From Paramacrobiotus metropolitanus (Eukaryota; Tardigrada; Eutardigrada; Parachela; Macrobiotidae), in assembly GCF_019649055.1 (NCBI RefSeq), contig NW_026570451.1:1-64000 (forward strand): a stretch of DNA of 64,000 nt. The letters run 5' to 3'. Position 1 is the first letter of the stretch. Every line of letters begins with the position of its first letter. Made by a program: the position numbers and the translations under genes. A model generated the notes under the pieces. That model did not search any database and was not told the DNA's origin. It saw nothing but the letters and a program-made list of their open reading frames with translations. Below are positions 1 through 64,000 of this stretch, piece by piece.

Positions 1-146
1 CGGACTCGTCGCTGGTGGTGATACCCTATGCATGGAAGCGGCCTTCCTAATTTAGAACTGGATCCTGTTGTGGAGCGTGTTGTCGATGAAAATTTTGGAT
101 ACTCTCCTGAAACTGGAGAAATGTTGACGACAAAAGAACGAAACTG

Positions 147-671
147 GTGGAAAATGGCACGCTGTGGAAACCCCGAAGAGTTGTAGTACCCCGACTGGGT
201 GCGACAAAAACCCGTACGCCTGTCCAAGATCCCCATGCCGAACCCAGATCGAACATTTCACCTGGACCTTGCCCATCTGCACCTCCATCGTATGCGGGTG
301 TTGTGGCCAAACGACCACCGAAATCCATTCGTGGAAGTCAGAGCGCCGACGGCACGAATGTGGAACCGCGCAACCAATTGGGAAAAACCCTGCAATGTAT
401 GCGGAAGCCCCACGCTGATTTTTGTGTGAGAGGAATTCCTCGCCTTGAGAATTCAAATTTTGCCAGCGTTCAGGAATACAACGGCTTTATCGCCAGCCAG
501 CTCAAAAATGAGGGCATTGCCACCAGATTTGTCAGTGTGTTTGTTCCTCCTCGCGGAGACAGACGCACTACTACGTTTGCTCGGATTGGAATATTCAAGG
601 ATGATGCTGATAAAATCTTACGGCCTGAAATTTGGCCCTCAAACGTTTTTGTGCGTGAATGGGTGTACTAA
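147..671 (+). CDS. Possible retrotransposon ORF1-like protein, C-terminal part
   Basis: The frame encodes 174 residues. The first half is rich in proline, arginine and serine and contains SYAGVVAKRPP. The second half looks folded, running from ENSNFASVQEYNGF to WPSNVFVREWVY. A basic low-complexity N-terminus followed by a small domain ending near WPxxVxVRxW is reminiscent of ORF1 proteins of LINE-type elements, and the simple-repeat tails downstream agree with that. The start codon is arbitrary because the frame may be open further upstream in another frame. I do not recognise a specific family. It could also be the end of an unrelated host exon. Confidence 0.35.
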   Translation: MENGTLWKPRRVVVPRLGATKTRTPVQDPHAEPRSNISPGPCPSAPPSYAGVVAKRPPKSIRGSQSADGTNVEPRNQLGKTLQCMRKPHADFCVRGIPRLENSNFASVQEYNGFIASQLKNEGIATRFVSVFVPPRGDRRTTTFARIGIFKDDADKILRPEIWPSNVFVREWVY

Positions 672-798
672 TCGAACTTGGAAACTGTTGTTTTACCGTT
701 GTTACTTTAGATGTAATAATGAATGTAGTGTTAACCTGAATGTATCCCATGTCATCGTTGTCTAAGCTTAAAAGGAGGCGCTGCCTCGTAGCGAAGGA

Positions 799-837
799 TA
801 CTAAACTAAACTAAACTAAACTAAACTAAACTAAACT
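799..837 (+). repeat. (ACTAA)n microsatellite
   Basis: About eight tandem copies of a 5-bp unit (actaa/aaact), probably the simple-repeat tail of the retrotransposon remnant to its left. Confidence 0.8.
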
Positions 838-980
838 GTGTGTTCCTGCGGGTTTTGTATAGCTTTTGAAGTGACCTTCATGTTTTCCTGTAGCCATTTT
901 GCGATATTGTTGTTGCACTCTGTTTCTTTCACTACTGTCTGAAGCCTAGAGGGGGCAACCGCTCCGTTGAAAGGACAATA

Positions 981-1003
981 AACTTCACTTCACTTCACTT
1001 CAC
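981..1003 (+). repeat. (CACTT)n microsatellite
   Basis: About four tandem copies of a 5-bp unit directly after acaataaac. It is a second, different tail-like tract about 180 bp after the ACTAA tract. Confidence 0.75.
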
Positions 1004-1215
1004 GACGAAAATTATGGATGTTAATGCCGGTCAATGAGAATGCACGACAAGGCGTACAATACTTCGTAAATAAATGATAGAAGTATAGCTACATGTATAT
1101 TAATATTGATACGCCATTCACATTGTATGGTACATACAGACTCCAGTAACAATACCTAACTTGTAAAATGTGTTTTAATGTAAGCTGAGCTCGTGCTCTT
1201 ACAGGCAGCGTATGC

Positions 1216-1284
1216 AATACGCATTTTTACAACTCTTGTACGAGTACTTCTATGCAATTTGTAAGAGTTGTAAAAATGCGTATT
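1216..1284. repeat. Inverted repeat, 22-bp arms
   Basis: The left arm aatacgcatttttacaactc (continuing tt) is matched by its reverse complement after a loop of about 25 bp. The flanking string ctcgtgctcttacag occurs on both sides, at about 1191 and 1288, so the hairpin sits inside a short direct repeat. Confidence 0.75.
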
Positions 1285-1300
1285 TACTCGTGCTCTTACA

Positions 1301-1398
1301 GTTTCTGATAATCAAAGGGACTCTGATTCTTGGCGAGCAGCACCCTCGTTGTGATCGCCGCCCTTGTTTCGATATCCGCTCTGCCACAGAGATCGATA
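1301..1398. repeat. Direct duplicate of an exon-2 fragment of copy I
   Basis: This segment of about 98 bp repeats 2000-2101 almost exactly (tttctgataa ... agagatcgata) with a few small indels. The source lies inside the second exon of the unknown-family gene on the minus strand. The duplicate has no splice sites or frame of its own and appears to be a dispersed exon fragment. Confidence 0.85.
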
Positions 1399-1569
1399 TT
1401 TACTATGCAATTTACAAGTGCACTGCTTTGCAGAGTACGAGCTTATCTTACACTTCACTAGAACGTAAATGGTAAATCAACCAATAATAAGTAGTAAACT
1501 ACTTACTCACCATTATTTTATTAACACTGTATTCGATTTATTCAGTAGCGATTACTTTATTACACTCAC

Positions 1570-4500
1570 AGATTAAGGAAGTTGCGAACTGCGGCCCAGT
1601 CTTTCGGGTAAACCAGGGTCTGTAGCCAACGCTTGTATGTAATTCCACCTTGTCGTAGACGACATGGCTTATGAGTGGATAACTGTTATCAGCTGCCAAT
1701 AAAAGAAGTCGCACTTGCTGCTCTGCTGTTTCCACAGAGCGTAGAAGGAGACGGTCGATGGTAACGACCCGGTAATCTTTGTCGCGGCAAGAAGGTCGCA
1801 CAAAAGCGCAGTCGGATTCCGGGATTACTTCCGGCATTCCAAAAGATAGTGCCGGTTCGCGGAAAAATGTTTCAACGGTAAATTTATGATTTGTTATCAG
1901 TAGCTGATCACAAACGGTCAGCAATTTTGAAAAATTATGGCACTCGTAATTTTCACTTCTTTCTATATTCTTTTTCACCTCTCCGTACTGATTTCCACAG
2001 TTTCTGATAATAATCAAAGGGACTCTGATTCGCTGGCGAGCAGCACCCTCGTTGTGATCGCCGCCCTTGTTTCGATATCCGCTCTGCCACAGAGATCGAT
2101 AAGGGTAAGCGTTCGTGCGACTGGTGATCATTTGGTCCAAAACCATGGTGACTGTAGATGTCGCTCCATAACGAGCTGACGTTTTTGATAGAGCACTATG
2201 CTGGGCGTCATGATCCTGTCATCCCCTTGTATGCTGATGTCAACTAAGACATTGGCGGTGACGAGATGCTCCGGCAACAATAGGTGCCATAACGTGCACA
2301 CCCTGTAAAACATTAGATGCATGACATGCTTTCACAAAACAGCAGTACGAAGTACAATGGCATTCTTCGGCAGGACAGAATGGCACAGGCATGACAGTTG
2401 GTACAGAAAACGTCATTACCGCATCTAAAGTGGACTGCAATTTCAGAGTTAACACTTGCTCTCCCGTATGTAAGGCTTATTCGCTGTGGGTGAAACTCCA
2501 AATTGCAGTCCCTAGTATACTTCAAAGTTTTCGGATTCCTTTTCCGGGCAATTTCACAATATGGATTCGCGTACGGACACCAGAGTGACCGGACACGGAC
2601 CGCGTACCGGATACGGTATTCTCCGCGTTGCTCCACATGACGAAAATCTTTGAAATTGATTACGATAAGTAGAACTTTATACAAGCCGGTACACAAGATT
2701 AATAAAACATTATCAGATTTTATAATCTGGAATAACAGGAGATACTCTGTCTCTGGTGTCCCGTACGCGAATACGCACTGTGAAAGTGTCCGGAATGCGA
2801 TAAACGTCGAAGTACAAGTACGAGTAGCGAATCTAGCGATACAATATTTGGGCAAATACAATCATGCTTTAAATCACGTGCACTATTATACGTCATTTAA
2901 ATAATCTGAAGACCATCATCATCTGCACCTGATGATTTAAACTATCATTATGTTTATATGGAAAACAGGAAACATTTCAGCCTTGCAGTGATTTTGCTGC
3001 AGTTACATACTACCCTAGTTCTTCCACTATGCTAGTGCATACAATACATAGGATTAACGTTAGAAATCTTGAGAACCTGCCTGTGCATCCATCCTTGAAG
3101 CCGCGCATGAAATGGAAGAAGGACATTAACCAAAATATTATATGGAAGGTCGTTAATTCCGATGCCATCGGTATTGGTGTCTACAAGCGTTCCTTTTATT
3201 AAACCTGTTTATTGTCGTAATAACAAATAACTAACAAGTTATGAATGAAAGTAAGTAAAGATGTGCATACTAACCGTATGCAACATTCGTAGACTGTCTA
3301 TCTCTAGCAGCGCAAGGATTTTTCGATAACGATTAGGTGCGCACGACTACGACCTTTAAATGCCACTAGACAGGTCTTTAGATGCCCCAGGGGCATTTTA
3401 ACCTACTTTGCACTTAAAAGATAACGGTAAGTCGCTAATACGCACTGGAGGCCTAAAACAATTAAAGTGCCATAATAAAAGTTTTGCATTTGCAACAGGA
3501 CCGAAGGAAGTGTTGCCTCATTTGGCAGTACTTACTACATGCACCTTGAACGGAGAAGATCGTTCTTACATGGATCCAGACTTCACGATTTGTTTTCAAT
3601 TTTAAATGAATTTTAAAAATTTCGAAATTCATTTTAAAATTTGAAAACATTCTAGAACAGTGGATCGGTGTAATAACAATCTTCATGGTTATGCGTATTT
3701 ACGCGCAAAATTTGAAGGAGATTGGTCCATAATGAGACTGGTACATCGGAAATGCATTTAAACTTTTAGAATTTGGTTACCCATAACTCCGCAACCGGAT
3801 GTTGCGCGCGCGAAAACGGATTTCACACCTACGTATACAATTCTTGTAGCTACAAAATACCATAAAGCAATGCAAAAAAAGCGTTTGGGAGAGCGCGACA
3901 GCGAAAATTCCCGTGGATGTACACGAATTTGGTGCTATACGTACTGGCCAAATCCCTTAATACCTGCTCTACGGGTAGGTATTAAATCATTAATTTGTAA
4001 TAACAAAATTGTTATACTATGATTATTACTGTATTGTAGTGTTACCGTGGTAGCTGTAGATTAGCGTTGGCCTCGGGTCTAGCCGGAAGTTGAATAGCTA
4101 GAAGACTTTCACAAGCGCGTTGAAAGATACCCACATGATTGGTCAATTCTGACCTTCCACTCTGTGCATGCTTCGGCAATGACAAAGGTGGCAGAATCCG
4201 TATCGAACTGTGCAAAAAAATCGGGGACCAAAATCATGACACAGCTGTGTACCCGACAGACTGTGAGCACTATGAAGACAACCCGGCATAGCGTCCAGAT
4301 TTCTTATCAAGTAAGCTTGTTTAAAAGAAATAACATATTTGTTGTACGAGTACGTCCAATAATTCTTATTCCAGTTATTCCTATAAAAGCATAGTCCTTC
4401 CGCTAGCGGCAACTGCATGACAATTTGGGACTGGTGAACGAATTTTGACTTGGATAAATGGCCGTCGGATGAACGATCATCCAAATGCACACTCCAGCAT

Positions 4501-4844
4501 ACAGCATTTAGTTGAGGTGGCACGTAAGCAATTCTGCCTGGCCGAAATATAAGCGGACCACCGGGTTCGTTACGCTCTGCCACCTGTACACATTTGCCCT
4601 TGTCAACCGAGTCACTTCCTTCGAAGTAACGATGCGGCCAAACATGACGAGCATGTATCCATGATGGCGCGGCCGTGCTACTATCGAAGTTGATGAAAAA
4701 TAAATCTCCATCAATATCTTGAACATATCCCATACACCAATCGCCATTTTCTCTCTTCACTAGCACCGTGTTACCATAATTTTGGCATCGAGCTTCCGTA
4801 CCAAAATGACGAAAAAATAACGGCGTTCCATAAACCATTGGCAT
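1570..4844 (-). pseudogene. Unknown-family protein, copy I (3'-truncated, frame-broken)
   Basis: This is the inverted paralogue of the gene at 45173-54835. Exon 1 is 4844-4046, starting at the conserved ATG of MPMVYGTPLFFRHFG and ending at a conserved GTAACA donor. Exon 2 is 2302-1570, from acceptor TTTACAG to donor GTGAGT. Exon 1 (799 bp against 800 bp in copy II) holds a Tudor/Agenet-like stretch with NTVLVKRENGDWCMGYVQDI and FFINFDSS, then WIHARHVWP. Exon 2 begins VCTLWHLLLPEHLV and contains LLTVCDQLLITNHKFTVETF. A run of seven T near 4217 shifts the frame after HDFGPRFF, another shift precedes ACESLLA, and two roughly compensating shifts sit near 2040-2100. The terminal exon present in copy II was not found down to position 1. 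The function is unknown. It may be a decaying copy, or the frame breaks may be assembly errors plus a 3' end lost beyond the LINE remnant. Confidence 0.7.
2515..2815. mobile_element. MITE-like inverted-repeat element in intron 1 of copy I
   Basis: Imperfect terminal inverted repeats of about 60-75 bp flank a loop of roughly 150 bp. The left arm contains ttcgcgtacggacaccagag and the right arm contains its reverse complement, with one extra G. Matching continues outward to gtatacttc and gaagtac. There is no coding capacity. No clear target-site duplication was found, so the superfamily is not assigned. Confidence 0.6.
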
Positions 4845-5749
4845 TATTTTATGTGTATGAGAAAACTCAGAAAAGTGCAAAATGGCAACCGAACGATGCG
4901 TTACCGGAAATAGCGTTATCTTTTTCCTGCAAATAGTCCTTCAGTGGGTCATCAAGCGTTAACTACAACAAATCATTTTATAAACTCTTGGACCATGTGC
5001 AAGAAATTATCAGATTAAGCAGAACCGCGATGCAGTTTATACAGTGGTCACTCCTATGTCTTAATTCTGAGTATGAATGAAATGCACTGTCTAGATCTTA
5101 CACGCTTTCGAGGTGACCCGCATCGCAGTAGAGAAATCGACTGATTACAATCTGATGATTAGTTTTGTTTGCTTCTAGTCTGTACAAAGGCTTTGGTCTG
5201 ACCACGCTCATTACTTTCCGTTGTGCCGTAATACTTGCGTCAGTTAAGGCATAAAGCGGCGCACGCTTGTCGCCCCATTGAATTTAAGAGATCCTGCATA
5301 GTAGTAGTAAAGGCAAAATATCCGGCTTGGACAGCTGTCCGGTTCGGTCTGCCTAGTAAAACTAATTAGTGTTGTATTTCTACTATCTACTTCTTTCAAA
5401 GCTTCTGGGCTTTGAAAGAAGGAAGAAAGATAGAAATATTTTCACTGTTAATCTTTCCGGTGCCGATGCGTTGGTGTGGGTGTATTCTTTTATATAATAT
5501 ATGCCACAATCACATCCAAAACCACTTCAAGTACACTTCGTTAACCAATTACGGAAATGAGAAATCTATTGGGTAAATTTGTTAGTTTCAGGCTTTCAGC
5601 TGTTTGCTAGTTTTATGAATGTCATGTAATATTTGGCATCATACTGAAGCACGCCGATGTCGATAGTTACTGATGAGTGATGTCTCGGTAGTGAGTCGGT
5701 ACCGGTACGGTATTCCGAGATTGCATGATGTAGCGCCATGTCATCATAA
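4845..5749. other. Intergenic, no gene seen
   Basis: This is 0.9 kb of AT-rich DNA upstream of copy I. It contains one strong hairpin at 5391-5420 (TTCTTTCAAAGC, 6-bp loop, GCTTTGAAAGAA) with extra pairing outside, from about 5377 to 5440. Only short ORFs are present and none shows protein-like composition. Confidence 0.6.
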
Positions 5750-6870
5750 CAGACGGCACCGCGACATTTCGCCGCCGACAACTCGTCGCAGGACTTTTAG
5801 ACGCAGACATTTTTCCGCAAGGTCATTTCGCCTTGCGACGCTTCGTCGCCGGACATTTAACCGGCAGGACATTACGCCGCGAGACATTTCATTCTCCGCC
5901 CGTTTCGACGCCGAGACATTTCGACGCGGGGCTGTTTTGACGAAAAATCCATTTTAGCAGGAAAACTTATAAAATACGAAGGCTAAAAACCATAAGAAAA
6001 CCCTAAGAAACCTAAGAATAACCTAAAAAACCTAAGAATGACCTAAGAAACCCAAGAGTAACCTAAGAAAACCTAAGAATAATTTATGATAAAACCCAAG
6101 AAACCCAAGAATGACCTAAACCTGCGAAACCTAAGAATAACCTAAGAATCCTAAGAATGACCTAAGAAACCTAAGAATAACCTAGAAAACCTAAGATAAT
6201 TTACGAATAACCTAAGAATGACATAAGAATGACCTAAGAATGACTTGAGAAACCTAAGAACAACCTAAGAAAACCTAAGAATAATTTACGATAAACCTAA
6301 GAAACCTAAGAATGACATAAACCTGCGAACCCAAGAATAACCTAAGAAACCTAAGAATGACCTGAAAACCTAAGAATAATTTACGAATAACCTAAGAATA
6401 ACTTACGAATAACCTAAGAATAATTTACGAATAACCTAAGAATGACATAAGAATGACCTGAGAAACCTAAGAATAACCTAAGAAACCTAAGAATAATTTA
6501 CGAATAACCTAAGAATAACCTAAGAAACCTAAGAACAGCCTAAAAATAACTTAAGACTAACCTAAGAATAGCCCTTAAAACAACTTTAGAAGCCTAAAAG
6601 ACCGAAGAAACCCTCCCAAGAAACTCGTAAAACCTGCAAAAATTAAGCGTGTCGAATGCTTTTGCGGCGAAGTGTCCGCGACCAGACGTCTTGCGTCAAA
6701 ATGTCGCAAAGTCAAAATGTCTCAATGCTAATTGTCCCTAACCGAACTGTCCCAGCGTCAAAATGTCCCGCGGCAAAATTTCTTTGCGGCGAAAAGTCGT
6801 GCGTCGCATTTAATTGCGGCGAAATGTCACACTCCCAAATGTCCGGGTGCGATAACGGCACTTGTCCTCA
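5750..6870. mobile_element. Fold-back element with internal CCTAAGAA array
   Basis: The left arm (about 5761-5945) is built of repeated GACATTTCGCCGC-type motifs. The right arm (about 6656-6852) contains the reverse-complement motifs (GCGGCGAAATGTC). Between them lies about 650 bp of degenerate tandem repeats. Long terminal inverted repeats made of internal subrepeats around a repetitive centre are the hallmark of fold-back transposons. No transposase is present. Pieces related to the arm and to the core recur at 13771-13866 and 52450-52490, so it is a family. Exact ends and a target-site duplication are not resolved. Confidence 0.65.
5985..6640 (+). repeat. Degenerate ~10-11 bp tandem array (AACCTAAGAAT)
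   Basis: There are about 60 imperfect copies of units such as aacctaagaa and taacctaagaat, with occasional substitutions to tttacgaataa. The unit contains CCTAA but is not a regular 5- or 6-bp telomere repeat, and it sits inside a fold-back element. Confidence 0.9.
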
Positions 6871-9730
6871 TCTAAGACTGGTTTCCTTATGTGGTCAGCA
6901 GATTAAAAAAGCCTATGTATTGACGTGAAATCTTCGTGTTTGGCATTGTGTGTATATTTATTTGTGATGCAGCATCCAATTTTTTTTTCCGTGGATTGCG
7001 AGCAGACGCATGCGTACCATATTGACGTTGTAAACCTTTATCGTGTTGGCAGACTTGGCACGTTGTTTTCGTATTATCCGTACCACTTGTTAGTCCATTA
7101 GGGAAAACCACTGTGACCTTTTGGTTGGTTCCAGCTATTTGTTAGTATTACTTACTGTTACGTAATTTTTTATCATAATTATACTGTATGTGTCTGGGCC
7201 TTGATACTGCCTGGCTAATTCTCCTCAGGGCCGACCGGAAAGCAGAGTACTGAATGCCGGTGTCGGCATCTCGAGGCTGCATAGCGCCACCACTCTGACT
7301 CATCTACATTCGGCGAAAACCTGTGAATTTAAGAGCAGGTTTGCTGATATTAAGATTTTAGCATTTGTTCTTCTTTTTAGGTATTCGGGCTGCTACTTAC
7401 CTATTTCATCGTGATCTATGAAATCACATCTCGTAGCGATCCAAACGTTAGTACATGTGACAACAGCACATTTGCTGAACATACCGGTTATAAGTAACTA
7501 GTGGTGGTTGATAACCACATTATTACACCGAGCGCGAGCAATAGCCACTGTGATCTGTTACGCATTTCCAGTACCACTTGAAAATGATAGTATGATACGT
7601 TCCACTGGAAATGGAATCAATATTGTGGAATTCCACATATCCCATAGGAAAGAGGTGACGGCGACGCGCTTTTTGGCGTCAGACAACTCTGCTGTGGAAG
7701 TATATACTCTGCTATGGAACGTGTAGTCTTGACGATCAGTTAATTGCAGCACCTCGCGCTTCGCGCTCGGTGCAAATCATAGCAATTGCAGACATTACAA
7801 CAACTGCTGTTACCACTAATGCAAAAGTGTTTATCATGATTTTCGAGGATTGTCGTTTTGCAATACCAGTAACCTAGCTGACCTCAACACAAGATTCAGC
7901 AGTTACGTCCAGCAAGAATGTAATCGTTTGCTCCGTATGTGGATCGAAATCGGCGCAGGGTGTTCCTCAGGAACAATCGCTATCTTTCGCGCACAAGTAA
8001 GTACGCCTCGTTCGTCGTTGACTGCAGAGGGTCTACAAAATTAAACTATACGACTGAATAGTTTCCGGGTGTCATGCACCTACAGAGTACTGTACTGTAC
8101 ATATTCGATTCCTGTATCACGTACGGTGACTACGGCCACAGCCTCACAGGTCACAGGGCACGGCCTTATGCCGTACCAAACTTTAACGTATGCTATCGAT
8201 TTGTATTGCATACAACATTTACCTTCGGTCGTTAATGGAGACGATGTCGCGCTCTCGTTATCAGTTAAATTCGCATTTGAGGTTTTACCTGCAACAAATT
8301 TACAAGACGTTCCAAGGAAAGAAAACTATTCACGAAGTCACCTGGCCAGTTTTCAAAGTCCAAAGTTGTCCTATTATGGAGATGACTAAAATAATATCTT
8401 TTGTATAGCCCATGACAAAACGATCGATGGCATGTAGCCTTTACTGACTTGTAGTAAAGCTATAAACCCGTGCACGTGGGAATCCATGATAATTGTTGCG
8501 GTTGCCGTCACTGTAACCGCCACGATAATCACCGTTGTTACGTTGCAGAAAGCGATCTACAACAGGTACTAGCAGGTATGTAATCAAATTTTACCGCTTA
8601 TGCTTTAACGTTGTTCAATCGTGTTAAAAATAATGCTTCTCACGGCATCGCCGAACGCCTGTGTCGACGTGCTAATCGAAAATTACACCATTATTAAGCT
8701 ATTAAGGTCATTTCGTTATTTCTTATACCAGAAAATGAATTATTATGTTACAAAAATTTGCTAACTAAAAGAATGCCGGAATGATTTTAATCGAATGTAA
8801 CACAATAACGGTACCTCTATAATCTTTTGGTAAAATTATTGTTGTGTAATTGTTGACAGCAGAGTGCTGAGTTAAAACCACTGCGGCAGTGGATAAAAAC
8901 TGATATGAGAATACAGAGTACACACTATCTGTACACACCATGCAACAGCGTGCGGTACAGCAAACGCTACACCACTTGGGTTTCGTTGCACATCCGTATG
9001 CAAAATAAATTGATTCTCCATGAGATGTTTTGATCAGTAATTTCGCCGATCCCCACCGACTGCACTGCTGACTGCTGCGCACGAAGCGCTGTCCATGGAT
9101 CAAAACAGTAACTGTTGGATAAAACGACAAATGGATTTCGGTTAGCTTTACCGTTCAGTTAGTGATGCATCAAAGATGAATTAGCTTGCGAATTTAAGCC
9201 ACGCTGTGTAGAGACAAAAATTTGATAGATACCGTAATCCGATATTCATTTTCCTATCAAAATTTGTTAAGTTTATTCTCAAAACCAGTGAATTCATGAT
9301 GCAGTACGAAGACTCCAATATCCATCGTGCATAGGTTATGAAAATTTGATGGGAAATTCTTGTTTACGTTCACAACGCTGGACCAGTCTGCTTCAAAGGT
9401 ATTTACTTCTTCATTGAAATGCATATGATCGCACCGTTCTCAATCAGAACTGCTTTTCGAATATGTCATTAAAGTCATGGTGCTTGGATGCTCCATTGCT
9501 TTACCAACTTTGTTACTGCATCTTCTCTGACTCAGTTTGATAATACATCCAGCAAATATGTCAAAGCAAAACGCAAATAAAACAAAGCTGACAATTCGCA
9601 CAACAAACACCGGCAACATCAATGCAGGAAATGTACTGAATGCGCTTGTTTGCACTGGTAGACTGGAGCGCAGCTTTTACGGTTTTACCTTTTTCAAAAT
9701 GGTTGACACCATTCTACCATTTGTCTTATA
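6871..9730. other. Intergenic, no convincing gene
   Basis: This is 2.9 kb with many short ORFs and no recognisable protein. The longest is on the minus strand at 9130-8765 (121 codons, ATG start). It contains a cysteine cluster (KWCSVCCTARCCMVC) but no signal peptide and no family I recognise. I leave it unassigned. Confidence 0.5.
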
Positions 9731-10158
9731 TTATATGGAATTCCGAATGGCCGCGAGTTTTGTTGATTTTAAACTTTGATTTCAAATTCTTTGTCTTGAA
9801 ATCAACGATTACAAATCGATGATTTTCAAACACCATGATCTGAAATCAATGATTTTTACATCAATGATTGCGAATCACTGATTTCAAGTCATGATTTTTT
9901 CGACACCGTGATTTCTAACCATTGATTTAAGTTCAGTGATTTTCATTCAACGATTTTCAGTAGTGTGAACTGACATCAATGATTTTCTATCATTCATTTA
10001 GAATCAATGATTATCAATCGTTGATTTTGTACCACTGATTTTGCTTCATCAAAGACTGCACTTTACTGATTTTCAATCACTTGATTTAAGTTCAGTATTC
10101 AAAATCAACGATCGACAATCAATGATTTCCAATATGTAACCGCCGCACCGTGCACCGA
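9731..10158 (+). repeat. Left terminal inverted repeat of integrase transposon
   Basis: About 430 bp of AATCAATGATT-type subrepeats, matched in reverse complement by 13191-13609 with only scattered differences. Confidence 0.85.
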
Positions 10159-10413
10159 AAGGTGACTCACATCGCCACCGCGTGCACCGGAAACCTGTTA
10201 TTCGGACTTAAATATTTTTCCGGTTCCAATTCCATTTCCACCGGACCAGTTGCGGTAGTTTAATGGAATTTGGTGTTGTATTGCTGGAATTTTCCCAAAC
10301 TACTGGAATATAGTTTCAGTCTGGCTGGAAATAGCAATGTTGACAGTATTTTATCTGTTCTGTTTTCTAGAAGATTTATTTGGTTATTCGTAGTGAACCT
10401 TGAGAAAACGAAA

Positions 10414-11877
10414 ATGGATCAATTTTATACCTTTGCGGATTCGGTCGTAAGACGAGCTCAGCGGTTTCTTTCAGCTGAGGATGGGGATCACGATCAAGAT
10501 GGTGTTGACGGAGCGTTGACACAAGTTGATTGTTTACTCGGGTAAGTTCTGAACAGCAACGCCGCAACGGTTTCACAATATTTTTGTTTGTATCTTGAAT
10601 GTTTCGTCTGCCAGATATACGCGTGATATGTGCGACAATTTACCGGAGGAGCGGAGGGCTCAGGAGCTGTTCGATACACTCATTGATTGCTCGAGTGCTT
10701 TACGACTTTGACTGCAGGAAGACGAAGATGGGACGAAATCTGTTTTGCCATAACTGAGTGCGCTAATTCGTATGGGCTTTTTATTCTCCGGAGGATGATT
10801 TGGCTGGTTTGCGATCTGAAGGATTTACAGTGAAGGACATAGCTCGGTTTTATGGAGTTGGGTTACGACAGTTAAGGCAGAAGCTGGTTTAAATAAAAGA
10901 TAAGCTTGCACTGGTGCATAGTTTAACAGGCTGTTTACTGGCCGAACAAGCTATTAAAGAACTACTTGATTGTGAACTGCTGTAACTGTTTTTAATTGCC
11001 TTCGGTTGTAATATCTTTCGTTTCATTTGTAGTTTTCAACGATTAGTGATGCTGATTTGGATTTATTGATTGCGGGAATTTTGGAATCATTTCCAAATGT
11101 CGGATACCGTTATATTTTTGGGCAGCTTAAGACTGGAGGATTGTACATCCAGCGCAGGAGAATACTTTCATCGTTGCGAAGAATTGATCCGTATGGAGTT
11201 GCTAACAGATACCTCACTTTTGTTCCCGAAGAGTATATTCTAATCCTGGTCCGAAACGCTTTGGCATGGATGGGAATCACAAGTTGGTTCGCTGGGGATT
11301 CGTTATACATGGAATTATAGACGGATATTCCAGGACGATTATTTCTCTCATTGTTGCAACGAACGATCGAGCTGGTACAGTGCTGGAAGCGTTCCTGTCT
11401 GCCGCAGGCGTGGGTGCGCCTTCTAGAGTGCAGCGATTGCGAAGGTGAAAATGCGTTTAAAGTAAAATTTTGATTTTGTCAAATTTTCACCCTTTTGGTT
11501 TTTTCTACAGCGCTTTTTTGGTACAATACGCTTTCACGCTTTCACGTTTTGAGTTTGCCGGTTATGTAATATTTCAATTAGGGGAAAATTTTGGAGTTGC
11601 ACGCTGGATGGAACACTATATGGGACCAAATCGCGCGAGTATTATAATGGGACCATCGGTTCACAATCAACGGATAAAACGCCTGTGGAGAGACCTTGGC
11701 CGCGTTGTTATCAAGTTATTTCGGTCTGTCTTCATCCATATGGAAAATATGGGGATTTTGAATTATACAAATCCTCGGGACATGATGATTCTGCATTTAG
11801 TCTACTTGGACAGGATTGAAGATCAGCTGAATCAGTTTACTGATTTTTTAATAATCACAAACTCGGACGGAGCATGA
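10414..11877 (+). pseudogene. Decayed integrase-core transposase
   Basis: Coding pieces follow the order expected of the family. First comes an N-terminal part (MDQFYTFADSVVRRAQ, ending at donor GTAAGT near 10542 and continuing after a 72-bp intron with DNLPEERRAQELFDTLIDC). Next is a helix-turn-helix-like piece (EGFTVKDIARFYGVGLRQL). Then IAGILESFPNVGYRYIFG with RRRILSSLRRIDPYGV precedes the catalytic core: MDGNHKLVRW, FVIHGIIDGYSRTI, SDCEGEN (in a shifted frame), and GPSVHNQRIKRLWRD. The first two acidic catalytic positions (DGNHK and SDxEGEN) can be seen. The third, usually E in NQRIERLWRD, is K here. There are several frameshifts and internal stops. The protein would act on transposon ends in the nucleus but is very unlikely to be active. 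Confidence 0.75.
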
Positions 11878-13190
11878 GCGTTCTCAAGACAACTTTTATC
11901 CTCGGCTGCCATGAAAAAGGTTAAAAGGTTTTCCGCTGCAGCAACTATTAACGGCAGGTGACGAGCTGCTGAAGCAGATGTGGATGCGCCTCAAGATTTT
12001 CCGGAATATATAAGGAATCAAGTGGCTCATTCTAGAGATGCTGTTCGGTAATGGACATCATCAGTAGCTTTCCTGCTGACTGATTCATAAGAACGAATAT
12101 GGATGTGCAGGCAGTGATGGATTTTATGAATTAATGTTTTCAAAGTAAGAACTTTTAGAAGAACATTTCCATGAAGAAATCGCGTCGGTAAGTAGTAATA
12201 GACTGGCAAATAGTACATCAACTTGTGCATAATGTGACTTGCTGCATGGGCCTTTTTAAGTTCTGTTTGTAATGTTGTCGACTTTCAAGTAGCCTACTGC
12301 CATACGAACCTTTTAAATGTTTGGCGTTGTAGTTTTCTCTCAAACTTGTTAATTCTAGTGAGTGTACTTGTGTTGAAAACGTACACAGATAATCATTAAA
12401 ACAGTGAATTATCACTGCTCAGCTAATTCTGTGCGTCATCAGCTATGCGGACGGTTATTCTTCAAAGAACACTTACTGTTAGTACTTTTTACGATTACTA
12501 AGTGCTTTGTAAAAAATTACAACATTTGTATCGTAAATCTTAGTTACGTAATCCTGCGCTGTAAAGTGTGGAAGGTATACCAGATTATACGTATCATATC
12601 TCAGTATCCGATAGATAATGTTTATTTTCTTCAGGTTTCTTTCCAGCAGTGTAAACCGCTGGCGATATCATGGGTTGAGCCCTACGACTGTATGGCAGAA
12701 AAGCGCCTATCGTTGTGAGTTTCGTTCTAAATTTTGTTTCATGTTATGTCGGTGTAAATTGGACGTCCCAACACGCATTTGTGTTATATTGCGCGCCCGG
12801 TATACAGGATTCTTCAGTTCATTAACACGGAGTTTCGACAGGCAGCTCTGCCAACCGGAACCAATACATATTCGGCGATCATATTTCTCGCGAGTCACAT
12901 TTTGCGGAACCTGTGGCCTATGTCTCGGTCAGGCAGGGGACATGTGGACGGGATACTATTCCGTAAGTGCGGTGCAGTACGTTTCGGCTTCGCGTAGGAG
13001 AAAGCCGTGTAATACCGTCATCCTCATTTGAGAGTCGGATGGCCTGGGCATTGACTCATTTATTTTCTATTCACAATTAGAGAATTTAATTTATCAACCG
13101 TCGTAATAGGCTGCAGTATCTTATGAGTTGCCATAACAAGCTCTGTAGAATAAGGCTGGATAGTTAATCTGAGACAGGTTAAAGTGGTGC

Positions 13191-13609
13191 ACTGGGCGGC
13201 GGTTACATATTGGAAATCATTGATTGTCGATCGTTGATTTTTAAACACTGAACTTAAATCAAGTGATTGAAAATCAGTAAAGTGCAGTCTTTGATGAAGC
13301 AAAATCAGTGGTACAAAATCAACGATTGATAATCATTGATTCTAAATGAATGATAGAAAATCGTGATGTCATTCCACTACTGAAAATCGTTGAATGAAAA
13401 TCACTGAACTTAAATCAATGGTTTAGAAATCACGGTGTCGAAAATCATGACTTGGAAATCGGTGATTCGCAATCATTGATGTAAAAAATCATTGATTTCA
13501 GATCATGGTGTTTGAAAATCATCGATTTGTAATCGTTGATTTCAAGACAAAGAATTTGAAATCAAAGTTTAAAATCAACAAAACTCGCGGCCGTTCGGAA
13601 TTCCATATA
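13191..13609 (-). repeat. Right terminal inverted repeat of integrase transposon
   Basis: Reverse complement of the left repeat. Outer edge ggaattccatataa, inner edge ggcggcggttacatattgg. Confidence 0.85.
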
Positions 13610-13770
13610 AGTCCGCCACCCTGCCATTTGACAGGGATGGTCGGGAACGGGTTAAAACAGCGAAAACGTACAGTTAGGGGCCAGAAAAACGTCTGCCGTC
13701 TACATGCATGATGCAACCACAGACAAAATGTTTGCCCGTGGTTCATGATTGCATACGTGCGGTGGCTAAC

Positions 13771-13866
13771 CGACATTTCGTCGATTAACGTTGCGTCGAC
13801 CGACACGAGGCGATGACTAAGAACATAATAAACCATAAGAAACATAAGAAAAAAGACATAGGAAAA
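13771..13866. mobile_element. Remnant of the CCTAAGAA fold-back family
   Basis: CGACATTTCGTCG arm-type sequence is followed within 60 bp by cataagaaacataagaaa, which resembles the core array of the element at 5750-6870. It is a short, one-sided relic. Confidence 0.5.
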
Positions 13867-13921
13867 CATGATTTTCAGTGTTGAAATAAGCGCTCAGTAT
13901 TAGGGCATTAGTGCCTCCGGC

Positions 13922-13951
13922 AGGTAATGTCCGCCATACCGGACATTACCT
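13922..13951. repeat. Hairpin AGGTAATGTCCG plus related direct repeats
   Basis: Twelve-bp arms around CCATAC. The string attaccgga.cattacc is repeated twice more immediately downstream, to about 13990. Confidence 0.7.
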
Positions 13952-13990
13952 TTACATTACCGGACCATTACATTACCGGACATTACCTTT

Positions 13991-15638
13991 TATATATTCA
14001 TATATCTATATAGTATATATACTTACCTGTTTCCCCAAAACAGTGGAAAAATGTGAAACAGGTGAAAATGTATGAGTACATATAAGGAAAAAAGATTTTC
14101 TGTGGGCTTCCACACAGAAAGTAAGGATCATGCTACACATTTTCGAAAAAGTCATCTGTTTTGAAAATGTTTCATCTGTTTTGGCATATGTTTTGGAAAA
14201 TCAAAATCATTTACGAAAACAGAAATGTTTTGCCTTCGACCCATGGCGATCAATGTGGGCAGTGATGTATAGCATAATCATTATACTTTAGCGGCATATA
14301 ATATTATTGTAGTAATTAGGTTAGTACTGTAATACTTCAGAAAACTTTTGTTGAAACGAAAAGTTTCACAAATGACAGTATCATCACAGTGTCGTAGTAC
14401 AAGTAATTATACAAGTTTCGGTCGCGCTAGCGTCATAACGTAATTAAGAATTATGAACGCGTACAAACACAATTGCACCGAATGTGCTTTATTTCGAATC
14501 ATGAGAACGGGGGAAGAACTGGAAACAGATTTTCGGCGTATGTGCGCGAGAACTGATACAATAACCGCATTTAAACCACATTTTATAAACAAAAAATGTG
14601 TACAAAGTCGACACAGAAAAAAATTGTTCGAAATGTTTTCTTCGTAAAACAGAAAACCTTTTTCTATGTCAAGGAAAACAGAAAAGCATGAATCCAGCCT
14701 CTGCGTTTCCTGTGATCAGAGCCAGTTTCAGGAATTAAATCAATTAATTCGTTTAATTTATTAGCAAATGAGTGAAATGCTCAAATGCATTAGCAATTAT
14801 TGTAAGATTTTTTAAGCAAGGATCGAAATCGGACTGTTGGTGTCTCTTACGGTCTTACCAAAAAATTATAAACTGGGTATACAGAACTACACTAGTGGCA
14901 ATAGGAGAGTATGACTAGTGGCAATAGGAGAGTTTGCATGGAATATGGATACATAATAATTTACATAACGACTTTTGCCTGCGAAACGGAGATGACCAGC
15001 CGGTGTAGTGCCCTACGGCCATTGTAGTGCTCTAGGAGTACGAGAGGAATGAATGAACATTCTTCATTTCGTACTCTTAGATGTAGAGTAACGGCAATGG
15101 CCCTCCTCCAGAGGCGTTATTGTTACGTTGTATTTCATATTGTTTGTACGTATATTGTAACACAAGACAGCTTTATTCCCCAGAACCCTTCAGGCAGAAG
15201 CGCTGTGATGTGATGTGATGCAACAACACGCTTGAGCAGGGCATTGGACGGTACGATAGCCCTTTCCACCAGAACACACGATCCCCTCGAATTACTGACC
15301 AGTTACCGGGTAACTGGGGGTCCGGGATGCCTGGACCAAACGCTGTTTATGGAGTACTTTTGACCCAGCCTGTCCTATTGATTCTATATGGTATAAATTT
15401 ATCATTATTACATTAAATTTTGTTATCATTCAAATGGATGACCTTTATAGTATTAAGTAGTTAGTTTCCTAGTAGTTTTGTACAGTTAAGACGAATCAAA
15501 TAAATAATACAATGTTTGATGTGAAAAAATCTCGGAAAATAAGTGCGTGAAGCCGATTATGAACTTTGACACATAAGATTTGCGTAATCTAAATCTTAAC
15601 AGAATTTTAATAATTTGTATTAGTTAGATTCCCTACAG
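13991..15638. other. Intergenic, no gene seen
   Basis: AT-rich sequence with scattered tttctgttttc / gaaaacagaaa strings in both orientations (14100-14230 and 14600-14690), possibly a worn inverted-repeat element. A segment at 15080-15230 ends in three gtgat units and may be another retrotransposon tail. No coding sequence was recognised. Confidence 0.5.
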
Positions 15639-16058
15639 GCAAGTTCCTTATGCCGCGCTGCAAACCGGCCACGCCCATCTCCTGTCGCGATCGGCGCGCG
15701 TGTCCAGCGACCATGACCTCCTGAACACCCAGCTGGAAGCCGAGCGGTTCTCCCGCGTCAACTACGCCGAGAATCTCCAACGCCTGCAGCTGGAAGAGCG
15801 CGACGCAGGTTGGAGTATGAGGACTCGCAGAATGAGAAGTGCCTCCTCTTCTGGGCGTATCATGGCACTATGAAGGATCTGAAACGACAGCTGGCGGCGG
15901 CGGCCAATAAGGCGCCTTGAAATGGATCGGAGAACGGCAACGGGAAGGATGATCCGGAGAATGTCGAACAGATCAATCTCAAGTCGCGGGCCAGTCCGTC
16001 GTCCTCCCTGGATGCCTCGCCGGTGCTGCTGCACTGCGTGACCAACCATACAAAGTAA
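15639..16058 (+). CDS. Terminal exon of an unidentified coiled-coil protein
   Basis: A GC-rich block in AT-rich surroundings begins at a good acceptor (CCCTACAG) and ends at TAA, with AATAAA 25 bp later (16083). The reading QVPYAALQTGHAHLLSRSAR, then LNTQLEAERFSRVNYAENLQ, then LEYEDSQNEKCLLFWAYHG and MKDLKRQLAAAANKAP has heptad-like leucine and charged spacing, followed by a serine-rich tail ending in VTNHTK. One missing base near 15808 (expected RDRRLEYED) shifts the frame, and an in-frame TGA follows NKAP at about 15920. Upstream exons were not recognised. It could be the 3' end of a functional gene with assembly errors, or a gene relic. I cannot name the family. Confidence 0.5.
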
Positions 16059-18891
16059 TACCTTCTCTCACAGTGGTGGCATAAATAAAATCGAAAAAGA
16101 GTCGTTGGTGGCAAAATTATAAGCAATAAATTGAAACGTGGTAGCAGTAGCCAAAAATAAGGCGTATGGTCAAGAGTGACCACAGCCAAAGGGGGTGTTT
16201 ATTTTATTAAAACAAAGGGGTGACAATAGTCAAAGGGGGTGCGGGGGGTGACAGTAGCCATTTCCGGTGTTATTCGTATGTATTATGTACAATACTTACT
16301 CGGATAATACAAAGTATCATTGTATGCTTAAATTTCTGTTATCACACCCATTCCACGCCATATTGTTGATTTATTCTCAGGATAATATTGATATTACATT
16401 GTTCTGCGCTCATTAGATTTGCTAAAATTTGCTAATGCAAACTACTGCCCAAATGTTCTACAAAGTAGCATAAAAGCAGCGCTGCGTCGCTGCCAAAAAG
16501 GCGCTCTTCTCAGTTGGATTTTTGGATTAAAGTCATTCCCCATCAACTTATGTTTGTTACGAGTAGTTAAGTATAGTACAGCGTCTGCCATCTCCGATGA
16601 GAAATACCACTTGTAACATATCATTGGTAAAAAAAAGTTTTCACTCACAGTATCGGTAATATTATAACATTACCGATACTGTGATTGAAAAATTTTTATT
16701 ATGAATTTTGGTTCATAATTTTGATTTTGCTCACGACTATAACACTGCGTAGTTATTTTGCATCAGCTCAATGTACTGTTTGTATCAAATACACCTACCG
16801 TGCCGCAGTGAGTGAGCTTCGGACGCGATGTCAACCGCGATTAATTCGCGTAATTTCGGCGGCCTACTGTACCGATATCACCATCCCGCACAGGTCCTAC
16901 ACCATCGTCTGTCCACAGATCAGCAGACTGGAACTAAACCAGCCGGCACTGCCAATAACCGACAATGTCCAGTCCTACCGTGGACACCGTCAACGTACCA
17001 CTTATCTTGTCCGCATCCCTTTCCCGATTTCACAACGGCCCAGACACCGGACCGCGGCATCACCGTCCTGATATGAGTGCCGCTTATGATATACTCACCA
17101 CCACCCCGGCCCATCTGCATGGATATCTTTGTCTTTGATGCGGAGATGACTGCAGTCTGTGTGATCGTTGAGTACATGCACCGCAGCTGCACTCTGGACG
17201 CACGCGATCCCTTGGAATTGCCGGGATGTCAGAGACGCTCGTTGTTTGTGGGGTACGGACTGCCGACCCGGACCGGCGCATGAGTTGAGATTCTTTCCAA
17301 GCTTCTCCCATGTCAGTACGAAGTATAGCAAATTTAGTGTTATGACATCTGAATGTCATAAGGACCTGTATTTTCAGCGGTGATGGTAAACTAACATTAA
17401 CGGAATCGCGGTCGACGGATTTGGATATTGATTACTTTGTACGACGTATAAAAGAGTTTTTGAATGGACTATTCAGTCAATATTGCGATGGGCTGATTAT
17501 GGGTCTTACGGTAAGGCTCGCGCAACTTCTATGCTTTTTTGCTGGAAATTCTACTACGCAGTATCTTGTTGTTTCAGTTCTTTCGGCATAGAACTGTAAT
17601 ACAAACCGTATATATACAGATATCACAGGCATCTGTGCTTTTTTTGTTTCTGTACAATCCCCATAAGTACGTATGATAAGTAGTCGTACTTTGGTATTGT
17701 GACAATTCATATATGACCTTTATCAGCTTATTATTCGGCTTTATTTACTTACTGCACTCGTACAATTACTGCACGATTGCGCTCGTACATGTAGTGCACC
17801 ACAGCCATTTTGCTTGAAGTTAAAATAAAATACATATAAAATAACTACATATAAAACATCTACATATAAAATAACTACACATGGCCCAAATCCCAAGCAC
17901 GATGCAAATAATGGTTGAAGTTATAGGTTGAAACGGCTTCTGTAAGCATCAAACATAACATAAGTACTTACTTTACTGCGCTGTGTTAAAGTGTGTTTTG
18001 CATGCACATATTGCTTTATTATTGTTTACTCAGTATCAGCAACGTATTCCGCTTATTTTAATACAATTAATTACACCTCGTGTTATCAGCACTTTGATAT
18101 TTTGACTGATTACTTCGTCGGGCAATTATTTTTTGTAAAATTGTTCTACTCTGTGCAGTTTTTACGAGTAAGTAATTAGTTTTTCTCTGCGAATATTTCT
18201 ACTTATATACCGAAGTACCGTAATACGGTAATTGGCTTTTGTAGGTGCTGTGCAATTTTCTCGTAACAGTTTTTAACGATCGGTAATACGAGACTTTACG
18301 AGTGAATAAAACATGCAATATCTTCACGATAATTGTTCAGTTTTTTTTCTTTCGGTGTTTATGTGCTTTAGCATTTCACTAAGTTAATCATACATGATTC
18401 ACAAATGAAGCACTTTCTAGAAATTTGTGCACAACAATGAAGTTTCCGCGTTGTCAATAGATATGTTATAGACTGTATACCCGTTACCCAGTATAATGAA
18501 ATTTAATCTTCTGCAGAAAATACGAAATAGCGTAACGTACTGTAATTACTAACAAAAATCTTACAATCAGCCACAGTACACTGCTAAAGCGCTTCGAATA
18601 ATCTTATTCAACCATTGACTCCAGTAACACAAAGTTGCAGAACATGAAATAAACTAATCTAGGAGTTTTCTATTCAGATAACCGCATACCGTAAACCGGA
18701 ACGCTCACAAACACAGCGAAGCACAGTAAAATCTAAACAGTGAGCAGAATTACAAGACGCGGTCAGAAAAAGCGCATAACCGCAAGATCCATCACTTGTT
18801 ATGAGAAAACTTTGTAATTAATCTTCCAAAATGAATGGCCGGCAAACAAACGATAAAACAAAGCGAAAAAATTAGACGCCGATCTGTCGTT
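16059..18891. other. Intergenic with a GC-rich unassigned patch
   Basis: Most of it is AT-rich. From about 16820 to 17290 the GC content rises and several frames are open, including one on the plus strand ending in LPGCQRRSLFVGYGLPTRTG at 17283. This suggests an eroded or multi-indel exon. No motif was recognised in any frame, so no gene is called. A perfect hairpin lies at 16646-16683. Confidence 0.4.
16646..16683. repeat. Palindromic hairpin, 15-bp perfect arms
   Basis: CACAGTATCGGTAAT, an 8-bp loop, then the exact reverse complement. Confidence 0.85.
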
Positions 18892-21009
18892 TCAAAATGC
18901 GATATCGTAATCAGCTCTACCATCCACGTAGGCGCTCTTAACAAAAGACGCCATGATTCCCGGAGGAAAAACGACATTAGCGATGTCTGGTTCCGCCAGC
19001 ATATTCTGCATCCAGGCGTGCAGTTTGGGATAATCGCGCTCCACTTTCAGAACGACACTGCGCACTTCGCACACCGGAGCAATACGCTCAAACCACGGCC
19101 AGATCATCACGTCCACAAAACCCATCTTGTCGCCTGCAAAGTCATATGGATTTACAACGGCACAAATTTGGCACACACAACTTGTACAATTTACTTGGTT
19201 GCGCTTACTTGTGTGCAGTTCTGTTAGCAAACCTGATTCTACCGTGGCACCAGAAATCAAAATTTCCTGCGTTACTGCTGGAGACTGTAGTATTTACATA
19301 TTATGTTTTTCATATTACTTATGAGAATGCAAATAAATCGACCGCATCTGTATGCGCACTTCCCAAAGCTAGCAAATCGAAGAATGTTCGTCGCAAAATT
19401 TGAAAAAGAAAAATCAAACATCATGAACATAAAAGCGTACAAAGCTGACAATGAATAAAAGTACTTACTAGTTGAAGCGATAAGACAGTGAACAGTGATC
19501 AGTATTATCGTACATACGCGTACGTACATCTGCACAAGGCTCACCGCAGAAATACTGCCCGGTCATTGATTCTTCCACCTCTTTCAGGCCCTTTTTGAGC
19601 TCGTCGATTTTTTCGTTTCTCGCAGCAACAGCCTCCAAATTGCTGATAACCTATACAATGATTAAAAAAAATCGATATAATACTTACGTAAATTAAAAGG
19701 CAAAACTGCAGTTAGCGAAACTCATCATGTGATTGGATAATACCTGGGTACAGTTTTATACTGAAACGACGAAATGAGCCAACCGTTACATACCTTTCGC
19801 GTAATAACGTTCAGGGTGACCTTCTGGAGCCTTTTCGTACTCATCTTTCGGCAACAACTTCGGCTCAGTGGGAAAATTCTGGTCGATGTACTCAGGAATA
19901 ATCACAGAATCGAACAGCAGACCAACCTTCCCGGGTACGCGCAGCGCAGGTACGTCTCCCAGTGGACTGTAATCGGCGTACCATTTCGGCAAATCGGTTG
20001 TGTTCATATTCACCAGTTCGTACCTACAACGACAACAGCAAGTCAAGTTTAAAGCACCGATATTCTGCGACAGCGGAAATTACAAACATGAGCATTTCTG
20101 GAGTTTTGCTAATATAGATATTATAATTCTCAATAATTGCTACCATTCGGCATCCAATATTAATTACCAAAAATTAACACACGGCTAATGATAAGCATAA
20201 ATTTCGTCATGCACTCTGCCAAAAATCCCTAGAGTACTCAAACACCAACGGATGCACACACTTACAGCACTGGAATGTCACTCTTCAAGAACGGAGCATC
20301 GAAATATTATATTTTGCAAAATGATTTTGTAATTTTTCGGAAACAATCGCCAGCATTCGATGATATGTGCTATATAAACTGCGATCTCTAATAAATGCTT
20401 TGACACTTCGCTGTGGTTTGATTGCACTTTTTTTGCGAAATGGAAAAATTCCAAAACAGATTTAATCATCTAACCCACAACAAACAAAAAGGTAAATTCT
20501 AATTCTCGTAGTTTGAATTGTTAGACTGCAAAACTAAAATAATTAATTACAGAAAGAAAACATATAATATACAAAATGCCAGATTTAATGGTTTCCGACA
20601 GTGCGACTTAAAGTTTTAAAACTACGCGTAAAAACTGTAAACGGTAAGGCTACGAAAACAAAGGGTGACCTTGCAAACACCACAATTTCACGGTTAGGGC
20701 GGCTGCCATAAGACAATTTAAAACGAAAAAAAGGCGGAAGGCAAGCGCGCACTTACTGGACTTTCTTAAGGTTCAGCATCAGCCTAGCTCGCTCCGCGTA
20801 CGGGCAGAATCGCATGCTGAACAAAAGAAGCTGATTCTCGTCCGGCTCGGGATCATACGAATCTGCAATGACCAAACATGTCAACAAATCCAGAATAAAA
20901 ATCTGCCGAAAGAATTCTCATGCATTCGAAATGTCTGCCGCCATTTACCTTTCCCGAGATGTTTTTTTTCAGCGTAGAGTTTAAGAGGCGCTCCCAAAGC
21001 CTGCGACAT
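18892..21009 (-). CDS. GSTO: Glutathione S-transferase omega A
   Basis: Five exons: 21009-20949, 20862-20757, 20023-19794, 19650-19545 and 19133-18892, all with GT..AG borders. The family-typical KHLGKD start region leads to FSMRFCPYAERARL, where Cys is the omega-class active-site residue that forms mixed disulfides with glutathione. Then come the thioredoxin-fold strand and cis-Pro region (LGDVPAL), the C-terminal helical domain with IWPWFERI, and the end DYDIAF. Omega GSTs act as cytosolic glutathione-dependent thiol transferases and dehydroascorbate reductases. The ATG at 21009 (MSQALGAPLKLYAEKKHLG) is chosen, but the same frame is open to an acceptor at 21088, and this extra piece matches an exon of GSTO-B. 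A two-base loss near 19830 breaks the frame after DEYEKA. The exon phases equal those of GSTO-B. Confidence 0.88.
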
Positions 21010-21134
21010 ATCTGAACCAATATCTCCACCCTCCGGAACGCCGACTGCGTGCACAACCTGTCGATCGCGGATCAGCACGAAAGCCGGCTGCAATAAAAAT
21101 GCTGATGAAAGGCGCCATTTAGAGATCACGTTAC

Positions 21135-21702
21135 GACTTTGCAGGGTGGGAAAACATTGATCTTGTACGACAAACACTCCAGCAGCGTTCACATGACCAA
21201 CCAACGCCATGATGATTCCCGTAACTAGCTGATGCGGATCAAGTTGTCCATTCAGTCGAATCCGCTGTGATTCATCTTCCAGGAACAGAGTATCGGTGTC
21301 ACTGGTATATCGAGGTGGGATAGGCTCTGGCGGTATGTCAGTGTCACGGCGCATTTGACGTAGAATATTGGGCTTTCGTTCCATTTCCTTGTACAGAGTT
21401 CCGATCAGGCAGACTGTTTCGTTCTCCACCAGATCGTCTGTTGTACAAACTCTATAAGCTGCACCTAAAGATCAAGAACAACTGCATAAAACCATCGCTA
21501 TATCGGAAAACAGATACAAGAAGGTAAGGTGGAAATCATCTGCAAACCCTATAAAAGCAAATTACCCCATTTTTCTTCTGAAACGGCCGTCAAGCGAGGT
21601 CGCAGCGTCGCCAGACGCTCATGATAGATGTGGGTGTACTGGGGATCGTATCTTCGGATCCTCAATTCGGAACTGTTCGCTCTTGTCCTGAACTAAGACC
21701 AT
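21135..21702 (-). pseudogene. POLD2: POLD2 5' fragment (DNA polymerase delta subunit 2)
   Basis: Exon 1 is 21702-21566 and exon 2 is 21464 to about 21135. Exon 1 encodes KSEQFRIE and, after a one-base frame break, DPQYTHIYHERLATLRPRL ending in EEKWG. Exon 2 continues with CLIGTLYKEMERKPNILRQM, PPRYTSDTDTLFLEDESQRI and QLVTGIIMALVGHV, ending QDQCFPTLQ. This matches the N-terminal OB-fold region of the polymerase delta accessory subunit. The rest of that protein, including the phosphodiesterase-like domain, is absent. Only 47 bp separate it from an exon of GSTO-A on the same strand, so the POLD2 copy is truncated at a rearrangement junction. Read without splicing, the POLD2 frame runs on into the GSTO-A leader. 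Confidence 0.75.
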
Positions 21703-22217
21703 GTTTGTAACACGAAACAGTAAAAATAGCTGCACACTATCGATACGAAGATTTTAAAATTAATGATTACGGACAGTGTAGAAATGGTATTAAATATTGC
21801 ATTTAATAACACAGACACAAGACAGTACTAGTACTTACAACAAATTAGTATTTGTACTAATACTGATTGCCACCACTTTGCCACCAGTAAATATATTTTA
21901 ATAACGTCTGTTTTCTGGTCGCCGAACGAGTGGTGGTTGCAGTATCGCTAACGGCAAAATGCCGGGCTAAAATCTTAATGAAAAAATTTTCTGTTTGTTT
22001 GGATTGATAATTTTGAAGTAATGTGCCAATACATCCATACGTGTAGGTTACTTTTTTGTTTACATTTAGTATTTGATTTCTTTACAATTTCTTTGATACA
22101 TACAATAATCCTTTCGCATGTTTTGCCCAGATTATTTATATGGGATTATTGCTACATCCATATTGATCATCAAGACGCTAATCATAATGACAGAGCGCAT
22201 GCAGTGTCTTATTAATT

Positions 22218-22240
22218 TTGTGGTAGGCCGCCTACCACAA
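22218..22240. repeat. GGTAGGC palindrome 1
   Basis: Arms TTGTGGTAGGC / GCCTACCACAA around a central C. Confidence 0.9.
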
Positions 22241-23530
22241 GTATTATCAACAAAGTGTATTAACAGTAAATTTATGCATGTGATATACAGACGTATATCG
22301 AGATTCATACCGGCGAGAGGAATTAGTTGTCGACAGTGCACCAGTATTCTTGTCTCCAGGATTAAATTCTTCCTGTACATAAACTGCTACCACGGAGTTC
22401 TTACATGGTCACATTAGCGGCTAATACATCGGTGGGATGGAGGCCAGCATTGAATTGCCGGTGAAAGCGCAAATACAGCGAGCATCCGATGTCCGTGTCC
22501 AATCCAAAGCGCTTTCCATTAGTTGGCTACCGGAACGGCAGGATTATGCAGCTCCGGTTAGGTATTATCGGTTCCAGTTTGTACAGGCCGAGTGATATGT
22601 GAATTCGGACAGCCCCATCAGGGTTTTCTATGCGTAGAATGAGTAAAGGCGCGAAAGGGCCAAGCGCGATTCATTAGTTAATTTTTCCTGCTTTGATTAA
22701 GCGCCTTTATTGCTTTTACTTGATGAACATTTTAATTATTAATGGACAGTGCACACTTTTGAACAAGCAAACCTTGTATTGCGTGAAATCAAACCCTGAT
22801 TTTGTAAGGTGATGAAAAAGTGTATGCAGACGTTATGGACCTTTATTGATCATGAAAAAAATATCAAATTCATATAATAGAATGCCGCCAGTACATAGAC
22901 GGAAGATTAATTTCAATTTTACCACATTTTCTTCCAAATAATATAAAATCGTACGCAGTACTCCGTTGTCACTCCACATCATCATACGCAACCGCCCAAA
23001 TCTTCACCAATGTCAAAGTGAAAATAAACCGCTTATACCAGAGGACACAAAATCATCTGCTTGCCAAACACACTTCAACCCGGAACAGGATCACTTATGT
23101 CGGAGGATCTGTCGAACACAAGATGAGCACTATACTGCATGCATTTGCCGCTGAAATCAGTTCAAATGACTGATGGCCGTGAAAAAACGAGTCTCCGGTC
23201 CCAATTGTGCCAACGCCGACTATAAAGTGTGCATGATTCATTGTCTGCAATGCAGTAAACAGCATCTGTAAAGTAGTTCTACATGTACAAAAAAAAGCCA
23301 TTATTATTTACAATACAGCACAAATTCATCGTTCCGACTGATATATATATATATATATACAGATGCGTACATTTCCTACGGTAGCGCTCAGTGTTGATGC
23401 AGTTCATCCTTTAAATTATTAAAACGTTCTGTGGGCACACCGGGCAACCTATCGAAACTCTTACTGAATCAAACTGCTATATTTCTTATTAAGGTATGCA
23501 GATAGTATACATAAGTGGGTATTGAAACAA

Positions 23531-23555
23531 TTATTGGTAGGCGGCCTACCAATAA
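23531..23555. repeat. GGTAGGC palindrome 2
   Basis: Arms TTATTGGTAGGC / GCCTACCAATAA around a central G. Confidence 0.9.
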
Positions 23556-23643
23556 TGATTCTCTAGACCAGTGATTTTATTATTAACAACAACAAACGTG
23601 ATTACTATTAGTAGTAGTATACACTTTTACTGGAACAATTTCC

Positions 23644-23658
23644 GGTAGGCGGCCTACC
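23644..23658. repeat. GGTAGGC palindrome 3 (core only)
   Basis: GGTAGGC / GCCTACC around a central G, with no outer arm symmetry. Confidence 0.9.
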
Positions 23659-23777
23659 TTTCCTTTACTTATTACATAGACCGGTTGACGGCGTTGAGTT
23701 AAACAGTTTCATTTGTCGAGGAGGCCGGAGATTCGATAAAAAATCAGGTGTAATTTAATTATATAAAATCTACAAAG

Positions 23778-23800
23778 TACTGGTAGGCGGCCTACCAGTA
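23778..23800. repeat. GGTAGGC palindrome 4
   Basis: Arms TACTGGTAGGC / GCCTACCAGTA around a central G. Confidence 0.9.
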
Positions 23801-23829
23801 ACGGTGGATCTGTGACAACCACCAGCTCT

Positions 23830-24170
23830 GTCGCCCTGGCTCAGGATCACGGGATCATACAACATGTATGTCCGTTTCGCACTTTGATGAATATGATTGG
23901 ATGAAGATGTTTGGAAGATGCAGAAGTTCCGTTCAGCTGTCTGCCGTATGTTCGCGAAGAACAAATGGATTGTATTCATGGAAACCGCTACGCGTCTTAA
24001 GTCGCATCCGCATATGCAGATTGAATGCATTCCGCTGGATAAGGACAACGGCAGCTTGGCTCCAATGTATTTCAAAAGGCTATTCTCGAAGCGGAAGGAG
24101 AATGGACACGAATAAGCTAGTCGATCGGAACCGATGCACCGACCGGTCTAATCCGGCATCGTGAACGTGA
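23830..24170 (+). pseudogene. CWF19L2: CWF19L2-like fragment (CwfJ C-terminal domain 1)
   Basis: Translation in pieces gives DEDVWK, MQKFRSAVCRMFAKNKWIVF, METATRLKSHPHMQIECIPL, GSLAPMYFK, AILEAEGEWTR and KLVDRN, in the order found in the CwfJ C-terminal domain of CWF19-like splicing factor 2. That protein family helps lariat debranching and spliceosome recycling in the nucleus. At least four small frame breaks are needed, mostly a missing A or G in a run (for example the AAAA before AGGCTATT and the AA in CGAATAAG). Only about 80 residues are present. The sequence ends abruptly after KLVDRN, and the second CwfJ domain is missing. It is either an orphan exon of a dispersed duplicate or one exon of a gene whose neighbours I failed to recognise. 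Confidence 0.65.
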
Positions 24171-24188
24171 TGGAACGCCGCACTGCGC

Positions 24189-24389
24189 TCAGGAAGAATG
24201 TAATCGGGATGGATCCGTGGCGGTGAACTGAACATGAGTGTTGCTGCCGACAGGAGTGCCACCGGATGCAGACGATGTCCCGGTGCGTTTGTTGCAGTAC
24301 TTGCAGAAAAACAATGCCGCAAACAATCCTAACAGGAGTGCTATGGCCATGACCAGCAAAGTTATATCTACCACGTTTACTGATGTCAT
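24189..24389 (-). CDS. Small single-pass membrane protein (hypothetical)
   Basis: A single-exon frame of 66 codons starts at ATG (MTSVNVVDITLL). It has one clear transmembrane segment at about residues 10-30 (LLVMAIALLLGLFAALFFC), followed by a Cys/Lys stop-transfer stretch (KYCNKR) and a Ser/Thr/Gly-rich tail ending DPSRLHSS. Composition and layout are protein-like, but no family is recognised. It is convergent with the CWF19L2 fragment on the other strand. It could be a chance ORF. Confidence 0.4.
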   Translation of the reverse strand: MTSVNVVDITLLVMAIALLLGLFAALFFCKYCNKRTGTSSASGGTPVGSNTHVQFTATDPSRLHSS

Positions 24390-26847
24390 GTTATATGTTA
24401 ATTACAACAGTAGCAAGACAGTCGAGGTGTACTTCGTCGCTTAGCTTGAAAATTAAAACACCAATGGAACTATGCACTGTATACGTCGTAGAAGTCGTTA
24501 CACAGTTTTCATTATTTACCGATATGACCATAATTATATAAAGCATCTTCAAGTATTTTAGCCAGTACGTTGAACTAATTTTGATAAGATATCTTTGTTC
24601 CAGAATTCCAGATTAGCTGCTGAACGCCTGAGCGAAATGATTCAATCATTTTACACCGCTGAATTAAGTCGAGCTAGACGGGTTTTCCCCGTGAGTCACT
24701 AACCATCTCGTCATCATTCACTGTGGAAATCCTCAGATAATTTACTTTTTTCTTTATTACACGTTAATTTAATCTAAATTAGAAACACACAGGTAGAGAG
24801 CACTTGTCAGAATACGCAAGAGATGTTCACATTTAAAAATATCTTTACCGTAATAATATCTGGGGGTGAGTCTTAGTGGTGTTGACGGCACATAGGATTA
24901 AATGGCCATACAAGGGTGCGGGATGGAGAAAATAAACGGGAAATTCATGTTGCATAATATTTGAATAGCCCCCGACCATATGTAACCAGGGCAGGTAGCT
25001 CAGACAGAAATACTTACCAGATAGAAATAACAGGAAAAAATTTAAAATTTTAAATTACCATATCCATGTTATTAGTATTATTCTCCTTACAATTTTTACT
25101 CAGAGACTTACCAAGCAGTTAATGCTCACTTGATATTCCGCACAAATGGTGGGATTTCCACTGAGAAAGAGGATAATAGAATTTGACAATGAACTTCTTA
25201 CTGAAGTGCGCGGCATTCATCTCCCAAACTCAAACAGCGTGGAGCCACCGCTTGCAGCGCGATTGACAGCCGGAGCACTTCCTGGTGGCAAAAACGACAT
25301 AACAATCACTTCCGAATGCATAGCTTGAGCGTCCGATAGCTCTGAAGAAGCGGGACAAATAATAATGCAGCGCAGATTTGAAGTCCACTGTACACTCCAA
25401 TGAATCGTGGGTCCGCTCAACGGAACGCAATCGCTGTAGCGCGCAGTTTTGTTGTAGAAAATGTACAGCACCACTGTGCATCTACCTCCGAAGCGGATAC
25501 GGAAGACTCGTGTTGGGAATTTTAGTCATGTAAACATTCGAAATTACTACAGTTTTCTCTGAAACAATTAACTTCCCAATAACAACGAATCGCAAAGATG
25601 AAAGAGGTAAAAAAGCTTATGTCATCGTTCGGGAGCAAGCTCTCCAGTCTGCTCACAGTCCAGGCTCAGTTGGCAATCTGGCACTAGCAAGTGACTCGAT
25701 TTAATAGCATTGAGCCGTTGACCGTGGCCGCAGCACAGTGCGCCGGTACAGTACGTACGTACGTACGTGACGCAACAGGGTCAAATTAGTAATGATTCAG
25801 TTTGCTTTAACAACTTATTAATATTAATTTTGTTTGCTGCCGATTGCTAGAGCTGTAAAAATTCAATAAATATGAAATTAATAATAGCTGAAACGCGCTG
25901 ACTGCATGCAGAAAAGGGAATGCCTTCCCACTATCCAGTTAAGTTCCAGACGCTTGTCGGTTCGTGAAGTCCGGTCTGATTCAAATAATTTACAGAAGTA
26001 TTCAAAGCATAAGGAAAAATTAATCCATCATGACGTAAGGTAGTAGTCGGTATTCGGTAGTACAGATACATCATACCGCACATACAAGCCCGTCCAACAA
26101 TTCTTTGACCGCTGTAAGCGCAGCGCACATAAACCGCGCACAGTAATGCAAATACGCATCGTAGTGTAGTGGCAGATATATTTATCAATATTTAACCAAT
26201 AATAATATAATAGATCACAATTAATCACCGACAAAACCATCACCACAGTTAATATTATCAGGTATTAATAATCATCAGGTATTGCTTATTTACGTTGAGT
26301 ACGCAGACTCATGTGGCGTGACGTGTCGAAGCACATTAAATGGCTCAAGCCCACGTTTCTTTAAATTCCCGCTTACAGCGGTCACAGAATTGTTGGACGG
26401 GCTTGTACAAGTACGCGCATCTATAATTAATAATAAATTAATAATATCAATTGCAATCAGCAACCGAAATATTCGAAAATCTTCGATAGAACTACTCTAG
26501 GAACGCATAAAAAGGTGCAGCTATATTCACATCTGACGAACGTAATTTATTTCTACAATCAGAATGTCGAAAAAAAATGGGTATCAAAGCCTCTGTGAAT
26601 CAGAGCGGTTTCATTTTAAAAGAGGATGAAATTGCCCATTGAAGACAAAGCAGTTATTGCTAGCGGCGGCCTGTACGAAGAATCTAGGTATCCTCCCAAA
26701 AGGTGCAGTGCTATTTAGCAGGTGCCAAACATGTTTCATGCATTCATAATGTGGAACAGAAAGTACTATGTATTTAACTAAGCAAGTGCCAACCGATCGG
26801 TCTAAACCACTTCAAACAAACGCTGGAAATGCAACACCACGATAGAA
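24390..26847. other. Intergenic, no assigned gene
   Basis: From about 25130 to 25500 several frames are open on both strands and GC is higher. The minus frame 25474-25217 is protein-like (YFIF-type hydrophobic start, then SELSDAQAMHSEVIVMSFLP) but not recognised. A GTAC/ACGT microsatellite lies at 25755-25769. The rest is AT-rich with short ORFs only. Confidence 0.4.
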
Positions 26848-28900
26848 TTATTTGCCAGCGGCGGCCTGTCCGAACCGCTCAGCGACATCCTTCCAGTTGA
26901 CAATCTTCCAGATCTCTTTGACATAGTCAGCGCGAACATTCTTGTACTGCAGATAATAGGCATGCTCCCATACATCGATGCCCAACAAGGGAACCAAACC
27001 TGCAATATCCAGTTCATGAAAAAACGGTAACTTCTAAGACCATTCTTCTCAGACCATTTCTATGCAATTTAAACAATACTTGAATTTTTAATAAATTGTA
27101 TAATAAAAGAAAACAACCGCATGATTTCACCAATTCCTGATCGACAAAGGGAACGAAAATGTCGCAAAGAATGCACGACAGTATTGCTTAAACAAAGGCA
27201 GATACACAAATTATGCATTTAAGGTTCAACACCAAATGAAACGGCATATTAGTCGGGAAAAATAAAAAGTTAACAACAACGAATATCTGAAAATTAAAAT
27301 AATATCACTAACTAGTAACTACAACGCTTTCTCGGCCTTGCGAATCCTACAATCACTTTTAAATAATTATTCAAATAGTTTTCCTTGATTTTAACCTGGA
27401 AGCGTTCCTCATACTTTGAGCTTACCGAGAGTGGGCTCCAGAGGATCCTGGTTGGCGCACTGTGCAATGGCCAGGCGCTTCATTTTGGGACAATATCAGC
27501 CACGCCCAACCCGATCCTTGAATGGCCGTCGCCTTCTCGCTCAACTTCTTCTTCATCGACTCAACATCCCCAAAATCCGTTTAATAGCAGCAGCCAGATC
27601 ACCTAGTACAAACCAAAAGAAGTATCGTACTATTTTAAGTTTGTAACTATAGCTAAGTGCATTTTCTTGAAGTTCGTCTTTTTAGAAGTACAATACAAGT
27701 ACTTTCTCGCATTCAATATGTACGCACTCACAGTATGTATCTCATATTAGATATGTCAAAACTTTAATTAGCTGATTAATTTTGACGGACAGCTACTAGC
27801 GTTAACTTAAAACAGAAGCACAGTGTTACTGATTAAATACTGAGTACTGCGAGTGTACGAGTATTCCTATTGAGAAAATTAATGGCGAACAGACCATAAC
27901 AAACCGAAGAAACGAATTATGTTTTAAAATTCCAAGTCAAAGCAACACGTCATTGAGATGGATCTGCATAGGAAGATGCAAAATCTAGTCAGGCCTACAG
28001 CTGTCAGGCAAAAACAACAGTATGTACAAAAAAAGACTTTACCTTCCGGCTGCTTTTGGCTGCATTCTTTGACAGGCGCGAGATTCTTCCAGAAAATACT
28101 GTGATTAATATGGCCGCCGCCGTTGAATTTCAGAGCGCCTTGCACCTCGATGGCCGTCTTTAAATCGCCTGCAAAATGTCGATTAATCCCCAACATTCTT
28201 TCCGTACGCGTAGCACAAATTAAAACATTATATAGGTATTAACTTTAGCAATTAATTTTTACAATCGACACTGACCGAGTCATGTGCCAGCCGATCCTGA
28301 TTTAAGAAAACGACAGCCAAAACTTACCCTCAGAAAAAAATTATTGTGGCTCATTACGACTAGTACTCGTATTCTCAAAATACCGAAAAAAGAATGATAA
28401 AGTTTTATGCACTATTCTGTTCTGTACGTCCTCCTTATAAATAATTTTAACAAATACAGTTAACATACGAACGAATCAGAAAAAAGTACCGTCTTTAATA
28501 AAGACGGTACGGAGTCTCAATAAAGACTCTTTATTGAGATTTTCTTTCCTACTTATTGCGTATTCTGCTAGGCGCGCAGACCTACGAGTATATTTCCTCA
28601 CACTGCAACTTCCCTATACTTATGTTCTGCAAATGTAATGTTTTGCCAACTTTTGCGGTTATAATATTGCTACTCGTACCTTTCTGCAGCGCTGTGGTTG
28701 CTTTTTCCTCGGCCGCATTCAGATTCTGCACATAGGTGGCATGGTGCTTCTGGTGGTGCAGCTTCATAATCTCCCCGGAAATCACCGGTTCCAAGGCATT
28801 GTAATCGTAGGGCAGATCCGGGAGGGTGTATTTGCTGCGGGATGCCATCACCCCCATCGCGCCATTGCTGGATGCATGGTTCAGAAACCCACCTGATTTC
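26848..28900 (-). CDS. SOD2: Manganese superoxide dismutase, copy 1
   Basis: Exons: about 28900-28680, 28168-28043, 27602-27426 and 26999-26848. The metal ligands are visible: His in [12 protein letters not shown], His in [12 protein letters not shown], and Asp and His in [23 protein letters not shown] and GSGWAWL are Mn-type features. The enzyme converts superoxide to peroxide and oxygen, normally in the mitochondrial matrix. The N-terminus reads [20 protein letters not shown]. In-frame ATGs at 28857 and 28848 would leave almost no targeting peptide, and a tiny upstream exon (ATGTTTTT at 28995 before GTAAGC) could supply MFL. Exon 3 lacks one G after AAACG and two G after GGCT, relative to copy 3 (177 against 180 bp), which breaks the frame. 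Copy 1 lies head-to-head with OPLAH. Confidence 0.85.
28486..28510. repeat. Perfect 25-bp palindrome
   Basis: GTACCGTCTTTA / TAAAGACGGTAC around a central A, in intron 1 of SOD copy 1. Confidence 0.95.
28515..28539. repeat. Perfect 25-bp palindrome, adjacent
   Basis: TCTCAATAAAGA / TCTTTATTGAGA around a central C, four bases after the previous palindrome. Confidence 0.95.
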
Positions 28901-28995
28901 CTGCGCAATTTAACACTGGATGGTTAGTTGGCTGATTCCACAACAGGTAAATGCATCGACCATCAAGTCTCGCACCAACAAGCTTACAAAAACAT

Positions 28996-29853
28996 TACCG
29001 AAACGAGATCTTGCAGTAACAGTAATTATCACTATTTCATATTTGCTTGTAAGGCGCTTTCTTGCAGAATCTTACGGATCCCTTGGTTGTTTTCATGTTA
29101 AAATATGGAAAATTCAATGTACATAAAATGTTGTATGTACTACAAGCTCGACTTACTTACACAACCTGCACTTTGTCCCAACTTGAAAGAAACATAGTGA
29201 CGATAGTCGAGGAACTATCAAAATTAATAATAAATAAAAACGTAGATGACGGAATTCCTTAAATTTTTGCAGTGGAAAATCCGCTAATAAAAGTGTCAAA
29301 AATACAAGATCTATTTATTCTATTAGATTCAAATCGCACAGTTTCAAGCAAAGCTGCCTGCCAGGCCGACGCAGCAGCATCTGGTACTTTCCACACCATT
29401 CTACTGCTGCAACATGCCGTACGTGGGCGGGCGCCCTCAAACCGGAAGCTATCGAGCAATATTGTACATCATCAATTTTTCTCCACTAGAGTGACTTCAA
29501 TAACTTCTTCCATGACTTCAATAGATGACTTCTTCATTTCTCTTTGGAGGTCGTTTTCAAGCTTTAAGATACGAAAGCATCTTGTGAATTCGGTGCATGA
29601 AAAGAGTGATCTGTAATTGTTTCTCTGCTTTCTGAAGCTCCGGAACTGATTTGTGCGATGGATTAGATTTCATGTCGAACCTGCGAAGCTGGAGAGCTCA
29701 GAACCTGAGAACTGAAAAGTTTGCTTTCTGCTAAAGCAGATAACACTAAGTTATGACTTACAAGTAATTTTGTGCATTGCTTGATTCCAGCTTCGATACA
29801 TTTCGAAGTTCTGAAAATCTGTCTTTGATTACGGTTTAATTGCAACATCGAGA
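28996..29853. promoter_or_regulatory. Shared upstream region between SOD copy 1 and OPLAH
   Basis: This is about 0.9 kb between two divergently transcribed genes. It has no coding sequence I can assign, although the plus frame 29272-29616 and the minus frame 29459-29259 are open. Its regulatory role is inferred only from position, and no specific binding site is claimed. Confidence 0.35.
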
Positions 29854-32800
29854 ATGAACGATCCTGCTGATCAGAATAAATTCCGCTTTGCCATTGATCG
29901 CGGTGGAACCTTCACAGGTAAAGTGGAATGCGGGATTAAGATATTTAGTACTGATTTAATAAATTTTATACATTAATTATTTAAAATTTATTGATAAGAA
30001 ATATTAAAAAAGATACCGTGCATAAAACCACGCTATGAAAGCTCATTAGCTCAAGTTAGGTAGTTCAGGCCCAACTGCTACAATCTTGCAGATGTCTTCG
30101 CATTATGCCCGAATAAGAAGGTGAGTGATGAAGCTACTGTCCGAAGATCCCAGCTATGCGGATGCCCCGCGCGAAGCTATTCGCCGTATTCTGGAAGAGG
30201 TACTGTACTGCATAATAGAATTTTGTAGGTTTAGTGTTGGTGCTGCCGGAACTGCAAGCTGTAGAGTTACGAAGTCGTATCTGCAGTCGTGTTGAGAATT
30301 ACTGACTGTATTAAAGCGCGAAGCAGTTCAGTATGTGCTGAGCTGATTGGCAGCTTGTTATTTTTTGAACACGTGCTGGCACATAAGAGTAGCAGGCTCA
30401 ACAACCAAAGTCCAAAACGTTGTAGTTTTACTCGTGTTTGGCATTTACTTTGAGTCTGTCTTTGACAAACTTGATGATGGGGATCATTTCATTTTTGAAA
30501 ATTGACCTCGGCCTTTATTTCACTGTAGATCAGATTTTCTGGCCTTGTTAATCAGCTGATGTGGTTTGTCTTCAGTTTCTCACTGCTGATCAACAGGTGG
30601 GCGTTTCGAATATCAGCGGGGTAAAACTGCAGCGCAGTGGCACGAAGTTCCATATTCTGGGTCATGCTGCATGTATGCCATGCTGTCCACATAATGGCAC
30701 TGAAAAGTGAACTTTACAGTGTCGCAGAGCACTCATTTTCAACACATCTAAAATGTAATTTTTTTATAATGTCTTCCATGTAGTGAAAGTTGAAATACAA
30801 GTAAATTACATTATGAATGTTACTGTAAATTCCTGGGAAATGTCGATTCATCCGTACCAGAACTGTTCTTATTTCTAATTTACGTGCTTAATTTTCCGCA
30901 ACTGTTTACAACGTTCATCTGTTTTTCCCGAAAATAAACGATGAACACGGAACACCGTACAGGAAGGCGTTGGCTAATTGTGTGATGTGCCCACAGGAAA
31001 CAGGCACACCGCACCCACGCGACAGCCCCGTTGACACCTCACGCATCGCCTGGATCCGCATGGGCACCACGGTGGCCACCAACGCCCTCCTGGAGCGCAA
31101 AGGCGAACCCATGGCCCTGGTGATCACCCAGGGCTTCCGGGATCTCCTGGAGATCGGCACGCAGCAGCGTCCCCGCATCTTCGACCTGTCCATCGCTCGT
31201 CCGGAGCTCCTGTACAAGGAGATCATCGAAGTGGAGGAGCGCGTCATCATGCAGCGCGACGACGACCGCCTGCCGAAACCCAAGAAACTGGTGACCGTCC
31301 AGGGCGTCTCCGGGACACCTTCGAAGTGTTGACACCGATTAACTGGCCGAAGTTGGAGGAGCAGTTGAAGGCGGTGCTGGCCAAGGGGATCAAGAGTCTG
31401 GCCGTGGTGCTGATGCATGCGTATACGCTGCAGCAGCACGAGAAGAAGATTGCGGATTGTGCGCGGCATCTGGGCTTCACGAATGTCAGTCTGTCGCACG
31501 AGGTCATGCCCATGATCCGCATTGTGCCGCGCGGACAGACGGTGTGCGCTGATGCCTACCTGACGCCGTGTATTCAGCGGTATCTGCAGAGTTTTGCCGG
31601 CGGGTTTAAGGATAATTTGAAAGGGTGCATGTGCTGTTTATGCGGTCGGATGGGGATTGACTCCTATGGAGAATTTTATCGGATCACAGGTAAATTGCTA
31701 ATACACCGATGCAGTTTGCAGTAATCGTTCCATCAGATGGATTCCAAAAATTCATTACAATGTCAACACAATTAAGTTCGGATATTTTTTAATATATTGC
31801 TTGAATTGTGCGCTATTTTAATGCACATTATGTGATATCTGAGAGTGTAATTTGAGGATACCAACATGTTAATAATGGCGTCATATGCGGAGACGTGAGA
31901 ATTGTAGTACAAGTACAAGCCATTAGCATCCGGACAAAATCTTTCAAAGGATTTCAACGTATTGAGCCGTGGTGCAGTGGTACTGCCTACGCGGATCTAA
32001 CGACGTAGCCGGTTCGATTCCCCATCGGCGCCTTTTTCAGCCGTTTCTCGGTTTCAGCGCCCTGCTTAGAAAAAAATAATGTTTCGTAGAAAGATGATTA
32101 AATCTGATTTTTCCACTCTCGATTTATAATTTTTTATTTTGTTTTATCAGAAATTTCGTTAAATGTTGTTGGTAATGGTAATATTTTTTGTCGACGCTTC
32201 TGTTTTGTTGTTGCTCCTTTTTCCGGTATGCTGTAGTCTTATCAGTCGCGATAACTCATTTGGTGGTTCGTATAGGCTATCGTTTCTGGTCCAGCGGGTG
32301 GTGTGGTGGGCTTCGCGTCTACCGGCTATGATGCCATGGAAAAGAAGCCGCTGATTGGCTACGATATGGGCGGCACCAGTACAGATGTCAGCCGTTACGC
32401 GGGGGATTACGATCATACATTCGAGAGCAGTGTGTCCGGCATCAGCATCCAGACACCGCAGTTGGACATCAACACGGTGGCCGCCGGAGGTGGTTCGCAG
32501 CTGTTCTTCCGGTCCGGTCTGTTCGTTGTCGGACCGGATTCTGCTGGTAATTTATTCTTAATATAAATAACCAATTTATGTGTTATAAATAATTATTATT
32601 ATGAAGTAAATAATAAGTTATTTTAATATTATTGTATTATCTGTGGGATTTTTTCGTTAAGTTTAAGTTGGTTGCAGTGTAATGCAGGTTACGATGTTCG
32701 TTCGGCTTATGACTTCCGGTTGCGTAGGTGCCAATCCTGGACCAGCTTGCTATAAACGCGGTGGCCCACTGACGATCACGGATGCTAACGCAGTTCTGGG

Positions 32801-35800
32801 CCGACTGCTGCCCGAATATTTTCCGCATATTTTCGGCGAGAAACGCAACGAGCCACTGGATATTTCCGCTCACGACAAGCGTTTGAGGAGCTGGCCAAAA
32901 CCGTTAACCAGTTCACGTCGCAGCAGGGAAAGCCAGGTATGGAGATGCAAACGGCATGCATGTCTGGCAATTTCCGTTGTCACTATGGAAGAGGAAAGCA
33001 AAATCTGATAATTAACAATACAAAATCAAGGATTTATAAAACTTTGTGATAGAACAATCGTACGTTTTATGATTCGACAGAGGGAAGATGATGAGAGACA
33101 AGTTGTGCTGGGCAAATCGTAGTGTAATGCCTCGGCAGTCCTGTAATGCAACTGCCATGCACTCCGATAAGCCTTCATATTAGTGGAGTTACTGAAAAGT
33201 TTCTAAGAAAATTATTAAGAATTTTTCTGTCAGTGTTTCATGTTGCTTAAAGCGTGGTAAATCACGAAGAAAACAGGAAATGTAGCATCCAGCGCACAAA
33301 GAGTACCTGCATTTTTTAAATAATTGTTTATAATTTTAGAAGCGCGATCGGTGGAAGAAATCGCGGAAGGATTCGTGGCCGTCGCCAACGAAGCCATGTC
33401 CCGTCCGATCCGCAACCTCACCCAAGCGCGCGGCTTCGACCCCTCTAACCACGTCCTCTCGTGTTTCGGCGGCGCCGGTGGTCAGCACGCCTGTGATGTG
33501 GCCCGTTCCTTGGGCATCAGTCGCGTTTTCGTCCACAAATACAGCAGTATTTTATCGGCGTACGGGATGGCGCTGGCCGATGTGGTCAGCGATGAAACGG
33601 AGCCCTACGGACAGGCCTTCACCCAGGAGAATTTTGCGGAGATAACCAAACGCATCGATAAACTGAAGGCATCCTGTAAAGAAAAATTGGAGGATGGATT
33701 CATCCGGAGCAGATCCGCTTCACGCCGTATCTGAATATGCGCTACGATCGGACGGATTGTGCGCTGATGAGTTATCCGCGGAGAAGGAGAAGGTGGAGTT
33801 TGGGCAGTTTTGACAGCCTTTACCAAGCAGTATGAGCGGAATTCGGGTTTACGCTGCCGGAGCGGAAGATCGTCGTGGATGATGTGCGGGTGCGGGCGGA
33901 AGCGCGGGCGATTCCGCTGGAGGAATTGGAGCTGGAAAAGGCCGATTCGGAACCGCCGGTTGAAAAGGTATGATCAAATCTGGGAGGTTTTCTACTATAA
34001 ATTTTTTTATTCATTCTTATATTATTAAATAATACAGACACAAAATTTTTGTGTTTGACGCTCTTTTATAGGCTCTCTAATTAGGATGTTTTTGGAACAT
34101 TATTTTCTGTATTTTCTTCAGTATTTCAGTATACAATTTAGCATCATACTTTGATTGATATATTTTCTTCGTATTTCAATATAATCTTTTAAGATAGATG
34201 CGTTTCCTGCAATGATTTATTAACTGATTATCTGTTCGTCATGATCAGAGAAAACTCATATAAAATAGAAACGTATGAGTTTTCTCACAAGATCGTAGGA
34301 ATGACATGAGTAGGGAAGCATCGTAGGCATCGTAGGAAACAGGTTTCCCTACGTTTAAAGTTGCAAAGGTGAAACGTAATTTTTATTTAAAACTGTCATC
34401 GGTCTTTTGGAAAAACCCTTCGTTTTGATGTTTTACTGTTTTTACCTGTATCGGAAGATCAATCGGGATAGTTTGCGAACGAATCATGACAGGCGTAACC
34501 GAGTGGTAGTAACTGCTTGTAACGGGCACATCGTAGCGTAATGTCTCAGATGAGGCATTTGGTCGGACTTAATTCAGCTGGTAAACACAAAATGCAGCAC
34601 AAAAGGAGGAAAATACGAAAAACGTTTACTAAAATGATTACGTACTATTTTTTTGACATTCCAACTACTTATTTTCAGTTAGAGCAGTTTCATATTTTCA
34701 GAGATTCATCATTACTGTACTGACACCATGACACCCTGCACTTGGAGAAATTTTGTACAGTATGAGCAGCACTGTACTTACTGTAGACAGGTGGATTTAA
34801 AGCCGATTGCGTTCAACCAACAGCCAGCAGTCTGCATGCAGTTGCAAGCCGTGTATGTGAGCAGTGAACGCAGTCGTACAACGTATGCGTGGCTGCACAG
34901 CTGAAACTTTCTCCGAGTGCAGGGTGTCAGTACAGTATGTTTTACTGTATGCCAGCGTATCAAAATTTTTAACCGTTCTGTCGTTATTTCGCAGACCGTC
35001 AAAGTTTACTTCGCGGAAGCAAAAGACTACAAAGATACCAACGTCTTACTCCTGTCGAAGCTGAAATCCGGGCACAAAATCGAGGGACCGGCCATTATTC
35101 TGGATGAAAACACGACGGTACTGATCAAACCCGACTGCACAGCCACCATTAACCCGCACGGCAGTATTGTGATCGATGTGCGGCGCAGCGATGTGAAGGG
35201 CGTCGATACCAAACTGGATCCCATCCAGCTGTCCATTTTCGGGCACCGTTTCATGAGTATCGCCGAACAGATGGGACGGGTGCTGCAGCGGACATCCATC
35301 AGCACCAATATCAAGGAGCGACTGGATTTCTCCTGTGCTCTGTTTGGACCGGATGGCGGACTGGTCAGCAATGCGCCGCATATCCCGGTGCACCTCGGTG
35401 CCATGCAGGTGTGTGCGGTTATTGATTTGACGTTTCAGTTTGCGATAGTGCCCAATTTGCCGATCAGCAGTTGTGATTGTGAGTTTAACAATATTCCGTT
35501 AACCAGGTTCTGATTTGTGACAACATGGAATATTTCGTAGAGTAATGGCTGTAAATTCTTAGAATGGCAATAAGGTTATATTAGATATGCGCTATAATCT
35601 AAACAGTGCAGTAAATTGACCTGAAACGAGCGGCTGATGCCGTTTTAAACTTAAAAATAAATGTCATTTTTTGGAAAGGTAATTTGTAACCATTTTTTGT
35701 AACCGTTTGATTTTCGAATGATTGTTACATTAAAATATTTTTTGCACCGGTTAGAAGAAACTGCAGTCTATTGTTCGTTTTAGGAAGCAGTGCAGTATCA

Positions 35801-38800
35801 GATGAACCAGTTAAAAGGGAACCTGCATCCCGGCGACGTGATTCTGAGCAATCATCCGGTGGCTGGAGGATCCCATTTGCCGGATTTGACGGTAATCACG
35901 CCGGTCTTTGAAGACGTTAATCGGTCGGGTGCGGCGCCGATATTCTTCGTCGCCAATCGTGGTCATCATGCCGACATCGGTGGTTTAACGCCTGGTTAGT
36001 GTTATATCCAGTATAGCAGATTATTCGTTTTTGGTTAATATTTAACAGCGATTTCAAAATGTTATGGCCCAATGTATGGCTTTTTAAAATAAGATTCAAA
36101 ATAATTTAAAATAAGATTTTTTTAAGTACGTTAATTTAAAAAAAAACCCGTACGTACGTTAGCACGTAGGCCTGACTTCGTCAGTACCAGTATGGATTTT
36201 TTCACTGATTGATTTGCAAATTCTAATAACATGTTTTTTTTTTAAAAAAACGATGCAGTAATGAGTCTAATGACTGGACATATTTTAGCGGTATACATGT
36301 AGTATCGTATTAAGAAAAAGCTGAAGCATCTCGAATTTTTTGCACTAATGAATAGTATAAGGAATTCTTCAATTTCGAAGATTTGAATGAAGGGAGAAGT
36401 AGTTTTTAAAATAACAGCCACTAGACTACGAATGACATCGAATTCTGCTGTTCTTTCATAGGATCTATGCCGCCCACAAGTACCACACTGGAGCAGGAAG
36501 GAGCCGTTTTCAAATGTTTTAAACTGGTGGATAAAGGCACATTTCAAGAAAAAGCCGTGATCGAGGCCCTCGAGAAACCAAAGGAGTATCCGGGCTGCAG
36601 TGGAACACGCAATTTGAATGATAATTTATCTGACTTGCACGCGCAGATTGCCGCGAATCAAAAAGGCATTGAACTCGGTAAACAACTGCTGTAAAGAAAT
36701 ACAAGTGAAATCCTTTATCAGAAATGTCGTAACAAAGCGGTTCTGTATGCTTTATTAATTACTAGTATAATGGCATAAAATTTTAAATTTTGGTATTATA
36801 TAAATTAATATAACCATTATTTCTTATAGTTTAATGAATTGCTAAAAAATATACTAATAGCTTAATAAATTTGATACTTCTGGTTATAGTTTATACTATC
36901 GCAAAATAAATATAATTTTAAAAAATAATTTCTGATTTATTAGTTCAGCTTATTATCGTTAATATTGCTTTACTAATATTTATAATGGTTATTGATTCGG
37001 AAATGTTATTATAGTTTTGGGATTAATCAAAGAGTACACTTCCGGTGGTGCAAGCCTACATGCAGTATATTCAGAGTCAAGCCGAAAACGCGGTCCGCGA
37101 TCTGCTGCGGCAAGTGGCACAGCAGGCCGAGAAGGACACCGGCTCCACTCGTTTATACGCTGAAGACCGCATGGATGACGGCAGCGCCATCCGGCTGACT
37201 ATTAGCATTGATAAGGATTCCGGGCAGTCGGGTGGAATTTCGAGGGCACCTCGCCGCAGGTGTGGGGCAATCTGAACGCCCCGCGCCATCACCCTGTCGG
37301 CCATTATCTACACGCTGCGCTGTATGGTGGAATACGAGATCCCGCTGAATCAGGGATGTCTGCAGCCGGTGAAGATCGTTATTCCCAAGCATTCTCTGCT
37401 GGATCCCCATGAAAATGCGGCTGTTGTCGGTCAGTGTACTGCACGTAATGATTACCTAGCTCCTGTTGTGCGCAGTTTTACGCTTTTATGGACAGTTCTT
37501 AGGTTTTTTAAAGAAGTATTCTTAATAAAAATGAAAACTTTTGCTCGAGGTTAAGCGTAGAAGATTTTAGCGGTAGTATTCTTATTTTGTGTGGTCAGGT
37601 TTTATTTATACTCAGATTGTATAGGAACCGGCAGCACTCACAAAAATGCATTATCTGGATGCTTTTTGTCACGCATTGCAGTGCATTGCGGTTTATTAAT
37701 GCTAGGCACGCTTTATTAAAGTGCAAGGTTTCGTAGAACAACGACAGTAAGGCTTACGCTCATGAGTCCTGCGTGTGCTAGCTCTTGAAATGAACCGATT
37801 GACTGTAATACGATTGCCATTTTGCAGCAGGCTATAATGTGATATTTTTGTAGTAATAATACACAAACTTTTCGTTTTACTTGACTGCTGCTGTTACCTG
37901 GCTGCCATTTTTTGTACCGGCCCGATTAAACTAAATTTTTAATGAATTATTTTTATCTGCAGTTTCCTCTTTCTGGGAGGAAATTTTATGTTTACAGATT
38001 GTAACTGTTTTTGGTATGATTTTGTTCGTAATTTTCATCGAACATATCGGCCAGATCCGCCTCGACGCGACAAAAAGTGCAAGTAAATAAACAACACAGC
38101 GCCAACGACAAATCGTGTACTTTGCAGGCGGAAATGTGCTAACGTCGCAGCGTGTGGTGGACGTGATCCTGAAAGCCTTCCAGAGGTGCGCCGCCTCTCA
38201 AGGCTGTATGAACAACATCACCTTCGGCAACGAGAAATTCGGGTATTACGAGACGGTGGCCGGCGGAGCGGTGCGGGACCCACGTGGCACGGAGCCTCCG
38301 GCAAGCACACCACATGACCAACACCGCATCACGGATCCAGAGATCCTGGAGAAGCGCTACCCGATTCTGCTGCGCACCTTCTGCTTGAATAAGGAGACGG
38401 GTGGAAAAGGGCAGTTTAACGGCGGCGACGGAGTGGTACGGGAGCTGGTGTTCCGGGCGGATATGACCTTGTCCATCTTATCGGAGAGGAGAGTCTTCCA
38501 GCCTTACGGACTGAAAGGTTCGTTCGATGTTTTCGAATTTAAACATTTTACAAATAGCGCGCAAAATGTAAAAAGTGTAATAACATATTATTAGCTTTTG
38601 AAGCTTTTCTGTTGAGTAACTAGTGTGGCATATTTGAAATTATATAAATGAGACAGAAAGCAAAATGAAATAAATTAATTTATTTCATCATTAAATAAAT
38701 CAGGGAATGAAATAAATCAGTACGCCAATTTTCTTTGCTTATAAAATAATAGGAATTATGGTATAGCAGATTATTTACTGTGGCGTACTTACGAGTATTT

Positions 38801-39090
38801 AATATTATCAGAGGGAAAGGTAAACGAAGTACAATAATTTTGCGCTCTTTTGAAGCGTCCATTGCGTCTTTTTTGAAATGTCTCCAGGTGTATGCAGTGT
38901 TATGTTCGGGTCGGCATTAATTTTTCCCTAAATTGTAGGCGGCGAGCCAGGAGCTTCCGGTCAGAACATCCTGGAGCGCGTTGAAGGCTACACGGTGAAC
39001 ATTGGCGCGAAGAATTCCGTTCCGGTTCAGCCTGGCGACTGTTTCCGTTTGCTGACGCCCGGTGGCGGTGGGTACGGCTGCGAGAAATGA
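29854..39090 (+). CDS. OPLAH: 5-oxoprolinase (ATP-hydrolysing)
   Basis: Twelve exons: 29854-29917, 30092-30199, 30997-31689, 32276-32546, 32728-32936, 33340-33968, 34995-35408, 35784-35994, 36462-36690, 37015-37429, 38128-38517 and 38939-39090. They total about 3.79 kb, or about 1,265 residues, as expected for the family. The hydantoinase-A half carries [45 protein letters not shown] and [10 protein letters not shown]. The hydantoinase-B half carries [45 protein letters not shown] and [10 protein letters not shown], ending [11 protein letters not shown]. The enzyme opens 5-oxo-L-proline to glutamate using ATP, in the cytosol, in the gamma-glutamyl (glutathione) cycle. About ten short frame breaks occur in exons 2, 3, 5, 6, 10 and 11, mostly one missing base in G, A or C runs (for example TCCGGGACACC). 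AATAAA follows at 39271. Confidence 0.93.
31964..32032 (+). tRNA. tRNA-like sequence (pseudo-tRNA or SINE head)
   Basis: Inside OPLAH intron 3. An A-box-like TGGTGCAGTGGTA and a perfect B box GGTTCGATTCC are spaced as in a tRNA gene, and five T (32033-32037) follow directly as a pol III stop. A five-bp CTACG/CGTAG stem is present, but its loop is 12 nt instead of 7. The acceptor arm has two mismatches and the T arm pairs poorly. It is therefore more likely a degenerate tRNA or tRNA-derived SINE than a working tRNA. No anticodon is assigned. Confidence 0.4.
34248..34286. repeat. Hairpin, 13-bp perfect arms
   Basis: GAGAAAACTCATA, a 13-bp loop, then its reverse complement. Located in OPLAH intron 6. 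Confidence 0.85.
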
Positions 39091-39270
39091 TGCTGTTTAT
39101 GGAGTCTTTAGTGATGTCAAATTTTCCAATTTTCAAGTGCCGTTGACTTTGCTTAGATGTTTTGGGTGAGTTTGTACTGGTTCTGCTGATTTTCTCCTGT
39201 CAACTGATTCTTCGCCGGTGATTTGTGATGCTTTATACAAATTTTGTAATTACCTCCACTTATTTAATTA

Positions 39271-39276
39271 AATAAA
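39271..39276 (+). terminator. AATAAA polyadenylation signal of OPLAH
   Basis: Canonical hexamer 181 bp after the OPLAH stop codon. Confidence 0.6.
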
Positions 39277-39682
39277 ATTGTGATGATTGATGACGCATGG
39301 ATTTTTCTGATTGAATTTAGTAATTCTCCTACAGATGTTTATAATAAATCTTTGATATTTTCTACTTCATGTAAAATATTTTTTACATATGGATAGCGAA
39401 CTTATTCTGCGCTCTTGTGCGTAGTACGTATGAGTGTTCTTTTCTTTTTTGTAACTGTTTCTAAACAATTTTCACAATGAAAATTCACAATAACGAAAGC
39501 GTTCAAGTTTAGCCAAAGAAACAACTTACATGTGCTGAAAAAGTGTTTACTGTTTTATCCAATCTTTTACTAATTTTTGACTGGACGTACTAACGTGATC
39601 TGACCCTTTGTCCTAGTTGTACTACTGCCATTGGATATTTTTCTTAATCTGCGCTACTACAAACCCTACGGCTTTTAACAAA

Positions 39683-39965
39683 ATGCGTCACTGCATAGTT
39701 GTCCTGTGTATGCTCCTGATTATTGCCAGCACGGCGTACGGACTGAACACCAACGGGGACACCTGGTCCACGGATGTGAGCATAGTCGATCAAGTACTCT
39801 GGTTGTACGAGTTCTGTGGGTGGATTAGTGCCTTCGATTCGGCATAATTATATTGAGGAGAACGAGAGTAAATACGACAGCTACATGTTCCAGCAAAAAG
39901 CGTTACGAATGCAGATCTGGGCGCAACAGCTAGTTTCCTCTAATATGGATCTCTGTACCTGGTGA
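39683..39965 (+). CDS. Small secreted protein (hypothetical)
   Basis: The ATG gives MRHCIVVLCMLLIIASTAYG, a classic signal peptide with a likely cleavage site after TAYG, then LNTNGDTWSTDVSIVDQVLW and LYEFCGWISAFDS. The first frame stops at 39847. A neighbouring frame continues with HNYIEENESKYDSYMFQQKA and LRMQIWAQQLVSS, ending DLCTW at 39965, which suggests one base lost near 39840 in a single-exon gene of about 94 residues. AATAAA lies near 40077. No family is recognised. It follows OPLAH on the same strand by 0.6 kb. Confidence 0.5.
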
Positions 39966-41689
39966 TTTCTAGTATTGTATGTATTTGGCAATTTTTTATT
40001 AACATGGTAGATGTTTAGTGTTCAAATGTTTAGTGTTTAGTGTTTGAAATTTGTGTTTGCTTGGACCGTATTAATAATAAAGTCTGCAAATTTTGTCACG
40101 CACACGCATAAATATTGATATAACTACACACAATTATTGATATTGAAAATTATTGATTAAATTTCGAAGGGAAGGTCTGATAATACCAGTGAGCCTCCTT
40201 TATATAATAGCTATGGGTTAATTTTTTGGAAAAAGCAATTTCGACTAACCCTAATTCTCCGTGGGTAAATAACACTAACAACAGAAGTACTAAATCTATT
40301 CGGATTCGAGCGTTAGAACCATATTTCGACGTAAGTTTTTGCATATAAAATATGGATGTATTTAAACAGATATAGGTATAAGTATGAGCACTGAACAGTA
40401 GGGAAATCGAAACAACTGCAAAATGTACACGAGCTGAAATTTCTCCAAAGCAGCGGTCAGTTCACAGGATGACAAACCGAAAACGGGTCATCGGGGCCGG
40501 TAGGGCATATGCAGTGTCATTATTGGTGATATTGGTTTTCTGGTCTTGATCTGGGTATTGCTTAATTTGCAGATTGAAGCATCAAAATTAAGCACTTTAG
40601 TGCAGTTCTTTGTAATGTGAACGAGTACGAATACACGACGCAAGTACGTTGTACATACTGTACACAGCATTTCTAAAGTTATTGATACGTTATTAGTTAT
40701 TAGTTATTGATACGTTAGAGCTTTATTATGGCAAGCCCGAGTGGACTAAAGCAGAGAAAGCACTAAACTTTCTCCGAAGTTTAACGAAGTGTGATAAAGG
40801 TCTAGTCTTTGCCCAAAATCGTTAAAGTTTGTATGCTTTTCTTTAAAAACTGAAATTGCAGTGTAAACTGGGAATAAATTGCAGTGTAAACATCCGACCC
40901 TCCCGGCCTCCGACCCTCCCGGCCTCCGACCCTCCCGGCCTCCGACCCTCCCGGCCTCCGACCCTCCCGGCCTCCGACCCTCCCGGCCTCCGACCCTCCC
41001 GGCCTCCGACCCTCCCGGCCTCCGACCCTCCAAGTCCCCACCCTGTTAGCGTCCCGGCCTCTTAGCTTTAGGGTTATCCGGTATACCGGGCTCCTTCCTT
41101 ATAGTATCATCATCCTTATAGTATATGTGACAACCCCCCCCATAACTTTGCAAGCTTCACGATTTTTCACAACTGTACAGTAGTTAGTTGTGAGATCACT
41201 TGAAACTAAAGTTTCGACTGAAATTCATCGATGCAGTTTGAAAAGTTTTGAAGCTTAGTTTAATTAACACAGAGTGTACATAAAAGTTTCAACTGTGACC
41301 CGGGTCAGTTAAAACAAAAGACTAAACAATTTCCAGCAAAATTAGTTGGGAACGAAAGTTAAGTTTCAAAAAGAGATTAAAGAATCTTGCGCATTAATGA
41401 AACTCTTTAATGAAATGACAAAATCGTTCATCAAGATCTCAAACTAAAGGCTATTGAAGAGTTCTCGCAAATCCTTAAAAAAACAGTTTGCTTTTGACCA
41501 CTCGGGCTTGCCATACTTTTGATGAACTCCACAGACCATATATAGATATAATACTGTAAAACGCCAAACTCAGTTCATATTTTTGGCATTTTACAGCACA
41601 GATAATACTGTATAATCTGGATTATTCAACCCTTGTTTTCGTGCGTGACAATCACAAACAGAAATGGTCAGCTATCTACGAAAAATCGA
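39966..41689. other. Intergenic with GC-rich minisatellite
   Basis: AT-rich sequence apart from the minisatellite at 40894-41032. The long ORFs there simply read the repeat (PASDPP- or GGREG-type periodic peptides). No gene is supported. Confidence 0.6.
40894..41032 (+). repeat. 16-bp minisatellite, 8 units plus a partial
   Basis: Identical tandem units ccgaccctcccggcct. The lack of divergence between units points to recent expansion. Confidence 0.95.
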
Positions 41690-41883
41690 GGTATTCTCCC
41701 TAAAAAAGGTGCAGCGCTATTTAGTAAGTGGCTAAGTGCCAAACATCTTTTCATGCATTCAAAATGTGGAACAGAAAATACTACTCTATGTACGTATTTT
41801 ACTAACTCGTAAGCTACAGTAGTGTCGACCGAGCGGTCCAAACCACTTCAAACAAACGCTGAAAATGCAACACAATGACAGAA

Positions 41884-42035
41884 TTATTTGCCAGCGGCGG
41901 CCTGTCTGAACCGCTCAGCAACATCCTTCCAGTTGACAATCTTCCAGATCTCTTTGACATAGTCAGCGCGAACATTCTTGTACTGTAGATAATAGGCATG
42001 CTCCCATACATCGATGCCCAGCAAGGGAACCGAAC
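41884..42035 (-). pseudogene. SOD2: Orphan last exon of Mn superoxide dismutase, copy 2
   Basis: This 152-bp exon is the same length as the last exons of copies 1 and 3. It encodes [20 protein letters not shown] to QAAAGK and a stop, with an intact acceptor and the Asp and His metal ligands. Two residues differ from copy 1 (GSVP for GLVP, RFRQ for RFGQ). No other SOD exon lies upstream. Homology outside the exon covers about 41690-42290. The intron side resembles copy 3, while the 3' flank (cttcaaacaaacgctg.aaatgcaacac) resembles copy 1. It is a partial duplicate and cannot make an enzyme. Confidence 0.85.
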
Positions 42036-43217
42036 CTGTAAGATCCAGTGTGCAGAATTACTGTACCGCCACTCGCAAGTCAAACTCCATGCAGCTTATT
42101 AAGAGTAGCAAAAAAATATTCTGTTCTCATGCATTAAAATAGAAAGAAATTACATCACTGTGCAAATTTCCGCACGACAAAATGGAATACAAATTTTGAC
42201 AAGAATGGACGAAAAAGTTGTACAAACAAAACCACTAAACGATTAACGGGCAAATGCCAGACGTAAGCGAAAATTATTCGTAATTTATTTAATAATAATG
42301 ATGTTCTCATTAAATTATGTTCTCATTACATTTAAGCGTATTATTAAGCGTTAAGTCGCGGACAAATTATGTTCTCATTAAATTTAAGCGAAGTGACCCG
42401 GTACATGGTACCAAATTCGCCTTTAATCAGATGTCTGCGTAATTACGTATGCCACAAAAATAAAGGCCAACCTGATGAAGATATGCCAGTATTTTATTGA
42501 ATGATCAAGCATGTGATTTTAGTGGTTAATGACGACATCAAATCTAAGCTGATACCAGAGTAAACAAACAATTATATCGATTTCCGTAGCAAGTCAGCAA
42601 CTGCTCCAACAATTACAATTAAAATGCTGTAAAGTATACAACGATTAGTGCATAAAATGAAAAGATTTTCACAGAATACATTCGAGAGAGGCGTAAGCAG
42701 CTGCATATTAACCTTTCATCTCCACAGTAGAGATAAATACCGCCGCTTTTATTAAAAACTACTACGTATTAGTACTCCAGTAGAGTCATGAAAATACTAG
42801 CAGGGACAATTCTGGTGGCTGATGGTAACTGCATCATAAATTAGTTACTACAAATAATAATAATATGTGTTATCTGCAAATCTTTATCGTATTGTTCAAG
42901 TACAGGTGTTTTGCGAAAGCACTCTTCTCATAACCGGTGTGGTACAATATTAATGCACCAAGAATTTGACAAAACTGCACTGAATTTCAATAAAAACATA
43001 AAAGCGCTAACGCGATTGCCGTACGTATATCCTAACTGAGCACAGCCCCGTCGCCGGCTATATATCGCCGGCCGGCTATGTCGCCGGCTCTGAAAATTGA
43101 TCTTCTGCGGAAAGACAAAGGAACATTGGAATAAGCAAAACAATTATTTTCATATGGTATGGTCAATGGGCATGGTGGAAACAATTAAAAAGTAAATTCT
43201 ACACTGTGGTGTAACCC

Positions 43218-43337
43218 ATGGGCAATGCGCCGCATCATTACGGTTTAGCGATGCTGAACAGTTATCAACCTGTAGGAGGCCAGTTTAACTTTAATAACGA
43301 ACCAAATAATTTTGATGATTTTGCTTCGATGATGTGA
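43218..43337 (+). CDS. Short ORF, Asn/Phe/Asp-rich (hypothetical)
   Basis: ATG to TGA over 39 codons, with a biased, protein-like composition: MGNAPHHYGLAML, then GGQFNFNNEPNNFDDFASMM. The Asn-rich acidic C-terminus resembles the end of a transcription-factor activation region, but no domain is visible. It may be a terminal exon or chance. Confidence 0.25.
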   Translation: MGNAPHHYGLAMLNSYQPVGGQFNFNNEPNNFDDFASMM

Positions 43338-43707
43338 GCTCCCTTACGCATACGACAAGATGACACAAGAACAAGATTTAATAGTTCAAACTGCTTTTAC
43401 TCTTAACTCTGTAACTCTTAATTTTACTCCGTTTTCGCCCTTTACTCTGTAATTTTTTTAAATTGCCTTCAAGACAGCGTTGCTTCGAGTTCGTACAAAT
43501 GCATTCATGCATTCATTAGCTATACTCGTATATATGTAGGTATTAAGGTTTATAAGAACGCCTCACATACCGGAAGCCCATATGAAAACTGAATAATTGT
43601 GACTTTTTATGTACAGAAATTCAAAAATCTGTATTGGTTGTGGATTTTATATTTATTTTATAATAATTTTATTACAATTTTCATTTTTATAAGTTGTAAC
43701 TTAATAT

Positions 43708-43741
43708 CACATCAAAAATGCAGATCTGCATTTTTGATGTG
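43708..43741. repeat. Perfect 34-bp palindrome
   Basis: CACATCAAAAATGCAGA followed directly by its exact reverse complement, with no loop. Confidence 0.95.
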
Positions 43742-45172
43742 CTATTAAATTATGTTTTTTATGCTTCCAGAAGCACATGTACAAGCACAAACCCGTAAGG
43801 TTAGCTGTCGGTTGCTCATTGGTCATAAGCGTAGTATGTAATATTTAATATAATTATATACGCTTGCAGTTATTAATCAGGTGGCTAAAGTATTTTGTCT
43901 GTTGGTGCATGTGTTTTGTTGTTGTATTTTGTCTGGTACATATGTCAATATCTGTATTGACATTAATGACAGACATAAACAAAGAAGCGCTTAATTCATA
44001 CGCAGCGCCTGGCTACGTAGTAGTTGGAACCACTGGAACTTCCGGGATTACTTTAGCCGGCTGTTCGGGTTGCTGACGCAGTGACGCTGTTCCTCTCTCA
44101 TCTGTCGGTTGCAGTTTTGTATATTTTTTGTGATTACCGGTAAAGCTGTGGTATGGTGGCTATCCGAGTCCAGTCGTCGACACACCATGAACAAGAATGT
44201 TGCCATGAACAAGTCGGCGTTGCCGATGGTTGGTTAATTGTATATTTGGAAACATTGAGAGTGTGAATTTTTTATTATAAGCTACAGCTTGCATATACAA
44301 GTGAGTATAAATCAGCGAATAAAATATTGTACACATATGACATTGATTAATTTTGTGTGTAAAACTTTTGAGAATGCTGACAACAGTATTGTATAACCGA
44401 CTGCAGATGAGTGGTGGCACTATGCAGCCCAGAGATACCAATTGCAACACGGGCATATTTTGCTCTGACGACCATGAGAAGATATTACGTAACATTAAGT
44501 TATGTTAGCAAACAACTAAACCAACAAAAAGGTCACAATGGATTCCCTAGTGGGTTGGAAAAGTTCACTGGTAACGCTCACAATATAGCATCAGAGTGAT
44601 AACCCACAATAACGTGTCAGCACGATACAGACTACCGTGGCAATAGTGGCAGTACTGGGATGCGTGCATCAGCTATTCGAAATTCTGAAGGTAATAAGGG
44701 CATCCAACATCTTTGTAAGAAGCAGATTGTGGAACTGTACATTGAAGTATATAACAATTCCATCGACATACTGAAGGTTTAGCTTTTACCGACTGTGCTG
44801 AAGGCAAGCAGCTCGCATTAGGCCAAGCTTGCTACCGAGACGTTCTAGAACGCTCAAGAAGTAAGTAGACAGCGAACACAAAGAAATACTGTAGAAACCT
44901 GTCGAATTTCTGCTCCGATGCGGGTCATTTCGAAAACTCCTATTCATTAGACCCACTGACTCACATAATGTTATCTCAAACATAGTTATCATCATATTCA
45001 TCAGATGATTCAGATCCGCGTTCTCTACAAAATCTGACCAATATTGACATGGTCCTGAAACTTGTCAGACATAATTCGCCTTCGTTTACCATCAACGGAT
45101 GATCTTTCAGGACTGTTTGAACAAGAACAAATTGGTGAGTCGTTCGGCTGTAATTTGCTCTTTTCTCTCATA

Positions 45173-48100
45173 ATGTTATTTGTTTATGGAACGCCGTTAT
45201 TTTTTCGTCATTTTGGCTTGGAAGCTCGATGTTCCAATTACGGCAATACAGTATTGGTTAAAAGAGACAGCGGCGAATGGTGGCTGGGATACGTTCAAGA
45301 CATTAATGGAGATCTGTTCTTTATTAACTTCGATAGCAGCACAGCCGGCGCTTCATGGATCCATACTCGCCATATTTGGCCACACGATTATTTCGAAGGA
45401 GGCAGGTCGGTTTATGTGGGTCAGCGCGTGCAAGTGGCGGTGCGCAGCGAACCCACTGGGCCGCTAATATTTCGGCCAGGCAGAATTGCCTTTAAGCCCC
45501 TGCAAAAACACTCTATATGCTGGAATGTAAAGTGGCCGGATGATCCCTTAGCCGACGATAATTTCACCAACTGCAAATTTGTCCACGAGTCCCAAATTGT
45601 CGCTGAGTTGCCGCCAGCGGACGGGGTGTGTTTTTATCGAAATGCAACGTTTTGTTACAAGAAATACGTCATACCTTTCGAGCAAGCTTATTTGATAAAA
45701 AACCTGGACGAAATGTCGGCATGCCTTCGTAGTGCGCCCGTCCTTCGAATACGCTGTTGCGTTGGGCTGATTTCGGAATTAGATATTTTGTACAGTTCGG
45801 AGTGGATTTTGCCGCCTTTGTAATTACCGTGGGATGCAACGCAAAGGTGGCAAGGATATTATTTGCTCTTCTACTTCTAGTGAAGATACCCTAAAGGTCG
45901 CTTGTGAAAGCCTTCTAGCCACTCAACCTCCGGCAAGACCCGAAATGGCAACTTCGACCTACAGCTGCCACGGTAACATTACATACTACAGAATTTTGAA
46001 TATGGCATGTTCCATTAGTTTTTACCTTTTAGAAGATCTGCAGTCATTTGATGGCATTTTAAATTTGACTCAGTATCCCACTTTACGGTTGCGGTACAAA
46101 AAATTGATACTACTATGATTACTCATATAAATACCACGCAGTTCGCAGAAAACCGCAAACTAATATGCAGTTTCGAATCTTTTATTGACGCTCAAGAATA
46201 ATCCAACAAAAACTCCCAAAAAGACTAAGGCTATATGCCAAAGCTATATAAAAACATATAAAAACTAAAGCTAAGATTTCTGTATAAAACAGATACGATC
46301 GCGAGTATGTGTTGTGGATTGGCCAACTTTTAGATAATGGAAGAAAGGTACAGGCAAAATGCATGGTATTAACTAGGACCGTGCTCTAGGAGCACAAAAC
46401 GAATGAAGGAATATTTCTTGAAGGAATACCCATTTTTCTGTATTTCCGAGGACGGTCCTGTGTTAACACATACCCACCCATATATGTTTAATACGGGCAC
46501 ACCCCCACCCACTATCGACGGCATAAGCATAAGTTTAGTGCCGCATATAACTGGCAGATTTTGCACTTGTACGTACGCACTTGTATTTCGATTATGCTAA
46601 CACGTACAGGAAGCTACAATCAACTGAAAGTCATATTAAAATCTGTCCACTAGTAATCGGCCAGCGATAAATTCTGCTTAGATGCCCGTAATCATCATTG
46701 CATCATTATGCCGTGATATGGAAATAGTTTATCGCCAGCAACTCCAGTGATCTGTCCCTACAAAAGATGGCATTTTCCAGGTTTTAGCTTTTGTCCGGGC
46801 CGTCCCAGTATGCACACGGGTGCGTTTTGCCAAATAATTCTTAGAAATAATTTTGTTCGCAATGCTGCACCTCTACGGCTCTACCGGCACGATTCCGATA
46901 GGGCGAATTGCAAAACAAAAATCATTCGAGCCTGTTCTGGCCACGGCCTGTGGAATGGTAGTGCCAATTCCTGTGAAATGTTTTTGGACCGCGAGATGTC
47001 AGAACTATGAGAAGGCCATGCGTAGTATAGAATAAGCTACTATAGATTTTTACCACGCTAGTGATATCATGTTCAATAGTTCACAAGATTCACTAACCAG
47101 GAACGTTCACAGATTACAATACTGATGGCTTCGGAATTGCCGACCTTCCTCATCCCATTTTGGTTGCTGTTTTCCTTCATTTACATGCACGTGTCCAAGG
47201 AAGGATCCACAGGTTGGTCAACAACATTTATGCCTTTCAGGATCTGCTTTCTTGCAAGTACAGCAAAATCTCCTATATACAGTAAGAGGTTAAATGAACT
47301 TACCTCCATGGTACGCCGCCGTTTTATATGTATACGTATGTACATGTAGTGTACATATGTAGTACTATGTACCGTATAATTGGATGGTTAAGTTACAATT
47401 AACAATGTTAATTGATGTTAATGTCAGCTGGAAGATGTGTACTCTGGTTTTTCCCCTTTCGCCGTGTGTAGGCAATTACCTGTGTTGCATGGTGGCGCTC
47501 CGAGTCGAGGGTAGGTACAAAGTGGGCCAAGTTTTAAAACTTTTAAAAACAAAATTAATAATATATAGTTTTGACAGTGATTTTTCAAAACGCGGTTTTA
47601 AGGTTTTAGCAGTTTTTAAAAATAAATAATATATAGTTTTGACAGTGATTTGTCGAAAAGTGGTTTTAAGGTTTTAGCAGTTTTTAAAAATAAAATTAAT
47701 AATATATAGTTTCGACAGTGATTTTTCAAAACGCGGTTTTAGGGTTTTAGCAGTTTTTAAAAATAAAACTATTAATAAATAGTTTTGATAGTGATTTTTG
47801 AAAAAGCGGTTTTAAGGTTTTAGCAGTTTTTAAAAATAAAACTATTAATATATAGTTTTGACAGTGATTTGTCGAAAAGTGGTTTTAAGGTTCTAGCAGT
47901 TTTTAAAAATAAATAATATATAGTTTTGACAGTGATTTTTGAAAAAGCGGTTTCAAGGTTTTAACAATTTTTTATAATATATGGTTTTGAGAGTGTTTTT
48001 ATTGAAATGAGGTTTTAAGGTTTTAACAGTTTTTAATAACAAAATTAAGAATATAGAGTTTTGACAGTGATTTTTCAGAAATGGTTTTGAGGTTTTAACA

Positions 48101-51100
48101 GTTTTAATAAAAAATTAATGATATTCGCTTTTGACAGATATCTTTTAGACATTGGTTTAAAGGTTTAAACAGTTTCTAATAATAAATGCATAACATGACT
48201 GGGTATTTCGAGAAGAGATTTTGAGGTTCTAACAATTTTTAATAATGAGACTTTTAATATATATACTTGTTGTTTTTGACATTAATGCGGAAAATCAGTT
48301 CGGCTCACAAGTCAGCACACAGCTCCCGGCTTTCGTTGTCGGCAGATTTGTGCAATATTTGAAGGTTCGTTTCTAACCATAAGGTAAAATATTCTATAGA
48401 AGTATTCTCGTAGCGTGTGTGTATTGGTTGTTTGATTTTGCTCCGATACCTTTTCAAAAAGTTGTTGGAGTGCATTTCATCAAAAGTATGGCTTCGCATC
48501 TGCTTTCCGCAGTTTTTAGTTTTTATTTTACAAAACTAGCAGACCCCGCGCAAATTGCGCGGAATAAGTCCGCGAAGGATTACTACCTTTTCATCACTAA
48601 ACTCAAAACTATAAAATAACGATTACAAATGTAATTTTAATGAGCGAAACTTAGTACAATTTATTTTATTTCCACTGGTGAATGTTTTAATGGCTTAAAG
48701 TCTCGTAGATTCGTTGGCTCAGATTACGGAATAACGTAAGCGTAGAAATTTGAAAGTTGCCGTTTCCATGTGTACCTCGTAGTTCTAGCTACAGACAGTA
48801 AATAAATATTAAATAAATAAATTCAAAGATCCACGTCTGCCGCTCCTGATTTCCGGCAGCATTTTCCTGATTGGCGCAGGCGTCCCGTTACAGTACCTTT
48901 TATATGTACCACAATCACTGCGGAGAGCTGGCATTGTCCAACTTCCCGTGTTTTATTTTGTTTTTGTTAGGGAATCATATATAAAAAAAATATTCAAAAA
49001 ATATAATCAAAATTGGCGTGCTTCTCACGTCAAATTTTTGGATGTCGGATCAAAGCGTTGGAATTTATAACAAAATTAAGTCGCTTAATTTCTGCAAAGG
49101 TTACTGGTACAAATTCTAAATGGAATTTTAAATTTCATAGATGATTTTCATAAAAAGCTTTAAAAGCAACAACAATTTTCATGACAATTGTAGTAACATA
49201 ATAATTAGGTCAACCCTTTCCTTTTAAATTTTTTGAAAAGCAGAAGGGACAAATCGCTTAAACACTCGCGCTCGGAGCAAAATTTCCCGCCATCCCTGTG
49301 AATTTTCCGTGTTTTAATGAGTCGGTACATCACGCGCCCGGCTCACTGTTACCACAGACTGTATTTTCCGCCATTTTGAACTCCAAATCTGTTCTTGACT
49401 CCGTAATAACAATCTGATTCCAGATTCCAGTTTTTGACCTACGACCACCGCTACTGCCCACGCTTAATAATAAAAAAAACCAAAATGTAGAAAATATCCA
49501 AGATGACTGACCGACAATTCCTACTGACCACTGACCAATTACATACACTGGACGACAAAAAGAAGTTGATGAGGTGCGACCGCACACTGGCCGGTCGATT
49601 TCAACTTCTTTTCCTCGTCCATTGTAACTATTACAGTGTTTTGCAAATCGCAATACCGTTCCTTCCCGGCCTCCCTTACCCTTTGTACGCTCTTTCGCCA
49701 TGGCTTTGAAGCTCTGAAGGAGCAAATAAATTAAACAAATTTATAGTATCCCAACCCCGACCGCCCCCCCCCACAAAATAGCGTCCCCTTCCGAAGGCCT
49801 TGCACAAATTTTGAACTTGTAATTGGACACTAATCGGTATCCTAATTGGTAAAATACGGTACCGTAACTCTGCGAGTGTATTAAAAGCTGCCAGAACCAA
49901 AACCACTTTGGGAGGCGACTACTTTATCTTGAGAATTTTGAGCCGTTCGTAATGGACCGCTGTGGAGTCTTTCGTAATAGCCTTTTTTAAACTTCATTTG
50001 CTTTTTGAAAATTACTTTTTAGAAAATTTACTGATTCAGGGCTATCACCACAGAGCCATAACTGTAATGGCTGTTGTGAATTGTGGTGTGCTAACGAACC
50101 TGATAGCGAAATAAGTATTTAAGCAAATGCATTGTTCGCATTAGCATAGCCTCTCGCACTCGAAGTGGCAGTTAAAGCGTTAACTGGTTTTTGACGTTCC
50201 CGTAGGTTTTGCATGTTAAGTTTTTGAATTTTTTCTCAAAACTGGTTTTGGTTTTCACAAAAGTGACTTTTTTGGGCTCATCTACAGGCTGTACTTTGCG
50301 TTATCGAATGATATACAGAGACCTAAGTTTCGCCTGCTGTGTCGCTCAGAAAAGGGAGACAGACACGATTTCTGTGCACCTTCTTATTCTTTTATTATTT
50401 TACAAAATGAGCAATAAAGAAAAGTTTTTTATGAATAATGTTTTCCATATGCATTCCCGTTTTTTATCAAACATTCTAAATATGCTGAACTCTGAATGCA
50501 TGCCAGTTAATCAACGGTCCGAGTTAGAACTACTCGTACAACATGTCTCAAAAGAAAAGGTTTTACAATGACATACTGTGTTGTCGAGTCAACTTGGCAC
50601 CTTTTTTACAGTGAGTCCTATCCGCTTAACGTATAAGTAGGTATAACTCGCTGTATCAAAAGGTGTCAAGTTGACTCGACAACACAATGCTATCCTAAAG
50701 GCTAAAACCAAGCAAGTACTCGTACATCTATTCACTAATGTCATCAAGTATACGAGCTTGCAGTTTGCTCACTGGACAGTGTTGATATCTCATGGTCAGT
50801 TAGTGATTTTGTGGAAAGAAACAACAACAGCCCAATTTCGAGCAGTTGCTCATGAAATTTAAAATCAACTGCTCTTGCAGTTAACTGTATTTTATTTCTC
50901 AAAAAATTGATTTACCGGTGCCAACGAGCCGGTTCCGGCAAAGCTAGCTCCGGTACAGCATTCATACTACTGTATATGTATACTGAAACCCAGAAAATAC
51001 TAGCAATTTCTGCGATCTGAAACGATAAGTGATAATCGTAAGCACTTTAAGGAAGTAACTACTAAAATATGGTTGTAATTATTTGTGTTTGCTCACATAG

Positions 51101-54100
51101 TGAATTTCAATGGCCGACTTAATTTAAATTAAATTATATTGTTCGAATATTAGTAGAAGAAAATTTTGTTTAAATACAACTGCCTACTCCGTAAGAAATT
51201 AAAATTTAAGTATTCTAGAAAAACTCTAGTTGTGGTTATATTTTCATGATGCAGCAGGCTGCAACTAACTGTAAGTTTAACTGGTGAGCGTAGCTACTAG
51301 CTAGGTAGTTGCCATTTCAATACCAGGTTTGAATTATTTAAGGATTCGAGGGAATGATTTGCAATCGATATAAAAAATCTGCTATCGAATTTCACGCGAA
51401 TCAGATGTGCGGAGTAAGCTTTTTCGCTTCTTCGCCAGACACGGCCACTAGAATGTAAGGACTTCTTTACAATATTAGTAAATATTGCTAGAACGGTAAA
51501 ACCTATACGTAGCTAAAAATCACTTTCAAGGCTATATTAATAATTCTATTATTAAAACCTGCTAAAATCTTAAAACCGCTTTTTAAAAATCACTGTCAAA
51601 ACTATATATTATTATTTTTTATTTTTAAAAACTGCTAAAACCTTAAAACCGCTTTTTGAAAAATCACTTTCAAAACTATATATTAATAGTTTTATTTTTA
51701 AATACTGCTAAAACCTTAAAACCGCTTTTTGAAAAATCACTGTCAAAACTATATATTATTTATTTTATTTTTAGAAACTGCTAAAACCTTAAAACCACTT
51801 TTCGAAAAATCACGGTCAAAACTATATATTATTAATTTTATTTTTAAAAGTTTTAAAAGTTTTAAAAGTTTTAAAAGTTTTAAAAGTTTTAAAGGTTTTA
51901 CAGGTTTTACAGGTTTTACAGGTTTTACAGGTTTTACAGGTTTTAAAGGTTTTAAAGGTTTTAAAGGTTTTAAAGGTTTTAAAGGTTTTAAAGGTTTTAA
52001 AAGTTTTAAGACTTGGCCCACTTTGTACCTACAGTGTCAACTGGGACCGGGCCACAACGGAAAATTAGGAATTTCTCATGACTTAGCTGGGCCAAAACTG
52101 ACTACGCGTTGACCAGTTAATAAAAACCGCGCAAAAAGTTTTGGACTGTAATAAGATGGTACGAAATACGAATACAAGTATACAAGTATCGGTTGCACTA
52201 GCTGTTGTTGGGATAATCGAGGTGTTGAATAATAATTGGAAGCATTGAAATCTTTTTAAATTTGAATTTTTTTTATCGAATTGATAATTTTATTTTCTGA
52301 ATTAATTGCGCACCTTTCGTGTATATAAAATGGGCTTCTTTAATGATACAATATGCATAGCTCGTAAGTGAACCGCATATTAGCACTGGTGACCTTTCGG
52401 CGTTTCGCGCTTTATGTCTTGAGAATACAAGGCATTCCTCAAATGAGTGCAGCGAAATGTCACCCTCCACAGGTGTCCGGGTGCGCCTCGGGCACCCACG
52501 TTCAGTGCTTGCGTGCTGTGAATTTATGCGTTCTGTACGTATTTTGTACGTAGTTGACAGCAACTGCCACGTAGTAAGATTTCGTTCTGTATGTTTTTGC
52601 CAAGCTTCCAAGCTTGGAAAATTTAGCAGTACTCACCCTGCAGAATCACGGAATGCGCATGAGCGCCAGAAAATCGGAAACCGATTCTTCAATAAAATTG
52701 CGCTTTCGCACTGTTGGAGTTCATTGCTCCGCCGAAATCTAGGACGTTATTCAGTAAACTAAGCCTAAAATTATTTTATTAAACCGGCCGTTTACCACAA
52801 GAAATACGGAGTCGAAGTCGAAGCTGTTTTTGGTAATTAGTTAGAAGCATATCGTACGACTGTCTTCCAGGCTGGAGATGATAATTATGTTTTGTAGAAA
52901 ACAGGCGCGTACTGGTTATGTTTTTGCAGGGTATGCATGCTGTGGCACCTAATGCTGCCGGAACACCTCGTCACTAGGAACGTCTTAGTTGATATCGCCG
53001 TCGAAATATATGATACGCTAAACTCCCTCTGGAGCGACACTTACAGTCTCACCATGGTACTCGACCAAATGATTACCAAGCACACGAAAACGCTTACCCT
53101 TGCCGATTTCGGTGGCAGAGGGGAATTCGAAATACGGGCACACACGACACTGGAAGTGCTCCTTGCCAAAGGGATCAAAGTACCAATGATTATTATCAAA
53201 AACTGTGCGAATGCGAATGGGGAACTAGTAAAGAATGCAGTGGGAAGTGGAAATTACGAATGCGAAAACTTTTCAAAGCTGATGGCCGTTTGTGATCAGC
53301 TGTTGATAGTGAATCACGAATTTACTGTTCAAACGTTTTTCCGCGAACCCGCATTATCTGTATTATCTGTTGGACAGCCACAAGCACTTCCAGAGCCGGA
53401 ACAGAGGTTTCTACGACCTCGTTGCGACGACAAAGATTATCGGGTCGTTGCAATCAACCGACTCATTTTACACTCAGCAGAAACAAGTGACCAGCACGTG
53501 CGGCTTTTCTTACTGGCGGTCAATAACAGTTATCCACCTATAAGCCACTTCGTCTACGATAAAGTGGCAGTTATATACCAGCGTTGGCTGCAGACTTTGG
53601 TTTACCCGGAAGACTGGGCCGCAGTTCGAAATTTTCTTAACCTGTGAGTACCGTTGTTTGACTTCAATAAAGTGCATTCTAAAGGGAAAATAGATTTGAA
53701 AATGAATTGGTCGTAGTCATTGTCTCTTGACCTTTAAAGTTTTGATACGAATGCGATGTATTAGTGGTCTAAGGTTATAAAGGGTAGTTCATATTTATAT
53801 TGTTCTTGTAGTATTGAGGCGCGCTGTTACAATATTGAGGCGCGCTGTTACAAACAACCAAATCTTTTTCTAGAAAATGGAGTGGTCAGCCTGAATATTG
53901 TATTCAGGCTGACCACTCCATTTTCTAGCAAAACATTTGGTTGTTTGCTAAATTTGGTTCCTTCTTTGCAAGTACAGTGTTGCGGTATCGAGCAATGCAC
54001 TGGAGTCCTGCACTCGATAAGTCTTCAATCTTTCAGGCTACGCCCATTTCTGCCGATTTCCATAGAGTTTTATTTGCACAGTATTCCAGCCTGTTTGCCT

Positions 54101-54835
54101 TTTAGCCGAGTGTCTCAGCTGTGGTTACATGTTGGATAATGGATACTACACTATATTTAACTACTACGACTATTACTTCAAACTTCGTCTGCCATAATTA
54201 TACATAATTATCATATTATGCTTGCTGGTTTCAACCGTGTAGCGCCTACGTAATAGTCAAGATAGTCTCATGCTCATAGTCTCATACTCGTCGTCCAGAG
54301 ATTCGATTGTATTGTACTAAACGGGTTGCGGAAAACGGTGTACTGATTTTCAGGCCATTTGAACAACCTGCGGCCGTAGAATTACCAAAGCCTCTTACGT
54401 ATAGTGTCACGGGCACACTATGCGATTGTTACTCCAGTCTTCGCTATTGCTACAGCCGAAGTTTAGATATCGGTGCCCTCGTAAACGCTAATTTCCGTAT
54501 CCCCCCGTATACAGTACTAAAGAAACTGTTAACGTTAACTGTTGTTACTGCCGCTCTACAGGAGTACAGACTGAATCGAACTTTGCTCCTGTAGGGCGAC
54601 AGCGTCGACAAGGCTATATACGGTAACAGCTGCTAAGAATGTTGTAGCTGATTGCGGTTACACTTCGAAGCATTAATGCCAGTTATTTTCTAACAGATTC
54701 AGCGGATTTCACTTGGATGGAAGCCTGCAACGATGGGATACACTGGATCTCAGAAAGCTGAACATCCCTGCTTTAAACAGACTAACTTTAGCGGCGATAG
54801 ATGAAACTTTTAAGGATGCAGACAATGACTACTAA
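45173..54835 (+). CDS. Unknown-family protein, copy II (Tudor/Agenet-like N-terminus)
   Basis: Three exons with matching phases: 45173-45972, 52930-53643 and 54697-54835, about 550 residues. The start is MLFVYGTPLFFRHFG, conserved with copy I. Exon 1 has NTVLVKRDSGEWWLGYVQDI, GDLFFINFDSS and WIHTRHIWPHDYF, then a second similar module (PLIFRPGRIAF, CKFVHESQIV). I infer Tudor/Agenet-type beta-barrels from this pattern of aromatic strands, not from a search. Exon 2 reads LWHLMLPEHLVTRNVLVDI, LTLADFGGRGEFEIR, LLAKGIKVPMIIIKNC and NFSKLMAVCDQLLIVNHEF. Exon 3 ends LDLRKLNIPALNRLTLAAID to a stop. Exon 1 has frame breaks near 45745, before ACESLLA, and at GAAATGG (one A short). Intron 1 is 7 kb and holds a fold-back element. 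The function is unknown. Confidence 0.75.
47525..48260 (+). repeat. Tandem array of ~80-100-bp units, left arm
   Basis: About eight units containing tatagttttgacagtgattt and ggttttagcagtttttaaaa, increasingly diverged toward the element centre. Confidence 0.9.
48546..48562. repeat. Palindrome CCGCGCAA-A-TTGCGCGG
   Basis: A GC-rich 17-bp perfect odd palindrome in AT-rich sequence. Confidence 0.85.
50578..50685. mobile_element. 108-bp MITE-like hairpin
   Basis: Arms of 28 bp starting GTGTTGTCGAGTCAACTTGG, with one mismatch, around a loop of about 50 bp. No clear target duplication. Nested inside the 4.5-kb fold-back element. Confidence 0.65.
51490..51845 (-). repeat. Tandem array of ~95-bp units, right arm (inverted)
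   Basis: Units of aaaccgctttttgaaaaatc and actgtcaaaactatatatta, the reverse complement of the left array. Confidence 0.9.
51846..52010 (+). repeat. 9-bp tandem array (GTTTTAAAA / GTTTTACAG / GTTTTAAAG)
   Basis: About 18 nine-bp units in three homogeneous blocks. Because 9 is a multiple of 3, all frames are periodic and one long ORF is created without coding meaning. Confidence 0.95.
52450..52490. mobile_element. Terminal remnant of the CCTAAGAA fold-back family
   Basis: gcgaaatgtcaccctccaca then ggtgtccgggtgcg matches 6818-6851 (gcgaaatgtcacactcccaa, atgtccgggtgcg) closely. No array is attached. Confidence 0.55.
53853..53946. repeat. Long near-perfect hairpin (arms ~45 bp)
   Basis: In intron 2 of copy II. 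The inner arm ctagaaaatggagtggtcag is followed by cctgaata, a loop of ttg, then its exact complement. Outer arms (aacaaccaaat / atttggttgtt) pair after small internal loops. A tandem duplication of ttgaggcgcgctgttacaa precedes it. Confidence 0.85.
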
Positions 54836-57719
54836 CCGTTAACAGCTTTGATGCTTTCGCCGTTACTGACTCGTCGTTCGTTTGCCAATTATTTTTGTCT
54901 GTTTGAAGGTTGCAACGTACGATGTTCTCTCTGGCACACAGATCTTCGCAAAACTTTCTAGACAGAAAACGAGAGAAACAGTATTTCGCCATCGCATGGA
55001 TATAGCGCAAGAGGGCGGGGCTTTAAAATTTAGTCTAAGCCTCTCGCAGATGTGCAAGGACACTGGTCAGTTGCACGATTCTTACAAAATTAGGGGTGGG
55101 TCTCAGTTTCGAAGCGAATTTTCGCTATGGTATGGTTGATCAACCGGCGCACGAGATGGCTGTAAGCAGTGGCCACCCCGAAGACACTTCGCGAAGTGGG
55201 TCGCTGTATCGCAGGAGATTCGCTTCAAATCTGAGAGCACCCTAAGGTTTTTCTAAAAGAATGCGTAATGTTTTCAGAGTATTTTTTCATGAAAAACCTG
55301 AGTAATAAAAGGAAATTCTGATTTGAAGAAAATTCTAAACTGGGCTAGCGCTTAAAAATTTATGCTACTGGACAGTGGTCAAATCACCAGAGACAAGACT
55401 TCCAATAAATATTAAAATTGGAATGCGTCGGTTTCACTAAAATCATGTATGATATGTTTTCGTAACCCATACAGCTATCATATAGGCCGTATCTGAGAAA
55501 ATTTGTAATACGAAAGTAATTAAGGGAAATCATAAGTTTAGCAGCTGCTTTTGCCAATTAAACTATCTGAATTCCACATTGCCAACTGACCTGCAGCCGC
55601 ACAGAATATACGAGAACATTATTAACGGTTGGAAGGCAGTAACCTTTACATTCACCAGACATCTTCTGAAATTCCCTGTTGTATACTTAACCTTCTTACC
55701 GTTTTCACGGGTTCTGTCGCTATGGATTTGAGGGTTAAAGTTACCTGGTTCGCACATTATGTTTAGGCTTCTTTAGGGTTTTAGAAATAGACATACAAAG
55801 TAGCTAAAAATTTAGAAATAGACATAGCTGGTAGTATTCCTTTGGGATTGTTGCTTACTATTCTGGATACGAACCCGGTTCTGACGGTAGCTGTCTAAAA
55901 TACCTTATTTGCTTCGAAAGTAAGTACAAAATAAGTTCCAGGTTCGCATACGAGTATGTGTATCTCGCACTTATCTTAATGTGTAAAGCCTGCCTTAACC
56001 GGTGCATGCCTTCAACGAAGTACTGGGTAAGCGGAATTCTGAAACAGCTGGATACCATCGTAATTTTCTGTACTTATCCTAGCAGCGAAATTTGTTCATG
56101 TTGCCGTAGTTACGAATTTACGGGGATTATTCATGATATAAGAGCTTTATTGCCTTTTGCCGCACCACTGCCACCACTGTGCTGCGCCCGTATTTTTGCT
56201 ACCAGCATTTTCGGTTGCGTTAGGGCATTTTCGTTGTGACTTCGAGCTTCGAGAGTTTTTGTACTTTGTTTGAACTGGAGAAAGTCTGAATCACACCTGC
56301 AGAATCGTCCTGTCTGCTCTGCTTGTTGATCGCCCTTTGACCCTATCGCTTTTCGCTATCCTTGAATACTTGATAATTTTAAAAAGGAATTTAGGAGTCG
56401 ATGTACGATGTAGTCAGTAATGCCAGTAAACGTGACCTTTACGTTTCTTCTTATAAATTATTATTGATTTTTATTCTATGAAGTACAGTTATACCGTATG
56501 TCTATAACAACAACCCATGATAATACTCAAATTAAGTACCCACAGTATTAAGTTCTGGATTTTCAGTGGTTTCGTGCGAGACCGAAGGGAACAATACTGC
56601 ATGACCGACAGACAGACAAAAACGCCGTATTCTTGTACCTATAGAGTCTTACTTTATGTTTTCTATACAGTTGAAATTCATACACTAAATGCTATAATTT
56701 TTTTAATATATTACGTTTTTATTTATATTTATATAATCTTTTTTATTTATGTGACCGACGGACAGATTAGTACGTGACCGACGGACAGACAAAATTCCAG
56801 TTTCCTTGAACATAGAGGACCTTCGCTTCGCTCCGGTCGATTAGATATGTACGGTGATAGTGAATGGCCTCTAGATAAAGCCATAAAGGTCATCCACGAG
56901 CAGATGTTCATGGATGACCTTTACTGGCAGTCTGTCATATTATGAGTTATGCATGTACATAGTGTGCGTACAACTAGTTCAGAATACTACTGTAGTAATT
57001 AAGTACTTAGCACCTGCTCTACGAGTGTATTTACTTCGTACCTGCTCTACGAATAAATCAGATACATTATAATTATCTATATTTTCTTCACACGTAAATA
57101 TCTTATACATAGCAGCAAACGTCTTTATTTGCTTCGGAAATCATTTACATTTCTTATAACTCTAACTCCAGTATTCTAATACTAACTTTGAAAGATGAAA
57201 TATCGTCGCAAAAGCAGAATGCCACATTATTAAAAACCTGCATAAAAAAAACCTGATTACAGTGTATGTCGCTCGCGATCGGGTGCAAACAGGAGCAACC
57301 ATTTTTGGCGATGGCATCATATAACCGCGCAGTGTCCGCTGCAGTTGGTACATAAAGGGACTGTACGAGTCCACATCCCAAATTCCCAATCATGTTGATT
57401 GTTGCGGATAACGATTGAAGAAGTTGTAGGTTGGCATGGAACGGCTTCCATAAGCACCATACTTAACAGAGTCACACCGTACAGGGATATAACAATCCAA
57501 ACCTGGAGCTTATGCACAGACTATAGAACGATTTTGCAAATTTGTTCTATGACGAATATTATGCGAATATCAAAATGTGAAATACAGTAGATAAGAATAG
57601 GTGTACTGTAATCTGTCTTAAAATAAGTGAAATCCGTTGCACATAATAAGAACGCAATGTAAAGGGTACAGTAAATAAGCACCTGCTGTATCAGAGAAAC
57701 CTTTATGCGAGTACCGGTA
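54836..57719. other. Intergenic, no gene seen
   Basis: AT-rich with short ORFs only. Two related strings, gaccgacagacagac and gtgaccgacggacag, occur at 56580-56620 and 56750-56790, probably a retroelement tail. A hairpin lies at 56885-56922 (AAAGGTCATCCA arms). Confidence 0.5.
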
Positions 57720-57727
57720 ATTACGAG

Positions 57728-58027
57728 CAGGCCCGTCTTCAGCTTTTGGAAGGGGGTGGCGCACGACTTTACGCCAGCTGCGCCAATTGAAAAATGGCAG
57801 AAAATTTGAGAAAAATCGTAGAAAAGTGGCTCCCACTTTTCTATGATTTTCCTCGTTTTTTAAGCCATTTTCTACGATTTTCTTTGAAAATTTCGGTGCG
57901 CCCCTTGCGCCAGTCCGATTTTCTTGCATCTGCGCCAGTTTTTGCGCCGGCTCAATTTTTTCAAAAACTTCCGCTCCGGTTTGGGGTGGGGCGCGCCAGT
58001 GCTCCACCCCTCTTAAAGACGGGCCTG
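57728..58027. mobile_element. hAT-type MITE, 300 bp
   Basis: Terminal inverted repeats CAGGCCCGTCTT / AAGACGGGCCTG, flanked by an exact 8-bp duplication ATTACGAG at 57720-57727 and 58028-58035. Eight-bp duplications and CAG-starting termini are diagnostic of hAT elements. The inside has nested inverted repeats (cgtagaaaagtggc...) and no transposase. Confidence 0.88.
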
Positions 58028-58557
58028 ATTACGAGTATTTAAACCGTACGAATGCGTCAGTGAATGTATTACGTGCTGTGAATATTTTATAGTAAATATT
58101 TTATATTAAATTTCAATACGAATATGTATATGCTTATTGATCGATAATATTCTCAGTCAAATAAGGAACTGCGTACAATAATACTGCATACGACTGATAC
58201 GAGTATATTATTTTGTTCGATTGTGACTTTCGCTGCTTAATTATTAAAATTATGAAAGTATGCTATGTCGTATCGTATGTACTCTAGCATTTCAGGATAA
58301 TAATTAAGAAATACTACTCTAGAGTACATACGAATTACGATACGGTACTAGTCTACTACGAGTAGAGCTACTATTACAGCACAGAGCTACTTACCTATAC
58401 GAGTTATATCGACTAATAAAAATGCAAACGAAATATTAATATTATTTATTGGGATAAATTGCAGAAAGTATCGAAGATTGTGAAATTGATGACAACAACT
58501 ATTCAGTAATTTTCAGAAATTCAGAAACTGACAGTACAACGAATCAATAATTTTAAA

Positions 58558-58696
58558 ATGCGTAAAACATTCACTTTTCTGCGTTGTCGTCGTTATGTTA
58601 GCTGTATCTTTATGCCCAGTGTTTGTTGAGACCTTCTACAGAAAATTCATTACGATGTATCTTAAGCACTACCAAACAAAAATACTTGTACAAAAA
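58558..58696 (+). CDS. Possible signal-peptide exon (hypothetical)
   Basis: ATG gives MRKTFTFL. After one assumed missing base the frame reads CVVVVMLAVSLCPVFVETF then YRKFITMYLKHYQTKILVQ, ending at a strong donor GTAAGT. The hydrophobic core suggests a secreted protein. No second exon was found and the frame requires a correction, so this is weak. Confidence 0.2.
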
Positions 58697-59089
58697 GTAA
58701 GTAAGTAATTCCACAGCACCGTTGTTAATGCGCTTTAATTCAACACTTTGACTCCATACAACATACACCTCAAGAAAATGGGTTAAATCAATTATGGAAT
58801 TTTCTTAAGCAGAGAGCCACACAATCTAAATGGCAAACCGAAACCTCAAAAACATATTAAAACCTTCTCATTGTTAGCATAGCTGCCAGAGCATACAGCA
58901 TACAGACTGTCTGCGCTTACATAATAAAAATCCGAACAGTTAACAAAAACTATGAGACGTCAGACAAAGCGCACAACCGCAAGATCCATCACCAGTTATG
59001 AGAAAACTCCCGTTATTATCCTTCGAAAATGAACGACAGGCAAGCAGCGATAAACAGAGAGCGGAGACAATGAGATGCCGATGTGCCGT

Positions 59090-61700
59090 TTACAATCCGA
59101 TATCGTAGTTAGCTTTGCCATCCACGTAGGCGCTCTTGATGAACGGCACCATGATTTCCGACGGAAAGACGATGTCGGCGATGGCCGGCTCCTTCAGCAT
59201 CTTCTGCATCCAGGCGTGCAGTTTAGGATAGTCGCGCTCCATCTTCAGATCGACACTGCGCACTTCACACACCGGCGCGATACGTTCGAACCACGGCCAA
59301 ATCATCACGTCCACGAAACCCATCTTGTCGCCTGCAGATAACAACGAAGTTATAGAACGACAAAAACTGGGAACGAATAACTTGAATGTAACGTGTACAT
59401 GCATGAGAATCTAATTCAACCAACAGAAATTAATCCATGTAAACTAATACTCAGATATTATAGATTCATTTATTTATTTATTTTTGGGACAGAAATCAAT
59501 TCAGTTATTGGCTCATCAAAACCGACGTACAGTACAAGAAAACTGAAAAGTCAACAGAACTGTTTATCTAAAAAATTAAAAGAATCTGAAAGTCTAAAAA
59601 TTAAAAGGTAAATCGCGCAAAAATAAGATCAGAATAAATCTGTGAATATACGATAGAAATGAAAGAACAGGATGCAACTCGAACGGGAACAGTGCTCACA
59701 GATACGTTCACAACGCTTACCTGCGAAATATTGACCAGTCAATGATTCCTCCACTTCTTTCAGGCCCTTTTTCAGCTCCTCGACTTTCTCTTTGTCACCC
59801 TTAGCGCCAACCGCGTTCAAATTGTTGATAAACTATAACACAGATCAAATAAATCGAAATAATAATTAAATAACCTGAAAAACGGAGGAAGATATGCCGG
59901 CGCAATAATGTCGCATTCAAGTTCTGTCGACGGAAAAAGTTCGCATACCTATACAGTATACTCTGTACACCACGATATTATACAGATTACAGAATACTCT
60001 GTAATAACGTAAAAGCACGACGAATAGATTAACCGTAAAATTTCAGTCAGGAAGTTCACTAGAAAAAATAGTATTCAACGAGATGTTTATAAAAGTGAGT
60101 TACAATAGCAAGAATTAATTTTCTAATGCTGATAATCATTCACAAAGAATTTCTTTCGATACGGCAAATGTTTTAAAACAGAAAAGTTTATTCATCATTC
60201 GTTAGAATGATACCTTTTGAGTAATGACTTCGATAGCCACCTTCTGACGAGCCTTTTCGTATTCATCTTTCGGCAACAGTTTCGGCTCATTGGGGAAATG
60301 CTCATCGACATACTCGGCGACAATCAGCGACTCGAAGACCGGTTGCGGCTTCCCGGGCTCGTGCAGCGTCGGCACCTTGCCCAGTGGGTTGTGATGGGCC
60401 ATGTACCATTCCGGCTTCTCCGTCAGGTTGATGTTCACAATTTCGTATCTGCAGCGATAACAATAACTAAACAAAAACATCAGTCCAACACGCCGGCATT
60501 CTTGGAAATCCGCAACGAAATAACAACATTAATACGAAAATAACATTTTCTAGTGCTACGTATGACTAGTAATATAAATTTTATATAAATTTGCTGCCAT
60601 GTGACGGAATATTAGTACACAAAACAGAAAGCATTACTGTACTGATGAGAATTGAAAATATGCGGGAGAAAGTGTAAAACAATGAGTGGGTACAGTATAG
60701 TACCTGCATGCCACTGTTCAAGAAACAAATAGAAGTATCCGAAATTATTTAAAAAAATAATATACCTAACATTTCCAATACATACATTCATATGTACAAG
60801 GTACATAAGTTACTTTAGCATTCACTAATAATTACGTGTATTACAATTCAGTTATACGAGTAATATGCGCACACTTACGGGATTTTTTTTATGTTCAGCG
60901 TCAAACGAGCCCGTTCAGCGTGTGGACAAAAGCGGTTGCTAAAGAGACACAGTTGCTTAGCGTCCAGCGTTGGTTTCTGCGAACCTACAACCACCAAGCA
61001 TGAAAATGATTCTAAGATGCTGCGGAAAGAATTCTGGAACGTTTGGAATTCATGTCAGCAGTTTACCGGTTGCATAGTGTGCCGGTTCCGCGAATTGTTT
61101 CAAAATATCCCCCAAAGCATCTTGCACCGTGGATCCGGAGTCATTCTCCTTAAAAAATCTGATCCCCAGGACAGCCTCTGTCTGGCGATGGCATACAACG
61201 TATGCCGGCTGCAAGAAAAAAATTGATGACTAGTCTTATTGTTAGTATTACCAGGGAAAACTGGGAATCGGCCTTTAACGCGCTTCTAGGAGCAGTCCAT
61301 ATATTACGTACGCAATAAACCAGGGACGGAAGGGTGCCAATAATGTCACAGCAGTGACAGCACCATAAGTGGAATATGTCGGATATTAGAGAATAGGGTC
61401 AAAATTTTTCCGAAAATCTGCGCACGTGATTTTTAGACCGTCCCTTAACAGTTTATCATGGCGGTATGCACTTACAATACGCGTGACACCATATCGCTCA
61501 CAATCAGCAACACCGTCTGGGTAGTCCAGGAATTCAGGGTACTGAAAATCCACAGTAAACTTCTCCGTGAAGTGCATCTTATTCGATACCCAAATATCAA
61601 ACATTTTGGGACCACCACGGCGACCACGCAGACCGGATGTTGTACGAGGATCGTTTTTGGATGGTAAGAATGTGATTACGTTCACTGCCAATTTGACCAT
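59090..61700 (-). CDS. GSTO: Thioredoxin-like / glutathione S-transferase omega fusion (GSTO-B)
   Basis: Six exons: 61700-61476, 61208-61067, 60984-60879, 60448-60214, 59832-59721 and 59331-59090. The sum is 1,062 bp, exactly 353 codons plus stop, with consistent phases and GT..AG borders. Residues about 1-120 resemble a thioredoxin fold: VNVITFLPSK, then DGVADCERYGVTRIPAYVV with the cis-Pro after the intron. No CxxC motif is seen. The omega GST follows: KQLCLFSNRFCPHAERARL with the active-site Cys, NPLGKVPTLHEPGK, ESLIVAEYVDEHFP, IWPWFERI, and the end NYDIGL. It would act as a cytosolic glutathione-dependent thiol transferase. The extra domain is not part of usual omega GSTs, which are about 240 residues. 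A shorter start inside exon 2 has no ATG in a suitable place. Confidence 0.85.
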
Positions 61701-63160
61701 TTTCCGATAATATTAGTCTCGCTCAATCTTCAACTCCCTGCAGAGATACCGTTAGCTGAACTTCGCTCTACAAAAGGGAAAAAGGGAAATCTGCTCCTCG
61801 GGCAACAAAAAATTACAATCAGTCAGCACGTTAAAGGATCATAGGAAGCCGCCATCGAACTTACAGAAAGCACGCAGGCTATTTATCAAATGAGAATCCA
61901 CGATTATTCAGCTTCGGCATGTGATAAAAGCGATCGGCTAGTAAATCCACACTGAACACAGGCTGTTCTGTCAAAGTACGGTGGTAAAGATATTAAAATA
62001 TTGTAAATAACCGGAATATCCGTTATTATGGCTAAAAGTCCTAAAACGGAAGCATCTCAAAAAATGATGAATGAGATCGAAAATGCTGGAGCATGGTAAA
62101 AAACCAGCCTACAGCAAAATGCCACTGACCCGAAGCGTCGATCGGTGCTAGTGGCAGTCTGGGTTTGTCCGACAATGCAAGATTCGTGACTCGATAGCAG
62201 TGACCAGTGTTGGCCCGTCTTACAACTTCGGCTCCCGGCCCGTTTCCGTCCCGTAAACTAGCCAGAACGGGACCGTCTCCCGTTAAATCCCGGCCCGTAT
62301 ATCTGCCATAGACTTAGTATGGCGGTTCACGTCCCGGCCCGTCCCGTTGGAAAGCTCAAACCGGACCCGTTTTCCGTAGTCGGCTCCGACCCGTAAAAGT
62401 TAGCCAACACTGGCAGTGACCGTACTTAATTGGCGGTCTGGCCGTGAAATACCATGCATGTGCCGGTATGCTTTCTCGTACATACAGTCGTGCTACAGTA
62501 CTGTATGTCGGTGTGCATACTCGTACTGTACTTACATAGATTTGATCAAAACATTTGCTTGGAAGTGAAAAACATTTGGTTGTAAATAAAAGCATTTGTC
62601 TGTAAAAAAAAACATTGTTTGTAACATTTGATTGGAAATTAAAAAGCATTTCTTTTTTTATTATTTGTTTGCAAAACGTCTGCGCGATTGGTACACCATA
62701 AGTTACAGCAGCTTTTCGTTTCAAAAACTCTGGTTTAATCCAATGCACACGAAAAAAAAATAATATTTATATGTCGATTGTGGGAGTGTAACAATTATTA
62801 CTCTTCAGTGAACGGAATAGCAGAACTTGCAGCAAGAACACTATCTTTTTCCTTTTTAGCTGCAACACTCATACTCTGGATTCTGTTACTGTACTTACTA
62901 ACCGGTAGATCAAATTCTGCATCTCGCAATATCGCACATGACAATCAACACCCGAAATATTCATATCCTGCACGAATTACGATGGATACAGTCATACCGA
63001 TACCCGAAAAAGGTGCAGATTTATTAGTATTTGACCAGTGGTGACCAGCATGTTTATGCCACTCATTATGTGGAAGGAAAGTACTACGGATTTAAGCCAT
63101 TATCAGCCACAGCGGTTTAATTAAACCAATCAAACAATGGAACTGCACACTAAATCAGAA
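61701..63160. other. Intergenic with a hAT MITE
   Basis: Besides the MITE at 62205-62412 there is a 22-codon ORF at about 62027-62095 (MAKSPKTEASQKMMNEIENA) that ends near a GT donor and could be a first exon on the plus strand, but nothing follows it. The open frame 62778-63044 has a hydrophobic stretch but no ATG. Confidence 0.45.
62205..62412. mobile_element. hAT-type MITE, 208 bp
   Basis: Termini CAGTGTTGGC / GCCAACACTG, flanked by the exact 8-bp duplication GCAGTGAC at 62197-62204 and 62413-62420. The interior has repeated cccggcccgt strings and no coding sequence. It is a different family from the MITE at 57.7 kb. Confidence 0.88.
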
Positions 63161-64000
63161 TTATTTGCCAGCGGCAGCCTGTCCGAACCGCTCAGCGACA
63201 TCCTTCCAGTTGACAATCTTCCGGATCTCCTTCACATAGTCAGCGCGAACATTCTTGTACTGTAGATAATAGGCATGCTCCCATACATCGATGCCCAGCA
63301 AGGGAACCAAACCTGTAAGATCCAGTTGACAGAATTGCCGCAACTCGCAAGTCAATCTCCATGCAGCTTTATTAAGAGTAGCAAAAAATATATGACTGTA
63401 CTGTTCGCATGCGTTCGCGTTAAAATAAAGAAAAATCCCATCACTGCGCGCATTTCCCCACGATAAAATAGAACACAAATTTCGACAAGAATGGACGGAG
63501 AAGTTGTACAAACAAAACGACTAAATCATTAACGGGCGAGACGCAACGGAAAATTATTCACGAATTAATAAAAACGAAATGTAAAACACTTCTCTCAGTA
63601 CTTAAAATTAGTACAGTACGTATCTTATACTAAAGTTCTTTCTAAAACTTGCAGTCTAAGCATTTAATTGTTTTGTAACTCACAGTCAGTGTACGGATAA
63701 GTGCAGCAATTACAATTAGTGCAGTAGAGGAAGAATATTTTTACAAGTTAATTTAAAAGTTTTAAAATTTAACTTTGTAAAATTTATCATTTTTTTAGCT
63801 TACCGAGAGTGGGTTCCAGTGGATCCTGGTTGGCGCACTGTGCAATGGCCAGGCGCTTCATTTTCGGACAATATCCCAGCCATGCCCATCCCGATCCTTG
63901 TACGGCTGTCGCCTTTTCGCTCAGCTTCTTCTTCGTCGACTCAACATCTCCGAAATCCCGTTTAATGGCAGCGGCAAGATCACCTAAAACCAACCGAAAA
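63161..64000 (-). CDS. SOD2: Manganese superoxide dismutase, copy 3 (5' part outside window)
   Basis: Two exons are inside the window: 63983-63804 ([20 protein letters not shown], then [20 protein letters not shown] and [12 protein letters not shown]) and 63312-63161 ([20 protein letters not shown], ending QAAAGK). The Asp and His metal ligands in DVWEHAY are intact and both exons are open, unlike exon 3 of copy 1. Exons with the first two metal-binding histidines should lie to the right of the window. One change from copies 1 and 2 is EIRKIV for EIWKIV. It pairs with GSTO-B as copy 1 pairs with GSTO-A. Confidence 0.88.

Follow-up and report, generated by a model that had tools for sequence, protein, structure and literature searches.

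The window analyzed here, a stretch of 64,000 nucleotides, contains two related omega-class GST loci on the minus strand. One, GSTO-B (61700-59090), is the main subject of this analysis; the other, its paralogue GSTO-A (18892-21087), consists of five exon-like blocks that match GSTO-B exons 2-6. Exon 1 of GSTO-B (61700-61476), recognized by its open frame, its donor, GTAAGTGC, and its coding-frame score, supplies the start codon and residues 1-75. Exon 2 (61208-61067) encodes residues 76-122 and the first base of codon 123, including an IPAYVV segment, and completes the stretch of about 130 residues that precedes the GST, which we call the leader. The GST itself begins in exon 3 (60984-60879), which carries the active-site motif RFCPHAER with Cys142. 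The remainder of its N-terminal, thioredoxin-fold domain lies in exon 4 (60448-60214), together with the glutathione-site residues described below. Exon 5 (59832-59721) encodes the first part of the helical C-terminal domain, and exon 6 (59331-59090) continues that domain, with the Pfam GST_C match, to the end of the protein and the stop codon. Spliced together, the exons give 1062 nt, corresponding to 353 amino acids and a stop. All five introns are GT..AG, and the exons start in phases 0, 0, 1, 2, 0, and 1. Translation would begin at 61700, where the first in-frame ATG past a stop occurs, with four codons between the two. The uninterrupted 353-codon frame with clean phases that had been claimed for these six exons was therefore recovered in full, and the predicted gene model on 61700-59090, which is of animal type, is sound.

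From about residue 132 to the C terminus, the deduced protein is an ordinary omega-class GST, an assignment based on its Pfam domains, its match to human GSTO1, and the position of Cys142. Pfam domains GST_N_3 (PF13417; residues 136-212, E 7.8e-16) and GST_C (PF00043; residues 247-322, E 7.7e-10) both scored over their curated cut-offs. A PDB sequence search with the 353-residue protein, which returned 119 distinct sequences at an E cut-off of 0.001, matched residues 132-331 to human GSTO1 (PDB 1eem; E 2.5e-37); among the best 60 of these 119 matches, the top 11 all carry an omega GST label. The alignment runs over almost the whole human enzyme. It places Cys142 opposite C32, which PMC3621891 describes as catalytic and as bonding to glutathione in a mixed disulfide, and K169, V183, E197, and S198 opposite GSTO1 K59, V72, E85, and S86, glutathione-binding positions as given in PMC4906895. 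The two proteins thus have the catalytic cysteine and glutathione-site residues in common, but they differ in two respects: the active site here reads CPH instead of CPF, and about 130 residues stand before the GST, whereas the 1eem match starts at residue 22 of 241. The original prediction had described the part behind the leader as a complete omega GST; indeed, it has both GST domains and a GSTO1-like active-site cysteine and is complete to the C terminus.

The leader probably belongs to the GST gene, because neither exon 2 nor exon 3 contains an in-frame ATG and because exon 2 has a homologous counterpart in GSTO-A. Methionines occur in the 353-residue protein at positions 1, 33, and 42, and the next is found only at 174. 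Initiation within intron 2 or within exon 3 was considered and ruled out, since the sequence from the nearest in-frame stop to exon 3 is devoid of an ATG. Together, the lack of methionine between 42 and 174 and the lack of an ATG between that stop and exon 3 imply that a complete GST needs exon 1 or another upstream exon. Initiation at Met33 or Met42 would leave a shorter leader, not remove it.

The exon 2 peptide aligns over its full length with the product of GSTO-A 21087-20949, with 16 identities in 46-47 residues. The alignment score was equalled by none of 5000 shuffles, whether local or global, confirming that the homologous exon proposed for GSTO-A is real. The two exons have identical start and end phases, and hydrophobic positions are conserved between the paralogues. 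A comparison of the two copies over exons 2, 3, 5, and 6, with exon 4 left out, gave a dN/dS of approximately 0.43 for exon 2, a value that is only rough since dS is 1.6, and 0.12, 0.16, and 0.15 for exons 3, 5, and 6. By this comparison, exon 2 has evolved as protein under purifying constraint, looser than in the enzyme part. The homology and the dN/dS ratio imply that exon 2 was in the gene before the copies diverged. The further claim that the whole architecture predates the duplication thus holds in part: it is supported for exon 2 and not for exon 1, which has no counterpart in GSTO-A, a locus that is itself frameshifted.

The GSTO-A block that corresponds to exon 4 (20023-19794) is shorter than its GSTO-B counterpart by three bases that keep the frame and by two that shift it. 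As a result, the spliced GSTO-A frame reads wrongly across the following exon and is ended by a stop codon in the final one. Directly upstream of GSTO-A, in the position expected for exon 1, is a fragment of the DNA polymerase delta small subunit, POLD2 (21139-21471, minus strand), identified by Pfam DNA_pol_D_N (PF18018; E 1.2e-29) at residues 7-104 of open frame 20881-21471 on the minus strand. The two-base frameshift and the POLD2 fragment at the exon 1 position lead us to conclude that GSTO-A is probably a pseudogene and not a working gene, although the frameshift may be an assembly error instead of a true one. The POLD2 fragment and GSTO-A exon 2 both fall within a single uninterrupted open frame of 196 codons (20884-21471, minus strand), which makes a read-through chimera of the two conceivable. 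A short open piece further upstream, near 21702-21560, may be the first exon of POLD2, broken by a frame change, judging from the human protein.

A tblastn search with the full protein found no counterpart of exon 1 elsewhere in the window, and no homologue of it was identified in viral contigs or prokaryotic genomes either, which counts against this exon. Between the upstream superoxide dismutase (SOD) gene and exon 2, three candidate first exons end at a phase-0 GTAAG or GTGAG donor, with 22, 38, and 75 codons. Exon 1, with its GTAAGT donor, is the longest of them and adjoins exon 2. Counting both strands (128,000 bases), the window holds three ATG-started open stretches of at least 70 codons ending in phase 0 at such a donor, exon 1 included. 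Exon 1 has a codon score of 0.56 in frame, whereas its two remaining frames score -25.2 and -25.9; among 469 stop-free stretches taken from outside the known genes, 5.8% reach the in-frame score. For exon 2, the corresponding scores are 1.29 in frame against -18.0 and -9.6, and 6.7% of 1385 non-genic stop-free stretches do as well. The codon-score test is weak, because non-genic stretches reach the score of exon 1 and because exon 3, an undoubted GST exon, scores only -3.7. These figures bear on the possibility that the true transcript joins another first exon to exon 2, giving a short leader, and that exon 1 is a chance open frame. The two shorter candidates, 62964-62899 (22 codons) and 62649-62536 (38 codons), can likewise be spliced to exon 2 in phase and so count against the 353-residue model, as does the share of stop-free stretches that match the coding score of exon 1. 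However, exon 1 is the longest candidate, runs in frame into its donor next to exon 2, and scores far lower in its other two frames, and we consider a different first exon quite improbable.

The original prediction held that residues 1-120 are thioredoxin-like, which would set two thioredoxin folds in tandem. This label could not be sustained at that strength: the leader gave no meaningful Pfam, NCBIfam, or PDB match, its profile scores are near chance, and the assignment rests on one 14-residue motif. Specifically, residues 1-127 matched no Pfam or NCBIfam family, thioredoxin families included, up to E 10, and the sole match of sub-segment 45-121, to DUF1525 (E 0.22), falls far short of the cut-off. 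A PDB search with the leader gave three matches with E values from 0.37 to 2, one to a ribosomal protein and two to helical repeats that are designed or fused; we take all three as chance. A search with residues 45-117 gave none. We also built a thioredoxin profile from 79 of 80 bacterial loci, all TrxA relatives, one locus being left out because its frame was not found by the extraction rule. Under two settings, the leader scored -1.0 or 0.8 bits against this profile, values reached by 105 or 49 of 2000 shuffles and by 41 or 20 of 824 window frames. Profile-profile comparison of the leader with thioredoxin gave a probability of 1.7%, and 14 of 200 shuffles scored as high. As a positive control, the GST's own N-terminal thioredoxin fold scored below the leader in that comparison. 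Because a real thioredoxin fold was missed too, the test refutes nothing, and the negative profile result is weak both for this reason and because the profile contains only bacterial TrxA relatives.

That the leader is a true divergent thioredoxin-like domain ahead of the GST's own thioredoxin fold is therefore possible but unproven. In both profile tests, the best-scoring place is DGVADCERYGVTRIPAYVV, with ERYGVTRIPA as the aligned segment, and its counterpart in thioredoxin is the helix and the cis-proline strand; shuffles score as well, but the position of the match on the cis-proline motif is suggestive. Past this segment, the order fits by eye a strand, turn, strand, and helix. The leader cysteines, at 67 and 81 only, leave it without a CxxC, the redox pair of an active thioredoxin, as had been noted for the first domain, and this too would fit a redox-inactive fold. 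Set against these points are the chance-level profile scores and the lack of a Pfam, NCBIfam, or meaningful PDB match. Structure prediction of exon 1 on its own gave a mean pLDDT of 39.1, with 75 of 75 residues below 50; on the face of it this weighs against a fold, although the prediction says nothing either way. On balance, we regard the tandem-fold interpretation as tentative and somewhat unlikely.

Alternatively, the leader might be a targeting or disordered extension, as in some other GSTs, and not a folded domain. Residues 1-45 contain 8 K+R against 2 D+E, so that the leader may have a targeting role. N-terminal extensions, targeting or not, are described for plant cysteine GSTs (PMC4138524), and the extension of Clonorchis sinensis GSTo2 is, as presented in PMC4906895, apparently unstructured. 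However, the purifying constraint on exon 2 and its conserved hydrophobic positions exceed the needs of a cleaved presequence. Nor was any stretch of the leader hydrophobic enough for a signal peptide or membrane anchor, the maximum mean hydropathy over 19 residues being 0.58. We judge a purely targeting or disordered leader unlikely.

The interpretation we favor, and consider reasonably probable, is that the gene encodes a 353-residue omega-class GST in an intact spliced frame with a leader of about 130 residues encoded by two exons, the second of them shared with GSTO-A, and that the leader is a lineage-specific element affecting binding, packing, or location. By analogy with GSTO1, Cys142 in the C-terminal part would be joined to glutathione in a mixed disulfide, and the enzyme would act as a thioltransferase or dehydroascorbate reductase. 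The leader would have been added in this lineage by two extra 5' exons, without a catalytic cysteine pair, and would most likely act on partner binding, dimer packing, or the location of the enzyme; a divergent, redox-inactive thioredoxin-like domain is one fold that it could adopt. In protein disulfide isomerases, non-catalytic thioredoxin domains serve as substrate- or partner-binding modules. A stronger version of the model, in which the expressed 353-residue enzyme has two tandem thioredoxin folds, the first of them a redox-inactive module that binds substrates or partners for the thioltransferase, appears to us doubtful.

Cysteine GSTs with N-terminal extensions have been described (PMC4138524, PMC4906895), so that a leader as such is not new; the unusual part is its length and the possible second fold. 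C. sinensis GSTo2 is also an omega GST with added N-terminal residues, but it has 223 residues in all as reported in PMC4906895. Tandem GST units exist as well: in the 471-residue chain of thiol-dependent reductase 1 (PDB 4ags), two stretches are matched by the GST of the 353-residue protein. That chain consists of two GST-like units, whereas the leader here is unlike a GST N-terminal domain. An internal duplication of this domain was examined as the origin of the leader and ruled out, as the leader's score of 26 against the GST part was reached by 1389 of 2000 shuffles. Pattern searches for relatives of the leader gave 19 matches in viral contigs and 43 in prokaryotic genomes, none of which was confirmed; such non-animal collections are little informative here. 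No thioredoxin-omega GST fusion in an animal was found in the literature covered, which comprised titles and abstract openings with most subscription journals missing.

Omega GSTs catalyze redox and thiol-transfer reactions, and those compared here are roughly 220-250 residues long. An additional 130-residue module, if conserved, would mean that the omega class can gain a second domain through the addition of exons. If the leader proved to be a silent thioredoxin fold, it would provide a test case for a non-catalytic thioredoxin domain steering a glutathione-dependent reductase; if it is merely a leader exon pair, it would be an ordinary lineage-specific extension.

Other features surround the two GST loci. 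Three related stretches (26674-27618, 41677-42279, and 63040-63999) show 84%-88% pairwise DNA identity and include Fe/Mn superoxide dismutase sequence, and an N-terminal SOD exon lies at 28585-28923. That SOD and omega GST copies are found near each other twice suggests that they arose by block duplication. Between the GST copies, at 30892-38591 on the plus strand, is a 5-oxoprolinase-like gene with Hydantoinase A and B domains, a component of the glutathione cycle. An integrase core domain (PF24764, E 2.5e-25) at 11461-11874 on the plus strand marks a mobile-element remnant or gene. Long open frames form two pairs, 1541-2218 (minus) with 52898-53644 (plus) and 4146-4940 (minus) with 45059-45820 (plus), whose members resemble each other at the DNA level (about 75% and 71%, respectively), with no Pfam match at E 0.01 in either pair. 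Scans for structural RNAs gave no Rfam match and no tRNA. Finally, short direct repeat arrays at 47541-48263 and 51473-51861 match each other in inverted orientation.
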